Shown here in pieces: positions 1 through 64,000 of a stretch of DNA of 64,000 nt. Below the pieces are notes generated by a model. The model saw nothing but the letters and a program-made list of their open reading frames with translations. It was not told the origin of the DNA and did no database searches. Position 1 is the stretch's first letter. The number at the start of each line of letters is the position of its first letter. The position numbers and the translations under genes are program-made. The stretch is taken from positions 62,001 to 126,000 of the forward strand of contig NZ_VIAQ01000008.1 in NCBI RefSeq assembly GCF_006546655.1. The letters are read 5' to 3'. The stretch is from Methanolobus vulcani (lineage in GTDB: Archaea > Halobacteriota > Methanosarcinia > Methanosarcinales > Methanosarcinaceae).

Positions 1-1064
1 GTATAGTCCTCCAGCCAGAGTTCAAACCTGTCTATTGTTGAGATATGTTCAGGCAACATGCAGTTGTGAGCCATATCAACCACCCAGCCAAGGTACATTT
101 CGGCCATATCCATGTTATCGGTTTCAACATAATGGTTGGCAAGCTGGCATGTAAAATGACACCATGGCCCGTATCCGCCGTTATTCCTACCCCAGTATTC
201 AGGATACCTGTTAAGTCCCCCTATTTCCTGGTCCCAGAGTTTTTCATGTATTCTTTTTACAGTGGACCTGATCTTCACATCATGGTCACTCAGAAGTCCG
301 AAATATGCAGGTGAATACTCCACCACATCCACATCTATTACAGTGGAAGCAAATGCATCATAACCAATTGGTTTGCTGTTGCGGTCTTTTATTCTTATGC
401 ATTTGATGAAAGACCTTCTTCTCGGACTGTAAAGACGAGTCAGAATTGAATCCTTTACTTTTTGTGCTTCTGACTTCCACTCAGAAACATCTTTACCAAT
501 TGCCTCTCCCATTTTTACGGCTGCAAGTACTCCGGCACAGCAGGCACAGTTAGCATATATCTCAAATCCATGCTCATATGCCGGATACTCATGAATGCTA
601 TTGATGGTATGAATTAGGTCAACCTCTTCATTCTTGTTCATGAGAATGAAGTCCACAGCTTTTGTGACCTGTTCCCAATACTTTTCAACAAACCCACGGT
701 CTGCCATTTCATCAAAAAAGGAAGCACCTGTGGCTTCAAAGTATTTTCCCATTGCAAACAGGACAAGACCATTACCGTCTATCTGCAGATCCTTGTAACT
801 TGCATCGTTTCCATCAACATCATATCTCTGGGAGAACTCCCCTAGAGGTTTTTGGGCATTCAGGACAAATTCAAGTCCTTTCTTTGCCTCATCCAGCATG
901 CCCGCGGCAACCGCACCGAGAATATCTACTGAATGGTCTCTTGGATATATGAATGGGTAACGGGTGCCCGGTGGACTTGCATAGAAACCTCCATTCTCAT
1001 GCTGATTTTCTTTCAGAATCCTGACACTATTCTCGTATATTTTAGCAGCCTGTGGGAAATTCAA
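1..1064 (-). CDS. GH15-like glucoamylase family protein (3' end outside window)
   Basis: The reading frame is open on the minus strand from a TTG start at 1064 to the left window edge, giving about 354 codons with the C-terminus missing. The TTG is preceded by an AGGAGTG ribosome site. Translation gives segments typical of (alpha/alpha)6-barrel glucoamylase-like proteins: YPRDHSVDILGAV near the N-terminus, DLQIDGNGLVLFAMG, and later GGYGPWCHFTCQLANHY. Family members hydrolyse alpha-glucosidic bonds in glucans or trehalose-like sugars; the substrate here is unknown. No signal peptide is seen, so a cytoplasmic role is likely. It follows the 1086-1616 gene by 21 bases and is probably co-transcribed with it. 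Family assignment rests on motif recognition only. Confidence 0.72.
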   Translation of the reverse strand, partial: MNFPQAAKIYENSVRILKENQHENGGFYASPPGTRYPFIYPRDHSVDILGAVAAGMLDEAKKGLEFVLNAQKPLGEFSQRYDVDGNDASYKDLQIDGNGLVLFAMGKYFEATGASFFDEMADRGFVEKYWEQVTKAVDFILMNKNEEVDLIHTINSIHEYPAYEHGFEIYANCACCAGVLAAVKMGEAIGKDVSEWKSEAQKVKDSILTRLYSPRRRSFIKCIRIKDRNSKPIGYDAFASTVIDVDVVEYSPAYFGLLSDHDVKIRSTVKRIHEKLWDQEIGGLNRYPEYWGRNNGGYGPWCHFTCQLANHYVETDNMDMAEMYLGWVVDMAHNCMLPEHISTIDRFELWLEDY

Positions 1065-1085
1065 AAAATCACTCCTTTTTAGGTC

Positions 1086-1616
1086 TTACTTATCAAGGTA
1101 TTCTACTTTATTTACACAAAAAGCACGGTCGAGTATTTTATTTACCTGTTCCTTTGTCATCCTGGCTTTTTCTATTGCTTCTTCATTGTAAACTTTGATG
1201 TTCTTAATTACCGATTTACTACCCACATTGTAGATTCTTGCTCCTGCAAGTTCAGCCCGGCGCTTGACATAACTAGTCTGAAATATGTCAAGAACACTTA
1301 TTATAGCAGGATAATTCCAGGGTTCATCTGATTCTTCTTTTAGTTTGTTCACGTAGTTTGTAAGCTCAGTAAACTGGTGCGGAGTCTCCCCACCATAAAT
1401 ATGAATGAAATCTATCAACTCGTTTCCAAAAGGATAGATTGGAAGATAGTTTATGTCATCCTCCCACGCACCTTCAAATCCAGGACCTTCTATGTCAGCC
1501 AGTTTGGTGCCAAGGGTATCGATCCATTCATAAGTCTTCTCAACCCCTGAGATATCCACCATTTCAACTATCCCAATTAAAAATGCTTTTGGAAGTATGT
1601 TCTTTAACCGTATCAT
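1086..1616 (-). CDS. hypothetical protein, 176 aa
   Basis: I do not recognise this family. The product is a soluble protein without a signal peptide or membrane segment, with aromatic and acidic stretches (GFEGAWEDDINYLPIYPFG near residues 47-65) and a basic C-terminal helix rich in Glu, Lys and Arg. The ATG at 1616 has a purine-rich GGAGAGGGAGA ribosome site just upstream. It lies 21 bases before the GH15-like gene on the same strand, which suggests a two-gene unit and a possible link to glucan or sugar metabolism. That link is inference from position only. Confidence 0.6.
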   Translation of the reverse strand: MIRLKNILPKAFLIGIVEMVDISGVEKTYEWIDTLGTKLADIEGPGFEGAWEDDINYLPIYPFGNELIDFIHIYGGETPHQFTELTNYVNKLKEESDEPWNYPAIISVLDIFQTSYVKRRAELAGARIYNVGSKSVIKNIKVYNEEAIEKARMTKEQVNKILDRAFCVNKVEYLDK

Positions 1617-1820
1617 CTTGAGTCTCCCTCTCCTTGATTATTATAATACAATGTATCCTTATGCAAATCATGCGGTATGATTGCTATAAAATATCGGATG
1701 TTATCTACGTCTCCCTTGCATATAGTTTGTATTAAGGGTATAAATAATTTAAAGCTAGCAAGTCTGTAGAAATATTCAAATTATTATCGGAAAAGGAAAA
1801 AGAAGGAATAATAGAGCTTT

Positions 1821-2624
1821 TTACATCAACAACTCTGATATTGCCATGTTCCATCCAACAGGACCTATGCCTTCAACTTTGTTGACTTTTGCATCCATTA
1901 TTTTAGGGTCATGCTTGCCGTTATGTTTTTGAACTAAATACGGAATATCAACGACTTTCAGCATTGGATAATCATTAAGACTATCCCCAAGACCTACTGT
2001 TTTTATATCACCGTATTGCTTACGGTATATTTGTGTGAGAATGTTTACGGCTTTTCCTTTGTCATTCTCTCCGATGATATGCCAGTATCTACCACCACGG
2101 GTGTAGTTTAAGCCGTTTGCCTGAATTTTACTGATGAGCGTTTCAGCATCCTTTTCGTCACCATCAAGTTTGAATGCTTCATCGTATTCCCTTTGTTTTG
2201 CAAGGCAGGCCGAATCAAGATCAAGTCCTGTATCTTTGCTAACTTCCACATCGGTCATGTCTCCAAAACCTGTAACTGATAGGTCTTCAGATGCTGCAAT
2301 ATTAAGCAGTACATTTCTCAGCAGGCTATAATCCGTTCCAAGCTCAATTATATCATACTTCTCTGTTGATCTTGAAGATACATAATCCACATCAAAATAG
2401 TCATGCGGGATAAAAATTGCTCCACCGTTCTCTGATATGAAAGGATGTCCTGTATTCAGTTCATCTACATAGACCTCAATCTCAGCCCGGGTCTTACTGG
2501 TACAGAATACAAGTGGTATTCCCTTCTCTTTCAGCATATCGATAGCCGGCATTGCAGCTTCATACGAGTATGTGTCATGATCTACCAGTGTCCCGTCAAG
2601 ATCCGTAAAAACGATGTATTGCAT
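1821..2624 (-). CDS. mannosyl-/glucosyl-3-phosphoglycerate phosphatase (HAD family)
   Basis: HAD-superfamily hydrolase of 267 residues. Motif I is at the N-terminus (FTDLDGTLVDHDT, with the DxDGT nucleophile pair), motif II is FCTSKTRAE (Ser/Thr near 43), and the C-terminal GLGDSLNDYPML supplies the acidic Mg-binding motif. This arrangement matches MpgP-type enzymes, which remove phosphate from mannosyl-3-phosphoglycerate. In halotolerant methanogens the homologue GpgP acts on glucosyl-3-phosphoglycerate to make glucosylglycerate, a compatible solute. No glycosyltransferase partner (MpgS/GpgS) lies in the window, so the exact sugar cannot be decided. It lies between the hypothetical/GH15 pair and the cfb cluster, all on the minus strand but with gaps of 80 to 200 bases. 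Confidence 0.8.
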   Translation of the reverse strand: MQYIVFTDLDGTLVDHDTYSYEAAMPAIDMLKEKGIPLVFCTSKTRAEIEVYVDELNTGHPFISENGGAIFIPHDYFDVDYVSSRSTEKYDIIELGTDYSLLRNVLLNIAASEDLSVTGFGDMTDVEVSKDTGLDLDSACLAKQREYDEAFKLDGDEKDAETLISKIQANGLNYTRGGRYWHIIGENDKGKAVNILTQIYRKQYGDIKTVGLGDSLNDYPMLKVVDIPYLVQKHNGKHDPKIMDAKVNKVEGIGPVGWNMAISELLM

Positions 2625-2706
2625 TGAACTACTCCCTGAAATGATGGTAGTAGTATTTTGTTGGGAGTTATTGTTAAATGATTGGGTATGAAAAAAGAAA
2701 GGGATT

Positions 2707-4170
2707 CTATTTGTTTTGCATCACAAAATCCACAAAGCTACCTGCAAACTCCCTGTAAGAGCTTGCAACCAGATGCGCATAACATCCAATAGTATTATTG
2801 ACCGTAAGTCCGTCCCAGCCATCGATAATGCCGGTTCCGCGGGAGAGTTTGATTGCAAACTTTGCATCCTTTGGAATCTCTGTAACTTCGGAATGATGGA
2901 ACTCATGACCACGGAATGAATTTCCTGATTTACCAATAACAGAATTCATTGCAAGTTCACCAATGTTGTAACTGACAACACGTTTGTGACCCATAAGAGT
3001 GTGTCCGGGGAGTGCACCAACCATATCATGAGTGGATTCAGGCATCTCTGCCATATGATGTGCACCTTTGCCTTTAACTCCTGTACTGAGTTTCTCTGTC
3101 AGGTACATAAGGCCGCCGCATTCTGCATATATCGGCATACCGGAACGGGAAACATCTAAAATTGCCTCTCGCATGGATACGTTATCTTCAAGTTCTGCGG
3201 CGTAAAGTTCGGGATAGCCACCGCCAAGGTAGAGTCCGTCAACATCCGGCAGCTTGCTGTCGTGTATCGGGCTGAAGTACTTGATATCCGCTCCTGCCAT
3301 TCCAAGCAGTTCAAGATTATCGTGATAATAGAAATTAAAAGCCTCGTCAAGGGCTACACCAATAACCGGGCGCTTACCTTCAATTTCCCTTGGAGTGAAA
3401 ACTGTCTTTGAAGGACGCTCAAGTGCCGGAGCAGCATGAGCCATTTCCAGAAGCCGGTCTATCTGAATACCATCTTTTATCTTGTTCTTGATAAATTCGA
3501 TTCTCTCGTCGTAATTATCTGCTCGGCGGCGCTCCTCTATTGCAGGAACAAGACCAAGATGTCTCATGGATATCTTCATCGAATTATTACGGTGGATCAC
3601 ACCAATAACAGGAATTCCTGTGTAATGCTCGATAGCTTCAGTAGCTTTCTTAGTGTGCCTTGGACCACCAATATTGTTGAGAATAACACCGACAATATTC
3701 ACGTCCTTATCAAAGTCCTTGAAACCATTGACAAGAGCAGCAGCTGAACGTGTAATACTCCTTGCATTAACAATAAGGATCACAGAACATTTCAGTATCT
3801 TGGCGATCTGTGCAGTGCTGCCGGTGTCGGTAAAGCTGTCAAACCCCTCATAAAGACCACGGACACCTTCGATGATTGCAATATCAGCATCCTCATCAAC
3901 CTCTGCGCCGTGAATGAAAACGTCCCTGACACCATCCTCATCCATGAGGAAGCCATCAATATTGCGGGCTCTTCTACCTGTAATTTCAGAATAGTAACTT
4001 GGATCGATATAATCCAGTCCGACTTTGTAAGGCTGGACCTTGTATCCGGCTTCCGTAAGAGCTGCAAGCAGCCCTATTGTTATTGTTGTTTTTCCGGAGG
4101 ACGAACTCCCTGCTGACAGGAGTATTCTTGGTATTTCTTTTTTCTCAGGAGGTTGAGTGACGTCAGACAT
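2707..4170 (-). CDS. cfbB: Ni-sirohydrochlorin a,c-diamide synthase CfbB
   Basis: CobB/CbiA-like glutamine amidotransferase of 487 residues. An N-terminal P-loop (SAGSSSSGKTTITIGLL, about residues 19-35) begins the ATP-dependent ligase half. The C-terminal glutaminase half carries the Cys nucleophile in MPIYAECGGLMYL and GLYLGGGYPE. In cobalamin makers this family amidates cobyrinate; in methanogens CfbB amidates the a and c acetates of Ni-sirohydrochlorin in F430 synthesis. Location next to cfbC, cfbD and cfbE decides the call in favour of CfbB over CbiA. It is the last gene of the cluster, 13 bases after cfbC. The Met-Ser-Asp start at 4170 fits the family. Confidence 0.93.
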   Translation of the reverse strand: MSDVTQPPEKKEIPRILLSAGSSSSGKTTITIGLLAALTEAGYKVQPYKVGLDYIDPSYYSEITGRRARNIDGFLMDEDGVRDVFIHGAEVDEDADIAIIEGVRGLYEGFDSFTDTGSTAQIAKILKCSVILIVNARSITRSAAALVNGFKDFDKDVNIVGVILNNIGGPRHTKKATEAIEHYTGIPVIGVIHRNNSMKISMRHLGLVPAIEERRRADNYDERIEFIKNKIKDGIQIDRLLEMAHAAPALERPSKTVFTPREIEGKRPVIGVALDEAFNFYYHDNLELLGMAGADIKYFSPIHDSKLPDVDGLYLGGGYPELYAAELEDNVSMREAILDVSRSGMPIYAECGGLMYLTEKLSTGVKGKGAHHMAEMPESTHDMVGALPGHTLMGHKRVVSYNIGELAMNSVIGKSGNSFRGHEFHHSEVTEIPKDAKFAIKLSRGTGIIDGWDGLTVNNTIGCYAHLVASSYREFAGSFVDFVMQNK

Positions 4171-4183
4171 TTTTTATCAAACC

Positions 4184-4975
4184 TTAACGTGTAAGTTCAC
4201 GCAGTCTTTCGTCTTCAAGGGATGAAGGAAGCACTGAACTGTCGTTTGACATAATAGCATGTGCAAGCTCACGATATACACCTGCAACAGATGAATCCGG
4301 AGCTTTTTCAAGTACAGAAAATCCATCTCTCTCACAGTCCTGGACGATCTGTTCCTTTGGAATAAAAGCCATTAGCTTGCTTCCAATCTCTTCAGAGAAT
4401 TTCCTGACAATTTCTTCTTCTCTGGTAACACTTCTGGAATTGCAGATTATGCCTGAAAGTGGAGTATCGATCTTGGCAAGTCCCTTGCAGATATTGTTTG
4501 CCGCGTAAAGTGGCATATATTCTCCTGATGTGAGTATGTAAGCCTCGTTTACAAGTCCCTTGCGTATTGGAGCTACAAAGCCGCCACATACGATATCTCC
4601 GGGGACATCGTAGATGATAAGATCCATGTCATCAATGGACTTGCAGACCTTTTTCAATCTCTGTATTGCCACAATGATGCCGCGTCCTGCACAGCCTATT
4701 CCGGGCTCAGGACCACCGACCTCTACACATTTTACACCCTTGTAACCGTCAAAGACAATGTCTTCTTCCTTGACATCAATTTTCTGCCTTAGCAGGTCAA
4801 GGATTGTTGGTATTCTCTTACCGCCAAGAAGTGTGATGGATGAATCACTCTTAGGATCACATCCGATGATCATAACTTTATAGCCTTCGTCTGCGCAGGC
4901 TGCTGCAACATTGGAAGCAGTGCTGGATTTGCCGATTCCACCTTTACCGTAAATGGCTATCCTTTTCTGTTCCAT
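4184..4975 (-). CDS. cfbC: Ni-sirohydrochlorin a,c-diamide reductive cyclase reductase CfbC (NifH-like)
   Basis: NifH/BchL-type iron-sulfur ATPase of 263 residues. It has the deviant Walker A motif [14 protein letters not shown] at the N-terminus and the two cluster-ligating Cys regions GIGCAGRGI and DIVCGGF. It binds a [4Fe-4S] cluster at a homodimer interface and passes electrons to CfbD while hydrolysing ATP, driving the multi-electron reduction and ring closure of the F430 precursor. Its start codon overlaps the cfbD stop by one base, indicating coupled translation of the two subunits. NifH and BchL paralogues are excluded by the cfbD/cfbE/cfbB neighbours. Confidence 0.94.
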
Positions 4976-6105
4976 CAGGCTTCCTCCGTTTTTTGCATGT
5001 CCTTTACAACCTCACGCATTGTTGCACCGAACTCGGATTCAACAATGTTGCTTACGCCAAGTGTCTTTGGATGCAGGTCAATTTCCACAATAACATTAGA
5101 GTGTCCCATATCCTTGAGAGGGTGTACCTGTCTTGGACCGTTCGTTACGGAAATTACGTCCATGTTCTGAAGGTTGTCCATTGGTATGGCATGTGGAACA
5201 CCGGTAATTACGGCAAAGTCAAAGTCGCTGTACTTCTCAGCTATAAGCTCGCTGACCTTTTCACCAGTGACCGGGTACTCATCCATGCCACCGATTATCT
5301 CATGGATTTCAATTCCCTTTTCTCTGAAATCGTTCATAATGCTGATTGCATGGTGGCGTACACGTGGAAGGCCGAGTGTGTCATCCACATTTGCCATGTT
5401 GATAACATTATCAGAAACACCAAGCTGTTCAGCTACTTCATTGATTGCAACAGTTATATCTGCAAACATGTAACCCGTTTCTTTCTTGGCGTTCATGATT
5501 GTCAGGCATTTCTTGCCTTCTTTCAGGTAATTGATAATCTTTTCAGCAACCTTATACTTCAGATCGCCACGGGATGGAACAAGGTATTCCTTACTTGCTG
5601 CACCATGGCGTTTCTCAACGTTAGTTGCTTCCTTAAGCAGCACCTTCTGTCTCTCAAGTTCCTCATCAGTAATTACACCTGCATCACATGCTGATTCGAG
5701 GGCAATAAGAACACCTTTGGTATTGTTCGGGTATCCTGCATGTACCTCCACACATATGACGGGCACGTCAAGGTTTGCGTCCTTTACAGGTTCGCTTAGT
5801 TCCTCGCCAATGATCATACTGACACATGTCCCAACAATTCCTATGAGTTTTGGGTTGAACATCTCATTGACTTTGCCAAGCAGAGTTGAAAGTTCTTCAC
5901 GCCCTCCGAAGACAAACCCGTTCTCATCAAGAGCTGTTGTTACAACGTGTATGCCATCTTCCTCAAGCAGTCTTGCATGTTTGAATGAGCATCCTGGCGG
6001 ACCGTGCAGTATTGCAACATCTACATTCAGGTCACGCAGTGTGTATAACGCAGCCACAATGGAGCTGGGCCGCGGGTGTATTATAGAAATATCTTTTTCA
6101 GCCAT
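4975..6105 (-). CDS. cfbD: Ni-sirohydrochlorin a,c-diamide reductive cyclase CfbD (NifD-like)
   Basis: NifD-like catalytic component of the reductive cyclase, about 376 residues. Conserved features include [13 protein letters not shown] near residue 33 and [14 protein letters not shown], both with Cys residues expected to bind an iron-sulfur cluster. With CfbC it converts Ni-sirohydrochlorin a,c-diamide to the 15,17(3)-seco-F430 precursor. An upstream in-frame ATG at 6201 exists, but the family begins with [15 protein letters not shown], so I place the start at 6105, where CGGGATAAAT precedes the ATG. The 161 bases between this start and the cfbE stop probably hold a promoter or leader. Confidence 0.92.
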
Positions 6106-6266
6106 ATTTATCCCGATAAACTTGGTTGATTCTTTTAGGTTATTATAATTTTGCAATTTCGTAATATTTAGTATACTTATTACCAGTCTGTTTTTCTGCA
6201 TTATCTATATCTTTATTGTATAAAAGCCCTAATCATCATAGTCAATAAACCATGAATGGATGAATC

Positions 6267-7691
6267 TCATCTGAAGCATTTCACACATGATAGAATTATG
6301 TCTTTTTCAGAAGCCATCTCTGTGGCCATCTCCAGTCCTTCTTCAAGTCCGCTGGCATAAGTGTAATTGTCATTTCCTATGTCCTGCATCCTTTCTCCGA
6401 CAAGTATCAGCCTGGAAAGTTCATCACTGCGCCGCATCACAAACTCAGAAACCTGTTCCGGTGGAAGTCCTTCGCATACCTGTGCGGCTTCTTCACCAAG
6501 CACCATAATAATTCCTGATTTTTCATCCTCAAGCCTGCTTAAAGCATAGTCAAGCGAACGCTCTGCTGATTTAATGTCCATTCCCGAGTTTGAATTATCA
6601 ATGAGTATCCTGCCAGCAAGCTCTTTTTCCTGCATTCTTCCCTGGAGTCCTTTAAAAGAACCAATGACTTCAATGATGTCCTGTTCAGGAATATCCATCT
6701 TCAAAGCAACAGCAGTTGATACTGCAAAAGCTGTTGCATATGACTTTGAATTGTATTTTTCTGACAATCCAGATGAGAAAGTTCCATCCTGGTATTTGAA
6801 AATGACAGCTTTGCTTTCAATGTCAGCCACAAAATCTGCATTCTTATAATCATCGCCGGAATATTCCGAATCTCCAAATGTAAAAAATGCTCTTCCAAAT
6901 TCGCTTGCCATTTTCAGGGCTTTCCTGTCTTTTACATTTAGGAAAAATACCTCGCTCTTTCCAGCATAGGAAAGCACACTCATTTTTGCATCGCTGGAGT
7001 TCGAAGTTGATGCAGCTATTGGGTAATCCGGTTCAAGTGTTGTAATAATTCCTATATCTGCAAAACCTGTCAAACCGATGGAAACTTCAAAAATGTAACA
7101 GTCAGCCGAAACATTAAGTTCTTCCAGTTTGTCAATTGCAAGCAGTATGCTCCCAGGTGCAATGCTAAGTCCTAAGTTTAGTATTCTGCACTGCCCTTTT
7201 TCCCACAGTTCCAGACCTCTGGATGTGTGAAGTACTACTTTCATCTTCCGTGAAAGCATTTCAGCAAGCAGGGATGCAGAACTGGTTTTAGCTTTTGACC
7301 CTGTAATTTCGATAACAGTTCCTTTCTCAGGCCATCCTTTCATGGATAATATACTGCCTACTGCCTGATGGTGAGTGACTGTTTTTATGCCCTTTTTCCT
7401 GGCTTTTACCAGTACCGGATATTCAGGGTCAAGATGAGCAGGACTGATTATAAGGTCATTATCATTAACTGGTACTGGTTCTTTTGATGTCTTAATGCCA
7501 TATCTTTCTTCCATTTCCAGAAGCACGTTCTCATTGACAGTTCTGTACACATCAACAGCTGTTACGGAATAGCCCATCTCTGCAAGTTTTGTGGCAATAA
7601 TAATTCCTGCATGTGTCAGGTCAAGGACAATAATTCCGGAAGCGTCCTGGAATCTTATTTTGGAAATATCCATATTATCAACTGAAAGCAT
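6267..7691 (-). CDS. cfbE: coenzyme F430 synthetase CfbE (Mur ligase-like)
   Basis: Mur-ligase-like protein of 474 residues that catalyses the final ATP-dependent step closing the six-membered carbocyclic ring of F430. The P-loop variant ITGSKAKTSSASLLAEML lies near residues 129-146. GRILIDNSNSGMDIKSAERSL, near residue 363, corresponds to the end of the ligase core. Compared with MurF it has a divergent P-loop, as expected for this family. Either ATG at 7691 or ATG at 7673 may start it; neither has a strong ribosome site. It heads the cfbE-D-C-B run on the minus strand. Confidence 0.9.
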   Translation of the reverse strand: MLSVDNMDISKIRFQDASGIIVLDLTHAGIIIATKLAEMGYSVTAVDVYRTVNENVLLEMEERYGIKTSKEPVPVNDNDLIISPAHLDPEYPVLVKARKKGIKTVTHHQAVGSILSMKGWPEKGTVIEITGSKAKTSSASLLAEMLSRKMKVVLHTSRGLELWEKGQCRILNLGLSIAPGSILLAIDKLEELNVSADCYIFEVSIGLTGFADIGIITTLEPDYPIAASTSNSSDAKMSVLSYAGKSEVFFLNVKDRKALKMASEFGRAFFTFGDSEYSGDDYKNADFVADIESKAVIFKYQDGTFSSGLSEKYNSKSYATAFAVSTAVALKMDIPEQDIIEVIGSFKGLQGRMQEKELAGRILIDNSNSGMDIKSAERSLDYALSRLEDEKSGIIMVLGEEAAQVCEGLPPEQVSEFVMRRSDELSRLILVGERMQDIGNDNYTYASGLEEGLEMATEMASEKDIILSCVKCFR

Positions 7692-7776
7692 AGCAAGTGT
7701 AAAAGAACAAAAAGAAAAAGATTGTTTTTAGTCAAAGCAAGAATGTCAAATCAGAAATATGAGAGTGGAAAAATCC

Positions 7777-8400
7777 TTAACTCTCATCGTCTTCTTCGTC
7801 ATTCTTATAGCTGTCAGAGCCTACCATTGCAGCTGCGATGGAGTCGATTCCATCAAGCCATTCTGCAACAAGTCCGTATGGAACTTCTTCCATGACCTTT
7901 TCTGTAAGCTCTTTTCCGCTAAGAACAAGGGCACCTATTTCTGCAATTGTGCCAATAGCAATCTCAATATCATCAGAAGCTTCTGCTTCAAGTGCAACCT
8001 TTACAAGATCAGCAATCTCTGCGTTCTCATCATAATCTCCACTCAGGTATGCTTCACATGCTGCAAAGCTTCCCATGAGGGATGTCTGGAGTGATTCGAT
8101 CATCATGTCCGCATCTTCTGATATTGAATCTATCTCTGCAAGTGCAATATCCCTGATATCTGCAATGGAGAGCATTGCAGTTTCCGGTGAGATCTGCCCG
8201 TTCTCACACTTTGCGATGATCTTGAGGCATGCAAGGATGATGTCATCTTCCATGTTTACGAAGATAGCACCTTCTTTTCCCTGTGGCTCATCTGATTCAT
8301 CAAATTTGAAATCACATTCCTTTACCTGCTTGACCCAGTTGTTCCAGCGTTCTGCTGTATAAAAGTCCTGATGGAATACATCTCCTTCCGTCCCTGACAT
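7777..8400 (-). CDS. conserved archaeal acidic protein (DUF2150-like)
   Basis: Acidic soluble protein of 207 residues, dominated by alpha-helix-forming residues with clusters of Asp/Glu and an acidic tail. Features include the N-terminal FYTAERWNNWVKQV and the central IIAKCENGQISPETAMLSI. It resembles the DUF2150 family of methanogens from memory; no function is established. It sits between cfbE (85 bases away, same strand) and the UPF0179 gene upstream. A T-rich stretch separates it from its upstream neighbour, so it may have its own promoter. Confidence 0.65.
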   Translation of the reverse strand: MSGTEGDVFHQDFYTAERWNNWVKQVKECDFKFDESDEPQGKEGAIFVNMEDDIILACLKIIAKCENGQISPETAMLSIADIRDIALAEIDSISEDADMMIESLQTSLMGSFAACEAYLSGDYDENAEIADLVKVALEAEASDDIEIAIGTIAEIGALVLSGKELTEKVMEEVPYGLVAEWLDGIDSIAAAMVGSDSYKNDEEDDES

Positions 8401-8509
8401 TCAATTACCTCTATGTGACATTGATAGTTATTATTTAATTATAGTTATTATTCGAAATTTTACTTACACTTACGATTTCCTTTTTATATAAAAGATGTTC
8501 GCAACGGAA

Positions 8510-8956
8510 CTATAGTTTAAGTTCCACCTTCTTTAGAGAGCATCCGGATACCATTCCGTCTTCTATTGGCCCGAGTACTTTTATGACAGTACATTTGTCT
8601 CCTTCCTTAAGGCCTTCAGGATAAAGGATATCGTACACGCTGTCGTCAAACTCCTCGCATTTTGGAAGTTCGTAGCTCACTTTTGAACCCACGACAGCTT
8701 TGCGTGATTCGATTGCTGCAACAATCGGAGAGGTTTCAACCTCTACAGTAATTACTCCACCATCATGTATGAAGCATTCATGGACAGTGTCTCCCCTGAG
8801 TTTTGCAACACGATACTTTCTACCTGAATCGAGGTTCATACAGGTTCGCCTCAACTTGCATTTTTTGCACTCGCGGGACTCACCCATAAATACGAAGTCT
8901 TCTCCTTCTTTTGCAAGCTTAGAACCAATTAGTGTAATGGTAGTATCATTTGTCAT
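8510..8956 (-). CDS. UPF0179 family protein
   Basis: Protein of 148 residues with an N-terminal Cys cluster, SRECKKCKLRRTC (about residues 27-39), followed by MNLDSGRKYRVAKLRGDTVHEC. Four Cys residues in this region suggest a metal or iron-sulfur site; this is inference. UPF0179 proteins are found widely in euryarchaea and have no assigned function. The start at 8956 is the only ATG before the conserved TLIGSKLA block. It lies 41 bases after egsA on the minus strand and is likely co-transcribed with it. Confidence 0.85.
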   Translation of the reverse strand: MTNDTTITLIGSKLAKEGEDFVFMGESRECKKCKLRRTCMNLDSGRKYRVAKLRGDTVHECFIHDGGVITVEVETSPIVAAIESRKAVVGSKVSYELPKCEEFDDSVYDILYPEGLKEGDKCTVIKVLGPIEDGMVSGCSLKKVELKL

Positions 8957-8997
8957 ATAATCACCTTGATTTTACTGATTAAGATATTTTACAGTAA

Positions 8998-10062
8998 TTA
9001 TGAAATAACTTTTGTTAAACGTGCGACCTTCTCGGCTGCTTCAGGGGTCAGACCTGCACCGAGTATCGTATATCTTTCCGGACGTATCTCATGTGCAACA
9101 AGAAGCGCCTCTAATATATATCTATCTTCTATGCCGAGTTCACTGGCAGTTGTAGGAGCTCCGATTATCTCCAGACATTCTTTGATCTTCTTCCAGTCAC
9201 CGCCATGCAGGTACATCATTATTATGGTTCCTACACCACATTGTTCTCCGTGAAGTGCGGAATTCGGTGCAACCATGTCAAGTGCATGACTGAACATATG
9301 TTCAGAACCTGATGCCGGTCTGGAAGAACCTGCAATACTCATAGCAACTCCGCTGGATACAAGCGCTTTTACAACGATTCTCACAGAACTTTCCAGTTCA
9401 GGCTTGATATCCTCCGGGCAGTCCATCAAAATCTGTGCTGTCATTCTGGAGAGAGCTGCTGCATATTCGCTAAAAGGTTCATTCCTCAGTCTGTGAGCAA
9501 GTTCCCAGTCAAGGACTGCCGTATAATTTGAAATAATATCTCCGCATCCGGCAGCAAGTAAACGGTAAGGGGCTTTTGCTATGATACTGGTATCTGCCAC
9601 CACTGCCATGGGGGCGTTGACCTCTATGGAGGATTTTTTACCTTTATCATGTATGGAAGCTCTGGAAGATACGATCCCATCATGTGATGCGGCTGTTGGT
9701 ACGCTTATGAATGGTAGGTCAAGTTGTGTGGCTGCAAGTTTTGCCACATCTATAGATTTACCGCTTCCAACACCAATAAGGTATCTGGAATTTGCTTCCT
9801 TTGCCAGGTCTGTAATTTTGTTGACTTCTGTCATGGAAGCCTCTTTTGAAGAAGCTATCACAGGGTCATATCCACATTCATTAAGGATATCATATACAAC
9901 ATCCCCGGCTATTTTCTTGGTATGATGTCCCGTGACAATAAAAGCCCCTTCTTTGAGTTTGAGGTCATTACATACATCCTTCAGGTCATAAATAACATCA
10001 GGACCAACAACAACGTCTCTTGGTAACTGCATCCATTTTTTTTTGCCTTGTGTGGGAATCAC
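8998..10062 (-). CDS. egsA: sn-glycerol-1-phosphate dehydrogenase
   Basis: Iron-free alcohol dehydrogenase-like enzyme of 354 residues that reduces dihydroxyacetone phosphate to sn-glycerol-1-phosphate, the stereospecific backbone of archaeal membrane lipids. Diagnostic segments include [19 protein letters not shown] (NAD(P)H binding, near residue 100), [19 protein letters not shown] (near 125), and metal-binding [10 protein letters not shown] and LHGEQCGVG in the C-terminal half. The length is normal for the family. It reads divergently from the DUF63 gene across a 207-base promoter region. Confidence 0.94.
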
Positions 10063-10269
10063 TTAATATACCTGCCAGAAACTGAATAATTTGTTTTTTT
10101 ATATGGAAATCCATTACAGAGATAATAAATAATATCAAACGAGTACAAGTCTTGTGATAACCTGTCCTTTAAGCAGGAAAAATCTCTTGATACTCTCTTC
10201 ATTTCCCATAAACTATTAAATGTTAATTGTATTTAGGATATTCCTATATTATGTTACTGCTGTGATTAT

Positions 10270-11118
10270 ATGCCATTCATAGATAAAGTTACCCAATTCA
10301 TTAACGAATATTACATAGACCCGATACTACATGATAGTGGCTACAATATCGTTAATACTGTCACATGGGCAATTGTGCTGGGAATTTGTATTTTCGGCGT
10401 TGTGAAGCTGTTGAAAAAACTGGATATCGAGATTGACGACAGGTTTACAGTATCCGTGATTCCTTTTATCCTCGCAGGCTCATCTATGAGGGTTTTAGAG
10501 GATACGGGATTCCTTACTCATCCTCTTAGTTATCTTCTCATAACTCCGAACATTTATTTTGTGGTATTTGTCATCACAGTTTTCTTCCTTGTACTTTCCA
10601 AATGGATAGTCAAATTGAAAGGAACAGGTGATTACAGAAAGCTGTTTGCAGGATTCGGACTTTTCTGGTTTGCAGTCAATCTTTCTATTCTTTTCTATCT
10701 GGAAGATCTGACCCGACCATGGGTTCCTATCTTTGTTCTTGCTGCAGCCAGTATGATAGTAATATTATTAAAAATGTTATTTGACCACATAGGTCTTGAC
10801 CTTCTCAAAAGCAAGGTCAATATGGCTATTCTATGGGTTCACCTGATGGATGCATCTTCCACAATTGCAGGAATTGACTTTTTGGGATACTATGAAAAGC
10901 ATGTTGTTCCATCATACCTGATCGACCTTACAGGAACCGCTTTTGTGATGTATCCGTTAAAACTATCTATATTCATTCCGGTACTATATATACTGGATAA
11001 TCATTTTGATGAGGATGAGGAATCTGAGACATTAAAGACATTCCTGAAACTGGTAATCATAGTCCTTGGATTATCTCCTGCATGCAGGAACACAATCAGA
11101 ATGGCGTTTGGAGTCTGA
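10270..11118 (+). CDS. DUF63 family multi-pass membrane protein
   Basis: Polytopic membrane protein of 282 residues with about seven hydrophobic helices. Conserved positions include RVLEDTGFLTHP (about residues 77-88), MDASSTIAGIDFLGYYEKHVVP (about 190-211) and a polar C-terminal PACRNTIRMAFGV. The family is archaeal and of unknown function; the buried Asp, Glu and His residues suggest an enzyme or transporter. It is followed after three bases by a SpoIIM-type membrane gene, a pairing consistent with a joint membrane role. Confidence 0.83.
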   Translation: MPFIDKVTQFINEYYIDPILHDSGYNIVNTVTWAIVLGICIFGVVKLLKKLDIEIDDRFTVSVIPFILAGSSMRVLEDTGFLTHPLSYLLITPNIYFVVFVITVFFLVLSKWIVKLKGTGDYRKLFAGFGLFWFAVNLSILFYLEDLTRPWVPIFVLAAASMIVILLKMLFDHIGLDLLKSKVNMAILWVHLMDASSTIAGIDFLGYYEKHVVPSYLIDLTGTAFVMYPLKLSIFIPVLYILDNHFDEDEESETLKTFLKLVIIVLGLSPACRNTIRMAFGV

Positions 11119-11121
11119 TCA

Positions 11122-11727
11122 ATGCACGATGAAAATGTAAGAGAGATATTCAGGACATATATTACTGAGTTAAAACCCTATTTGGCAATGAGTTTAATTA
11201 TTTTTTCTTTTTCATTTGTTTTAGGGTATATTGCCTATGTTTTTTATCCTGAATATGCAACAACTTTTCTTTCAATGCTCGAAGACACTGTTGCGAAGCT
11301 GGAAGGCATGAATTCCTTCCAGATTATGCTGTTTATATTTGCCCGCAATGCCAGTGTAATGCTTGCATCCATAATAATTGGAAGTATTTTTGGCCTGGTG
11401 CCTCTTATCATTCTACTTGAGAATGGCATAGTAATTGGCTTTTTTACTCATCTCCAGGCAAGTGAAAACGGATTCCTGTTTATTGCAGCCGGACTGATCC
11501 CACATGGGATTATAGAAATACCAATGTTTCTGACATCAGCAGCTATTGGATTTAAACTAGGACATCAATCAATTAGATATCTTGCCGGAAAAGAAGTACA
11601 TCTAAAAGCAGAACTAGTGCGAAGTCTCAAATTTTATTTCCACTGGATATTGCCTTTAGTATTCCTTGCAGCAGTGATAGAGACTTTCGTAACACCACTG
11701 GTTATCTACATGGTAAGCGGGGTTTGA
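11122..11727 (+). CDS. SpoIIM (stage II sporulation M)-like membrane protein
   Basis: Membrane protein of 201 residues with four to five predicted helices. The segment ENGIVIGFFTHLQ followed by AAGLIPHGIIEIPMFLTSAAIGFKLG (about residues 110-155) carries the conserved PHGxxE(I/L)P signature of the SpoIIM family. Archaeal members are unrelated to sporulation in role and are uncharacterised. It begins three bases after the DUF63 stop and is almost certainly in the same operon. Confidence 0.86.
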   Translation: MHDENVREIFRTYITELKPYLAMSLIIFSFSFVLGYIAYVFYPEYATTFLSMLEDTVAKLEGMNSFQIMLFIFARNASVMLASIIIGSIFGLVPLIILLENGIVIGFFTHLQASENGFLFIAAGLIPHGIIEIPMFLTSAAIGFKLGHQSIRYLAGKEVHLKAELVRSLKFYFHWILPLVFLAAVIETFVTPLVIYMVSGV

Positions 11728-11812
11728 ACTTAAATTATTCATTCATATGCTACAAACGTAAACAGGTTTATTAAGAGTAAATACAATGTCTGGGCAAAAC
11801 CGAGGGTAAATA

Positions 11813-12970
11813 ATGATAGACAGAAAAGAGATCGCAGAGATCATCGAAGATTATGATTTAGATAAGGCCAAGATCGGTGCTGTGGCGTCACATTCAGCAC
11901 TTGATATCTTTGACGGTGCAATTGAAGAAGATTTCAGGACTTTTGCTGTTTGCCAGCAGGGTCGTGAAAAAACCTACACAGAATATTTCAAGTCACAGAG
12001 AGACAGCAATGGCAAGGTTGTCCGTGGCATTGTTGATGAACACATAATGTTGAATAAGTTCAGCGAAACCACAAGTGCAGATGTCCAGAAGAAACTCGTA
12101 GAAGAGAACGTTCTTTTCATTCCTAACCGTTCATTCACATCATACTGTGGTATTGACGAAGTAGAGAACGATTTTAAAGTCCCTCTTGTTGGAAGCAGGA
12201 ATATGCTTCGCAGTGAAGAGAGAGGTATGGACCGTGACTACTACTGGCTTCTTGAGAAGGCAGGTTTGCCATTCCCGGAAAGGATCAACGATCCGCAGGA
12301 CATTGAGGAGCTTGTAATGGTAAAGCTTCCTCATGCAGTCAAGAAGCTTGAAAGAGGTTTCTTCACAGCAGGAACCTATGAGGAATATCGGCAGAAGGCA
12401 CAGTCTCTGCTCAAACAGGGTGTAATCACACAGGATGCACTTGACAACGCAAGAATTGAGCGTTATGTAATTGGTCCTGTTTTCAACTTTGACATGTTCT
12501 ACTCACCAGTTGAATCTGAAATGAGCAAACTTGAGATTCTTGGTATTGACTGGCGCTTTGAAACAAGTCTTGACGGACACGTACGTCTTCCTGCTCCACA
12601 GCAGATGACACTTGCAGAACACCAGCTCACACCTGAGTACACAGTATGCGGTCACAACTCTGCAACCCTCAGGGAATCTCTTCTTGAGAAGGTCTTCGAG
12701 CTTTCCCAGAAATACATAGATGCTGCAAAGAAGCACTATGACCCTGGAGTAATTGGTCCTTTCTGTCTGCAGACATGTGTTGACAAAGATCTTAACTTCT
12801 ACATATATGATGTGGCACCACGTGTTGGCGGCGGAACAAATGTTCACATGTCAGTTGGTCACCCATACGGAAACACCACATGGAGAAATCCAATGAGCAC
12901 AGGTCGCCGTGTTGCCTTTGAGATCAGAAGGGCAATTGAAACTGACCAGCTTGACAAGATTATTACATAA
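11813..12970 (+). CDS. purP: 5-formaminoimidazole-4-carboxamide-1-beta-D-ribofuranosyl 5'-monophosphate synthetase (formate-dependent)
   Basis: ATP-grasp enzyme of 385 residues. PurP uses formate and ATP to formylate AICAR in the archaeal purine pathway, replacing the folate-dependent bacterial step. Recognisable blocks are KIGAVASHSALDIFDGA (about residues 20-36), PNRSFTSYCG (about 103-112), VKLPHAVKKLERGFF (about 168-182, ATP-grasp lysine region) and the C-terminal YDVAPRVGGGTNVHM with the Mg-binding glycine-rich loop. Length is slightly above the 360-residue family norm. It stands alone, 85 bases after the SpoIIM gene and followed by a 147-base gap. Confidence 0.92.
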   Translation: MIDRKEIAEIIEDYDLDKAKIGAVASHSALDIFDGAIEEDFRTFAVCQQGREKTYTEYFKSQRDSNGKVVRGIVDEHIMLNKFSETTSADVQKKLVEENVLFIPNRSFTSYCGIDEVENDFKVPLVGSRNMLRSEERGMDRDYYWLLEKAGLPFPERINDPQDIEELVMVKLPHAVKKLERGFFTAGTYEEYRQKAQSLLKQGVITQDALDNARIERYVIGPVFNFDMFYSPVESEMSKLEILGIDWRFETSLDGHVRLPAPQQMTLAEHQLTPEYTVCGHNSATLRESLLEKVFELSQKYIDAAKKHYDPGVIGPFCLQTCVDKDLNFYIYDVAPRVGGGTNVHMSVGHPYGNTTWRNPMSTGRRVAFEIRRAIETDQLDKIIT

Positions 12971-13085
12971 TTTCATCTTTTAAGCCTGTCAGGTTTTGTC
13001 CTGACAGTTTTCCGGCTCCAACGGCCGGATTTATATTTTATTTATTACTTGCAAGAAAATAATATCGCGCATGCAATAATAGTCT

Positions 13086-13095
13086 TTTTATATAA
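13086..13095 (+). promoter_or_regulatory. TATA box of the KaiC/RecA-like gene
   Basis: The sequence TTTTATATAA begins 32 bases before the ATG at 13118. In archaea transcription starts about 25 bases downstream of the TATA box, which would place the start almost on the ATG. The mRNA is therefore predicted to be leaderless or nearly so; no ribosome site is visible before the ATG. Confidence 0.55.
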
Positions 13096-13117
13096 TTATA
13101 TGCATAAATAATATCAC

Positions 13118-13873
13118 ATGCAGATCAACAGAGTTCCTACGGGGATACAAGAACTGGACGAAATTCTGGAAGGCGGTTATCCTGCACAACAGGGTATCCT
13201 GGTGAGTGGTCCTCCTGGCTCTGGAAAAAGTATTCTTGCAACCCATTTCCTTTACAGGTCATGTAAGGATGGGAAAAAATGCGTACTCATGCTTACTCAG
13301 GTCAATGTAGAAAGTTTTCTTGAACAGGCTTTGAGCATTGGAATTGATTTCAGTTCGTGCATAGAAAAAGGAACTCTTCAAATAAACAAATCTTTTGAGA
13401 CCAGGACAAACAAGATCTACAATGCTGCAAGACATGGTAGTGGAATAGGATTCCTGGAAAAGGACTGTGTACAGAGTGTTCAGGATATTCCGGATGACAC
13501 GGAGATTGTGGTTATCGATAATCTGGACATGCTCTCTCTCTATCATGATATGGAAGAGTTTGCGGATAAGTTTTTTACTATAAATGATATCCTTTTTGAT
13601 AAGAAATGTACAACTCTTTTTTTGATAGGTCAGGAAGAAAGCGGACAGAAACTTGCAATCGCACAGCATACTTCTTTTGGTAATATAGAATTGGGTGTTA
13701 TCAAGGATAGTGTGACAGGTAAAGGAATGAGGCAAATGTATATTCCTAAAATGAGATGCACTTATCTTACGCTGGAGCCTTTAAACTACAAAATAAGCAA
13801 TCAGGGTATAAAGATTGAGAAGATCTTTCAGAGAGATGAGATTATAAATGATGCCATGAAATCCATAATCTGA
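13118..13873 (+). CDS. RecA-superfamily ATPase, KaiC/RadA-like single domain
   Basis: Protein of 251 residues with one RecA-like ATPase domain. Opening residues RVPTGIQELDEILEGGYP are typical of archaeal KaiC-like proteins, with Walker A SGPPGSGKSILATHF (about residues 29-43) and a hydrophobic Walker B strand ending IVVIDNLDML (about 129-138). Such proteins act in signal transduction or regulation in methanogens; the exact role is unknown. It lacks the second KaiC domain and its phosphorylation residues. A close upstream TATA box suggests monocistronic, near-leaderless transcription. Confidence 0.82.
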   Translation: MQINRVPTGIQELDEILEGGYPAQQGILVSGPPGSGKSILATHFLYRSCKDGKKCVLMLTQVNVESFLEQALSIGIDFSSCIEKGTLQINKSFETRTNKIYNAARHGSGIGFLEKDCVQSVQDIPDDTEIVVIDNLDMLSLYHDMEEFADKFFTINDILFDKKCTTLFLIGQEESGQKLAIAQHTSFGNIELGVIKDSVTGKGMRQMYIPKMRCTYLTLEPLNYKISNQGIKIEKIFQRDEIINDAMKSII

Positions 13874-14111
13874 TCTCATGTCAGCATTCTCCTTTTTTAT
13901 ATTCTGCTTATAGTAAATTATATACATTATTAAAAGAATAGGGCATGGTTTGCCATACCAACAGGTATATTGCATTTTCTGGTCTGTTCGAAATCATTTA
14001 AATATGATTAATCGAATGATAGACCACAAATCTAAACAGGTAATCCGTTAAAACTTATACTGAAATCATTACACTTTTAGAATATTGCCCAACCGGGAGG
14101 GAAATCAAAAA

Positions 14112-15338
14112 TTGAGTCAACCTTGTGTTAATATCGGCATGGTAGGACATGTCGACCATGGAAAAACCACACTTGTCAGCGCGCTGTCAGGAGTATGGAC
14201 AGATACGCATAGCGAAGAGATGAAGCGTGGAATATCTATCAGACTGGGCTATGCAGACACTACTTTCAGGAAGTGTCCAAATTGTCCGGAACCTCAGTGT
14301 TATACAGTAGAAAAGACCTGTCCAGTATGCGGTGAACCATCAGAAGAGCTCAGGACCGTGTCCTTTGTAGATGCTCCGGGTCACGAAACACTGATGGCGA
14401 CCATGCTGTCCGGTGCAGCTATCATGGACGGTGCCATTCTTGTTATTGCGGCAAATGAAACATGCCCACAGCCACAGACAAAAGAACACCTGATGGCACT
14501 GAATATCATTGGTATCGAGAATATTGTGATTGTCCAGAATAAGATTGACCTTGTACCAAAGGAAAAGGTCATTGAGCACTATCATCAGATTAAGGAGTTT
14601 GTTAAGGGAACTGTTGCAGAGGGTGCGCCGATCGTGCCAATATCCGCACAACAGAACATAAATGTTGATGCTCTTATCATGACAATGGAAGAGAAGATCC
14701 CAACACCAGTTCATAAGATCGACAAACCACCTCACATGCTTATTGCAAGATCATTCGATATCAACAAGCCAGGTACACCGATCAAGAAGATTACTGGTGG
14801 TGTTATCGGCGGTACACTTACAGAAGGAATGCTGCATCCTGGTGATGAACTTGAAGTCAAGCCGGGAAGAAAGGTTGAGAGTGATGGTATGACGAGGTGG
14901 GAACCAATTGTCACCAAGGTCTCCATGATAGTTGCCGGAAAGGAAAACGTTGAAGAGGCAACTCCAGGAGGACTGCTTGCAGTCGGTACTACTCTTGACC
15001 CGTCACTCACAAAGAGTGATTCACTTACAGGGCAGGTAGCAGGTATTCCCGGAACTTTGCCACCAACACGCGATGATCTCAAACTCGAGCTTCACTTGCT
15101 TGAGAGAGTTGTAGGTGTTTCCGATGAGGAAGTTATCGGACCTATAAAGACAAGTGAACCACTGATGCTGAATGTAGGTACGGCAACGACTGTTGGTGTT
15201 GTCACCAGTGCACGTAAGGATATTGCAGAGGTCAAGTTGAAAAGGCCTGTTTGTGCTGAAGGGGATTCCATGGTTGCTATAAGCAGACGTGTGGGATCAC
15301 GCTGGAGACTGATTGGTGTAGGAGTTATCAAGGATTGA
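14112..15338 (+). CDS. eif2g: translation initiation factor aIF2 subunit gamma
   Basis: GTPase of the heterotrimeric initiation factor that delivers Met-tRNAi to the small ribosomal subunit. G1 is [13 protein letters not shown], the switch region is [13 protein letters not shown], the zinc knuckle has CPNCPEPQC and CPVCGEP, G3 is VDAPGHE and G4 is NKID. The frame opens at a TTG at 14085, but I choose the TTG at 14112: GGGAGG lies 11 bases before it, and the resulting 408 residues match the family. It overlaps the next gene by four bases and heads the information-processing operon. Confidence 0.95.
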
Positions 15339-15703
15339 AGGTAATTATTGATACGAACGCATTAATGATACCTGTCCAGTTCAAAGTCGATATATTTGAA
15401 GAGCTGAAACGACTTGGATTCGATATTCATGTCGTTCCCACAGCTGTTATCACTGAACTGGACAACCTGATCAAAAATCTCAAAGGACAGGACAGGATTG
15501 CAGCGAAGGTTGCCAGATCGATGGCAGAAAGATGCGAAACCGTCCATATGGACGGATATGCAGATGATGTTATTCTGGAACTGGCCATGAAACTTCAAGC
15601 AGCTGTTCTTACCAATGATATAGGTCTCAGAAGAAGGCTTGAAGAAAAAAATATCCCGGTGATCTGCCTGCGTCAGAAGAACAGGCTTGAGATTGTATCA
15701 TAG
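15335..15703 (+). CDS. PIN-domain protein, FCF1/VapC9-like
   Basis: Small PIN-fold protein of 122 residues. It begins with [12 protein letters not shown] and has conserved acidic residues in VITELDNLI, in [12 protein letters not shown] and in [20 protein letters not shown], the four-acid Mg site of PIN ribonucleases. In archaea the gene regularly follows aIF2 gamma and is related to the Fcf1/Utp24 group, which suggests an rRNA-processing role rather than a toxin. No antitoxin gene is adjacent. It starts with a TTG overlapping the aIF2 gamma stop (TTGA), showing translational coupling. Confidence 0.85.
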
Positions 15704-15772
15704 GTCGTAATAGATCAGTTTAAAATCATATAAGTTGTTATATAATTATACAGGATTATTGGAGTTTTTCAT

Positions 15773-16339
15773 ATGTACAAAAAGATGAAGCTTGCCGATA
15801 CTATTCGTGTTGCGCCCGATCTTTTAGGCAAGGATGTTAACGAGAATGTCAAGAATGCCCTGAAGCACAAGCTGGAGGGCAGAATAGACAAGGAAATTGG
15901 TGCTATCGTTGCCATCACACAGATCAATGAGGTTGGTGAAGGTCATATTCTTGTTGGTGACGGTGCTGTATACTACGATGTGAACTTTGATGCAATTGTC
16001 TTTGTACCAACTATCCAGGAAGTTATTGAGGGAGAAGTTGTCGAGACGGTTGACTTTGGTGCCTTTGTGAGTATCGGGGCTATGGATGGACTCCTGCACG
16101 TAAGTCAGGTAACTGATGATTTCATGTCATACGATGGAAAGAACGGCAGACTTGTCAGCAAGAATGGTGGCAGGTCACTTTCAGAGGGTGACAGGGTCAG
16201 GGCACGTATCGTTGCTGTAAGCATCAATGAAAGAGAGCCAAGGGAAAGCAAGATAGGACTGACAATGCGTCAGCATTCCCTGGGTAAGTTCGAATGGCTG
16301 GAAGAGGCCAGAAGGCCTTCCGCTGAGAAAGAAGAGTAA
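15773..16339 (+). CDS. rpo7: DNA-directed RNA polymerase subunit Rpo7 (RpoE')
   Basis: RNA polymerase stalk subunit of 188 residues, forming a heterodimer with Rpo4. It has an N-terminal tip domain (MYKKMKLADTIRVAPDL) and a C-terminal S1/OB-fold RNA-binding domain (GEVVETVDFGAFVSIGAMDG, about residues 86-105). A TATA-like sequence TTATATAAT near 15736 and a GGAG ribosome site near 15758 indicate an internal promoter within the operon. Spt4 follows 20 bases downstream, the order seen across euryarchaea. Confidence 0.95.
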   Translation: MYKKMKLADTIRVAPDLLGKDVNENVKNALKHKLEGRIDKEIGAIVAITQINEVGEGHILVGDGAVYYDVNFDAIVFVPTIQEVIEGEVVETVDFGAFVSIGAMDGLLHVSQVTDDFMSYDGKNGRLVSKNGGRSLSEGDRVRARIVAVSINEREPRESKIGLTMRQHSLGKFEWLEEARRPSAEKEE

Positions 16340-16359
16340 ACAAAACCGGAGTGCTTTAG

Positions 16360-16545
16360 ATGAGTGAACAGGTTTGTAGGGAATGCCACAGGATCATTAA
16401 TGGGCAGACATGTCCCATTTGCGGTTCAAGTAATCTCAGTGCTGATTGGAGCGGTATGGTAATTATCATCGATCCGGAACGCTCGGAAATTGCAAAGAAA
16501 ATTGATGTGAAGGTCCCGGACAGATATGCGTTGAAGGTGCGCTAA
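16360..16545 (+). CDS. spt4: transcription elongation factor Spt4 (RpoE'')
   Basis: Zinc-ribbon protein of 61 residues. Two Cys pairs, CRECHRI and CPICGSSN, form the zinc site; the following SADWSGMVIIIDPERSEIAKK is the conserved Spt4 core that pairs with Spt5 NGN. Spt4/5 clamps the polymerase cleft and raises processivity. The stop codon is immediately followed by the TTG of the next gene, consistent with coupled translation. Confidence 0.95.
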   Translation: MSEQVCRECHRIINGQTCPICGSSNLSADWSGMVIIIDPERSEIAKKIDVKVPDRYALKVR

Positions 16546-17139
16546 TTGGGCCTTGAGCTTACTTTGCCCGAGACACTGCGTCCACGTTTTCGGGAAATAT
16601 TCGGACATCTTTACAGAGGAAAAGGTGCCGATACCATTGAAAAACTTTCAGTGGATCTTGGTAGTCCCACAAAACTTATATCCGTGGGTGATGTTACTAC
16701 CTTCCACTTGCTCAATCATGGAATTATTCCGGACATCCTTATAGTGGATGACCGAACAAAACGCGGTCCGGCTTCAGATCGGGTCGTGGTGGGTACCAAG
16801 CATAAGGGGTTCACCGAAATATCCGTTGACAATCCAGCAGGGGTCATAACCGAAGATCTGATAGATGCTGTAGGAAATGCGCTGAAATCAGATGAAAATG
16901 TCAGGATATTTGTGCGCGGCGAGGAGGACCTTGCGGCTGTACCTGCAATTCTTATGGCACCGGAAGGTTCAGCTGTCCTTTACGGACAGCCGGATGAAGG
17001 TGTCGTACTTGTTAAGATAACATCAGATAAGAAGGAACAAATGGAGGATCTGTTAACGGCAATACTTGACGAACAGAACTTCTGTAATCAGGATATAGAA
17101 ACTATTCGGAGGAAACTGAATGGACATCAAAATCATTAA
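16546..17139 (+). CDS. GTP-dependent dephospho-CoA kinase (DUF359)
   Basis: Protein of 197 residues of the family shown to phosphorylate dephospho-CoA with GTP in archaea, the last step of coenzyme A synthesis. Conserved elements are LISVGDVTTFHLL (about residues 45-57), PDILIVDDRTKRGP (about 62-75) and VRGEEDLAAVPAILMAPEGSAVLYGQP (about 122-148). The TTG start follows the spt4 stop without a gap. Its stop lies inside the next gene by 20 bases in another frame. This order (rpo7-spt4-DUF359-S24e) is widely conserved. Confidence 0.9.
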   Translation: MGLELTLPETLRPRFREIFGHLYRGKGADTIEKLSVDLGSPTKLISVGDVTTFHLLNHGIIPDILIVDDRTKRGPASDRVVVGTKHKGFTEISVDNPAGVITEDLIDAVGNALKSDENVRIFVRGEEDLAAVPAILMAPEGSAVLYGQPDEGVVLVKITSDKKEQMEDLLTAILDEQNFCNQDIETIRRKLNGHQNH

Positions 17140-17434
17140 AGAGAAAAATAATGCACTCCTTAACAGGCGTGAATTAAACCTTGCAGTTACATTTGATGGT
17201 GCAACACCATCAAGGAACGATGTTAAAGCTAAAATAGCAGCTATGCTCAATGCACCACTGGAACTTGTTATCGTACAGAAGATGAACAACGAGTTCGGTA
17301 AGCAGGAAGTTGAGGCATATATCAAGATCTATGAAGATGCAGCTCGCATGAATCAGATCGAGGAAGCATATGTTCTTGAAAGGAACAAGCTCCCGGAGCC
17401 AGAAGTTGCTGAAGATGAGGCCGCAGAGGAATAA
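17120..17434 (+). CDS. rps24e: 30S ribosomal protein S24e
   Basis: Ribosomal protein of 104 residues. Typical S24e segments are [19 protein letters not shown] at the N-terminus, [19 protein letters not shown] (about residues 25-43) and [35 protein letters not shown] ribosome site precedes the ATG and lies inside the end of the dephospho-CoA kinase gene. The C-terminus is acidic. S27ae follows after two bases. Confidence 0.95.
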
Positions 17435-17436
17435 TA

Positions 17437-17586
17437 ATGGCAGCAAAAGACTACTATAAGGTAAACGGCGATTCCATCGAGCGCACACACCAGTCCTGCC
17501 CACGCTGTGGAGAGGGAGTTTTCCTCTCAGAGCACAAGGACAGACGTGCATGCGGAAAGTGTGGATACACCGAGTTCAAGAAATAA
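17437..17586 (+). CDS. rps27ae: 30S ribosomal protein S27ae
   Basis: Small zinc-ribbon ribosomal protein of 49 residues. Translation from the ATG at 17437 gives [17 protein letters not shown] followed by [11 protein letters not shown], i.e. two CxxC pairs forming the zinc site, ending at a TAA at 17584. It is too short for usual ORF lists but is unmistakable and lies two bases after S24e. It is the last gene of the operon and is followed by a hairpin terminator. Confidence 0.95.
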
Positions 17587-17597
17587 TCTACTTTTTT

Positions 17598-17623
17598 GCA
17601 ACCCATAGGGTTGCCTTTTTTTG
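17598..17623 (+). terminator. hairpin terminator after S27ae
   Basis: GCAACCC and GGGTTGC form a perfect 7-bp stem with an ATA loop, followed by CTTTTTTTG. It lies 12 bases after the S27ae stop and closes the information-processing operon. Confidence 0.8.
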
Positions 17624-18039
17624 TTTTCTTTTCTACTTTTTGATATGCTGTATAATTGCTGTGTATCTGAAAGCATTTTCCGGTTCAGTATTATATATAT
17701 ATATTTTGCAGATATCGTTTTATGCTAATTTCTATCTTGCTTTGATCCGGGTAGAGCTAGCTGATTTTGAGTTATTTAATTCGTAACAATTTATTATATT
17801 TTTATTATACATGCTCCGGTGGTACGTCGTGAATTTTTGTATCTCTTGATTCTCTTTTTTCATAGGGGGCAATCCGAAAGGTTTAATAATATGTACTATG
17901 TTTGCATATATTAGTCTTTAAACAAACAACAGTAATTATAACAATAAGTTCCATGAATGAATTGTAGATACAATTTATTGAATAATTTTGGATACTTAGG
18001 TTGTTGTTGATACATACTATCAATTAGTAGGGGGATATT
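17624..18039. other. AT-rich intergenic region, upstream boundary of the surface-protein island
   Basis: About 415 bases without a credible gene. It contains TA-rich runs (TTATATATATATATTTT near 17691-17707) that could act as TATA elements, a purine tract near 17864 and, at its end, TAGTAGGGGGATATT directly before the ATG at 18040, which serves as ribosome site. I see no known riboswitch consensus. The promoter of the DUF2162-ExbB-DUF2149-CobN operon must lie here. Confidence 0.5.
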
Positions 18040-18714
18040 ATGAGCTACGTATATGCAGCCGTGATCGGCATACTGATAGGCATCTCTATCTTCGGACTAA
18101 AGACCGGAGTAGGGTGTGGCTTTTCGACTGTAAAGAAAAAAGATGTACTGATACTTGCAAGTGGTTATTTTCTTATCTCCGTCATACTTGGAAGCCTTGT
18201 GGAAATGGTAGACCAGTCATATCTTGAAAAAATCTCTAATCTTGGAATGACATTACATGTATTCATTGCACTGCTTCTTATTGCTGCAGGCGTCTACACG
18301 CAGAAAAAATGGAACTGTGGACATGATGTCTCAAAAAAGACATTCCTTGTAATTTCAGTTCCCTGTCCTGTATGTCTTACAGCTCTTTTTGTATCCTGCA
18401 TGATACTTGCTTCAACCCTTGAAGTAAGCGGATGGAAGGTCGGGATTCTTGTAGGACTTGTATTCTTCATTTCAGTAATATCATCAACATTTGTCTTCAG
18501 GAAAATGAAACGCACACCTGAGGATCTTGGAACTGCAATGATGTTCCTCGGGTTATTCTATCTTCTCGGAGCAATGATAGTTCCCGCTTACATCAAGGCA
18601 AAGAAACTCAGCATGGTAATGGACTGTGGTGGCGATTTCGATATAGTTCCGCTGTTGGTATTATCAATATTCATTATTGGGGGCTATGCGCTCAATAGCA
18701 TAAGAGGTCAATAA
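18040..18714 (+). CDS. DUF2162 family putative transporter (HmuT-like?)
   Basis: Membrane protein of 224 residues with about six to seven hydrophobic helices. It carries Cys/His positions in KTGVGCGF, KKWNCGHD and VPCPVCLTALF; the CPVC pair in or near a membrane segment could bind a metal or be redox-active. It is first in a tight operon with an ExbB/TolQ-like channel, a DUF2149 protein and a CobN-like protein. From memory, bacterial hmuSTUV haem loci encode the same set; the substrate here is unknown. The start ATG at 18040 has a GGGGGAT ribosome site. Confidence 0.75.
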   Translation: MSYVYAAVIGILIGISIFGLKTGVGCGFSTVKKKDVLILASGYFLISVILGSLVEMVDQSYLEKISNLGMTLHVFIALLLIAAGVYTQKKWNCGHDVSKKTFLVISVPCPVCLTALFVSCMILASTLEVSGWKVGILVGLVFFISVISSTFVFRKMKRTPEDLGTAMMFLGLFYLLGAMIVPAYIKAKKLSMVMDCGGDFDIVPLLVLSIFIIGGYALNSIRGQ

Positions 18715-18716
18715 AA

Positions 18717-19340
18717 ATGGATGCAACTTCTTCGTTGTTTGGTATATTATATACATTTTCAGCATCATTGCTGTACCCGGTAATTATTATTCTCATATTA
18801 CTTGTGGTATTTTCTTTGATGCTCATAGGGGAATTCCTCTCAGAATATGCAAAAAGGCACAGAGATATTGAAAACCTTGAACTTTGCTGCAATGCTGTCA
18901 GAGAACAGATCAGTTCTCAGGAATTTGAAAAAGCTGCAAAGTCACTTCGCAATCTCAAGCAGAACTTTATGGTCATGAGCTTTGCAGAATCTGCAGCTGG
19001 TCATCTTGAAAAGAACATGCTTCCAGCCATTGAATGGCTTTCTCAGGAATATGAGATCAGGATGGCAAAGAGGCTGGAACAGACCAGGATCGTTGCAACA
19101 ATCTCACCAATGCTTGGTCTTATGGGTACACTTATCCCGCTGGGTCCGGCACTTATCGGTCTTTCACAGGGTGATATTGTCCAGCTTGCAAACAATCTTA
19201 TGATTGCTTTCGCTACAACCGTTATCGGACTTTTTGCAGGAACTATTGGTTATGTTCTCACCCAGATCAGGAAAAGATGGTACTGGCAGGATATGGCTGA
19301 TATAGATTATATCCTTGACACGCTGGAGGTTGAGGAGTGA
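18717..19340 (+). CDS. MotA/TolQ/ExbB proton-channel family protein
   Basis: ExbB/TolQ-like protein of 207 residues. There is an N-terminal helix (about residues 10-37), a long cytoplasmic stretch, and two C-terminal helices containing the hallmark TRIVATISPMLGLMGTLIPLGPAL and MIAFATTVIGLFAGTIGYVL. Such proteins form pentameric proton channels that power a partner through an ExbD/TolR dimer. The DUF2149 gene directly downstream (overlapping GTGA) has ExbD-like topology and is the likely dimer. An archaeon has no outer membrane, so what the motor drives is an open question; the CobN-like surface protein is the best candidate. Confidence 0.88.
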   Translation: MDATSSLFGILYTFSASLLYPVIIILILLVVFSLMLIGEFLSEYAKRHRDIENLELCCNAVREQISSQEFEKAAKSLRNLKQNFMVMSFAESAAGHLEKNMLPAIEWLSQEYEIRMAKRLEQTRIVATISPMLGLMGTLIPLGPALIGLSQGDIVQLANNLMIAFATTVIGLFAGTIGYVLTQIRKRWYWQDMADIDYILDTLEVEE

Positions 19341-19732
19341 CCAAGAGAAGTGCAAGGCGACACAGACGAACAGGACTCATTAATAATGAGGATGAACAGA
19401 ACCCTCTTACAGGGGTTGCCAACCTTTTTGATATTGCCATGGTTTTCTCAGTTGCATTACTTGTGGCACTTGTTATGTCCTACCAGATGCCTGAACTTCT
19501 CAGTCCTACAGAGGATATTACTCTTGTGAAAAACCCTGGTCAGAAGGATATGCAGATTATCATTAAGGAAGAAGGTAAACCCATCGAAGTTTTGAATATG
19601 ACCGATCAGATTGGTGGTGGTCAGGGTGAAGCACTGGGAACTGCCTACAAACTTGCTGACGGAAGAGTTGTTTACGTACCTGAAGAAGAGGATGCTGGTG
19701 AAGAGGAGGTAGAAACTACTACTTCCGGTTAA
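19337..19732 (+). CDS. DUF2149 family protein, ExbD/TolR-like topology
   Basis: Protein of 131 residues with a basic cytoplasmic N-terminus (KRSARRHRRTG), a single membrane helix (about residues 31-53, starting NLFDIAMVF with one Asp) and an extracytoplasmic domain ending in a very acidic, Thr-rich tail. The Asp at the cytoplasmic end of the helix mirrors the proton-carrying Asp of ExbD/TolR; that functional reading is inference. The GTG start overlaps the stop of the ExbB-like gene by four bases, indicating tight coupling and a common complex. Confidence 0.82.
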   Translation: MTKRSARRHRRTGLINNEDEQNPLTGVANLFDIAMVFSVALLVALVMSYQMPELLSPTEDITLVKNPGQKDMQIIIKEEGKPIEVLNMTDQIGGGQGEALGTAYKLADGRVVYVPEEEDAGEEEVETTTSG

Positions 19733-19796
19733 TTTTTTTCTTATATTAAATCAAGTAGGGTGGTTTTAACTTAAATATTATTTATTTAGGTGTAAC

Positions 19797-19823
19797 ATGG
19801 GTGGTATACACAAAATAAATTGA
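19797..19823 (+). other. possible 8-codon leader ORF before the CobN-like gene
   Basis: ATG at 19797 preceded by TTTAGGTGTAAC opens a frame of eight sense codons ending in TGA at 19821-19823, 21 bases before the preferred start of the giant gene. The ribosome site is better than many in the window. It may be chance. Confidence 0.2.
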
Positions 19824-19844
19824 ACATACAAGATGGTGGTCGAT

Positions 19845-22800
19845 ATGATAGTAAAAGATAGGAATTGGTTTAAAATCGTAGGAAAGACATTTTTGGTCTT
19901 TCTTTTATGTATAGTTATGCTCTCAGCTAATGCAATGGCATTGGATTTGAGTCAGTTCGAGCTTGTATCAAACATAGAATCAAATAGTAATGGTAACTTT
20001 ATTTTTGAAGACATCTCAAATGGTAATTACACACTAATTGCTGTCAACGAAACCAATAGTTCTAAAAGTGGTCTAATTTACTATAAGAAAGAAATAGTCG
20101 TTTCAGTTAACAACAGCGATCTTTCCGATTTTGATCTCTCACTTGATAGTAGTGACCTCACAGAATATGAAGATATCTGTTCACTTTTGGATCGCTCAAA
20201 CATTTCCGGCCGTGCTTACTATTACTCCTCTGGAATGAACAGAGAGTTCAATAAGGCATGTACTATCGTAATGCTTGATCCAGTAACACAGGAACTGGTT
20301 AAAAATACAACCAGTGACAGTTCTGGTAATTATCTGTTAACTGACATTCCAAATGGTAATTACACACTAATTGCTGTCAACGAAACCAATAGTTCCAAAA
20401 GTGGTCTAATTTACTATAAGAAAGAAATAGACGTTTCAGTTAACAACAATGATGTTTCGGATTTTGATATTTCACTTGACAGTAGTGACCTCACAGAATA
20501 CGAAGATATCTGTTCGCTTTTGGACCACTCAAACATTTCCGGCCGTGCTTACTATTACTCCTCTGGAATGAACAGAGAGTTCAATAAGGCATGTACTATC
20601 GTAATGCTTGATCCAGTGACACAGGAACTGGTGAAAAATACAACCAGTGATTCCCTTGGTAATTATCTGTTTACTGACGTTCCAAATGGCAATTACACAC
20701 TAATTGCTGTCAACGAAACCAATAGTTCCAAGAGTGGTCTAATCTACTATAAGGAACAAATACCTGTTACAGTCAACAACAGTGATCTTTCCGATTTTGA
20801 TCTCTCACTTGATAGTAGTGACCTCACAGAATACAAAGAGATCTGTTCACTTTTGAGCCTCTCAGACATTTCCGGCCGTGCTTACTATTACTCCTCTGGA
20901 ATGAACAGAGAGTTCAATAAGGCATGTACTATTGTACTCCTTAAGCCAAAATCTATATATCTTCTCCCGATAGCCGGTTTTTCAATAGACAAGACCTCAG
21001 GAGAAACTCCATTATCAATTCAGTTCACAGATCAGTCATTAAATGCTGAATCATGGTTCTGGGATTTTGGTGATGGAAGCAATTCAACCGATAAGAATCC
21101 ATCGCATACTTATCTTAGCGAGGGTACTTTTACTGTAGAACTTACGGTAACAAATTCAGAAGGTAGCGATGTAGAGACAAAGACGGACCTGATTATAGTT
21201 CAACTACCCGACCCCATCATTATACCAAATTATGATACGACATTCAAGTTATTCCTCAGTACCACCAGTGATTCCCTTGGTAATTATCTATTTACTGGCA
21301 TTCCAAACGGTAATTACACACTAATTGCTGTCAACGAAACCAATAGTTCTAAAAGTGGTCTAATTTACTATAAGAAAGAAATAGACGTTTCAGTTAACAA
21401 CAGTGATCTTTCCGATTTTGATATTTCACTTGACAGTAGTGATCTCACAGAATACGAAGATATCTGTTCACTTTTGGTCCGCTCAAACATCTCCGGCCGT
21501 GCTTACTATTACTCCTCTGGAATGAACAGAGAGTTCAATAAGGCATGTACTATTGTGATGCTTAATCCAGTAACACAGGAACTGGTTAAAAATACAACCA
21601 GTGACAGTTCTGGTAATTATCTGTTTACTGACGTTCCAAATGGCAATTACACACTAATTGCTGTCAACGAAACCAATAGTTCTAAAAGTGGTCTGATCTA
21701 CTATAAGGAACAAATACCTGTTACAGTCAACAACAATGATGTTTCGGATTTTGATATTTCACTTGACAGTAGTGACCTCACAGAATACAAAAAGATCTGT
21801 TCACTTTTGAGCCTCTCAGATATTTCGGGCCGCGCTTACTATTACTCCTCTGGAATGAACAGAGAGTTCAATAAGGCATGTACTATCTTATTGCTTGAAC
21901 ACAGATTAGTTCAATCACTCCCAGTTGCAGATTTTTCAGCAAACCAGACTTCAGGTGAAAATCCATTATCAGTACAATTCACAGATGAGTCATCAAATGC
22001 AGAATCATGGTTCTGGGATTTCGGTGACGGAAGTAACTCAACCGATCAGAATCCATCACATACATATCTTAGTGATGGAACTTTTACTGTAGAGCTTACT
22101 GTAACAAACACGGCTGGTAGCGACGCGGAGATAAAGTCAGATTTCATCACTGTCAATGCATCCAGCAATTCCAGTGACAGCTATGGATCGGTATACGAGT
22201 TTTTCCTTAGCACCAGTTGTAACAATCTAGGAGAGTTCAGTTTTGCAGATGTGCCTAATGGCGAATACAGGATTGCAGCTATTAACTGGAGTACAGCAAT
22301 GGCACCAGGTATGTGGCTTACAAATGTCACAGATGTCACCGTGGAGGATGGACTACCGGTTGATGTTGGCAATCTCTCAATGAGAAAGAACTATGAGACT
22401 ATTGACCACGATGATATCCTCTCAATGTTGAATAATACCAGCATCTCAGGTAAGACGATCGGAAAGAATCTGGATAATAAGATATCCACTGTGTTACTCA
22501 CCAACCAGTTCGGAGAGTATGTTGCTAATACAACATGTAATGAGGATGGTGAATTCCTGTTCACAGGTATCAGAAATGGGGAATATACAGTGTCAGCCGT
22601 GAATTGGAGTACAGCAATGGCACCAGGCATGTGGCTTACGAATGTCACAGATGTCACAGTAGAGTATGCTCAGCCAGTTGATGTTGGCAACCTCTCAATG
22701 AGAAAGAACTATGAGACTATTGACCACGATGCAATTCTTTCAATGTTGAATGAAACCAACATCTCAGGTAAGACTATCGGAAAGAACCTGGATAACAAGG

Positions 22801-25800
22801 TATCCACTGTGTTACTCACCAACCAGTTCGGAGAGTATGTTGCTAATACAACATGTAATGAGGATGGTGAATTCCTGTTCACAGGTATCAGAAATGGGGA
22901 ATATACAGTGTCAGCCGTGAACTGGAGTACAGCAATGGCACCAGGCATGTGGCTTACGAATGTCACAGATGTCACAGTAGAGTATGCTCAGCCAGTTGAT
23001 GTTGGCAACCTCTCAATGAGAAAGAACTATGAGACTATTGACCACGATGCTATATTTGCATTGCTTGACAGAACAACAATATCTGGTAAGACCATTGGAA
23101 AGAACCTGGATGACAAGCTCAGTGACGTTATACTCATGAGAAAGCGCACAGTTGCAGTGTCCAATGAACCTCATCTGAATGTCTCCTTTATAACGGGATA
23201 CTCATCATATAAGACACAGCTTGCCAATTTTGCTCAGAGAATTAACTCAAATTCAACATATAATATCGCAGCTAGCTACTATATTACTGATGACCTGCCA
23301 GATGATATCGATTTCAACCATACGGATATTATCTATATTGTGATGGTTACGCAGACAGCTTCTGAATTTGAGGAACAGGTCCAATTTGCTATAGACAATG
23401 GAGCAGTCGTTATCGGTAAAAACACGGATCTGCCAGAAAGTGATTATGCAATCCCTTCAAGCTTTGGTAACGATACTGAAGAATTCAAAGCCCATCTATA
23501 TGAATACTGGACAGGAACTGCAATCGATGACACAAACCTTGACAATCTCATGTTTTATCTGGCAAAGGAATATTACGGACGTGAGGATCTTACCGTTGAA
23601 GCTGCTGACTATGTGTCATCGGCCATATACCACTCTGCAATAGCAGATAAAGTTCCTGAATACATGATGCTTGATACCGAAGAATACTTTGAGTGGTATG
23701 CTAGCAGGACAGATGGTCATGCATTCGATGAAAATGCTCCAACTATAGGCATAACATTCTACCGTTCATACTATCTTGATGATATCGATGCTGTAGACAA
23801 GCTAATAGCAAGCTTTGAGGAAAAAGGAGCAAATGTGATAGCTTGTTTCGGAGACCCTGATACATCCATTGATTCATATTTTAACTACAGTGAAGAAACA
23901 AAAGTAGATGCTGTTGTTTCGTTCAATTACCGTGGAAATTACTTTGATCTTGAAGAAATGAATGTACCTGTTATAGATGCCATTCTCAACCCGAGCATGA
24001 ATGCTTCAGAATGGGCAAATTCAAGCACACCACTTGCTATTGCAAGGATGGACAGGATCTACAGACCTGAATCATACGGACTTATTGATCCGATTATGAT
24101 TGGAGCTACAGAAACAATACAGGTTGCCAACACTACTGCATATATTGCCGTGGATGAACAGATTGACTGGCTCACAGATCGTGCTATTGCACAGGCAAAT
24201 CTAGGGCTGGAGGATGAATCTGATAAGAAAGTTGTAATTATCTACTACAACCACGGCGGTGGAAAAGACAACATAGGCGCATCATATCTTGAGGTCATGC
24301 CAAGTATCGTAAACCTTCTTGAAGGAATGGAAGCTGAAGGATATGATATAGACAGTAGCATGATTCCGAACAAGACCGAACTTGTTGATCTTATTACCTA
24401 TCAGGGAAGAAATGTTGGAACATGGGCACCGGGAGAACTTGAAGCACTTGTAGAAACCGGTGAAGTTGAACTTATTCCTGAAAGCACCTATCTTTCATGG
24501 TTTAACGAACTTCCGGATGAAAGAAGGGAAGAAGTTACTGAAACATGGGGTGAAGCACCAGGAGAGATAATGGTTTACACCGATGAAAATGGTGATAAAT
24601 TCATCGTGATCCCAAAGATAAATATCAGTGACAATGTGATACTTGCACCACAGCCAACAAGAGGCTGGTTACAGGACAATGAAGTTCTCTACCATGACAC
24701 AGAACTGGCACCACATCACCAGTATATTGCGTTCTATCTCTGGTTGCAACATGAATTCGATGCAGATGTAATGGTCAACATGGGAAGACATGGAACTGTT
24801 GAATGGCTTCCTGGAAAGGAATTTGGTCTTCTGAGTGAAGAGTGGCCCGCACTTATGGTTGGTGATATACCTGTGATCTATCCATATGTAATGGATGGAC
24901 TGGGAGAAGGAATACAGGCAAAACGCAGAGGTAATGCGGTAATCATTGATCACCTTATACCTCCTGTAATATCCGCCGGTCTGTATGGTGATTATGCAAC
25001 ACTCAGCAGTGAAATCACAATATACAAGACATATGTTTCAGAAGATGAATACAAAAAGGCTCACTTCGATGATATTGTAAACCTCACAATTGCGCTCGGA
25101 CTTGATGAGCAGGTAAATATGAGCCTGGCAGAAAATGACGACACAATTGATGATTTCCTTGAAGAAGTGGATGATGTACTTATAGAACTTAAGAGCCTGT
25201 CAATGCCATATGGACTGCATGTACTTGGTGAAGCTCCTGAAGGTGACGAACTTGTGGGAATGGTCAACTCCATGCTGGGTAATAATTTTTCAGAACTTGT
25301 TGAAATGCACAATACATCTGATAGTGCATCAACAGACCTGTTAACTCTTGTATTACTTGAGAACATGCCCACAACAGATGCCCAGCTTCAGATACTTGGA
25401 ACCTCCGTGGCTGAAATTGATGAAAAATTAAATACATCCATTAAATATGCTGAATTACTTGGAGAAGCTGATAACGAAGTGCAGCAGGTTCTGAATGCGA
25501 TGGATGGTGAATACATCGAAGGAAACCTTGGTGGAGATCCTGTGCAGAAACCAGGGACACTGCCATCCGGAAGAAATTTCTATTCCTTTGATGAAAATCT
25601 TATACCTTCAGAAGAGGCATGGGACAATGCTGTAGAGCTTATCGACAAATGGCTTGCAGAATACTATGCTGAAAACGGAGAATACCCTACAAAAGTAGGA
25701 TATATACTCTGGGCTGGTGAAACCACACGTCATGAAGGAGTAATGGAAGCACAGATACTCTACCTGATGGGTATAAAGCCGGAATGGGACGACGGAGAAG

Positions 25801-27287
25801 TTGCAGGAATAACTGCGATAAATTCGTCTGATTTGGGAAGACCACGTATTGATGTGGTTGTACAGATATCAGGTCTTTACAGGGATACTTTCCCTGGAAA
25901 GATTGTACTTCTTGATCGGGCTGTAAGGCTTGCTTATGAGCAGGAAGAAACTGCAGATTGTCCAAACTATGTTAAACAGAGCGCTGATGAACTAAAACTC
26001 ATTTTCGATGAATCCATAGAAAATGAGACATTATCCCTTGATGTTGCTCAGTTCAGGATATTCGGACCTGCGCCAGATGCTTATGGAACCGGAATGGCAA
26101 ACGCAGTGGATTCCAGTGATACATGGGAAAATACATCTGAACTTGCAGAGCTCTACATAAACAAGATGTGCTACATCTATGGAGAAAATATCACGGGTCA
26201 GACAATAGCCGAATACATCAAGCAGCAGACCGGTCGTGTTGTTGAAATAGACAATACAGCTGTCTTTGAGAACAACCTAAACGGAACTGCAGCAATATTC
26301 CACAGCAGAAGTTCCAGTACTTATGGTTCTCTTGATACGGATGACTTCTACCAGTACATGGGTGGACTGTACAATGCTATTAAATATATTAGTGGCACCG
26401 ACCCGGATACCTATGTAGTGAACCTGCGGTATCTCAATGATGCAGAAATACAGACACTTCAGACATACCTCACAAACGAACTTTACGCAAGGTACCTGAA
26501 TCCATCATGGATAGCAGGAATGCAGTTAAGTGGCTTTGAAGGTGCACGTGAAATGTCAGAGTTCATTGATAATCTCTGGGGATGGGAAGCACTCAATCCA
26601 GACATTATCAGTGATGATGTATGGAATAGCGTATATGATACATACATTAATGATGCAGAGCTCAGCAACTGGATGCAGGCGAATAATCCATACGCATATA
26701 ATGCTGCACTTGCAACTATGGCTAACACAGCCCTTAAAGGAAACTGGGATCCTTCAGATGCCATCTTGAATGACATTATCAAGCGCTATGTTGAATCAGT
26801 AGTTGATTATGGAGTTACATGCTGCCATCACACTTGTGGAAATGCACTGCTTGATGACTTTGTACAGGGTCAGATGCAGGCAGCAGGAGTCAGTCTTGAA
26901 ATGCAGGAAGCATACAAGAAAGCGATGTATGAGGCTACCTTCAGGGAAGACACTCAGGTGCAACAGACTGATATCACTTCAGTAAAAACAAAAGATGATT
27001 CTCTAAATTCTATCCAAAGAGCAATGCTTGCTGAAGCAGCAGCCAACCAGAGCTCAACATCTGAATCAGGTGGTGCTGGAATAGATACAGTACAGCCTTT
27101 AGAGGAAGGCTCAAAATCCACGCCGGATGACTATGTAGAAGGTTATGAGATGACTCCTGAATCGGTGAATAATGCAGACACTACAAGCAGTCTCTCATTC
27201 TCTAGTTCAGATGTCGTTGCATCAGTATTCGTATTGGGAGCCGTTGGAGCCATATATCTGGGATTCTGGAAGAGGAGGAAAATATGA
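19845..27287 (+). CDS. giant secreted CobN-like (cobaltochelatase large subunit-like) surface protein with tandem repeats and PKD domains
   Basis: About 2480 residues. An N-terminal signal peptide (hydrophobic FLVFLLCIVMLSANAMA) is followed by five copies of a 111-residue repeat with two PKD domains inserted (WFWDFGDGSNST twice), then three copies of a 106-residue repeat. A CobN/BchH-like domain spans about residues 1105-2370, with PTRGW, VNMGRHGTVEWLPGKE, PSGRNFYSFDE and GETTRHEGVMEAQILYLMG. A C-terminal helix (SSSDVVASVFVLGAVGAIY) plus KRRK anchors it, so the chelatase-like domain faces outside the cell. ChlI/ChlD-type ATPase partners are absent, arguing against classical ATP-driven metal insertion. 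Neighbours suggest corrinoid, haem or cobalt capture, or tetrapyrrole dechelation. I prefer the ATG at 19845 (GGTGGTCGAT before it) over 19833. Confidence 0.88.
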   Translation: MIVKDRNWFKIVGKTFLVFLLCIVMLSANAMALDLSQFELVSNIESNSNGNFIFEDISNGNYTLIAVNETNSSKSGLIYYKKEIVVSVNNSDLSDFDLSLDSSDLTEYEDICSLLDRSNISGRAYYYSSGMNREFNKACTIVMLDPVTQELVKNTTSDSSGNYLLTDIPNGNYTLIAVNETNSSKSGLIYYKKEIDVSVNNNDVSDFDISLDSSDLTEYEDICSLLDHSNISGRAYYYSSGMNREFNKACTIVMLDPVTQELVKNTTSDSLGNYLFTDVPNGNYTLIAVNETNSSKSGLIYYKEQIPVTVNNSDLSDFDLSLDSSDLTEYKEICSLLSLSDISGRAYYYSSGMNREFNKACTIVLLKPKSIYLLPIAGFSIDKTSGETPLSIQFTDQSLNAESWFWDFGDGSNSTDKNPSHTYLSEGTFTVELTVTNSEGSDVETKTDLIIVQLPDPIIIPNYDTTFKLFLSTTSDSLGNYLFTGIPNGNYTLIAVNETNSSKSGLIYYKKEIDVSVNNSDLSDFDISLDSSDLTEYEDICSLLVRSNISGRAYYYSSGMNREFNKACTIVMLNPVTQELVKNTTSDSSGNYLFTDVPNGNYTLIAVNETNSSKSGLIYYKEQIPVTVNNNDVSDFDISLDSSDLTEYKKICSLLSLSDISGRAYYYSSGMNREFNKACTILLLEHRLVQSLPVADFSANQTSGENPLSVQFTDESSNAESWFWDFGDGSNSTDQNPSHTYLSDGTFTVELTVTNTAGSDAEIKSDFITVNASSNSSDSYGSVYEFFLSTSCNNLGEFSFADVPNGEYRIAAINWSTAMAPGMWLTNVTDVTVEDGLPVDVGNLSMRKNYETIDHDDILSMLNNTSISGKTIGKNLDNKISTVLLTNQFGEYVANTTCNEDGEFLFTGIRNGEYTVSAVNWSTAMAPGMWLTNVTDVTVEYAQPVDVGNLSMRKNYETIDHDAILSMLNETNISGKTIGKNLDNKVSTVLLTNQFGEYVANTTCNEDGEFLFTGIRNGEYTVSAVNWSTAMAPGMWLTNVTDVTVEYAQPVDVGNLSMRKNYETIDHDAIFALLDRTTISGKTIGKNLDDKLSDVILMRKRTVAVSNEPHLNVSFITGYSSYKTQLANFAQRINSNSTYNIAASYYITDDLPDDIDFNHTDIIYIVMVTQTASEFEEQVQFAIDNGAVVIGKNTDLPESDYAIPSSFGNDTEEFKAHLYEYWTGTAIDDTNLDNLMFYLAKEYYGREDLTVEAADYVSSAIYHSAIADKVPEYMMLDTEEYFEWYASRTDGHAFDENAPTIGITFYRSYYLDDIDAVDKLIASFEEKGANVIACFGDPDTSIDSYFNYSEETKVDAVVSFNYRGNYFDLEEMNVPVIDAILNPSMNASEWANSSTPLAIARMDRIYRPESYGLIDPIMIGATETIQVANTTAYIAVDEQIDWLTDRAIAQANLGLEDESDKKVVIIYYNHGGGKDNIGASYLEVMPSIVNLLEGMEAEGYDIDSSMIPNKTELVDLITYQGRNVGTWAPGELEALVETGEVELIPESTYLSWFNELPDERREEVTETWGEAPGEIMVYTDENGDKFIVIPKINISDNVILAPQPTRGWLQDNEVLYHDTELAPHHQYIAFYLWLQHEFDADVMVNMGRHGTVEWLPGKEFGLLSEEWPALMVGDIPVIYPYVMDGLGEGIQAKRRGNAVIIDHLIPPVISAGLYGDYATLSSEITIYKTYVSEDEYKKAHFDDIVNLTIALGLDEQVNMSLAENDDTIDDFLEEVDDVLIELKSLSMPYGLHVLGEAPEGDELVGMVNSMLGNNFSELVEMHNTSDSASTDLLTLVLLENMPTTDAQLQILGTSVAEIDEKLNTSIKYAELLGEADNEVQQVLNAMDGEYIEGNLGGDPVQKPGTLPSGRNFYSFDENLIPSEEAWDNAVELIDKWLAEYYAENGEYPTKVGYILWAGETTRHEGVMEAQILYLMGIKPEWDDGEVAGITAINSSDLGRPRIDVVVQISGLYRDTFPGKIVLLDRAVRLAYEQEETADCPNYVKQSADELKLIFDESIENETLSLDVAQFRIFGPAPDAYGTGMANAVDSSDTWENTSELAELYINKMCYIYGENITGQTIAEYIKQQTGRVVEIDNTAVFENNLNGTAAIFHSRSSSTYGSLDTDDFYQYMGGLYNAIKYISGTDPDTYVVNLRYLNDAEIQTLQTYLTNELYARYLNPSWIAGMQLSGFEGAREMSEFIDNLWGWEALNPDIISDDVWNSVYDTYINDAELSNWMQANNPYAYNAALATMANTALKGNWDPSDAILNDIIKRYVESVVDYGVTCCHHTCGNALLDDFVQGQMQAAGVSLEMQEAYKKAMYEATFREDTQVQQTDITSVKTKDDSLNSIQRAMLAEAAANQSSTSESGGAGIDTVQPLEEGSKSTPDDYVEGYEMTPESVNNADTTSSLSFSSSDVVASVFVLGAVGAIYLGFWKRRKI
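20021..21973 (+). repeat. five type-A 333-bp coding repeats interrupted by PKD modules
   Basis: A near-identical unit recurs at about 20021, 20354, 20687, 21308 and 21641. Spacing is exactly 333 bases except between copies 3 and 4 (621 bases), where a PKD module is inserted. Each unit encodes NGNYTLIAVNETNSSKSG, later DISLDSSDLTEY and AYYYSSGMNREFNKACT. Long tracts are identical at DNA level, including silent sites, which indicates recent duplication or gene conversion. Confidence 0.92.
22361..23135 (+). repeat. three type-B 318-bp coding repeats
   Basis: The segment beginning TGATGTTGGCAA recurs at 22361, 22679 and 22997, exactly 318 bases (106 codons) apart. The encoded unit contains NLSMRKNYETIDHD, SGKTIGKNLD and WSTAMAPGMWLTNVTDV. 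Copies are almost identical at DNA level over most of their length. They link the PKD-rich stalk to the CobN-like domain. Confidence 0.92.
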
Positions 27288-27296
27288 AACCGTTTT

Positions 27297-27320
27297 AGGT
27301 GCTTCTGCACCTGTTTTTTT
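27297..27320 (+). terminator. terminator after the CobN-like gene
   Basis: AGGTGC and GCACCT form a 6-bp stem with a TTCT loop, followed by a run of seven T. It begins nine bases after the stop codon and ends the DUF2162-to-CobN operon. Confidence 0.75.
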
Positions 27321-27358
27321 AATTAATAATTAAACAGGGTATAAGACCAGAGAAAATA

Positions 27359-27422
27359 AGACACTCCCAAAAAGCCGCCAAGCAAGAATAGGGAGTGTCA
27401 TCAAACGTTATCGGGGGATAAC
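27359..27422 (+). ncRNA. candidate structured leader RNA, copy 1
   Basis: A perfect 9-bp stem (GACACTCCC at 27360-27368 with GGGAGTGTC at 27391-27399) encloses a loop holding AGCCGCCAAGCAAG (27373-27386). A second perfect 6-bp hairpin (GTTATC/GATAAC, loop GGGG, 27407-27422) abuts the ATG and displays the G-rich ribosome site in its loop. A second copy at 27921-27983 keeps the loop and the second hairpin, while its first stem differs by compensatory changes. This supports a selected RNA fold, such as a riboswitch-like or protein-binding leader. I match it to no known family. Confidence 0.6.
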
Positions 27423-27656
27423 ATGCAAATAAAAATAAAATCGATATTAGTACTTAGCATATTATTGATGGCAGCACTAACCTGTGTTGCTGCGGGTTCA
27501 GAAACAGACTACGGCACACCAGTGCAGGATACTGTAAACAACGACAATAGTATGAATCCGTCATTCTCAAGTTCTGATATCCTTGCTTCTGTATTTGTTC
27601 TGGGGGCGCTTGGATTTATATATAGGATTCTGGATGAGGAGGCAATTCTAAACTAG
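27423..27656 (+). CDS. small secreted membrane-anchored protein sharing the CobN tail, C-terminus probably frameshifted
   Basis: Protein of 77 residues: signal peptide (LVLSILLMAALTCVAAG), a short polar stalk, then PSFSSSDILASVFVLGALG, which matches the C-terminal anchor of the giant CobN-like protein. After GFIY the frame reads RILDEEAILN and stops at TAG. In the alternative frame the same DNA reads GFWMRRQF and a stop, matching GFWKRRKI of the giant protein, so a small indel near 27618-27625 has altered the tail. It may be a remnant of a CobN-like paralogue that lost its middle, or a small partner. It has its own leader and terminator. Confidence 0.65.
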   Translation: MQIKIKSILVLSILLMAALTCVAAGSETDYGTPVQDTVNNDNSMNPSFSSSDILASVFVLGALGFIYRILDEEAILN

Positions 27657-27661
27657 AAATT

Positions 27662-27693
27662 GGCACTTTTCCTGAAAAGTGCCTTTATTTTAT
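27662..27693 (+). terminator. terminator of the small CobN-tail gene
   Basis: GGCACTTTT and AAAAGTGCC form a perfect 9-bp stem with a CCTG loop, followed by TTTATTTTAT. It begins five bases after the TAG stop. Confidence 0.8.
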
Positions 27694-27920
27694 ATGATTC
27701 TTTACTACTAGTATTTACATATGTATATACAAATTACTATTAGTAAAAAGGAGTATATATGTTTGAATTATACACTTAGTTACTTAGTATATACAATTAA
27801 ATAATAATAGTATGGGTGGTTCAATAAAATATATTCCTATTTTAGAGTTCCAGCCAGCGCATTAAGCATGAACTAATAACAAGGTTATGTTCATGTGATC
27901 TTAAAAAACAATGTATCCGT
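27694..27920. other. AT-rich spacer with an imperfect inverted repeat
   Basis: No credible gene is seen. An imperfect inverted repeat of about 17 bases per arm (27701-27746, TTTACTACTAGTATTT against AATTACTATTAGTAAA) is followed by AAGGAG and an ATG at 27759 that opens only six codons. The stretch carries several TA-rich elements that could serve as a promoter for the second leader copy. Confidence 0.4.
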
Positions 27921-27983
27921 AAACACTTCTCTGTAGCCGCCAAGCAAGTTCGAGAGTGTTCTTACACATTATCGGGGGATAAC
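27921..27983 (+). ncRNA. candidate structured leader RNA, copy 2
   Basis: The conserved loop AGCCGCCAAGCAAG (27935-27948) sits between AACACTTCTC (27922-27931) and GAGAGTGTT (27952-27960). These pair through nine base pairs with one bulged T, while the base pairs differ from copy 1 in a compensatory way. The hairpin TTATC-GGGG-GATAA (27969-27982) then ends one base before an ATG, as in copy 1. The downstream ORF is broken, but the RNA fold is intact. Confidence 0.58.
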
Positions 27984-28100
27984 ATGTAACATACAAAAGT
28001 AATTTCATTATTATTAAATGTATTGTTTCTTTTTGTGCTAACTAATATTTCTGCTATCTGTGTGGCAGATTTAAAATGTCTTTTGATTATGATTTCATGA
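27984..28100 (+). pseudogene. decayed small secreted-protein gene (stop at codon 2)
   Basis: The ATG after leader copy 2 is followed at once by TAA. Reading on in the same frame gives HTKVISLLLNVLFLFVLTN and then ISAICVAD, an obvious signal peptide, before a TGA at 28098-28100. The tail region found in the intact copy is missing. It is therefore a remnant of a second leader-controlled small gene with a nonsense codon and a deletion. Translation from a downstream start cannot be excluded, but none is evident. Confidence 0.6.
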
Positions 28101-28110
28101 AGATGTCCAT

Positions 28111-28140
28111 GGCGCTTTAAGAAGTGTCTCTTATTTTATG
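28111..28140 (+). terminator. terminator of the decayed second unit
   Basis: GGCGCTT and AAGTGTC form a 7-bp stem containing two G-U pairs, with a TAAG loop, followed by TCTTATTTTAT. The stem bases and tail resemble the terminator at 27662-27693, showing that leader, gene and terminator were duplicated together. Confidence 0.5.
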
Positions 28141-28316
28141 TTCTATGTCTGCAGTGCCGCACGCAGGTTATATATTTATCACTAATATACTATTTTTTAA
28201 ATAGTCATCTAATTTTATATAGAAGTTAGGTTGAATATATTTATCACTTACATATATCTCGAAAATATTTCTGCGATTGTTATTTTATACCCAGCACAAA
28301 AACAGGAAATGAATAC
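28141..28316. promoter_or_regulatory. upstream region of subtilase 1 with a direct repeat
   Basis: The 14-base sequence ATATATTTATCACT occurs at 28170-28183 and again at 28235-28248. Both copies contain TATA-like cores (TATATTTA), so these may be alternative promoters or a regulator-binding repeat for the protease gene that starts at 28317. No good ribosome site precedes that ATG apart from CAGGAAATGAATAC. Confidence 0.4.
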
Positions 28317-31300
28317 ATGACGAATAGGAAAAAAATTGCATTCATCTTCATAATTTTATTGTTTTTTGCACCTCTTGCTTCGGCAAATAATGACAACACA
28401 ATTTTTTTGAAAGCGGGCAATATTGATACTGATAATCAAATAGATCAGAACGCATCTGAGCAGAATATGATACAAACGTCTTCTGTCTCAGAGACATTGG
28501 ATAGTTCCGAAAGATATTACATTGTGCAATTTAATGGGCATGTTACAGAACAGTGGAAAAACGAAATAAAATATGTAGGTGCTGAATTTTTTGATTATAT
28601 CCCAAATAATGCTTATTTGTTACGGATGGATGAGACTGAAAAATATCTAGTGGAATCTTTCGATTTTGTATATTGGATAGGTGATTATTTACCTGAATAT
28701 AAAATTGATCCTGCTATAGAAAATTATAGTAATATAATATCTTTGAGTTCAAGCGAAATAGTCGATAATAAAATAAATTTATCAGTCATTATTTTTGACT
28801 CTGAGAATATCACAAGGATTGCAGAGGAAATCAATTCAATAAATGGAACCATCATCAATAGCTATGATCCCCTTCTAAAAGTAGAAATCCCTGAATACAA
28901 AATATATGAAATAGCAACAATAAATGGAGTCTACTGGATTGAAAACTACTCAGACCCTGTTCTTTTCAACGATGTAGCTGCCGAAATAATGAATGTAGAA
29001 CCTGTACACAGCAATCTCAAACTTAACGGAAGTGGACAAATCGTTGCTGTATGTGATACTGGATTGGATACAGGTGTTAATGAATCAATACATGAAGATA
29101 TAAGGGGAAGAGTCGTAGATATTATTGATTACTCAGGTGATGGAGCTGAAGATTATGCAGGACACGGTACGCATGTTGTAGGATCAATTCTTGGAGATGG
29201 AACTCTCTCATCGGGTCAATATAAAGGGATAGCACCAGAAGCAAGTCTTGTGTTTCAAGCTGTGCAAAAGAACACAGACTCCACAGATAAAATGTCTGGA
29301 ATCCCCTCTTTGGAAGTACTGTTTCAGGATGCCTACAATCTCGGAGCAAATATACATAGTGATAGTTGGGGAGATCCAAGTAATATAGGTGGATATACGG
29401 AATGGTCACAGCAAGTAGATCAATTTATGTGGGATCACCCTGAAATGCTAATCATCTTTGCTGCTGGTAATGAGGGTGTTGATGTTGATAGAGATGGAGT
29501 GATAGATAAGAATTCAATAACTAGTCCGGCAACAGCAAAGAATTGTATTACTGTTGGTGCTTCAGAAAATGAAAGGGACATCATAACATATGTATGGGGT
29601 ACTTCTTATGGAAGTCCTATTAGTATGGATTATCAAACCGATAATAGCAGTGGTTTAGCTGCATTTAGTAGTAGAGGGCCCACTGATGACAATAGAATAA
29701 AACCTGACTTAGTTGCTCCGGGAACATTTGTAGCTTCTACACGCTCCAGTTTAGCTACCATGTTTGATTATGGAATTACAAATACTAACTATGCATATTT
29801 AAGTGGAACAAGTATGTCTACACCACTTGTTTCGGGTTCTGCAGCTCTTGTTAGAGAATATTATACTGAAGTTGAACAATTGAATAGTCCAAGTGCGGCT
29901 TTGATAAAAGCTACGTTGATTAACGGCGCATATGATATGACTCCTGGTCAATATGGAACCGAAAATAATAACGACGAGATATCTGGAAGACCGGACTATT
30001 CACAAGGTTGGGGACGTGTTGATGTCGAAAACTCAATACTTGTGGAATACCCTGAGGTAATCGCATATTTTGATAACGTCGCACTTTCTGATTCAAAATC
30101 ATGGATTCATGAATATGACTATATAGAAAGTGGTCTGTCTGCAAGAGCAACTCTTGTATGGACGGATTATCCTTCATCGTTGCCTTCATCAAAGGCACTT
30201 TACAATGACCTTGATCTGGTAATCTCAAGTTCATCAAATTTATATTATGGAAATGGTGGCCAAGATCACATAAATAATGTAGAAGGGGTTGAAATTGAGA
30301 CAACATCCGACGAGAACTATACAATAACTGTTGATGGGTATGATGTTCAGGAGGGGCCACAGCCCTTTGCACTTGTATTCTCTTTCACATGTGACAACAA
30401 TGAATTCCCTGCAAACGGTTCCTATGCTCCCAGTTCCATAACTGGAGTATCTACTGATGTTGTTCATCCAGGTGGGGTGGACGAAAATTTCATAGAAATG
30501 AAAATCGATGAAAACCCTGTTACTTCATTTACTTCTAATACTATAACCGATGGATATAGGATCGAATATGATACTTCTGATGCTTATCAGGCTGGAGGAC
30601 ATAATGTATCGATTACTGCTTCAACTGTGAGTGGTCAGCAATTCTCTTACGAGTGGGAGTTCAATGTTCTTCCTGAAATCACCAGTTTCGAGTTTAGTGA
30701 CCTTTCAGTTGCCGGAACAATTGATGGTGATGCCAAAACCATAACAGCCACAGTACCTTATGGAACCGATGTTACTGATCTTGTTCCTACTATAATTCAT
30801 ACCGGTTCCAGTATTTCCCCCGGTTCCGGTATTTCACAGGATTTCAGCAGTCCAGTAGTTTATACCGTTACAGCAGCAGATGGCACAAGTCAGGACTATA
30901 CGGTAACTGTTACTGTGGCACTCAATCCTGCAAAAGAAATCACCAGTTTCGAGTTTAGTGACCTTTCAGTTACCGGAACAATTGATGCTGATACCAAGAC
31001 CATAACAGCCACAGTACCTTACGGAACTGTTGTTAGCGATCTTGTTCCTAGTATCGTTCATACCGGCTCCAGTATTTCCCCAATTTCTGGAGTTTCACAG
31101 GATTTTACAGAATCTGTTGTTTATAATGTAACTGCAGCAGATGGCACAAGTCAGGAATATACTGTAACTGTTAATATGGCACTGAACCCTTCTAAATCAA
31201 TTACCAGTTTCGAGTTTAGTGACCTTTCAGTTATCGGAACAATTGATGCTGATATCAAGACCATAACAGCCACAGTACCTTATGGAACCGATGTTACAGA

Positions 31301-32939
31301 TCTTGTTCCTACTATCGTTCATACCGGTTCCAGCATTTCCCCAAGTTCTGGAGTTTCACAGGATTTTACAGAATCTGTCGTTTATAATGTAACTGCAGCA
31401 GATGGCACAAGTCAGGAATATACTGTAACTGTTAATATAGCACTGAACCCTTCTAAATCAATTACCAGTTTTGAGTTTACTGATCTTTCAGTTACCGGAA
31501 CAATTGATGCTGATATCAAGACCATAACAGTCACAGTACCTTATGGAACCGATGTTACCGACCTTGTTCCTACCATCGTTCATACTGGTTCCAGCATCTC
31601 TTCAGGTTCCGGAGTTTCCGATGATTTCAGTAGTCCAGTGGTTTATACCGTTACCGCAGCAGATGGCACAAGTCAGGACTATACAGTAACTGTTACTGTG
31701 GCACTGAATCCTGCTAAATCAATTACCAGTTTCGAGTTTACAGATCCTGTTGCTATTGGACATATAAACGAAACTGAAAAAACAGTGACAATGACAGTCC
31801 CTAATGGAACTGATGTTACTGCCCTTGTCCCTAGTATCATTCATGCCGGTTCCAGTATTTCCCCAGATTCCGGAGTTTCACAGGATTTCACAGAATCTGT
31901 TGTTTATAATGTAACTGCAGCAGATGGAACAAGTCAGGAATATACTGTAACTGTTACTATTGCTCCTGCCAATGCTAAGGAAATAACCAGTTTCAAGTTC
32001 ACAGATCCTACGGCTGAAGGCGTGATTAATGAAACAGCAAAGGCAATTACTCTAACAGTACCATATGGAACAAATGTTACAGCTTTGGTACCTATAATAG
32101 AATATACAGGACAAAGTTTGTTCCCCGAGGCAGGAATTTCGCAGAATTTTACAGAATCGGTTGTATATAACGTAACTGCGGTGGATGGAACAAGCCAGGA
32201 ATACGTAGTAACAGTTGAAGTTGCTAATCAAATCATTACAACAACCTCTACTTCCACTTCCAGTGGTGGTGGAGGCGGAGGTGGTGGTGGCGGTACCACT
32301 GGAGAAGAATTTGAGAACATCGCAGTAAAGGATGCAAGCTCCGTTTTCGTTGGAACAGGTAATGTTAATTTTGAGTTCTACAGAGATGGCAACGATATTC
32401 AGTATGTTAGCTATGATTCACTGAAGAATTCAGGAACTATCTCTGTGACAATAGAGGTACTGAATGATAAATCTACATTTGTTTCTTCTCTTCCTGCAGG
32501 AGAGATTTACAAGAACATAAACATCTGGGTTGGTAAGGTAGGATATGCAACAGAAAATAACATTGCTAATCCTGTGATTGGGTTCAAAGTACCAAGAAGC
32601 TGGATAGAGGAAAATAATATTGATGAGGGAAGCATTGTTCTTGAAAGATATGATGGTGGCTGGAGCAGACTCTCAACCACACAGACAGGTTCTGACGATG
32701 AATATCTGTACTTTGAGGCAAGTACACAGGGATTCTCATCTTTTGTTATCATGGGTGAATCCATGGTAATTGAGAGTAGTCTGAATTCAGTAGATTCTCA
32801 ATTCTCAACAGCCGATGAAGAACTGGAATCAAATATCACAGCAGAAGACTCTGAACCCGAAAATACTTTGAATGCACTTTCAGGCTTGATATCATGTCTG
32901 ATTCTAAGCCTTGTCTGCTTCCTATATAGGAAGCAGTAA
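28317..32939 (+). CDS. secreted subtilisin-like S8 protease with six DUF5018-type repeats and a PGF-pre-PGF domain
   Basis: Protein of 1540 residues. Order: signal peptide (IFIILLFFAPLASA), a propeptide-like region, the S8 catalytic domain with Asp247 (VCDTGLD), His283 (GHGTHV) and Ser499 (SGTSMSTP), a beta-rich P-domain-like region, six repeats of 87 residues (about 787-1308), a polyglycine linker, a PGF-pre-PGF-type domain (VKDASSVFVGTGNVNFEF onward) and a C-terminal helix ending YRKQ. The triad is complete, so it should be active on the cell surface. It is followed by a second subtilase of the same build, with which it shares the catalytic and C-terminal domains but not the repeats. Confidence 0.92.
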   Translation: MTNRKKIAFIFIILLFFAPLASANNDNTIFLKAGNIDTDNQIDQNASEQNMIQTSSVSETLDSSERYYIVQFNGHVTEQWKNEIKYVGAEFFDYIPNNAYLLRMDETEKYLVESFDFVYWIGDYLPEYKIDPAIENYSNIISLSSSEIVDNKINLSVIIFDSENITRIAEEINSINGTIINSYDPLLKVEIPEYKIYEIATINGVYWIENYSDPVLFNDVAAEIMNVEPVHSNLKLNGSGQIVAVCDTGLDTGVNESIHEDIRGRVVDIIDYSGDGAEDYAGHGTHVVGSILGDGTLSSGQYKGIAPEASLVFQAVQKNTDSTDKMSGIPSLEVLFQDAYNLGANIHSDSWGDPSNIGGYTEWSQQVDQFMWDHPEMLIIFAAGNEGVDVDRDGVIDKNSITSPATAKNCITVGASENERDIITYVWGTSYGSPISMDYQTDNSSGLAAFSSRGPTDDNRIKPDLVAPGTFVASTRSSLATMFDYGITNTNYAYLSGTSMSTPLVSGSAALVREYYTEVEQLNSPSAALIKATLINGAYDMTPGQYGTENNNDEISGRPDYSQGWGRVDVENSILVEYPEVIAYFDNVALSDSKSWIHEYDYIESGLSARATLVWTDYPSSLPSSKALYNDLDLVISSSSNLYYGNGGQDHINNVEGVEIETTSDENYTITVDGYDVQEGPQPFALVFSFTCDNNEFPANGSYAPSSITGVSTDVVHPGGVDENFIEMKIDENPVTSFTSNTITDGYRIEYDTSDAYQAGGHNVSITASTVSGQQFSYEWEFNVLPEITSFEFSDLSVAGTIDGDAKTITATVPYGTDVTDLVPTIIHTGSSISPGSGISQDFSSPVVYTVTAADGTSQDYTVTVTVALNPAKEITSFEFSDLSVTGTIDADTKTITATVPYGTVVSDLVPSIVHTGSSISPISGVSQDFTESVVYNVTAADGTSQEYTVTVNMALNPSKSITSFEFSDLSVIGTIDADIKTITATVPYGTDVTDLVPTIVHTGSSISPSSGVSQDFTESVVYNVTAADGTSQEYTVTVNIALNPSKSITSFEFTDLSVTGTIDADIKTITVTVPYGTDVTDLVPTIVHTGSSISSGSGVSDDFSSPVVYTVTAADGTSQDYTVTVTVALNPAKSITSFEFTDPVAIGHINETEKTVTMTVPNGTDVTALVPSIIHAGSSISPDSGVSQDFTESVVYNVTAADGTSQEYTVTVTIAPANAKEITSFKFTDPTAEGVINETAKAITLTVPYGTNVTALVPIIEYTGQSLFPEAGISQNFTESVVYNVTAVDGTSQEYVVTVEVANQIITTTSTSTSSGGGGGGGGGGTTGEEFENIAVKDASSVFVGTGNVNFEFYRDGNDIQYVSYDSLKNSGTISVTIEVLNDKSTFVSSLPAGEIYKNINIWVGKVGYATENNIANPVIGFKVPRSWIEENNIDEGSIVLERYDGGWSRLSTTQTGSDDEYLYFEASTQGFSSFVIMGESMVIESSLNSVDSQFSTADEELESNITAEDSEPENTLNALSGLISCLILSLVCFLYRKQ
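30675..32240 (+). repeat. six 261-bp coding repeats in subtilase 1
   Basis: Units of 261 bases (87 codons) start near 30675, 30936, 31197, 31458, 31719 and 31980, each encoding ITSFEF(S/T)D at its start and VYNVTAADGTSQEYTVTV near its end. The first four are close to identical at DNA level and the last two are more diverged, which suggests expansion from the N-terminal side of the array. Confidence 0.9.
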
Positions 32940-33057
32940 TCTTATTTTTTCTAAATACTCATCTATTTTCTCAATATGCATATCTATTTTATAGTGCAAT
33001 ACATATATATGTCTCTATAATAATAACGTCCTATTCTGATTATAGCTGAGGATGTTT

Positions 33058-36000
33058 ATGTGCGCTAAAAACAAGATTCTGATCTGCCTGGCCATGATTA
33101 TCATGTCAACACCATTTTCAGTATCAGCAGGCATAAATAACACTGATCTGGCAAATGACGATATGCTTCTTCTAAAAGCAGGACACGTAAACACAACAGA
33201 TTCCGGTGAAAGTCAAAATGAGATTCAGTCTATGTCATCTCTTCTTTTAGATAGATCATCAAACTACTATATTGTACAGTTTTCAGGCCTTGTAAAAGAG
33301 GAATGGAAATATAATGTCAGCTCAAAAGGTGCAGAGCTATATGATTATGTTCCAAATAATGCTTTTATTGTAAAAATGAATTCAAGTATCAAAAACCAGG
33401 TTCAATTACTGGATTTTGTCAAATGGGTGGGTGAATATAAGTCATCATATAAATATGATCCCGAAATAACTACTGGCAACACAGACACAGAATTTTTGTT
33501 TATTGAAAAGGAAGAAACTCAGAGATATTATGTTTCCCTCTTTTCTGAAGATGAATACACACTAACAGTTGAATCACTTGAAGCTTTTGGAATTGAGGTC
33601 CTCGGAGGTTACAGAAAAACTATCAGTGTACAGGCATCAAAAGATCAGATTGATGATATAGCCACAATTACAGGAATCAGTTGGATAGAAGAATATATCC
33701 AGCCAACAATACACAATAATGTTGCTGCTGAAATAATCACTACTGATGTTGTTCATGATGCATATGGCTTAAAGGGTACCAATCAGACTGTCGCTGTTGC
33801 AGACACAGGAATTGATATTGGCGTTAACAATGAGTCCATGCATGCTGACCTTCGTGGAAGAATAGTTGCAATATTTGATATTGCAGGGGATAATGAAAAA
33901 GCGGATCTTTATTCAGGGCATGGAACTCATGTATCAGGTTCGGTTCTTGGAAATGGAAGCAAGTCAGGTGGGCTATATGCAGGAATGGCACCAGAAGCCG
34001 AGTTGGTATTTCAGGCTCTCGGCTATTATAATACAATAACTGGTTCTGAGGGATTGAAGTTACCCTATGGTGGTTTGGAAGAATTATTCCAGCAAGCCTA
34101 TGATGAAGGAGCAAGAATACACACTAATAGTTGGGGTTCTGATGAATATGGAACTTATACAGAACACTCTAAACAGGTAGATCAGTTCATGTGGGATCAT
34201 CAGGATATGCTGATTCTTTTCTCAGCCGGAAATGAAGGAGTTGATTCCGATAGAGATGGTGTAATAGATGAGGATTCCCTTTGCTCACCGGCAACTGCAA
34301 AGAATTGCCTCACTGTTGGCGCATCCGAGAATAATAGAGGATCCAAATTCTCAATAGGAGATTATACAACTTGGGGACATGCATGGAATGCTTCTTTTCC
34401 TGTATATCCAATATCTAATGATTACATGGCAGATGACAGCAACGGAATTGCTGCTTTCAGCAGTCGTGGACCAACAAATGATGAAAGGATTAAACCAGAT
34501 GTTGTTGCCCCCGGTACTTTTATCGCATCTACAATATCAAGTGTTGCAAGTGGAACTGGTTGGGGTGTTGTCAGTGATAACAGTTACTACTTGTATATGG
34601 GTGGAACCAGTATGTCTACACCAATTACAGCAGGAGCTGCTGCACTTGTAAGAGAATATTATACGGAAGTTGAAAATCTCACCAGTCCAAGCGCTGCGTT
34701 ACTAAAAGCCACTATAATAAACGGTGCATACAATATAACCCCTGGACAATACGGAACTGGAGACTATCAGGAGATTGATGGGAGGTATGATTATTCTCAG
34801 GGATGGGGACGTGTTGATATTACAAACTCCATATATCCAGATTCTCCAGTTGTAATGAGATATTATGATTATGTTTCTCTTAATTCCAGTGAATCCTGGA
34901 ATGTAAGTTACGATATACTTTGTACATCAGAAACTGTGCGAATAACGCTTGTATGGACAGATTATCCATATGCTGAAACTTCTGATGATAATAATCTTAC
35001 ACTTGTGAATAATCTTGATCTTATTGTGGAAGCACCAGATGGCACATATTATGGAAACGGTGCTCCTGACATAAAAAATAATGTGGAAGGCGTTGAACTA
35101 CTAGAACCAGTTGCAGGTACTTATACAATAATAGTAAATGGAACAAATATTCCAAAGGGTCCGCAGAATTTCTCACTTGTACTCTCTTACGGGGAAGTCG
35201 GTGACATCTACATGTACCCTGAGCACAATTCCTATACGACCAATGCAAGCACTGAAGTCTATATGAATCTCACACATGCCGATGGAATTAACCAAAGTTC
35301 CATTGAAATGCAAATAGACGGTTTATCGGTATTATTTTCTAACGAAACAATATCAAGTGGATATAAGATTCAAAATATTACGGCTCAGTCATATTCTGAA
35401 GGATTCCACAATGTGTCTGTAAGTGCACTTACAAATCAGAACGAGGAACTGAACTACGGATGGAGGTTCTATGTCAGTGTTGAGGACAATATACTGACTG
35501 TTCAGAGTCCTCTGGAAAATTCTGTTATACAGGAAAACACAGTCATGATAAATGCCAGCGACAATAAGTGGTGTGATTTCTGGTACAACATAAACAATGG
35601 AGTAAACTCCACGTCGGAGTACGGCTATTCCTTCAATACAAGCACAGAACTTGAAGAAGGGACTTATAATATCACGCTGTTTGCCAGAGACATAACAAAC
35701 TATACTAATTCCACAACAGTCAACTTTACTGTGTTTACAGAACCAGCAGATATTGATTCCCCTACATCAGGCACAATCTATTATCTGCCTGATAGCAGCA
35801 GTTTTACATTGAACGGTACAGTGGGAGTTGCAACCAATGTTTCTGTTTATGTGAACGGAGCTCTGACCAATTATTCTGAACCGGTTTCAAACGGAGTGTT
35901 CAATGTAAGTAATGTTCCACTTTCAAACGGGACAAATACCATAAATGTCAGTGCTATGTACAATAATTCTCTGACAAATTACTTCACTGCAAATACTACA

Positions 36001-37431
36001 ATCTACCTTAACCTTGGGCAGACTGTGGATACGAGTTCAGGTGATATAATCAATGTTCCTGTCCCGGGTATAAGTGATAACGTTAGCAACCCAATGTTCA
36101 ATTTCAATATAAGTGGTACATCCTCTAATCCTGGCAATATTTCTGCTTCCGTAGTAAGAGGAACAGAACCAGGAAATGACTCATTCCTTGCAGCAAGTCC
36201 TATCGATATCAGAGTAATCAACAATTCAGATGAAAACTATTCATACCAGTTTGGCAGGAATGTCTCCCTAACACTTGGATACGATCCTTACCCTGTGAAT
36301 AACACAGACAAACTTACAGTTGCATGGTATGATCCTGATGATGGAACATGGATTCCTTACAGGAGTATCATTAATAGTACAGCCCATACAGTTACTGCAA
36401 ATATAACTCACCTGAGCATTTATGCTCCTCTGGAAGATAATACAGAACCTGTGATCAGCAGTGTGACAAACTCCAGTACATCCTCAACTGTCACGCTTGC
36501 ATGGAACTCTTCAGAAGATACTAACTATGTGGAAGTATGGAGGACTGGTTCACTTCTTGGAAACTATTCAGGTTATGGAATAACAGATACAGGCTTAAGT
36601 GCCAGCACTCTTTATAATTACAGTCTCCGTGCGGTTGACTATGTAGGAAATATGGGTGAATGGTGCAATACATCAGTGAGAACTAGCGCCGCAACAAGTA
36701 CACCATCTTCAAGTAGCTCTTCCGGTGGTGGAGGGGGAGGCGGTGGTGGTTCCACCGGTGAGGATGTGGATAACATTGCATTCAAGGACGTGCTTTCGGT
36801 ATATGCAGGAAAGGATGATCTTGTGGACTTTGATTTCACCAATGAGCAGAATGAGGTAGATTATGTCCGCTATACTTCACTTAAGAATGCAGGCAAGATC
36901 AGTGTGACAATAGAGATGCTGAAAAACACATCTGCACTTGTTGACGAATCTGCTTCTGGTTTCGTATATAAGAACATGAATATATGGGTCGGAAAGACCG
37001 GTTATGCCACAGAGAGCAATATTAAAGACCCTGTAATTGGTTTCATGGTTAGTAAAGAATGGGTGGATGACAATGATATCAACATTGATACTATAGGCCT
37101 TAATCGTTATAGTGAAGATGTCTGGACGAAGCTTGATACTGAACAGACCGGTTCAGATGAGGACTATTACTACTTCGAGGCAAGTACTCCGGGTTTCTCT
37201 CCGTTTGCTGTGACTGCAGATATTCCAATTACTCTGGATAAAGAGAATGAGGAGAAAAGTGCTACAGAATCTGTTACTGCATCTGAACAGCTAATTAATG
37301 AAGAGGGTAATGAGAGCGCAGCAGAGGAAAATAATGGTGAAACAGACAAAAACACGCCTGCATTATCAGGTCTTATAACACTGGCAACACTTGTAGTTGC
37401 ATCTGCGTTCATCAGGAAACAGCAAAATTAA
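33058..37431 (+). CDS. secreted subtilisin-like S8 protease with PGF-pre-PGF domain (second of tandem pair)
   Basis: Protein of about 1457 residues. It has a signal peptide (CLAMIIMSTPFSVSAG), a propeptide-like region, and an S8 domain with Asp251, His290 and Ser520 (numbering from the upstream ATG at 33052). Beta-sandwich and adhesion-like modules follow, then a polyglycine linker, the PGF-pre-PGF-type domain (FKDVLSVYAGKDDLVDFDF) and a C-terminal helix after TPALSGLI. GAGG overlaps the ATG at 33052 and is well spaced for the ATG at 33058, which I choose. It is a divergent paralogue of subtilase 1, without the 87-residue repeats. Its stop lies 38 bases before the kae1 start. Confidence 0.91.
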   Translation: MCAKNKILICLAMIIMSTPFSVSAGINNTDLANDDMLLLKAGHVNTTDSGESQNEIQSMSSLLLDRSSNYYIVQFSGLVKEEWKYNVSSKGAELYDYVPNNAFIVKMNSSIKNQVQLLDFVKWVGEYKSSYKYDPEITTGNTDTEFLFIEKEETQRYYVSLFSEDEYTLTVESLEAFGIEVLGGYRKTISVQASKDQIDDIATITGISWIEEYIQPTIHNNVAAEIITTDVVHDAYGLKGTNQTVAVADTGIDIGVNNESMHADLRGRIVAIFDIAGDNEKADLYSGHGTHVSGSVLGNGSKSGGLYAGMAPEAELVFQALGYYNTITGSEGLKLPYGGLEELFQQAYDEGARIHTNSWGSDEYGTYTEHSKQVDQFMWDHQDMLILFSAGNEGVDSDRDGVIDEDSLCSPATAKNCLTVGASENNRGSKFSIGDYTTWGHAWNASFPVYPISNDYMADDSNGIAAFSSRGPTNDERIKPDVVAPGTFIASTISSVASGTGWGVVSDNSYYLYMGGTSMSTPITAGAAALVREYYTEVENLTSPSAALLKATIINGAYNITPGQYGTGDYQEIDGRYDYSQGWGRVDITNSIYPDSPVVMRYYDYVSLNSSESWNVSYDILCTSETVRITLVWTDYPYAETSDDNNLTLVNNLDLIVEAPDGTYYGNGAPDIKNNVEGVELLEPVAGTYTIIVNGTNIPKGPQNFSLVLSYGEVGDIYMYPEHNSYTTNASTEVYMNLTHADGINQSSIEMQIDGLSVLFSNETISSGYKIQNITAQSYSEGFHNVSVSALTNQNEELNYGWRFYVSVEDNILTVQSPLENSVIQENTVMINASDNKWCDFWYNINNGVNSTSEYGYSFNTSTELEEGTYNITLFARDITNYTNSTTVNFTVFTEPADIDSPTSGTIYYLPDSSSFTLNGTVGVATNVSVYVNGALTNYSEPVSNGVFNVSNVPLSNGTNTINVSAMYNNSLTNYFTANTTIYLNLGQTVDTSSGDIINVPVPGISDNVSNPMFNFNISGTSSNPGNISASVVRGTEPGNDSFLAASPIDIRVINNSDENYSYQFGRNVSLTLGYDPYPVNNTDKLTVAWYDPDDGTWIPYRSIINSTAHTVTANITHLSIYAPLEDNTEPVISSVTNSSTSSTVTLAWNSSEDTNYVEVWRTGSLLGNYSGYGITDTGLSASTLYNYSLRAVDYVGNMGEWCNTSVRTSAATSTPSSSSSSGGGGGGGGGSTGEDVDNIAFKDVLSVYAGKDDLVDFDFTNEQNEVDYVRYTSLKNAGKISVTIEMLKNTSALVDESASGFVYKNMNIWVGKTGYATESNIKDPVIGFMVSKEWVDDNDINIDTIGLNRYSEDVWTKLDTEQTGSDEDYYYFEASTPGFSPFAVTADIPITLDKENEEKSATESVTASEQLINEEGNESAAEENNGETDKNTPALSGLITLATLVVASAFIRKQQN

Positions 37432-37469
37432 TATTCACCTCCGTCCCATTTAGCGCCGGAGATATCAAG

Positions 37470-38489
37470 TTGAAAGGAACAGTGCTTGGCATTGAGGGCA
37501 CTGCATGGAACCTCAGTGCTGCCATCGTTAACGAGAAAGATGTTATTGCGGAGGTTTCCGACATGTACAGACCTCCTATAGGCGGGATACACCCAAGGGA
37601 AGCTGCCCAGCATCACGCAAAATATGCTTCCTATGTGGTAAAAGGTGTACTTGAGGAAGCAAGGCAGAAAGGTGTCGATGCATCAGATATCGATGCGATT
37701 TCTTTTTCGCAGGGTCCGGGACTAGGAGCCTGCTTGCGTACAGTGGCTACTGCTGCCAGAATGCTTGCAATAAGTCTTGATGTTCCACTTGTTGGTGTAA
37801 ATCATTGTCTTGCCCATGTTGAGGTTGGCCGCTGGAAAACACCGGCAACTGACCCGGTCACACTTTATGTGAGTGGGGCTAATTCACAGGTTCTGGCTTA
37901 CAGGATGGGAAGATACAGGGTTTTTGGCGAGACACTGGATATCGGACTTGGAAATGCATTTGATAAATTTGCCCGCAGTGCCGGTCTTGGACATCCGGGA
38001 GGACCGCAGATAGAGCAGTTCGCTAAAAATGCTTCTAATTATATTCCGCTTCCTTATGTTGTAAAGGGAATGGACTTATCATTTTCAGGACTCTCAACCG
38101 CAGCAACAGCAGCATTGAAAGACCATTCCATGGAGGATGTGTGTTATTCTTTCCAGGAGACTGCTTTTGCAATGGTGGTCGAGGTTACCGAGCGTGCACT
38201 TGCCCATACGGAAAAGAATGAAGTGCTTCTGGCAGGTGGTGTCGGTGCTAACACGAGACTTCGGGAAATGCTTGATATTATGTGTACCGAACGTGGTGCT
38301 AATTTCTATGTTCCTGAAAAGAGATTCATGGGAGATAATGGAGCCATGATTGCTTATCTTGGACTCCTCATGTATGATTCGGGCAATGTAATAGATGTTG
38401 AGAATTCGCATGTGAATCCGAACTTCAGACCGGATGAGGTTGATGTAACATGGATTCCCAGAGACTTTGAGAAAGGGAGGCATTCATGA
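37470..38489 (+). CDS. kae1: tRNA N6-adenosine threonylcarbamoyltransferase Kae1
   Basis: ASKHA-fold enzyme of 339 residues and catalytic subunit of the KEOPS complex, which makes t6A37 in tRNAs reading ANN codons. Diagnostic segments are GIEGTAWNLSAAIV, the metal-binding NHCLAHVEVG (His pair near residues 110-114), VSGANSQV and GGVGANTRLREML, with DNGAMIAYLG near the end. The start is a TTG at 37470 with GGAGAT eight bases upstream. Bud32 follows as a separate gene overlapping by four bases (ATGA), whereas many euryarchaea have the two fused. Confidence 0.95.
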   Translation: MKGTVLGIEGTAWNLSAAIVNEKDVIAEVSDMYRPPIGGIHPREAAQHHAKYASYVVKGVLEEARQKGVDASDIDAISFSQGPGLGACLRTVATAARMLAISLDVPLVGVNHCLAHVEVGRWKTPATDPVTLYVSGANSQVLAYRMGRYRVFGETLDIGLGNAFDKFARSAGLGHPGGPQIEQFAKNASNYIPLPYVVKGMDLSFSGLSTAATAALKDHSMEDVCYSFQETAFAMVVEVTERALAHTEKNEVLLAGGVGANTRLREMLDIMCTERGANFYVPEKRFMGDNGAMIAYLGLLMYDSGNVIDVENSHVNPNFRPDEVDVTWIPRDFEKGRHS

Positions 38490-39058
38490 ATCTAACCAAT
38501 GGTGCTGAAGCTGTTGTCAGGGTTGAGGGCGGCGTGTTTATCAAGGAAAGAGTCTCGAAGAGCTATCGTCAGAAGGAACTTGATGAGCGTATCAGGAAGG
38601 AGAGGACAAAAGCCGAAGCACGGATTATATCCGATGCAAGAAGAGCCGGTGTGCCAACTCCTATCATTTATGACATTGAGAACTCTACAATAAAGATGCA
38701 GTACATTGATGGTATTGCATTAAAACACGTGATCGATGAGAATCTCAGCGAACAGATAGGTGTCCTTGTTGCTGAATTACATGCAGCCGGGATTGTACAT
38801 GGTGACCTGACAACGTCCAATCTTATACTTTTCAACGATAAAATTTACATGATAGACTTTGGTCTGTCCTTTTATGAAGGCAGTGTAGAAGCACGTGGTG
38901 TGGATGTGCATGTCCTTTTCAGGACATTTGAAAGCACACACAGAAACCATGAAAAGCTCATTGAGGCATTCTGTCGTGGATATAGGAAAGAATTCGAGCA
39001 GGCTGATGAAGTGCTTGAAAGAGTGAAAGAGATAGAAAAGAGGGGAAGATATGCGTAA
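38486..39058 (+). CDS. bud32: KEOPS kinase/ATPase Bud32
   Basis: Small RIO-like kinase of 190 residues. It has the minimal set of kinase motifs: a Lys in the N-terminal lobe (GGVFIKERVSKSYR), a catalytic loop HGDLTTSNLI (about residues 108-117) and metal-binding IDFGLSFYEG in place of DFG. It acts as an ATPase supporting Kae1 in t6A formation. The start overlaps the kae1 stop as ATGA, and the stop overlaps rdgB by eight bases, so the three genes form one operon. It is not fused to Kae1. Confidence 0.94.
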   Translation: MNLTNGAEAVVRVEGGVFIKERVSKSYRQKELDERIRKERTKAEARIISDARRAGVPTPIIYDIENSTIKMQYIDGIALKHVIDENLSEQIGVLVAELHAAGIVHGDLTTSNLILFNDKIYMIDFGLSFYEGSVEARGVDVHVLFRTFESTHRNHEKLIEAFCRGYRKEFEQADEVLERVKEIEKRGRYA

Positions 39059-39605
39059 GATAGTTTTTGTCACAGGTAACAAGGGAAAGTTCAGGGAAGT
39101 CAAGGATATACTTGCTGCTAAGGGATTTGAGGTCATACAGAATACAGATGGATACCCTGAACTTCAGGAAGATGATCTGGAACCCATTGCAGCCTATGGT
39201 GCCAAATGGGCATCTGAAAAACTAGGAATGCCTGTAATGGTGGATGACTCAGGACTATTTATCAATGTGTTAAATGGTTTCCCGGGTCCATATTCTGCTT
39301 TTGTGGAAAAGAATCTTGGAAATCCGAGGGTTCTTAAGATTATGGAAGGTGAGACCGACAGGTCTGCTGTGTTTAAGTCTGTTATAGGATACTGTGAACC
39401 AGGAGCTGAGCCGCTGACCTTTACAGGAACTGTGGAAGGGAAAATTGCCTTTGAGGAACTTGGCACAGGCGGTTTTGGATACGATCCTATATTCGATTAC
39501 AATGGAAAGACCTTTGGAGAGCTTGGTGATGAGTTCAAGAACACAGTTTCACATCGCAGGCGTGCAGTTGATAAGTTTGTGGAGTGGCTGGATTCACAAA
39601 GCTAA
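39051..39605 (+). CDS. rdgB: non-canonical purine NTP pyrophosphatase (RdgB/HAM1 family)
   Basis: Protein of 184 residues that hydrolyses ITP, dITP and XTP to monophosphates, cleaning the nucleotide pool. The family signature is VFVTGNKGKFREVKDIL at the N-terminus, then VDDSGLFINVLNGFPGPYSAFV (about residues 64-85) and GFGYDPIFDYNGKTFGEL (about 141-158), plus the SHRRRA motif near the end. It overlaps bud32 by eight bases. Confidence 0.95.
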   Translation: MRKIVFVTGNKGKFREVKDILAAKGFEVIQNTDGYPELQEDDLEPIAAYGAKWASEKLGMPVMVDDSGLFINVLNGFPGPYSAFVEKNLGNPRVLKIMEGETDRSAVFKSVIGYCEPGAEPLTFTGTVEGKIAFEELGTGGFGYDPIFDYNGKTFGELGDEFKNTVSHRRRAVDKFVEWLDSQS

Positions 39606-39653
39606 CTGCAATTATAGTTTACATCACTGTATTGATTTGATAAAGGAAAGGAT

Positions 39654-40244
39654 GTGAAAAACGTGGGGGTTGAAAACGCTTCTTTTTTCAGGGATACCAG
39701 AGGTATTGACACAGTTCCTTTAAAATTAGTATTCTATCTTGCCATAACAGGAGTTATTATTTTCCTGATGGCTTTCTCTTGGAATAATATAGCACCGGTT
39801 TATTCAGGAGCAAAGGACAGCAAGCAGATTAATTCTGCTGCCCTGGAAATCGTTGCTATACAGGATGGCTATGCCAGGAATATTCAGGATGTGAATTCGC
39901 CAGAGGGTTCTATATGCAGCATTGATCTCACATTATCTGACGTAAGATTCCTGTCATTTGGTGTAGACCCGGACTCTAATATAAATGGTAATCTCAGTGA
40001 TAGTTCATGGATTGTTGAGAACAATACCATAATCTGCCAGTATGAGAACGGTGCAAGAAATCTGTATCACATTGATGGTGAAACTATTAGTTTCAAAAAA
40101 GGTAAGCTGGACAATTCTACCGGTCTGTGGGTGCCGGATGAGAATGCTTTCTCATCAGGAGTCGTGATAGAAGGTCCGATATCAGGGACATTTAATTTTG
40201 AACTTGTACTTGACGGCGGAAAATATACCATTTCACATTTTTAG
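39654..40244 (+). CDS. pilin-like membrane-anchored extracellular protein
   Basis: Protein of 196 residues with a short basic N-terminus (FFRDTRGIDT) directly followed by one hydrophobic helix (LKLVFYLAITGVIIFLMAF). A beta-rich extracellular domain (SICSIDLTLSDVRFLSFGV; SSGVVIEGPISGTFNFELVL) follows. This layout resembles archaeal type IV pilin-like or related secreted proteins, in which processing occurs before the hydrophobic helix; the exact family is not certain. The start is a GTG at 39654 after GGAAAGGAT. It stands 48 bases after rdgB and may be part of that operon by position only. Confidence 0.6.
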   Translation: MKNVGVENASFFRDTRGIDTVPLKLVFYLAITGVIIFLMAFSWNNIAPVYSGAKDSKQINSAALEIVAIQDGYARNIQDVNSPEGSICSIDLTLSDVRFLSFGVDPDSNINGNLSDSSWIVENNTIICQYENGARNLYHIDGETISFKKGKLDNSTGLWVPDENAFSSGVVIEGPISGTFNFELVLDGGKYTISHF

Positions 40245-40301
40245 GATAGGATACTTCTATCCTTCATTTATCAATGGCTTAGTAATAAAAAAAGTGTTCA
40301 G

Positions 40302-40326
40302 ATCAACATGAAAAAGTCACGTTGAT
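40302..40326. terminator. hairpin between convergent genes
   Basis: ATCAACATG and CACGTTGAT pair over nine positions with one mismatch around a seven-base loop. It lies between the pilin-like gene and aroA, which converge here, and may terminate transcription from either side. Confidence 0.45.
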
Positions 40327-40352
40327 TCTGTTTAAGCAAGTAAAATCACACT

Positions 40353-41630
40353 TTAGATAAGTTCTACTGCTGCACCCAGTTCTTTCATGGTCTCAAAGAA
40401 GTTTGGGAATGAAATGTCCACGGCTTCAGCAGTGTCGATGACAGTATCTCCGGCAACCATTCCTGCAATGGTGAGTGCCATTATTATTCTGTGGTCGTGC
40501 CATCCATGAAGCTCGGCTCCTCTGAGTGTACCACCTGTGATGATAAGCTGGTCAGGTTCTTCCCTGACAGAGATGCCCATCTTGGTAAGTTCAAGTGCCA
40601 TTGCGTGCAGTCTGTCGGTTTCCTTGTAACGGACGTGTTCTGCATTCTCTATCACAGTAGTTCCCTGGGCACATGCAGCCAGAACTGCAATTGTTGGTAC
40701 AAGGTCAGGTGTTGCACCGGCATCGAAAACTGTTGCCTTAAGGCCGTTACCTGTGATCTCTGCCACACCACTCTCTTTGTCCCAGGATATCTTTGCACCC
40801 ATGCGTTCAAGGACATCGATAATCTCAATGTCTCCCTGTTTTGATGGGAAAAGGTTCTTTACGATAACTGTTGAGCCTGTAACAGCAGCTGCTGCAAGCA
40901 GGTATGAAGCTGATGAGAAATCTCCCGGAACAGTGTACTCTTTCAGGTTGTACTTCTGGTTTGCAGGAATGATGAACTTGATAGTGTTACCTTCTTCAAC
41001 AAGGATCTCTGCACCTGCCTGTTCTATCAGTTCCATTGTAACGTCAACATAAGGTCTTGACTTCATCTCACCTTTTATGGAAAGTGTTGTGCTTTGTGTG
41101 GTCAATGGACATGCAATAAGAAGTGCTGATATGAACTGTGAACTTATGGAACCATCAATTGTTGTAATGGCGCCTTTAAGTCCTCCACGGACTACAATAG
41201 GTGCACAGCCGTTTCCTCTGGTGGAGTATGCTTCTACACCAAGTCTGTTCAGGACATCAAGAAGAGGCTGGTTTGGTCTGTTCCTGATAGAACTGTCACC
41301 TGTAAGTACGGTAACTCCGTTTGTAAGTGAGGAAACTGCAGTCATAAAACGCAGTGTTGTTCCAGAGTTTGCAACATCAATGACGTTGTTTGGTACATGA
41401 GGCTTACCATTCACCCCTCTAACGTGAATTCTATCTTCGTATTTCTCAATGTTTGCTCCCAATGCTTCTGCTGCACGAATACTTGCAAGTGTATCGGCTG
41501 ACATAAGAGGGCGGTGGATCACACAGTCATCGGACAGTGCTGCAATTGTAATTGCACGATGAGTATAGCTTTTTGATGGTGGTGCAAAAACTTCACCGTT
41601 TACTTTTGAAGTGCTGACAGATACTTTCAT
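40353..41630 (-). CDS. aroA: 3-phosphoshikimate 1-carboxyvinyltransferase (EPSP synthase)
   Basis: Enzyme of 425 residues that joins phosphoenolpyruvate to shikimate-3-phosphate in aromatic amino acid synthesis. Signature segments are PPSKSYTHRAITIAAL (about residues 18-33, substrate-binding Lys and Arg), ANSGTTLRFMTAV (about 87-99), GSISSQFISALL (about 160-171), ATPDLVPTIAVLAA and RYKETDRLHAMALEL. Length is normal. It is not near other shikimate genes here and faces a 342-base divergent spacer. Confidence 0.95.
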   Translation of the reverse strand: MKVSVSTSKVNGEVFAPPSKSYTHRAITIAALSDDCVIHRPLMSADTLASIRAAEALGANIEKYEDRIHVRGVNGKPHVPNNVIDVANSGTTLRFMTAVSSLTNGVTVLTGDSSIRNRPNQPLLDVLNRLGVEAYSTRGNGCAPIVVRGGLKGAITTIDGSISSQFISALLIACPLTTQSTTLSIKGEMKSRPYVDVTMELIEQAGAEILVEEGNTIKFIIPANQKYNLKEYTVPGDFSSASYLLAAAAVTGSTVIVKNLFPSKQGDIEIIDVLERMGAKISWDKESGVAEITGNGLKATVFDAGATPDLVPTIAVLAACAQGTTVIENAEHVRYKETDRLHAMALELTKMGISVREEPDQLIITGGTLRGAELHGWHDHRIIMALTIAGMVAGDTVIDTAEAVDISFPNFFETMKELGAAVELI

Positions 41631-41972
41631 TTTATCATCTCTCTGCTAATATAATATGTAAAGAATATCTTAAAAATCTCATTCCCTATATAAGATGCAA
41701 ATTAATTTCAATTAGTTTAATTTAAATATAAGTTTACTCTTTGGAGTTTTACTCTTTGCTTCCTGTGACAAAATGACTTTCTTAATGATATTCTTATCGA
41801 TGTAATGAGAATGACTGATTCTTTTTTGTTAAAGACCTCATTTAAGATAGCTTAAATAAACTTGTAGTATGTCCTCTCTTCCGCTTTCTTTTTATTATAT
41901 GCCGCAAAATCAGAGAATAAATTATTTGATATCAGCATATTAATAGATTTATTATACATGATGGTGCGAAGA
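41631..41972. promoter_or_regulatory. divergent intergenic region between aroA and the DUF488 gene
   Basis: About 340 AT-rich bases without a gene. The 11-base sequence TTTACTCTTTG is repeated at 41733-41743 and 41748-41758. TA-rich elements near 41648 (towards aroA) and TTTATTATAC near 41949 (towards DUF488) are plausible TATA boxes. I see no riboswitch. Confidence 0.4.
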
Positions 41973-42407
41973 ATGAAGTGTTATACCATAGGATACGGAA
42001 ATCGCCAGCTTGATGAGTTTATCTTCATGCTGGCAAAGAACAAGATCACACATCTGGTCGATATAAGAAGGTATCCGCAGTCAACTTTCAAGGAATATGA
42101 CAGGGAATCACTGGAAGATATACTTCCGAAGAACAGTATTCTTTATTACCATTGTGAAGGTGTAGGGGGAATGCGTGATTCCACTTATGTTGAGTATATG
42201 GGTACGGAATCATTCCAGAACAGCCTGAAAAAACTGATGTCTCTTATCAGCAAAGTGAACTCTGAGAATGGCAGGATAGTTCTGATGTGTGCCGAAAAAA
42301 GCCCGAAAGGTTGCCACAGGCACTATCTTTCAAACAAACTCGAAGAAAATGGTATAGAGGTCATCCACCTTGTTGAACAGGGGCAGACAAGCCTCTTTAA
42401 TTACTAA
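41973..42407 (+). CDS. DUF488 family protein
   Basis: Protein of 144 residues beginning MKCYTIGYGNRQLDEF. It contains HLVDIRRYPQST (about residues 27-38) and the conserved C-terminal VLMCAEKSPKGCHRHYLSNKL, with the Cys and His positions typical of DUF488. The function is unknown; the conserved Cys suggests a catalytic or metal role. The frame opens at 41958, but GGTGCGAAGA before the ATG at 41973 and the family's usual start make 41973 the better choice. It converges with htpX, stops 17 bases apart. Confidence 0.85.
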   Translation: MKCYTIGYGNRQLDEFIFMLAKNKITHLVDIRRYPQSTFKEYDRESLEDILPKNSILYYHCEGVGGMRDSTYVEYMGTESFQNSLKKLMSLISKVNSENGRIVLMCAEKSPKGCHRHYLSNKLEENGIEVIHLVEQGQTSLFNY

Positions 42408-42424
42408 CTATTTTTAACTTAATT

Positions 42425-43282
42425 TTACATTGCACGCAGACGCCTGATACGTTCTTCTGTAGCAGGGTGTGTCCTGAACAGGTTCATCAGAGAGTGACCT
42501 TTCAATGGGTTTACGATGAACATGTGTGCAGTGGTCTCGGATGCCTGTACATCGCCTCTTCTTGGACGGTAGTTGCTGCTTCCATACTCAAGTTTTTCAA
42601 GTGCACTGGCAAGAGCCCATGGTTTCTGTGAGATACGTGCTCCTTCCTCGTCGGCTGCAAATTCCCTTGATCTTGAGATTGCAAACTGGATAACCGTTGC
42701 TGCAATTGGTGCTACGATAGCAAGTGCAAGGAATCCGATAATATTCCCGCCGCCTTCATTGTCCCTACCACCAAAACCGCCGAATATAGCTGCCCACTTG
42801 ACCCAGGTTGCGATCATTGTAATGACACCGGCAATGGTTGCTGCAATGGCACTGATAAGCGTGTCTCTGTGCTTTACATGTGAAAGTTCATGTGCCAGAA
42901 CACCTTCAAGTTCCTCTGCGTTTAACAGGTCAAGTATCCCTGTGGTTGCAGCTACTGCTGCATGCTGAGGATTCCTGCCTGTTGCGAATGCATTTGGCAT
43001 CGAAGTGTTCACGATATAGACCTTTGGCATTGGCAGGTTTGCACGCATGGCAAGTTTCTGTACAATTCCATATAATTGCGGAGCTTCGGCTGCAGTGACT
43101 TCCTGAGCACGATACATTTTCAGGACAATTTTATCACTATACCAGTAGCTTCCAAAGTTCATGATGAGAGCAAATATGAATGCAATCAACATTCCTGACG
43201 TTCCACCGAGCAACTGGCCTACAATAACCAGTAAACCGGTAAGAGATGCCAGTAATAAAGTGGTTTTTAGCATATTTCCCAT
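42425..43282 (-). CDS. htpX: membrane zinc metalloprotease HtpX
   Basis: Membrane-bound M48 peptidase of about 285 residues that degrades misfolded membrane proteins. It has two N-terminal helices, the zinc motif [10 protein letters not shown] preceded by EELEGVL, two further helices, and the third ligand region [13 protein letters not shown]. The C-terminal [14 protein letters not shown] matches the HPxTxxRI family end. The frame extends upstream to 43357, but AAGAGGAAAATT sits before the ATG at 43282, and the extension is basic and not family-like, so I place the start at 43282. Confidence 0.94.
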
Positions 43283-43412
43283 AATTTTCCTCTTAGATAT
43301 GATGTCATTTCTAAGTGTAAACTTGTTGTTTGTTCTTCTATAAAAACGTATCTGCAAAATTATTATCTATTCTTAATGAATATAATCATCAATAGGCCGC
43401 AATAAACTTTAA

Positions 43413-43431
43413 ACAACTGAAAGACAGTTGT
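43413..43431 (-). terminator. hairpin after the small lipoprotein gene
   Basis: ACAACTG and CAGTTGT form a 7-bp stem with a five-base loop; on the minus strand it is followed by TTTAAAGTTTATT. It lies downstream of the lipoprotein gene at 43484-43753 and before htpX. Confidence 0.5.
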
Positions 43432-43483
43432 CTTTAATGATTCAGAAAACAAAAAGTAAAAAAAGAATATGAATGAAAATCAT

Positions 43484-43753
43484 TCATATTTCTTCAATAA
43501 CGATATCTTCTCCAAGTTCAGTTTCGTTGAGCATTGCCTCTAGTTCAGCAAGCTCTGCTTCAAGATCCTGTATCTCAGTATCTGTAATACCCACCATTTC
43601 TTCACTAAGGGCCTCATCTGCAACACTTATGTTCTGCGCAGCGGTATCGGTACTTGCTGCTTCATCTTCTGTAGTGCTTTTGTCAGCACAACCGGAGATT
43701 ACAATAGCGAAGAGCAGAACACCAATGATGACGATATTCCTTAATTTTGTCAT
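43484..43753 (-). CDS. small acidic lipoprotein, cassette 1
   Basis: Protein of 89 residues with a lipoprotein signal (IVIIGVLLFAIVISGCADKS, lipobox Cys at about 21). A very acidic mature part ends in a helical Glu-rich segment (IQDLEAELAELEAMLNETEL). The function is unknown. It lies 28 bases after a large secreted protein gene and has a close paralogue at 46326-46601 in the same relative position. The conserved pairing suggests the lipoprotein tethers or regulates its larger partner; that is inference. Confidence 0.72.
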   Translation of the reverse strand: MTKLRNIVIIGVLLFAIVISGCADKSTTEDEAASTDTAAQNISVADEALSEEMVGITDTEIQDLEAELAELEAMLNETELGEDIVIEEI

Positions 43754-43781
43754 TTACTCTCAACTCCTATATCATTCATCA

Positions 43782-45242
43782 TCATACAGTCAAGTTAATG
43801 ACCTGTGTTATTGAATCATTGTTCAATTTATCGTCATCAGATTCAAATGCGGTCAGAATGACGTTATATTCATCAGAATAAGCATATTCATGTGTTGGAT
43901 TTTGTTCTGTGGAAGAATTACCATCACCGAAATCCCAATTCCATGAAGAGGTATTCACAGATGTATCAGTAAAAGTCACATTAAGACCATCAACAGTGTA
44001 AGTGAAGTTTGCAACGACTATTACACTACTGTCATCTTCCTCCTCTGAGTCTTCTTCCTCGTCTTCCACATCTTCATCATCATCGTCGATATTGCGGTTT
44101 GCCCATGTTCCGCTTTCATCTCCATCTATTATCTCATAGGTACCATCACCTGAAAGTACTGCAGTACCTGTTCCGTCTGCATAGAGTTCGATGTCCTCTC
44201 CGCTGACCATCACTGTAAGGCGGCTTCCATTAATATTAACGTCACCTGTGACGTTTATGTAGACGAATGCACGGTTGTTATCTGTACTGTTGCCTGACTC
44301 GATGTTGGAACTCTCATAATCGGCAACATCGATATAAGCATCTCCGGCAAGGTCTTTGATGACAAGTTTTGCATAATCATCAGCTGTGATGTTTATGGTA
44401 AGATTTCCTGAGAGCACTGCCGTACCATTACCTTCTGCATAAAGGGTACCATTTCCAGTGAGTACTACTACACCTTCTCTTTCCTGCTTGAGTTCCTTGA
44501 GCATGTTCCTGAGAATACCATTTGCATCCTTGATGTCCTTTCCAGCTTGAACGGTCTCTCCATTGGCATATCTATTTCTGGCCTGCTCAATAAGTCCCTC
44601 GTATTCACTGAGCATATTTTTAAGCTCAGTTACATCCTTACCGTTCTTTTCCATGGTGTTGATCTCATTATTAAGACGCACCCTCAGGTTCTCAGATGCC
44701 TGAAGAACACCATTTATCTTGTTTTCAACGGCTTTACTGGCAGATGTTGCACGTTCCTTGCGAGCATCATTCCAGATTTCCTTTACTGTTTTTGCAGAAT
44801 CAGCTAGATCATCTCTATCTTCATCATCTTCAAGAACCTTTGTCTGTACATCTTCAAGGTCATCGATGTACTCACTTTCCTCGTCGAGAAGAGATATCAT
44901 ATAAGTTATTGTAGTGTTAAGGTAGTCCTTTGTTTTATTAATAGCTTCATCAGTATCAAGATTCGGATTCTTGGACTTTATGTCGGCGAACTTGATCTTT
45001 GCATCGTTATAGTCGGATGCAGCGTTCTTGTTTTTGCCAGTTACTACCTTAGCATTATCTTCATTATCAGTGCTGTCAGCAGCCTGATTTCCATTTCCGT
45101 TTCCATTATTTCCGGTCGTTTTGACATTATTGTTCTTTGCATTGTCAGATGCTGCCATTGCACCCATTGGAATGATACTAAATAGCATCATCATTACTGC
45201 AAGAAGCGTAATTATTCGCATTCCATTTTTTGTTTTGCTCAT
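43782..45242 (-). CDS. secreted coiled-coil/beta-repeat protein with PKD domain, cassette 1
   Basis: Protein of 486 residues. Order: signal peptide (IITLLAVMMMLFSIIPMGAMA), an Asn/Gly-rich linker (about 31-60), a long helical region (about 80-250), a beta-rich region with repeated VLSGNLTI/VLSGDGTYEI-like strands (about 255-370), an acidic stretch, and a C-terminal PKD domain (NWDFGDGNSSTEQNPTHEYAY). I cannot name the helical and beta domains. Its paralogue at 46620-47810 lacks the PKD domain. It is probably a cell-surface structural or adhesion protein. Confidence 0.75.
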   Translation of the reverse strand: MSKTKNGMRIITLLAVMMMLFSIIPMGAMAASDNAKNNNVKTTGNNGNGNGNQAADSTDNEDNAKVVTGKNKNAASDYNDAKIKFADIKSKNPNLDTDEAINKTKDYLNTTITYMISLLDEESEYIDDLEDVQTKVLEDDEDRDDLADSAKTVKEIWNDARKERATSASKAVENKINGVLQASENLRVRLNNEINTMEKNGKDVTELKNMLSEYEGLIEQARNRYANGETVQAGKDIKDANGILRNMLKELKQEREGVVVLTGNGTLYAEGNGTAVLSGNLTINITADDYAKLVIKDLAGDAYIDVADYESSNIESGNSTDNNRAFVYINVTGDVNINGSRLTVMVSGEDIELYADGTGTAVLSGDGTYEIIDGDESGTWANRNIDDDDEDVEDEEEDSEEEDDSSVIVVANFTYTVDGLNVTFTDTSVNTSSWNWDFGDGNSSTEQNPTHEYAYSDEYNVILTAFESDDDKLNNDSITQVINLTV

Positions 45243-45422
45243 ATAGAGTTCTCTCCAGTTCTCTTTTATTAATATTGTGATATTTATGAATATGAATTTA
45301 GTTTTTTATATATAATGGTCTGTAAAATGTAATATATAAATAGGATAAATCCCAGTGAAGGATTATCCCATTTATTTCTCCCTCTCTATTCTCGTTTTAC
45401 TTTCGTTTTTTATAAATCATGC

Positions 45423-45710
45423 TTATTCTTCAGTGCATGATCCATTTCTAAGGCGATCCATATCACCTTTACCTTCACCCTGTCCATTTCCTACCCCATG
45501 AGGCCCTGTTCCATCGCAGATCCCTTCGGTTGGACAGTTGTCACATATTCCGTCTCCGTCTTCATCTACAAAGTTGTCACAGCTTCCGTCTCTAAGGCGG
45601 TCTCCGTTTTCATTGTTGTTGTCCCCTCCGTATGCTGCCATAGCAGATACTGCAAATAAGCTGAACAGCATAAGTGCTGCAGCAATCAGTGAAAGTTTTC
45701 TAGTGTTCAT
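45423..45710 (-). CDS. small secreted protein with thrombospondin type 3-like calcium loop
   Basis: Protein of 95 residues with a signal peptide (LIAAALMLFSLFAVSAMA) and a Cys- and Asp-rich mature part. The segment NFVDEDGDGICDNCP matches the calcium-binding DxDxDG loop of thrombospondin type 3 repeats. RLRDGSC and RLRNGSC occur near the start and end of the mature region as a short internal repeat. It sits between the two secreted-protein cassettes on the same strand and shares a 19-base promoter-like element with cassette 2. Function unknown. Confidence 0.65.
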   Translation of the reverse strand: MNTRKLSLIAAALMLFSLFAVSAMAAYGGDNNNENGDRLRDGSCDNFVDEDGDGICDNCPTEGICDGTGPHGVGNGQGEGKGDMDRLRNGSCTEE

Positions 45711-45866
45711 TTTACTCTCCCTCTATATTGTTTCCAATTTGCTTTCTTTTATTTTGACCATTACAAGTGCAGGACTGACATTGTCATGGTGGTATGACTT
45801 TGTCCTAATCTTGGTAGTATAGGTTGTTTCAACCTGCACTTGCAAATCCACAATTGGGAGAGTGGG

Positions 45867-45885
45867 ATATAAGCATACTTTACTT
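45867..45885 (-). promoter_or_regulatory. shared promoter-like element, copy 1
   Basis: The 19-base sequence ATATAAGCATACTTTACTT (plus strand) is identical to 47933-47951. On the minus strand it reads towards the calcium-loop gene and contains TGCTTATAT, a plausible TATA box. It lies 157 bases upstream of that gene's ATG, implying a long leader. Confidence 0.5.
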
Positions 45886-46325
45886 CACAAAAACTTTATG
45901 TGTTACTTGTCATGCAAAAAAGAGCTATAATGGTTTATTTTCCTTGATAAAACTTTATTATGCTTCAGATTTACTTTAAGGTGACAAGTAATATATGATG
46001 CTAATAATATTGGATATGATTGATTTTTTTGATATCATCTCAATTATTTATGACCATTTCAATTCTTACTCTCATCAAGAAATAAGGATTCTCAGGAATC
46101 TCTTTGTTCTACTAGATTAGAAGCGATTAAATATGGATATATCTGGCACATTTCTCAAGCATAGGCCCTTTTCTTAATCCTCGAAAAGATATTCAGTACG
46201 GTTCTTATCAAATAGTAAGTAATTGGCCATTTTATAGTGTCAGACTAATTAAGAATTAGAATGCTGTAATCTGTAATTTGAACTAAAAATTAAAAAAAAT
46301 ATAATGGAAATATGAATGAAACCAT
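45886..46325. other. AT-rich intergenic stretch without a gene
   Basis: About 440 bases between the promoter-like element and the end of the cassette 2 lipoprotein gene. Small inverted repeats occur (GATTCTCAGGAATC near 46087; CTAATT-AAG-AATTAG near 46247), and a poly-T tract on the minus strand after 46310 may terminate cassette 2. I see no reading frame with a good start. Confidence 0.4.
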
Positions 46326-46601
46326 TCATACTTCTTCGACTACAATATCACTGTCAGTTCCATTCGTTTCATTGATCAGAGAATCGATTTCAGCAATTTC
46401 TTCTTCAATGTCCTGGATCTCAGTGTCAGTGATACCTACCATTTCCTCATTGAGTGTATCTTCAGCGACGGATGTATTCTTATCTATGGTAGCATCGGCA
46501 GATGCTCCATCTTCTGTTGCTGCATTGTCTGTACAACCGGAGATTACAATCGCGAAGAGCAGAACACCAATGATGATGACGATATTCCTTAATTTTGTCA
46601 T
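46326..46601 (-). CDS. small acidic lipoprotein, cassette 2
   Basis: Protein of 91 residues, paralogue of the lipoprotein at 43484-43753. The N-terminal MTKLRNIVIIIGVLLFAIVI and lipobox SGCTDN are nearly identical. The mature part is acidic and keeps EEMVGITDTEIQDIE. It lies 18 bases after the larger secreted-protein gene, repeating the order of cassette 1. Near-identity of the signal region at DNA level shows recent duplication or conversion. Confidence 0.72.
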   Translation of the reverse strand: MTKLRNIVIIIGVLLFAIVISGCTDNAATEDGASADATIDKNTSVAEDTLNEEMVGITDTEIQDIEEEIAEIDSLINETNGTDSDIVVEEV

Positions 46602-46619
46602 TCCCTCTCAACTCCTATA

Positions 46620-47810
46620 TCATTCATCATTTTCCTCAGTGTTTTCCTCGTCGTCCACTTCAGGTGCAGTCCATTCTTTCTCCACACCTTCAACTTCATA
46701 AGTGCCTTCTCCGGTGAAGATCATGTTTCCACTTCCTTCAACATCAAGGGTGATATCAGTTCCCCGCAGTGTGACTGTAAGACGGGTACCTTCTATTATG
46801 ACATCTCCTGTGAGGTTATGATAGACATATGCCCGGTTGTCCACATCACTGTTACCTGCATCGATGTTTGAATATCCATATGTAGCATCCTCAATATCCA
46901 CCTCTGCATCTCCTGCCATGTCCTTGATGACAAGTGTGGCATTGTCTGCATTGAAGCTCATTGTGAAATTACCTGAGATAACTGCAATTCCATCTCCTTC
47001 AGCAGATAGTACTCCATCTCCTGTCAGGGTCACAAGTCCTTCACGATATTGCTTGAGTTCCATCAGCATCTCTTCAAGCACGCCATTTGCCTGTCTCATG
47101 CTCGTACCAGCCTGCCTCATATTCTGAACAGACTGCATCTGTCCCTGTCCGTTTCCACTCCTTGCCTGTTCCTGATACTGCTCTGCTTCGGCAATGTGGG
47201 CGTTATATTGTTCAAGAAGTCCTTCAAGTTCGGTTACATCTTCACCTCTGGCTTCCATACGCATGATCTCGTTCTCAAGGCGAAGTGCCATTGCCTGGGA
47301 TGTCCTTATGACTGCCGTCATCTTGTTGTTGATAGAAGTAACTGCAGAGGTATTTCTCTCCTCACATGCCTCTTTCCAGATATCTCTGATATCCTGAGCA
47401 GCTTCAGCAAGTTCTGCTCTTGTTGTAGCATCAGCAACATCTTCTTTTATAGCATTCAGTTCCTCTGTGTATTCATCATTATCAAGGGTCTCTATCATAA
47501 TGTCGATGGTACTGTTCAGATATTCCTTTGTAGCCTCTATGGCTACTTCGGTATTGAGGGCTGAATTGTTTGCCTTGATTCGCAGGAAGTTCTCAGTTGC
47601 TTCTCCGTATCTCTCCCTGACTGTCATATTCTGTCTGAGCTGGGTTGCAATTTCATTGCCTGACATATCCATAGTGGCATTGATCCTGTCCCTGTCCTGT
47701 ATCTTCTCCTGTATACCATCAGCATCAGCAATTGCTGCTGCAGGGGCTATGCTGATCAACATGATCGCCATGGCAAAGCATGCGAATAATTTCATTCCTG
47801 TATCTTTCAT
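46620..47810 (-). CDS. secreted coiled-coil/beta-repeat protein, cassette 2
   Basis: Protein of 396 residues, paralogue of 43782-45242. It has a signal peptide (LFACFAMAIMLISIAPAAAIA), a helical region with Glu- and Met-rich segments (about residues 40-250), and the same beta-rich region (SAEGDGIAVISGNFTM; VIKDMAGDAEVDIED; NLTGDVIIEGTRLTVTLRG). It ends in an acidic tail where the paralogue continues into a PKD domain. The likely location is the cell surface. Function unknown. Confidence 0.75.
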   Translation of the reverse strand: MKDTGMKLFACFAMAIMLISIAPAAAIADADGIQEKIQDRDRINATMDMSGNEIATQLRQNMTVRERYGEATENFLRIKANNSALNTEVAIEATKEYLNSTIDIMIETLDNDEYTEELNAIKEDVADATTRAELAEAAQDIRDIWKEACEERNTSAVTSINNKMTAVIRTSQAMALRLENEIMRMEARGEDVTELEGLLEQYNAHIAEAEQYQEQARSGNGQGQMQSVQNMRQAGTSMRQANGVLEEMLMELKQYREGLVTLTGDGVLSAEGDGIAVISGNFTMSFNADNATLVIKDMAGDAEVDIEDATYGYSNIDAGNSDVDNRAYVYHNLTGDVIIEGTRLTVTLRGTDITLDVEGSGNMIFTGEGTYEVEGVEKEWTAPEVDDEENTEENDE

Positions 47811-47932
47811 TTGTATACCTCTTACCTGATCTAAAATTTTTAACCATCAATGCAAAATAATCAAGTATGTAAATGACCCATGTGAATATGTTTCATCACC
47901 TGTGTCTATAGTTGATTGTTTGGCAGGTGAAT

Positions 47933-47951
47933 ATATAAGCATACTTTACTT
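47933..47951 (-). promoter_or_regulatory. shared promoter-like element, copy 2
   Basis: Identical over 19 bases to 45867-45885. It lies 123 bases upstream of the cassette 2 start and on the minus strand provides GCTTATATATTC, a strong TATA-like sequence. The two copies suggest common regulation of cassette 2 and the calcium-loop gene. Confidence 0.5.
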
Positions 47952-48060
47952 TAATCACAATTTTAGAATATGTTTTATAATTTCAAGGCTTATACTGGCT
48001 TTAAATCCTTGATAACACTTCATCTAACTTCAGATTATAGTTTCAGTAACTATTATATGG

Positions 48061-48957
48061 GTGTACTATGTAAATATACATTCTGTGTTGAACAAAAAGA
48101 TAACTCTACTTTGCCTGAGTGCTATTTTATTTGTATCTCTTGGCTTTTCGGCATCTGCTCAGGAGGCTACAATACATGGTGCTGTATATGAGTGGGATTC
48201 ATTTGATCCCCTTGAACATGTTATTGTAGAGGTAAATTCAACACCTTCCCAGTCAATGCTTGCAAATTACGGTATATATTCATTCAATCTGGATCCTGGG
48301 ACCTATCTGATATCTGCAAGTTATTACAGTGGAAATGAACTGACAGCATATACTGAAGAAGAAGTCACTATTACGGACGATGGTGATTATGTATTGGATC
48401 TTATCCTGTTTCCAGTCTATTACGATGATTCATTGCTTAATGAAAGCGAATTTACAGAACTTGATGATATAGCCAGCTTTTCAGATTCGGATGACGAGGC
48501 TCCTTCATCCGTTCTATCAGGAAGCTCAGTTCTTATTATTGTTATATTTTTGATCATCATTCTTACCGGAGTTCTCTTTTTTGTGAAGCAAAAAAAGAAT
48601 TCTTCCACATCAGAAGATTCATCATGTGATGATTTGTCAGATGAATTTGTATCTGACGATACAATATATGGTCTGGCTGGTCTGCCGGATGACCTGCGCG
48701 AGGTTGTTTCAATTATTGCAAAGAATGATGGAAGAATCACTCAGAAAGATCTTCGTACAAAGGTCAAGCATTCAGAAGCCAAAGTAAGTTTAATGATTTC
48801 TGATCTTGAAAGCAGGGGAATCGTGCGCAAATTCAAAAAAGGTCGAGGTAACATTATTATTCTTGAAAATCTTGATGAGCCGGATTCAACGGATAGTTCT
48901 GGTTCTGAGTCCGAAATGGCAGAATCATCAAATAACGATCAAGATAATGACAAATGA
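48061..48957 (+). CDS. membrane-anchored winged-helix regulator with extracellular carboxypeptidase-regulatory-like domain
   Basis: Protein of up to 298 residues. An N-terminal signal helix (ITLLCLSAILFVSLGFSASA) is followed by a beta domain like carboxypeptidase regulatory domains (IHGAVYEWDSFDPLEHVIVEV, about residues 38-118) and a membrane helix (about 155-178, VLIIVIFLIIILTGVLFFV). After an acidic linker comes a cytoplasmic winged helix (about 207-275, DGRITQKDLRTKVKHSEAKV). It thus looks like a one-component membrane sensor that binds DNA. The start is uncertain: GTG at 48061, or GTG/TTG at 48085/48088. Confidence 0.78.
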   Translation: MYYVNIHSVLNKKITLLCLSAILFVSLGFSASAQEATIHGAVYEWDSFDPLEHVIVEVNSTPSQSMLANYGIYSFNLDPGTYLISASYYSGNELTAYTEEEVTITDDGDYVLDLILFPVYYDDSLLNESEFTELDDIASFSDSDDEAPSSVLSGSSVLIIVIFLIIILTGVLFFVKQKKNSSTSEDSSCDDLSDEFVSDDTIYGLAGLPDDLREVVSIIAKNDGRITQKDLRTKVKHSEAKVSLMISDLESRGIVRKFKKGRGNIIILENLDEPDSTDSSGSESEMAESSNNDQDNDK

Positions 48958-49047
48958 TGAAAAGCCAAACCAAAACGTATAACTGTATTTAACGAGTATG
49001 AATGTAAAATTCACAATAATTCTATTTATGAGATTATGAGGGTATAC

Positions 49048-49557
49048 ATGCGAGTTTCCATGGATATTGAGTTAAAAGATATTCCCGGGCAGTTACTTTT
49101 AGCTTTGAGGCCGGTTTCCGAGCTTAAAGGTAATTTAATTTCAGTGGTTCATCATCATGAAAAAAGAACTCCCCGCGGAAGCATCCCGGTTCAGTTGGTT
49201 TTTGAGATAAAACCGGACAAGCTTAATGATATTGTTTCAAGTCTTGAAGAGAGTGGTATAGATATCGTACGCATTGATGAGAAAAGATTTTTCGAGCATG
49301 GTGCAGTGCTGCTTATAGGACACATAGTCCACACAGACATACAGGATACCATAGATACCATTGACAAAACGGGCTACGCAGAAGTTGTTGACCTTAACCT
49401 TTCAATGCCAAAGATAAACATGGCATCGTCTGCATCATTAAAGATAGATGCAATCAGTAAGGAACACATGGAGTCAGCTATTGCTCTGTTACGGGAGATA
49501 GCAAAGAAGAAGGATCTGCTGGTAATTGAACCTATAAAAAGTATAGGGGTGGCATGA
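49048..49557 (+). CDS. ACT-domain amino-acid-binding regulatory protein
   Basis: Protein of 169 residues with an N-terminal ACT-like fold (SMDIELKDIPGQLLLALRPVSE) and a second regulatory-like half (SSASLKIDAISKEHMESAIALL). Its stop overlaps the start of homoserine dehydrogenase (ATGATGA), so it is probably the allosteric subunit sensing an aspartate-family amino acid for that enzyme, which here lacks its own ACT domain. The frame opens at 49036, but GAGGGT overlaps that ATG and is well placed for the ATG at 49048. Confidence 0.8.
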   Translation: MRVSMDIELKDIPGQLLLALRPVSELKGNLISVVHHHEKRTPRGSIPVQLVFEIKPDKLNDIVSSLEESGIDIVRIDEKRFFEHGAVLLIGHIVHTDIQDTIDTIDKTGYAEVVDLNLSMPKINMASSASLKIDAISKEHMESAIALLREIAKKKDLLVIEPIKSIGVA

Positions 49558-50552
49558 TGAAAACTATCCGTGTATCTGTTATTGGTTTTGGTGCCGTAGG
49601 TCAGGGTGTTGCCAGAGTACTCATTGACAAAAAAGATTACCTTGAAAAGATGGGACTTGATTTCAAGGTCGTTGCTGTTGCGGATTCAAGGACAGCTGTC
49701 ATTGATGATAATGGTGTTGACCTGAGTTCTGTGCTTGTCAGAAAACAAAACGAAGGTGTTGTGGGTTCTGAAAAGATCACCGGCCTGGAAATTATCGAAA
49801 CAATCGACCACGACCTTGTAGTTGAAACAACTCCTACTAATATAGTAACTGGTGGTGTTGGTCTTCAGAACATGCTTGCAGCTTTTAAGCATGGAAGAGA
49901 TCTTGTAACCTCAAACAAAGGTCCACTTGCAATGAAGTATTGTGAACTTATCGAGGCTGCAAGGGCCGGAGGTTCACATTTCCGATTCGAGGCAACAGTT
50001 GGCGGTGCAATGCCGGTCCTTAACCTCGCAAAGGATGTTCTTGCAGGTAACACCATCACCAATGTTGAAGGTATTTTTAACGGAACATGTAATTATATCC
50101 TGACCCGCATGACGGAGGAGCATGCTCCTTATGAGCAGATGCTTGCAGAAGCTCAGGAACTCGGCTATGCAGAAACCGATCCGACATATGATGTTGAGGG
50201 GATTGACACTGCATGTAAACTTGTTATCCTTGCAAACTGTGTGTTTGGCATGAACGCAAGCCATGAGGATGTAACTATTACTGGAATTACCAAGATCACG
50301 CCGGAGGCACTGCTTCTGGCCCAGAACGAAGGCTATGCTATCAAGCTAATTGGTGAGGTCAACGACAGCAGGATCAATGTTTCACCAAAACTTGTGCCAA
50401 TAGACCATCCCCTTGCCGTTGGTGGTTCCCTTAATGTGGCTTCAGTCCAGACTGACCTTTCAGGTCCGATTACTGTAACAGGACGCGGTGCAGGTTCAAT
50501 TGAAACCGCAAGCGCCATTCTCAGTGATATGATCTCTATTTACAGGGACTAA
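49554..50552 (+). CDS. hom: homoserine dehydrogenase
   Basis: Enzyme of 332 residues that reduces aspartate semialdehyde to homoserine on the route to threonine and methionine. The N-terminal Rossmann motif is VIGFGAVGQGVARVL (about residues 8-22). The central segment NKGPLAMKY carries the conserved Lys, and GGAMPVLNLAKDVLAGNTITNVEGIFNGTCNYILT is typical. It has the short form with neither aspartokinase nor ACT domain; the preceding overlapping ACT gene probably supplies regulation. Confidence 0.94.
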   Translation: MMKTIRVSVIGFGAVGQGVARVLIDKKDYLEKMGLDFKVVAVADSRTAVIDDNGVDLSSVLVRKQNEGVVGSEKITGLEIIETIDHDLVVETTPTNIVTGGVGLQNMLAAFKHGRDLVTSNKGPLAMKYCELIEAARAGGSHFRFEATVGGAMPVLNLAKDVLAGNTITNVEGIFNGTCNYILTRMTEEHAPYEQMLAEAQELGYAETDPTYDVEGIDTACKLVILANCVFGMNASHEDVTITGITKITPEALLLAQNEGYAIKLIGEVNDSRINVSPKLVPIDHPLAVGGSLNVASVQTDLSGPITVTGRGAGSIETASAILSDMISIYRD

Positions 50553-50579
50553 TTTAGCATCCAAAATCAAGGGTGTATT

Positions 50580-52271
50580 ATGACAAGTTTCAAAGAATTT
50601 GCCAGAGCATGCAAGGTTATCGAAGGAACCCCCGGTTCTCTTGATATGACTGCTCTGGTTGCGGAGTTACTTGAAAAGGTAAGTCCTGAAGAACTTCCTG
50701 TTGTAACTCATTTTGTAATGGGTGAGATATTTCCTGCCTGGAGCAGCGAAGAGATTGGTGTTGGTGCAGGTATTCTTTACAGTGCTCTTGCAAAATCAGC
50801 AGGACTTTCAGTTGCAGATATCAAGGAAATTGTCAGGGAAACCGGTGATATTGGCAAGACGGCAGTCAAAGCACTGGAAAAAGTATCAACCGGCCAGGCC
50901 ACTTTTTCTTCTTTTATGGAAGAAAATTCAGACCTTTCAATTCTTGAGGTTTTCGAGAGGTTCCAGGCCATTTCCAGAACATCCGGAAAAGGTTCCCAGA
51001 CTTCCAAGATTAAGAATCTCCAGTATCTTTTTAATTCTGCATCTTCTGAGGAAGTAGGTTACATAGCCCGTATTTCAGTGGAAGAACTGAGAATTGGAGT
51101 AGGTGAGGGCATTGTACGTGATGCAATCTCAAAGGCTTTTGACGTGCCTTCGGACGAGATTGAAAGGGCTTTCATGCTTACAAATGACCTTGGGCTTGTG
51201 GCTGTGACTGCAAGAGAAGGCGGCAGGGATGCTGTTCAGTCTCTGGGACTTGAGCTTAATCGTCCTATCCGCATGATGCTGGCTCAGGTAACTCCTGATT
51301 TTGATGTAGCACTTTCTGATCTTGGAACCGCAGCAGTAGAATGGAAATTCGATGGTGCCAGGGTTCAGATCCATAAAGAAGGCGACAATATCACACTTTT
51401 CTCCCGCAGGCTTGAGAATATAACAAACTCTCTGCCAGATATAGTGGAAGCTGTAAGGGAAAACATCGATGCAGAGTCTGCCATACTTGATGGTGAGGCA
51501 GTTGCAATTGATGAGAATGGCAGGCCAAGGGCGTTCCAGGATATACTGAAACGTTTCAGGAGAAAGTATGATGTCCATTCAACTGCACGTGAGATTCCTC
51601 TTATACTGAACCTTTTTGATATAATGTATTTGAATGGTGAGGAATTGCTTGATCTTCCTCTTGTTCAGAGGAGAGGGAAACTTGAAGGCTGTGTCAGGTC
51701 TGGAGATAAAATAAAGGTTGATACCCAGTATATTACAGATGACCTTGATAAGATAATGGAAATCTACAACGACGCCCTTAAAGCCGGACATGAAGGTGTC
51801 ATGATCAAGAATCCGCAGTCTCCTTACTCTCCCGGAAAGCGGGGTAAGAACTGGCTCAAGAAAAAGCCGGTAATGGAAACACTGGACCTTGTGGTTATCG
51901 GGGCGGAATGGGGATATGGAAGGCGTACAAGTTTCCTTGGATCTTATGCACTTGCATGCCATGATCCTGATACAGGTAGATTCCTGCCTGTAGGTCGTGT
52001 AGCAACAGGTTTTTCCGATGAGCAGCTTGCAGAGCTTACCGAGCTTTTTTCCGATCTTATTGTCACTGAAGTTGGCACAGGGGTTGAGATCAAGCCGGAG
52101 ATCATATTTGAAGTTGCTTTTGAGGAAATTCAGAAAAGTGTCAATTATGAGTCGGGATATGCACTCCGTTTCCCGAGACTTGTCAATGTACGGTCTGATA
52201 AATCCATTGAAGATGTAGAAACTATAGGCCGTCTTGAAGAAATGTATCTTGTCCAGCGTGAAAGGAACTGA
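50580..52271 (+). CDS. lig: ATP-dependent DNA ligase
   Basis: Replicative archaeal DNA ligase of 563 residues. It has an N-terminal DNA-binding domain (about 1-220), then the adenylation domain with nucleophile Lys256 in [12 protein letters not shown], motif III (LFDIMYLNG), motif IV (EGVMIKNP) and motif V (WLKKKP), and the OB-fold at the C-terminus. It seals nicks using ATP. It starts 27 bases after hom and is probably monocistronic or read through from hom. Confidence 0.95.
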
Positions 52272-52342
52272 ATGTCAGTTCTCAGCGCTTCCTTTCTCAT
52301 TTAATCAAAAGTGTTATTAGGCAATAGCAATTCTTCTCAAAT

Positions 52343-52735
52343 ATGAGAATCAGAAGTCTTGCTTTTTTTATTTTACTTATATCACTTGTCAGTCTGGCAT
52401 TTTCAGGTTGTGTTGATGATAATTCTGCGGATGATGTTACAGCTGAAAATGGTTCCGACTTGGAATCAGTGGATGCCGACAGCATTGTGTATATTGAAAA
52501 TTATGCTTTTCATCCGGATTATACAACCATCTCACTAGGAGATACTGTTATGTGGGTCAACAATGACTCAGTGGCATTTATTATAAAAGGCACTCTTGCT
52601 GGCGGTGGAAGTTTCCAGTCCCCTACACTCAGGAAAGATGATACTTTCACTTATACTTTTACAAGAAGAGGCACATACAAGTATGAGCTTGTAACCCATC
52701 CATGGACAAATGCTGGTTTCATAGTTGTGGAATGA
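52343..52735 (+). CDS. cupredoxin-like lipoprotein with degenerate copper site
   Basis: Protein of 130 residues with a lipoprotein signal (lipobox FSGC) and one plastocyanin/amicyanin-like beta-sandwich (IENYAFHPDYTTISLGDTVMWVNNDS onward). In copper proteins of this type the first ligand His follows the WVNxD strand and the motif YxYxCxxHPxM supplies Cys, His and Met. Here the corresponding positions read SVAFII (no His) and YKYELVTHPWT (Leu for Cys, Thr for Met), leaving only one His. It is unlikely to bind type 1 copper and may be a structural or repurposed relative. Confidence 0.78.
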   Translation: MRIRSLAFFILLISLVSLAFSGCVDDNSADDVTAENGSDLESVDADSIVYIENYAFHPDYTTISLGDTVMWVNNDSVAFIIKGTLAGGGSFQSPTLRKDDTFTYTFTRRGTYKYELVTHPWTNAGFIVVE

Positions 52736-52936
52736 TCGGGTACTTCTTACTTCATTATGGCCTGTAGTTCTATCAATTGTGGAATTGCGGCCATAAATTT
52801 CTCTTTTTATTGGTTTATACTGTGTCTCTGATTTTCACTTAATGAGGCACAATATTTATCTATAATTATAAAATTATTTGATACATTCTCTGTATGATCT
52901 ATATATTTACAAAACCAAAAAGGATAGGAAGTTAAA

Positions 52937-53791
52937 ATGACAGATATCCGGTTTATATTAATATTAGTTCCAGTAGTATTGCTTATGAACATGGTGGCGT
53001 ACTATGTTTTTGTCCCTTCCGGTTACAGGAATAAAAATCCCTCTATAGGAAATGGTGTAGATAAACAGACTTTTATCAGGGAGATATTACCCTACGTAGG
53101 ACTTGTTTCCTTTGTATATATTCTGATAAAATCACAGGGGATAATTGTAAGTGAAATTGTAAATGTGACGGGTATTCATCTGGATTATTCTCTCGCAAAA
53201 GACATATTTTTTATTGAGGGCAGCAGAGTCAGCATTTTTCAGACATTCACAAGTCCTGTACTTACAGACGTAAGTTCGTTTATCTATATTTTTGGTTTTT
53301 CTTCCTTGCTGACATTTACGTTCATTTTCTTCATGGTGACAAACCAGTTGAAAACTTTAAAAGAATACACCGTTGCATTGTCTTTTATATATCTGGTGGC
53401 TTTCCCTTTCTATATATTTACACCTGTAAAAGTCACAGGTTACACACTTCCGGGTATGACACCATTGCTTTACAATCTCAGTCCATTGATAGCGAATGGT
53501 ATGAGAACCGTAGATCCTTTCTTTGATAATTGCTTCCCAAGTCTCCATGCAGCTCTTTCTGTTCTTGCAATGTTATTCATAATTCACAGGACAAATAGCA
53601 AGAGTCTCAAAGTTGTTGCGGCTTTCACGACACTGGCTATTCAGTTCACGATATTCTATCTTGGAATTCATTGGATAACAGATTTTATAGGGGGCATTAT
53701 GCTGGCATTATTGAGTTATTATATTGCCACAAAGTATTATTCCCCAATGATCAACAAGTTTCACCATGTAGTTGGGTCGGATAAACAGTAA
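52937..53791 (+). CDS. PAP2-superfamily membrane phosphatase/transferase
   Basis: Membrane protein of 284 residues with about six helices. The PAP2 active-site motifs are present as FPSLHAALSVLA (about 199-210) and GIHWITDFIGGIMLA (about 236-250), supplying the catalytic His residues and Asp. The upstream RTVDPFFDNC region resembles the inositol phosphorylceramide synthase-like branch. It probably acts on an isoprenoid or phospholipid phosphate at the outer membrane face; the substrate is unknown. It is followed 44 bases later by an MFS gene. Confidence 0.82.
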   Translation: MTDIRFILILVPVVLLMNMVAYYVFVPSGYRNKNPSIGNGVDKQTFIREILPYVGLVSFVYILIKSQGIIVSEIVNVTGIHLDYSLAKDIFFIEGSRVSIFQTFTSPVLTDVSSFIYIFGFSSLLTFTFIFFMVTNQLKTLKEYTVALSFIYLVAFPFYIFTPVKVTGYTLPGMTPLLYNLSPLIANGMRTVDPFFDNCFPSLHAALSVLAMLFIIHRTNSKSLKVVAAFTTLAIQFTIFYLGIHWITDFIGGIMLALLSYYIATKYYSPMINKFHHVVGSDKQ

Positions 53792-53835
53792 TAGTTTATC
53801 CGGTATTTTATACTTTAAACAACAATCAGTGTTAC

Positions 53836-55059
53836 ATGAAGGATTCAGCATTGACAAAACCATCAAATACTCACGATAAACTGGATCCTGCACTGTATGT
53901 TTTGTCTCTGTCAAAATTATTCAAGGATCTAGGAACCGGAATGCTGGCATTCCTGCTTCCACTTTATATTGTTGGCATGGATAGTGATATCTTTTCAGGA
54001 ACTCCAATAGTTTTCAGGGCCGGACTTATAGCAACTGTTTTTGGTCTTTCAAATGCTGTCTCTCAACCGTTCCTTGGTCGTTTGTCAGATAGCCTGGACA
54101 GAAGAAAACCTTTCGTGGTACTGGGAATAGCAGGCTTTACACTGATATCGTTTATCTATGCAAATACCAGCAATTTTGATTATATGATTTTATTGAGGAT
54201 AGTTCAGGGAATCACCGTTGGTGCTACGGTTCCTGCCATTGTTGCCATGGTTACTCATCTTTCATCAAAGAGTACAAGGGGAACTGCAATAGGTATTTAT
54301 TCCACGGTCCGGGGATTTGGATTCGGCACGGGGTCAATTGTAGGTGGTATAATAGCCAGTTACTTCGGCTATGTAACTGCATTTTATGTATGTGCACTAC
54401 TCGGGCTTGCAAGCTTTATACTCATATCGTTCTTTGTATCCGAAACACATAATGGACAGTTATCATCTGCATCAACACAGGAACCTGCAAGAGGTTTCCA
54501 GTTCATTATCCTTTCCATTGCAATGTTCATGATGATGACGGGTATCATGATAATATTCGCCTTCCTGCCGGAGTATGAATCAAGACTTGGAACCGGTGAA
54601 ATATCGCTGAGTATAGCAGTTTCCGCTTACGTTATAGTAAGAGTGCTGTTCCAGACTCCAATGGGCATCCTTTCCGACAGGTTAGGGAGGAAAAAAATAA
54701 TTGCAATGGGATTATTGCTGAACATTCCTATTGTTATTGGTCTCGGTTATGTGGAAAACGTAACTCAGCTAATAATTCTGCGTGCGGTACAGGGAATATC
54801 CATGGCTTCGGTGGAAACACCTGTAATGGCTCTGGCAGTGGACCTTGCAGGAATATCAGTTAGTTCAAAGGTAAGTTCCATCACTGCATCCCAGGCAGCA
54901 GGAATGGCGCTAGGTCCCATAATGGGAGGTATCCTTGCCGGTTATATCTCATTTGAATTACCATTCTATATCTGTGCTGTAATGTTGCTGTTCGCACTCT
55001 TGCTTGTAATTGTGGGTATAAAAGAACCGGTGGACTCAGAGGTCAGCACAGCAGCTTAA
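53836..55059 (+). CDS. MFS transporter
   Basis: Major facilitator superfamily protein of 407 residues with 12 predicted membrane helices in two halves. The loop-2 signature is present in both halves: GRLSDSLDRRKPFVV near residues 82-96 and GILSDRLGRKKIIAMG near 276-291. The first half carries RIVQGITVGATVPA and the second RAVQGISMASVETP. It looks like a drug or metabolite efflux carrier; the substrate cannot be told. It converges with the response regulator gene, stops about 20 bases apart. Confidence 0.88.
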   Translation: MKDSALTKPSNTHDKLDPALYVLSLSKLFKDLGTGMLAFLLPLYIVGMDSDIFSGTPIVFRAGLIATVFGLSNAVSQPFLGRLSDSLDRRKPFVVLGIAGFTLISFIYANTSNFDYMILLRIVQGITVGATVPAIVAMVTHLSSKSTRGTAIGIYSTVRGFGFGTGSIVGGIIASYFGYVTAFYVCALLGLASFILISFFVSETHNGQLSSASTQEPARGFQFIILSIAMFMMMTGIMIIFAFLPEYESRLGTGEISLSIAVSAYVIVRVLFQTPMGILSDRLGRKKIIAMGLLLNIPIVIGLGYVENVTQLIILRAVQGISMASVETPVMALAVDLAGISVSSKVSSITASQAAGMALGPIMGGILAGYISFELPFYICAVMLLFALLLVIVGIKEPVDSEVSTAA

Positions 55060-55079
55060 ATTTTGGTAAAACTGTAGGT

Positions 55080-55886
55080 TTAACTGCAGGATATATCATA
55101 ACAGCGGAAAGACTGTTCTATCTCTTTTCTCTCTGTTATATCATAAAAGATAATAACGGCACCGATTATCTCGCTTCTCTTATTGGTAACCGGTGAGCCT
55201 ATAATATCAAGTGGTATACGTGTGTTTTCCTTTGAGATGAGGGTGGTGTTTTCCTCAAGTCCGAAAAAAGCTCCCTCTCTGAAAACTTTTCTGGTCGGGT
55301 CTCCAACATCCTTATCACCTTCGCAGACAACCCTGAACACTTCATTGATCCTGCGCCCAAGTGCTTCTTTTTTGGTATATCCTGTAAGAGCTTCTGCAAG
55401 CGGATTTATGTATTTGATGTTTCCATTCATGTCTGTAGATATAACCGCATCACCGATATTATCCAGAAGTGAATTGATACAATTCTCATGATTGAATTGC
55501 TTTTCTTTTTCCTTTTCCCGTTTATAAAGTGCTATCTCTATATTTGTGCGAAGTTCTCTTTCATCAAAGGGTTTTAGTATATGTCCGAAAGGTTCAGTAA
55601 GTTTAGCTCTCTGAAGCGTCTTTTCGTCAGAATAAGCTGTAAGATAAATTACAGGTATACCATAATTTTTGTGTATGGTCCCCGCAGTTTCAATTCCATC
55701 CATCTTGCCTTTAAGGACAATATCCATTAAGATAAGGTCAGGTCGGCACTGGTCAATGAACTTGATGGCATCCTCACCACTATCAGCCATGTAGGGTACA
55801 GAGTATCCAAAATGTTCCAGACTATCTTTAATATCCAGCGCTACTATTTTTTCGTCTTCGACTATCATTATCTTTTCATTGGTCAT
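55080..55886 (-). CDS. response regulator with PAS domain
   Basis: Protein of 268 residues. A receiver domain lies at about 1-120, with the acidic pair in MIVEDEKIV, the phosphorylation site Asp55 in LILMDIVLKG, and Lys in EPFGHILKPFDERE. A PAS domain follows (about 140-258, AVISTDMNGNIKYINPLAEALTGYT). No DNA-binding or kinase output follows; the protein ends SFRCYDISCS directly after the PAS coda. It overlaps the histidine kinase gene by one base, so the two form a two-component pair typical of methanogens, where output is often by protein interaction. Confidence 0.88.
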   Translation of the reverse strand: MTNEKIMIVEDEKIVALDIKDSLEHFGYSVPYMADSGEDAIKFIDQCRPDLILMDIVLKGKMDGIETAGTIHKNYGIPVIYLTAYSDEKTLQRAKLTEPFGHILKPFDERELRTNIEIALYKREKEKEKQFNHENCINSLLDNIGDAVISTDMNGNIKYINPLAEALTGYTKKEALGRRINEVFRVVCEGDKDVGDPTRKVFREGAFFGLEENTTLISKENTRIPLDIIGSPVTNKRSEIIGAVIIFYDITERKEIEQSFRCYDISCS

Positions 55887-57925
55887 CAGTAGTCCCTTCT
55901 TTTATAAGATAGTTCTTTATATTTTATTCTGAATTCCGTACCGTTGCCTCTGATAAGCTCTATGCTGCCTTCTATTTGTTCCACTAATGAAACAACTAGT
56001 TGCATTCCCAATGAGTCCGTGTTCATGAAATCCAGGTCTTCCGGGAATCCGATCCCGTTATCCCTTATTGTTAACATGTATTGACCATCTAAACCTGGAA
56101 CTATCTCTATGAATATTTCCCCCTTATGGTCTTCAAAAGCATGTTTCAGGGAATTTGAAACGATCTCATTGATGATAAGCCCAAGAGGTATGGCTGTATC
56201 AATATCCTGTGTTACGTTTTTAATCTTTATATTAATTTTGATATTTTCCGGGTCGTAGTCATATGTATTTAGAAGATATTTACTCAGAGTTTCTATGTAC
56301 GAGAAAAGTTCGATGTTTTCAAGGTCAGTAGACTGGTAAAGTTTCTCATGTGCAATTGCCATTGATTTTGCACGGTTCTGGCTTTTACGGAAAGCTTCAA
56401 TAGTTTCCCTGTCAGTGAATTTTCGGGACTGAAGACGCAACATGCTGGATATTATCTGGAGATTGTTCTTGACACGGTGGTGAACTTCTTTTAGGAGGAT
56501 ATCCTTCCTTCGCATCTCCTCTGCCTGCTTGATCTCTGTGATATCCTTGACCACTGCAAGGACTTCGTCATCACCAATGACAACGAATCTAACCTCAAAA
56601 TCTCTCATTTCTCTTTTTACAGGCATTGTATAATGCATTGTATGTGTTTTGTTTGTCCTGAGAGCTTCTTCGATAATATCGAGTTCCATTTCTGCAATGT
56701 GTGCCGGAAGCATATCCTCAAGTGTAATATTAAGGTCAGTTTCAGGTGATTCGTATATGCAATTGTCAGTGGAGAGTTTATAGTTGCATATGGTTCCATC
56801 CTGCTTTACCTGGAACATCATATCAGGCATGGCCTGCAAAATAGCATTGATGGTTGCATCCCTTTTGACAACAAGTCTCTGTGATTTTTCAAGTGATTCA
56901 AGCATTTTATTTATGGAGTCGCTGAGACTTGAAAGTTCGTCACTTCCGCCATTTGAGACTCTTTTTGCAATGTCACTGTTTTTAGCAATTTCTCCAACTT
57001 CATTCCGGAGTTTTTTAAGGTGTGAAATATGAGATCGCTCAAGAAGTAGGATAATCACAGCCCCGAATACGATTCCGGTAAGTACAAGAACCACAAGGAA
57101 ATAGTTAATGGCATTTACTCCCTGCTGATGAATATTTCGAAGCATTCCAATTTCAATGGAAAATGCATTGTTCCCGTATACGTCATTGAAATTCACATAG
57201 GAATATATCCGGGTATCATCAGTGACAGTAACAATACTGCGATTTGAAAAATCCTCTCTCAGGAATGAAATGTTTTTGGTAATATTAGTGTTATTTGTGT
57301 TAGTTATGTTTTCCAGATTGACAATAAGGTTTGTAGTTTCATGCAGTCTTGTAATTTCATCCTGGTCAATGAACCTGCCCATAATTACAGTTCCGGCTAT
57401 TGGACCACTTAAATCACTTTTCACAACAGGTTGTGATGTTATCATCAGAGGCTTTTTATCAAATACAAGAAAACCGGTTATTCTACTACTGTAATCAGTA
57501 TGTTCCAGAAGATATGGATTGCTTTTCAGGTGCTCTTCCAGTTCTATTATTGCTGATGTATTATTGTTTTCAATTGATTTTTCAAAAACCAATGTTCCTG
57601 TTTCATTGTAGAAAAACATAAAATCAAGTCTTTGGTTATGAAATGTTTCATCCATGAGGTATTTTTCAGCATAATCGCTGCTGTTTCCCTGAATAAAATA
57701 GTATGTTTCATTCCACACAGACCAGTCTGCAGCTTTATTTTCAAGATCCTGACTGTCAAGTATTAACATGTTTTTGACGCAAATGGCGTTCTTAATAGCA
57801 TCTTCCTCTTCCAGTTTATCATAACTGTCAATGACAATGGAATGTGAACTCAGATATATGAAGAGTATAAGACCGATAAGAGTTGCACCTATAATGCCAA
57901 GTGTTTTTTTCTGCAGTGTCGCCAT
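55886..57925 (-). CDS. membrane sensor histidine kinase (CHASE4-HAMP-PAS-HisKA_2)
   Basis: Protein of 679 residues. An N-terminal helix (about 8-28) precedes an extracellular CHASE4-like domain (AADWSVWNETYYFI) running to a second helix (about 275-297). HAMP and PAS (MPDMMFQVKQDGTICNYKL) follow, then a HisKA_2 dimerisation domain with phospho-His in LLKEVHHRVKNNLQIISSML, and a HATPase domain with N box NEIVSNSLKHAF and G box RDNGIGFPEDL. It probably senses a small extracellular molecule and phosphorylates the response regulator encoded next. Confidence 0.92.
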   Translation of the reverse strand: MATLQKKTLGIIGATLIGLILFIYLSSHSIVIDSYDKLEEEDAIKNAICVKNMLILDSQDLENKAADWSVWNETYYFIQGNSSDYAEKYLMDETFHNQRLDFMFFYNETGTLVFEKSIENNNTSAIIELEEHLKSNPYLLEHTDYSSRITGFLVFDKKPLMITSQPVVKSDLSGPIAGTVIMGRFIDQDEITRLHETTNLIVNLENITNTNNTNITKNISFLREDFSNRSIVTVTDDTRIYSYVNFNDVYGNNAFSIEIGMLRNIHQQGVNAINYFLVVLVLTGIVFGAVIILLLERSHISHLKKLRNEVGEIAKNSDIAKRVSNGGSDELSSLSDSINKMLESLEKSQRLVVKRDATINAILQAMPDMMFQVKQDGTICNYKLSTDNCIYESPETDLNITLEDMLPAHIAEMELDIIEEALRTNKTHTMHYTMPVKREMRDFEVRFVVIGDDEVLAVVKDITEIKQAEEMRRKDILLKEVHHRVKNNLQIISSMLRLQSRKFTDRETIEAFRKSQNRAKSMAIAHEKLYQSTDLENIELFSYIETLSKYLLNTYDYDPENIKINIKIKNVTQDIDTAIPLGLIINEIVSNSLKHAFEDHKGEIFIEIVPGLDGQYMLTIRDNGIGFPEDLDFMNTDSLGMQLVVSLVEQIEGSIELIRGNGTEFRIKYKELSYKRRDY

Positions 57926-58213
57926 TCGCTTGCCTTTTTAATTGAATACTAATTTTTCATTTATTTAGTATGCTCTGGTTTGTTATATAACTGCCTTTTA
58001 ATTTATATGACTATATAATTGTTTCCTGCAACTGTGCATTTTTTGGAATGTATCTAAAATGCAGTGTCAATGCACATCTAAAATAAACCGTATTTTTCGT
58101 ACAAATGCGCAATAATATCCTCAAAAACAGAAAATAATGTAACAAAAAATAGATGGCTTGCAGAAATATTATGTTCCCGCAAGCAGCTATTGAAGTAAGT
58201 ATTCTAAAAAAAC
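57926..58213. promoter_or_regulatory. intergenic region between the kinase and tldE
   Basis: About 290 AT-rich bases. On the minus strand TTATATAACAAACC near 57976-57989 is a likely TATA region for the kinase gene. A GCTTGC/GCAAGC inverted repeat (58156-58161 and 58179-58184) near the end of tldE may be a weak terminator. No gene is seen. Confidence 0.35.
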
Positions 58214-59533
58214 TTAACCAACTACACTCATGTCAGAGACTCTGATGGATGGAGTGATAGTTCCGCCAACCTTGCGAACATCGGTTCCGGCTCCGTTGAT
58301 ATTTTTCAACATATTAAATATATTGCCGGATATCATGAGTGATTTAATAGGCTTGTCCAGCTTTCCATCTTTAATGGTGAATGCATTACGTGCTTCCACT
58401 GAAAAATCACCGGATATGGCGTTGGCAGTGTGAGCACCAATTACTGTGTTTACGTAAACACCATTGTCAGTATCAGCTATTATGTCACAACTTGGGAAAT
58501 CGATAATGAAATTCCTTGACCCTACGGAAGGTGTTGAAAAATATGAATTACGAGAAGCATTACCTGTGCTTTCCACACCATCTTTCCCTGCGGTGTAAGT
58601 GTCATACAGATATGACCTGAACACTCCATTATCAATAACAGTTGTTCTGCGTGATGCTACTCCTTCATCATCTGCAATTCCGGTGTCAATACCACCTTCA
58701 AGCAGTCCGTCATCGTATATGGAGAGTTTCTCGTTTGCGATGATCTCATCCTTGCTTCCAATAAGGTTCGAACGTCCTTTTTGTACGTTGTCAGCATCAA
58801 TTGATGGAATGAATGCATTTTCTATGAGGTCAGAGAATGCAAATGGATGTATCACAACTTCTGTTTTATGAGGCTCAATGGAAATAGTGTCCTGTGACTT
58901 CTTTGCAAGTTCTGCGGCATTCTTTCCGATTGCTGCAAAATCAATGTCATTCTTACGTGATATTGCAAAGTCATATGCAGTAGACGTTTCACCTGAATTT
59001 GTGATCACATCCACAAATCCTGATATACCAGTGCCCTCTTCCGAAACTTCAATTCCGTTGCTGTTCAGTATGAGTCTCTCGCCATGGCTTCGGCTGAAAC
59101 TTCCGGATGTAACTATGATTTCTGGTGTATTCTTTGCAGCTTCTATCATTTCCATTGTATGGCCGATGCATTCATCGAGTTCCATATTCTGGATATCCCT
59201 GTCAAGAATGCCTGCTACAGTTGGATATTTCTGGTTGGAAGGCAGTTCTTTCCAGTCAGGGTCAGCATCCTGTGTTTTTGCAGAGCTAACAGCATTTTTT
59301 GCAGCTTCATCAATGTAACTCATAATATTGGTACTGGAAAATCCCACTGCACCATCAACAATAGCACGAATGCCTATTCCAGTTGTGATATTTTCCTTCG
59401 CACCTTCTATCATATCTTTCTGGATACTGACAGAGGTCTTCTGGCTTTTCACAATATAAACTTCAGCTTCCTTCGCACCATATTTTGTGGCTGCTTTCAG
59501 AGCTTTTTCAGCAAGGTCGTACATTTCATGCAC
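58214..59533 (-). CDS. tldE: TldE/PmbA family metalloprotease subunit
   Basis: Protein of 439 residues, the inactive-site partner in the heterodimeric TldD/TldE protease. It carries the family fold (KYGAKEAEVYIVKSQKTSVS at the N-terminus; SYLYDTYTAGKDGVESTGNASR and ISGDFSVEARNAFTIKDGKL towards the C-terminus) but lacks the HExxxH motif present in TldD. The complex processes peptides such as modified-peptide precursors and degrades unfolded peptides. Its start overlaps the tldD stop by eight bases, so both subunits are made together. Confidence 0.92.
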   Translation of the reverse strand: MHEMYDLAEKALKAATKYGAKEAEVYIVKSQKTSVSIQKDMIEGAKENITTGIGIRAIVDGAVGFSSTNIMSYIDEAAKNAVSSAKTQDADPDWKELPSNQKYPTVAGILDRDIQNMELDECIGHTMEMIEAAKNTPEIIVTSGSFSRSHGERLILNSNGIEVSEEGTGISGFVDVITNSGETSTAYDFAISRKNDIDFAAIGKNAAELAKKSQDTISIEPHKTEVVIHPFAFSDLIENAFIPSIDADNVQKGRSNLIGSKDEIIANEKLSIYDDGLLEGGIDTGIADDEGVASRRTTVIDNGVFRSYLYDTYTAGKDGVESTGNASRNSYFSTPSVGSRNFIIDFPSCDIIADTDNGVYVNTVIGAHTANAISGDFSVEARNAFTIKDGKLDKPIKSLMISGNIFNMLKNINGAGTDVRKVGGTITPSIRVSDMSVVG

Positions 59534-60887
59534 CTCCTACCATTGCTTCGGATATCATAAGGTGCGGGGAACCATCGGTGACAGGCACAAGCTGACCGCC
59601 TTTTCCACATCTTCCTGAGTTCATTTTCAGGTCATTACCAACCATTTTCACATTATTGAGAATTTCAAGGATCTTTCCGGAAAGTGAGACGTCCCTGATG
59701 AGTGTCGTGAGCTTTCCATCCTCAATAAGGTATCCTTTTTCAGCATTGAACTGGAACACACCTTCTCCAGTGTTCACCTGTCCACCCCTGGAACCGATAA
59801 GGTACATTCCGTTTCCAATTTCCTCAAGCATTTCTTCGAATTTTGAGTTTCCGTTGTCGATGTATGTGTTACTCATACGGACAATAGGTCTGGAGTGTCC
59901 CTGGGCACGGCAATGTCCTGGTGTTCCTCCAAGTTTTGCGGCTGTTTCTCTGGAGTGAAGGTATGATTTGAGTACACCACTATCTATAATGGTTGTTTTC
60001 TCAGTCTGTGAACCTTCATCATCAAATGGGAAATAACCATATTCATGCATGGTAGGATCATCTATAATAGTTACAAGTGGGGAAGCTATTGATTCACCTA
60101 TGCGGTTCTCAAGGACTGAGCTTCCTTCAAGAACGAGGTCTGCTTCAGAAGCATGTCCAACAGCTTCATGGGCAAAAACTCCAGCGAGTTCAGGGTCAAG
60201 TATAACCGGCATGTTTCCACCTTTTGCAGGTTTTGCATCAAGGAGCTGTAATGCACTGTTTGCAGCGTCTTCTGCAAGTTCTGCGGCATTATATTTATCA
60301 AATATCTCATAGCCCGTAACACCAAAGCGGCTTTCTCTTCCTGCCTGGTACAGTCCTTCTCTTGAAGCCACAGCACTAATAGCGAATCCAGTACGCACGA
60401 CATCATATTCTCCTTCAACTCCTGTGGAATCAGTGTACATGACCTTGTATGATGATTCGCTGTACACAGCACTTGTGCTGCTGATGCCTTCTTTTTTAGC
60501 ATATTTCCCGAACTCTTTCAGGTTGCCGACCTTTTCTTCAAGAGAGATATCAAGAGGATTTTTCTTAACCTTTGGAGTATTAGAGACTACAGGGCTTGCT
60601 ATATCCTGCATCTTCACCTTTTCTTTTGGTGATTTCTCATTCATGCTCACAGCAAGTTCAGAGGCTGCACGTATGGCTTTTTCAACATCGAAATCTCCGT
60701 CTGCGGAAGTGAATCCCCAGGAACCGCCCTTAAGTGCTCTGACGGCTGCTCCTTTTGTAAAATTGACAGATATCTGTTCTATCTTGCCATTATCAAGGAC
60801 AATAGACGTTGTAGTCCCCTCAATGATCCTTGTATCAAAAAAGTCTACACTATGCATTATTAACTCCTCACTTTGTAAATGAAACAA
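59526..60887 (-). CDS. tldD: TldD metalloprotease catalytic subunit
   Basis: Protein of 453 residues with the zinc motif AGVFAHEAVGHASEADLVLEG (HExxxH, His residues near 238-242 region) and downstream GTPGHCRAQGHSRPIVRMSNTYI, plus the C-terminal GRCGKGGQLVPVTDGSPHLMI. It is the catalytic half of the TldD/TldE protease. The frame begins at 60887, but LIMHSVDFFDTRI suggests the ATG about ten codons later (near 60857) as an alternative start. It lies 30 bases after the LonB gene on the same strand. Confidence 0.92.
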   Translation of the reverse strand: MFHLQSEELIMHSVDFFDTRIIEGTTTSIVLDNGKIEQISVNFTKGAAVRALKGGSWGFTSADGDFDVEKAIRAASELAVSMNEKSPKEKVKMQDIASPVVSNTPKVKKNPLDISLEEKVGNLKEFGKYAKKEGISSTSAVYSESSYKVMYTDSTGVEGEYDVVRTGFAISAVASREGLYQAGRESRFGVTGYEIFDKYNAAELAEDAANSALQLLDAKPAKGGNMPVILDPELAGVFAHEAVGHASEADLVLEGSSVLENRIGESIASPLVTIIDDPTMHEYGYFPFDDEGSQTEKTTIIDSGVLKSYLHSRETAAKLGGTPGHCRAQGHSRPIVRMSNTYIDNGNSKFEEMLEEIGNGMYLIGSRGGQVNTGEGVFQFNAEKGYLIEDGKLTTLIRDVSLSGKILEILNNVKMVGNDLKMNSGRCGKGGQLVPVTDGSPHLMISEAMVGGA

Positions 60888-60917
60888 AAATTTAAATAAA
60901 TAAGTAACAGCCCCTGC

Positions 60918-62819
60918 TTACACAGGGACCACTTCAGGCATTTCAGTACCGGTCTTAAGGCTGCTGAGATTCTTAAGTTTCTCAAGGATTCTTTCCTTAT
61001 CAGGACCGACAAGACTGTGTTCGATAACCTCTGCAATATTGGTTACCGGAATTATCTCTATCTTATCCTTGTATGCATCTTCGATCAGCACGTCATCCTT
61101 GTTGGATTCCGGAATAATTACCTTCTTTATGCCTGCTCTTGCTGCAGCTTCTATTTTATAGGTTGCACCACCGATAGGAAGTACATCTCCTCTGACAGAT
61201 AGTGAACCTGTCATGGCTACAGACTGGTCAATTGGGATGTTCTCAAGAGCTGATATGACGGCAGTAGCAATAGATATGGATGCACTGTCACCTTCCACAC
61301 CCTCATATGTTCCGATGAACTGGATGTGGATGTCATGGTTGATTATGTCCTTACCTGTTACATTCTTGATAACAGCAGACACATTCTGTACAGCTTCCTT
61401 TGCTATATCCTTCAACATACCTGTTGCAATAACCTTTCCTTCCGAGTTTGAAAGTGATGGTGCGACTCCTGCCATAATCGGAAGTACAATACCTGAATCT
61501 CCTCCCATTACTGCAAGACCGTTTACCTTTCCAACTTCGTTTCCGTATTTCTTGAAAAGCTGGTAATCGTTCTTGCGTTCAAGGTAACTGTCTGCAAGCT
61601 GCTGTTCGATCGACCTTGCCATCTTCTTTGCACCAAGCACATGATTTGCAGTAACAACAGGTGCATCTTCTGAGTGAGCAATGTCACCTGCAACTCTCAC
61701 AAGACCACCAAGGTCACGGAGTTTCAGTGTGAGATGTCCTTTTCTGCCTGCTCTTCTCTGAGCTTCACGGATAACTTCATCAACAGCAGTCTGATCAAAT
61801 GGTGGGATATGACCATCTCTCATGACTTCCTGCGCAACGAACCTGACAAGAGTCTTACGGTTTTCCGGATTGTCCTCCATGGATTCTCTCATGAAAAGCT
61901 CGTATCCGTAACCCTTTATACGGGATCTGAGCGCAGGATGCATCTTTTCCATTGCATCAAGATTACCTGCTGCCACCATGATAAAGTCACATGGAACCGG
62001 TTCGGTCTTGACAAGTGCGCCTGAACTCCTTTCGGATTGTCCGGTTATAGGATATTCCTTTTCCTGGAGAGCTGTAAGCAAGCTCTGCTGAGATTCAAGA
62101 CTGAGAGTATTGATCTCATCAATAAACAGCACACCCTTGTGTGATTTGTGAATGTCACCGCTTTCTACCCTGTCATGGGCAGGTGTTTCAAGACCACCTG
62201 ACTGGAAAGGGTCGTGCCTGACATCACCAAGGAGCGCACCTGCATGTGTGCCTGTTGCATCAAGGAATGGTGCATGCTCCTTCTGGTAGTTTGAAACAAT
62301 GAGCTTTGGAATCATCATTTCTTCTTTTGGCATGAATTGGCGTGTAAGGAGCAATATCATGATCGCCGCAATAATACCCCACAGGAGCTGGCCGACGTAG
62401 AATGAATAGATAATGATACCAAATACAAGTATCATCATCAGCATATTACGTGACTGGGCCTTTTTCTGTGCTTCCAGCTTGTGCGCCATTACGATCTCCC
62501 TGCCTTTTCCGGCAGGAACAGAACGTATTTTCGGATTATTGTTATCTTCAGGATTGGGGTATGCGAGTATATCCTGTAGTTCTTCTTTTGGAAGAAGTTC
62601 AGCCATAGCCTTAGAAAGAAGGGATTTACCCGTACCAGGGCTTCCTATCATCATTACATGCCTTCTCTGGCTAGCTGCTTTTTTTACCACCTCCACCGCA
62701 TGTTCCTGACCAATTATCTGATCTATTAAAAGTTCCGGAACATCTATGGAGTCTGTGGTTTCGAAATTGTCCTCGTACAGTTCAATCTCTTCACTAGAAT
62801 CAGTAGTCTCTTTTTCCAT
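60918..62819 (-). CDS. lonB: membrane-anchored ATP-dependent protease LonB
   Basis: Archaeal Lon of 633 residues. The AAA+ domain has Walker A GSPGTGKSLLSKAMAELLP (about 58-76) and is interrupted by two membrane helices (about 125-160), the hallmark of archaeal LonB. Walker B is GVLFIDEINTL, and the C-terminal protease domain has the Ser-Lys dyad with Ser in GVEGDSASISIATAV and Lys in the following GGATYKIEAAARAGIKKVI. It degrades damaged and regulatory proteins at the membrane. The promoter carries a palindrome next to the TATA box. Confidence 0.95.
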   Translation of the reverse strand: MEKETTDSSEEIELYEDNFETTDSIDVPELLIDQIIGQEHAVEVVKKAASQRRHVMMIGSPGTGKSLLSKAMAELLPKEELQDILAYPNPEDNNNPKIRSVPAGKGREIVMAHKLEAQKKAQSRNMLMMILVFGIIIYSFYVGQLLWGIIAAIMILLLTRQFMPKEEMMIPKLIVSNYQKEHAPFLDATGTHAGALLGDVRHDPFQSGGLETPAHDRVESGDIHKSHKGVLFIDEINTLSLESQQSLLTALQEKEYPITGQSERSSGALVKTEPVPCDFIMVAAGNLDAMEKMHPALRSRIKGYGYELFMRESMEDNPENRKTLVRFVAQEVMRDGHIPPFDQTAVDEVIREAQRRAGRKGHLTLKLRDLGGLVRVAGDIAHSEDAPVVTANHVLGAKKMARSIEQQLADSYLERKNDYQLFKKYGNEVGKVNGLAVMGGDSGIVLPIMAGVAPSLSNSEGKVIATGMLKDIAKEAVQNVSAVIKNVTGKDIINHDIHIQFIGTYEGVEGDSASISIATAVISALENIPIDQSVAMTGSLSVRGDVLPIGGATYKIEAAARAGIKKVIIPESNKDDVLIEDAYKDKIEIIPVTNIAEVIEHSLVGPDKERILEKLKNLSSLKTGTEMPEVVPV

Positions 62820-62846
62820 AGTCTTCTCGCAAGTTTTGTGGTTTGT

Positions 62847-62876
62847 TCAAGTTGTACGTACAAAATATATACTTGA
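62847..62876 (-). promoter_or_regulatory. lonB promoter with palindromic operator candidate
   Basis: On the minus strand GTATATATTTTG provides a TATA box (62862-62872). The perfect 12-base palindrome TTGTACGTACAA (62852-62863) abuts it on the downstream side, between TATA box and predicted transcription start. TCAAGT (62847-62852) and ACTTGA (62871-62876) form an outer inverted repeat. This position suits a repressor that blocks polymerase recruitment or escape. Confidence 0.5.
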
Positions 62877-62997
62877 CGGTTTTTATAATTATGTAAGCCA
62901 AATTTATTATATTTAATTGTGAGTAAAGTTAATATGACTATAGTGGCATCAGAATATAAGAAATTATGCCTTCATTTGTTGTTCTGGACTTGATATT

Positions 62998-63444
62998 ATG
63001 AAGCTTACAGCATTTCTGATTATAGCACTTATCATGTCTTTGCTTTGGTTTTCGGCCAGCAATGACCTCATCTCTTATGGAGAAGGATATATTCATTTCA
63101 AGCAGGTCACAATGCGATTTCAGGATACAGATGTACTAATATCCATGTCCTATGATCTGGATATGTTTTCAAGTATGTATATATTTCTCTTTGGTTCACA
63201 TAATTTGGAACCTGATATTGATAATTTCTTTTCGGATTTCGATGATTTTGAAGTGCTTGAAATTGACCGCAATAATGCTGTAATATTTGCAAGGAATGTT
63301 TCACGTATAAATGGTGCATATTATCTTTATGATTCTCATGAATTGAATGGAACAGTGGATGTTTTGCTCATGGTTCTTCCGAATGGGGACACGAATAGTT
63401 TTATAGATGCAAGTTCTACTGAAGCCACATTCTATGATGTATAA
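62998..63444 (+). CDS. hypothetical secreted or membrane-anchored protein
   Basis: Protein of 148 residues with an N-terminal hydrophobic segment (LTAFLIIALIMSLLWFSA) acting as signal or anchor, then a soluble acidic domain (DIDNFFSDFDDFEVLEIDRNN) with beta-strand character. I do not recognise the family. It reads divergently from lonB and stands alone before an untranscribed-looking spacer and the tRNA gene. Confidence 0.55.
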   Translation: MKLTAFLIIALIMSLLWFSASNDLISYGEGYIHFKQVTMRFQDTDVLISMSYDLDMFSSMYIFLFGSHNLEPDIDNFFSDFDDFEVLEIDRNNAVIFARNVSRINGAYYLYDSHELNGTVDVLLMVLPNGDTNSFIDASSTEATFYDV

Positions 63445-63909
63445 AGAATTACATTTTAATCATAGTCTGTCAATTAAAACCGTTGTGTTTGTAAGTCTGG
63501 AGTGCACAATTAATGTCAGGGCATAGATGTTCATTTACATGGACATGCCGCAGGTGCTTATTTGGCTAATCCGGTATAATATGAATTATCCTTCTGAATG
63601 TTTAATTTTCAAAAGCGCCCATTGATGGTGTATTTTTCAATAGGTTTCTTCAAATGATTCTGGTTTGTTTTGAATCAGACATTTTCTATTAACATCAGAA
63701 GATGTTCAGTTGGAGATATGAATTATTGTTGGTGTTGGTCATGGATGCCGTTCTTTATATATAATATCGGGAGTTCAGTCACTTTACCCAAAAGGTTTAT
63801 TATCTATTATGCATTATGTGGGGTGCTGATAAGCGCCATGGCATGCGATAATAGCACTAAAGTGCTTTTAAGCAGCAAGGTGTTTACAGATATTTGCAAA
63901 CTGCATAAT
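63445..63909. promoter_or_regulatory. intergenic region before tRNA-Val
   Basis: About 465 bases without a convincing gene. A TTTATATATAAT element lies near 63755. The inverted repeat AGCACT-AA-AGTGCT followed by TTTT (63853-63869) resembles a terminator or operator. An open frame through 63670-63924 runs into the tRNA and shows no family features, so I do not call it. Confidence 0.4.
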
Positions 63910-63986
63910 GGGCTCGTGGTCTAGCTGGTTATGACGTCGCCTTGACATGGCGGAGGTCCGGAGTTCGACTCTCCGCGGGCCCACCA
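63910..63986 (+). tRNA. tRNA-Val (anticodon GAC), CCA encoded
   Basis: A full cloverleaf can be drawn. The acceptor stem is GGGCTCG (63910-63916) with CGGGCCC (63976-63982), and A63983 is the discriminator. The anticodon stem is TCGCC/GGCGG with loop TTGACAT, giving anticodon GAC (valine, codons GUC/GUU). The T-arm GGAG-TTCGACT-CTCC is standard. CCA at 63984-63986 is encoded in the DNA. Confidence 0.95.
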
Positions 63987-64000
63987 AAACAGTCTGCAAC

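Follow-up and report, generated by a model that had tools for sequence, protein, structure and literature searches.

A conserved structured element at the start codons of cobN-type genes in Methanosarcinaceae that is probably an antisense RNA

Two leaders in the 64,000-nucleotide stretch of Methanolobus vulcani DNA analysed here (the window) share a loop and a hairpin that runs up to an ATG, and they raise the question of what kind of element has been kept in two copies, which strand carries it and which gene it serves. The first-pass annotation had described a common loop, a hairpin with a GGGG loop before each ATG and enclosing stems that differ in sequence yet pair almost fully, and we found both leaders as described, with a core-to-core spacing of 562 (Table 1). 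Between copies 1 and 2, two stem pairs are exchanged on both sides (G-C to A-T and C-G to T-A). Copy 1 folds much better than its shuffles (z -5.8); copy 2 alone, folded on the plus strand, does no better than shuffles (z 0.1), so the window copies taken by themselves say little for a selected fold. The 13-mer GCCGCCAAGCAAG has two sites in the 2.9 Mb genome, which are the two window leaders, and contig 14 carries one more copy, which has diverged.

A covarying RNA family upstream of cobN-type genes

When relatives were searched at the DNA level, most genomes of the genus turned out to carry the leader, with matching GTDB records in Methanolobus and in others including Methanomethylovorans. 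A covariance model built from five copies gave family matches in 52 of the 112 genomes of the family, and across the order a refined model (R2) matched 60 of 186 genomes, spread over 12 of 27 genera; the genome count is 60-62 of 186 depending on the model, a minus-strand model that includes a promoter adding two genomes to the plus-model set. Across a phylum-wide sample of 393 genomes, all matches fell inside the window's own family. Genome G078, for example, has minus-strand copies at 971118-971229 and 975807-975917. These homologues are related to one another, and the locus counts given below are therefore not independent. Weak matches of model R1 (L119-L123) had no main hairpin and were taken as chance, as were pattern matches in Armatimonadetes, Thermoflavimicrobium, Pleurocapsa and Vogesella. 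Rfam 15 (4227 families, both strands) returned chance matches only, none of them sensible even below the gathering score, in agreement with the annotation's failure to place the fold in a riboswitch family. The 104-motif paper makes no mention of CobN or methanogens; the family may have been described elsewhere before. The leaders are an RNA family of methanogenic archaea that is undescribed as far as Rfam 15 goes.

The homologues show that the fold is selected. Over 53 distinct hairpins, arms paired with their own partners at a mean of -20.1 kcal/mol compared with -12.1 kcal/mol for swapped arms (z -12.9). When 21 leaders were aligned almost without gaps by MAFFT (A4), 89% of cells formed standard pairs, against 24-38% in slid controls, and ten pairs changed on both sides. 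The start hairpin covaries as well, mainly at its outer pair (G-C to A-T), with rarer exchanges of T-A to C-G and A-T to G-C in L109 and L083. The proposal of a covarying fold with a conserved loop thus stands, and the covariation of the enclosing stems extends to about 90 homologues. Three other explanations of the leader were rejected. A leader peptide or uORF attenuator would need a reading frame, and stop codons interrupt each of the frames at roughly one locus in four, with no frame or peptide conserved. A pseudoknot between the main loop and the Shine-Dalgarno site, judged by eye, fails because the loop variants and Shine-Dalgarno variants do not covary, and the UGAUGA that might signal a C/D box or k-turn in one locus lacks conservation. 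In genus g17 (L060, L064, L072 and L101), GTGTGGATAATG 5' of the hairpin complements CATTATC of the start hairpin, which makes an alternative pairing possible there.

Apart from two orphans (L117 and L118), the clear copies lie directly 5' of an ATG that opens a signal peptide or a signal-peptide remnant, and all 32 long ORFs tested behind the element carry a CobN-Mg_chel domain. These observations confirm the link to CobN that the first-pass annotation had guessed; the covariance search over Methanosarcinales that it proposed recovered further homologues, with covarying stems, that precede CobN-type genes. Many copies sit 3' of a small gene encoding a protein with ...ADGRVVYVPE... at its C-terminus, like the window's chelatase operon after its DUF2162 and MotA/ExbB genes. 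There are also cobN genes without the element: G089, the largest genome, has 12 CobN matches and one copy.

Table 1. Features of the two leader copies and their surroundings (window coordinates; E-values from covariance models are rough)
Feature	Position	Strand	Basis or remark
DUF2162 and MotA/TolQ/ExbB genes, upstream of chelatase	18040..19337	+	Pfam
CobN-type surface chelatase	19833..27284	+	Pfam: CarboxypepD_reg, PKD repeats, CobN-Mg_chel 1224-2310
Copy 1, predicted antisense RNA	27350..27426	-	Model R3 match, E 3e-15, and fold; 3' end approximate
Copy 1, main hairpin	27360..27399	-	Sequence and covariation; core 27374-27383 is apical P2/loop
Copy 1, main stem arms GACACTCCC / GGGAGTGTC	27360-27368 / 27391-27399		Sequence
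Copy 1, loop core GCCGCCAAGC	27374-27383
Copy 1, start-proximal hairpin	27407..27422	-	Loop is complement of Shine-Dalgarno GGGG
Copy 1, start-proximal arms GTTATC / GATAAC	27407-27412 / 27417-27422		GGGG loop; ATG at 27423
ORF of 77 aa after copy 1	27423..27653	+	Signal peptide and C-terminal cobN anchor; catalytic part missing
Copy 1, predicted BRE/TATA promoter	27445..27468	-	In signal-peptide codons; weight-matrix score 16.1, second best
Copy 2, predicted antisense RNA	27900..27987	-	Model R3, E 4e-14; ends near T6 (plus-strand A-run ~27903-27908)
Copy 2, main hairpin	27922..27960	-	P1 arms with one bulge
Copy 2, main stem arms AACACTTCTC / GAGAGTGTT	27922-27931 / 27952-27960		One T bulged
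Copy 2, loop core (same apical core GCCGCCAAGC)	27936-27945
Copy 2, start-proximal hairpin	27968..27983	-	Outer pair A·C on plus, G·U on minus
Copy 2, start-proximal arms ATTATC / GATAAC	27968-27973 / 27978-27983		Outer A·C mismatch on plus; ATG at 27984
Start of dead ORF after copy 2	27984..27989	+	ATG TAA
Copy 2, predicted BRE/TATA promoter GAAACAATACATTTAATAATAATG	28006..28029	-	Weight-matrix score 23.4, best

The strand that carries the fold

Considering that RNA stems tolerate G·U pairs and not A·C, and that an A·C on one strand is a G·U on the other, we examined the imperfect pairs of the family. Read on the plus strand, the main stem has 15 A·C and 6 G·U contexts and the start hairpin has A·C at 57 loci and G·U at 3, with the proportions reversed on the minus strand, and the third pair of the apical helix is C·A on plus and nearly fixed. 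The bias of the main stem alone has a p value of 0.08, and combined with the start hairpin it reaches 0.0003, computed over related homologues. In tRNA stems of the same genus the counts were 25 G·U and 0 A·C, a comparison that the tRNA finder may itself tilt towards G·U. Folding energies point the same way. The RNAalifold consensus of one and the same alignment is -29.8 kcal/mol on the minus strand and -19.4 kcal/mol on plus, and single sequences are more stable on minus for 67 of 92 main hairpins and 86 of 92 start hairpins. In a minus-strand alignment of 20 homologues, 95.5% of cells are paired (start hairpin, 99.5%; P2/apical helix, 100%), and the start hairpin reaches across the start codon and codon 2. 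A minus model that includes the promoter outscores the plus model on the same loci (for example 117 versus 88 bits), partly through its greater length. The excess of A·C on plus, the stronger consensus fold and the fuller pairing on minus together indicate that the structure is most likely selected in an RNA of the antisense strand. In the start hairpin, the plus strand is also bound by its Shine-Dalgarno site and AUG, and A·C mismatches there could serve accessibility.

A second line of evidence lies in the coding sequence behind the leader. We found that 92 loci share a minus-strand motif, CAACAATACACTTAATACTAAT, between -42 and -21 relative to the C of CAT, followed by a variable pyrimidine-rich stretch and then TTG|CAT, with the G in 96%. 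Read leftwards, this layout resembles that of archaeal promoters (BRE, TATA box, spacer and start site), and we predict one there. Transcription from the conserved G beside the complement of the start codon would put the 5' end of the RNA exactly where its 5' hairpin begins. The codons follow the motif at synonymous positions: Leu11 is TTA in 72 of 74 cases (7% in the rest of the same genes), Leu14 is TTG in 79 of 81 (10% in the rest of the same genes) and Gln2 is CAA in 57 of 62 (background 22%), and the p values for these preferences are overstated because the loci are related. Its TAA core is present in loci from all 12 genera. When a weight matrix was trained without the window copies, its two best matches among about 128,000 window positions on both strands fell exactly behind the two leaders. 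The motif also matches upstream of tRNA-Asn in three Methanolobus genomes (10-16 bits, compared with about -8.5 for shuffles); most of the other tRNA promoters examined gave no match. At the other end, the minus strand after the main hairpin is U-rich and almost free of G, and a run of at least four T occurs within 35 nt after the hairpin at 74 of 94 loci, compared with 9 of 94 for A runs of that length. The argument from the U-tract is weakened because 5' untranslated regions tend towards A-richness in general.

The apical loop provides a third observation. At 12 loci from at least two lineages, five in Methanolobus (L020, L024, L106, L107 and L167) and seven in genus g20 (L161, L163, L165, L168 and L170-L172), the apical segment is reverse-complemented between arms of the same kind and the fold is kept. 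Template switching within an inverted repeat would be able to produce such an inversion. The inverted core is conserved in five species, which indicates that the element still works. Such a change should disable a folded aptamer but not a sense/antisense pair, whose two strands invert together. YUNR, the U-turn motif, is found in the minus loop of all 82 normal loci and in the plus loop of all 12 inverted ones, which is suggestive only, because YUNR complements the conserved CAAG and partly restates it. We also considered that a normal copy might kiss an inverted one in the same genome and rejected this, as G008 and G013 have only the inverted copy and, in g20, the two loops are poorly complementary.

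These results bear on the reading of the first-pass annotation, in which the fold is a cis-regulatory leader of the cobN mRNA, whether riboswitch-like, protein-binding or thermosensing, whose main hairpin senses a signal and whose second hairpin exposes or conceals the Shine-Dalgarno site. Such a leader would account for a place fixed directly 5' of the ATG of one gene family, for covarying stems and for a Shine-Dalgarno site held in the start hairpin, and a probable plus-strand promoter upstream implies that the leader is also part of the mRNA. It is nevertheless unlikely. The fold is weaker on the plus strand, where A·C outnumbers G·U, as would not be expected of an aptamer in the sense strand, and a sequence-specific aptamer is hard to reconcile with apical loops that were inverted and conserved. 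A sense leader also leaves the codon-level motif unexplained, and copies persist 5' of dead ORFs. What survives of the proposal is that a covarying hairpin does lie at the ribosome site; control of it by a ligand or protein through the mRNA fold is not supported, as the asymmetry of imperfect pairs, the energies, the leftward motif and the U-rich tract favour an antisense RNA.

Predicted antisense RNAs and their probable targets

We consider it probable that the element is a minus-strand small-RNA gene with about 100 copies in Methanosarcinaceae, two of them in the window, and that it encodes a cis-encoded antisense RNA of about 75-80 nt that masks the Shine-Dalgarno site and AUG of cobN genes. 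The predicted BRE/TATA promoter, within the first ~14 plus-strand codons, would direct transcription leftwards, starting in the complement of codon 2. The transcript would open with a 5' hairpin of 9-11 bp whose loop complements the Shine-Dalgarno G-run and whose arm spans the start codon, continue into a second hairpin of 9-13 bp with a conserved U-turn-type loop (CUUG/CUGG) and end at the U-rich tract. The predicted RNA of copy 1 would read 5'-GCAUGUUAUC-CCCC-GAUAACGUU..., then the stem GACACUCCC/GGGAGUGUC around the apical core GCUUGGCGGC, then the tail UUAUUUUCUC. It would be complementary over its full length to the mRNA leader of the cobN-type chelatase, pairing would probably begin between a loop and its mirror-image loop on that mRNA, and the resulting duplex would block ribosome binding and mark the mRNA for decay. 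The conserved structure, strand bias, promoter-like synonymous constraint, U-rich tract and position over the Shine-Dalgarno site and AUG were computed; from these sequence features we infer transcription, kissing, repression and action on paralogues. At about 90 loci the element lies opposite its predicted target, and its sequence complements both the start codon and the ribosome site, as in cis-antisense RNAs. The predicted targets are CobN-type chelatases and not the small toxic peptides of type I toxin-antitoxin systems.

Both window copies are intact but precede a shortened or dead ORF (Table 1), and broken or remnant ORFs also lie behind L071, L073, L076, L079-L081, L083, L092 and L173; at most of these loci the promoter and the hairpins are undamaged. 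Two genomes of genus g23 (G094 and G102) carry the orphans L117 and L118, in which the copy and the dead ORF behind it lie upstream of a cobN that has its own start, at a distance of about 0.8 kb; their main hairpins have diverged. Copies that precede no working gene suggest an RNA that exists in its own right, perhaps with the other paralogues as its targets. A related possibility is that the minus-strand RNA is real and acts in trans on main targets elsewhere, the overlap with cobN being historical. The copies beside dead ORFs and the distance from cobN in the two g23 genomes speak for this, but almost all other copies overlap a cobN-type start and the exact complement of the loop occurs at no other place in this genome, and we regard it as improbable. 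Still less probable is a DNA palindrome (an operator, cruciform or recombination site) whose symmetry would be maintained by a bound protein or by template switching in replication, which would fit near-perfect arms with few wobble pairs, an apical inversion of the kind expected from template switching and an apparent indifference to orientation, but which predicts equal numbers of G·T and A·C where A·C dominates, sits poorly with arms that vary widely among loci, unlike protein half-sites, and leaves the leftward promoter motif and the covariation of the Shine-Dalgarno hairpin unexplained.

Returning to the antisense RNA, we put forward, tentatively, a multigene network in which each copy, live or orphaned, would control several cobN paralogues through its near-identical start hairpin, with the variable stem adding specificity to each pair. 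Orphans would act in trans, the set as a whole might decide which surface chelatase is displayed, and the antisense promoter would shape the codons of the signal peptide and, in part, its amino acids.

Several features of the surrounding genes were observed alongside. Mini-cobN genes, which join the signal peptide to the C-terminal anchor without the catalytic domain (L079, 4091-4453; L080, 565-927; L173, 1066-1422), are kept as ORFs of ~120 aa in several Methanolobus genomes; in the window they are shortened (27423-27653) or dead. At 19833, the intact cobN no longer has the leader or the leader's promoter (window 19720-19840); upstream of it the sequence is like that of relatives (L093) up to AAGATGGTGG, after which a different start and signal peptide follow. 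In L093, L022 and L105 a second inverted repeat (for example AGTTGATTTGTTTTAAATCAACT) lies ~45-90 nt upstream of the main hairpin, just 5' of the TATA-like AATTTACATA/AATTTATAAA, and may be an operator for the cobN promoter on the sense strand. Pseudogenes of cobN with in-frame stops lie next to intact paralogues (G007 C2:1869321-1872008 and G089 C1:5460684-5463953), which points to fast turnover of the family. Behind the window leaders are two large secreted proteins, subtilase-like by eye (28317-32939 and 33052-37431).

Relation to known antisense RNAs

Archaeal antisense RNAs with a known target are few, and we know of no conserved family that has ~100 members and is associated with a single gene family. 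Among archaeal RNAs the closest precedent is sRNA162 of the related Methanosarcina mazei, which, as described, has its first 65 nt antisense to a 5' untranslated region and masks the ribosome site in trans (PMC3510493). It is a single RNA with other targets (MM2442 and MM2440-2441; PMC3510493) and does not lie over a chelatase start codon, whereas the window element belongs to a family that lies over cobN starts. Folded antisense RNAs that pair with a target mRNA are also known from SR4/bsrG and SR5/bsrE of Bacillus and RNAII of pMV158, in which YUNR U-turn loops speed the first loop-loop contact and of which SR4 and RNAII lower translation (PMC8464778, PMC4485353). Those systems are bacterial or plasmid-borne and act on toxins or a replication protein. 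The family described here differs in that it is archaeal, faces a multigene family of large surface chelatases and has its predicted promoter written into signal-peptide codons.

The chelatases beside the element resemble HmuS/CobN-type chelatases in their CobN-Mg_chel domain and DUF2162/ExbB neighbours; the passages on these proteins in two papers mention no RNA element (PMC12583661, PMC10846266). In Methanosarcina barkeri, CobN-like proteins vary with the iron source, and in a hydrogenotrophic methanogen they respond to nickel limitation, which makes a metal-responsive switch plausible. The antisense RNA proposed here makes exact predictions of size, strand, promoter and target. It would be a structured RNA that outlives the inversion of its own loop, with a promoter-like element that dictates the codons of a signal peptide, and, if it is true, the CobN-type surface chelatases of methanogens would gain a regulator to work with.
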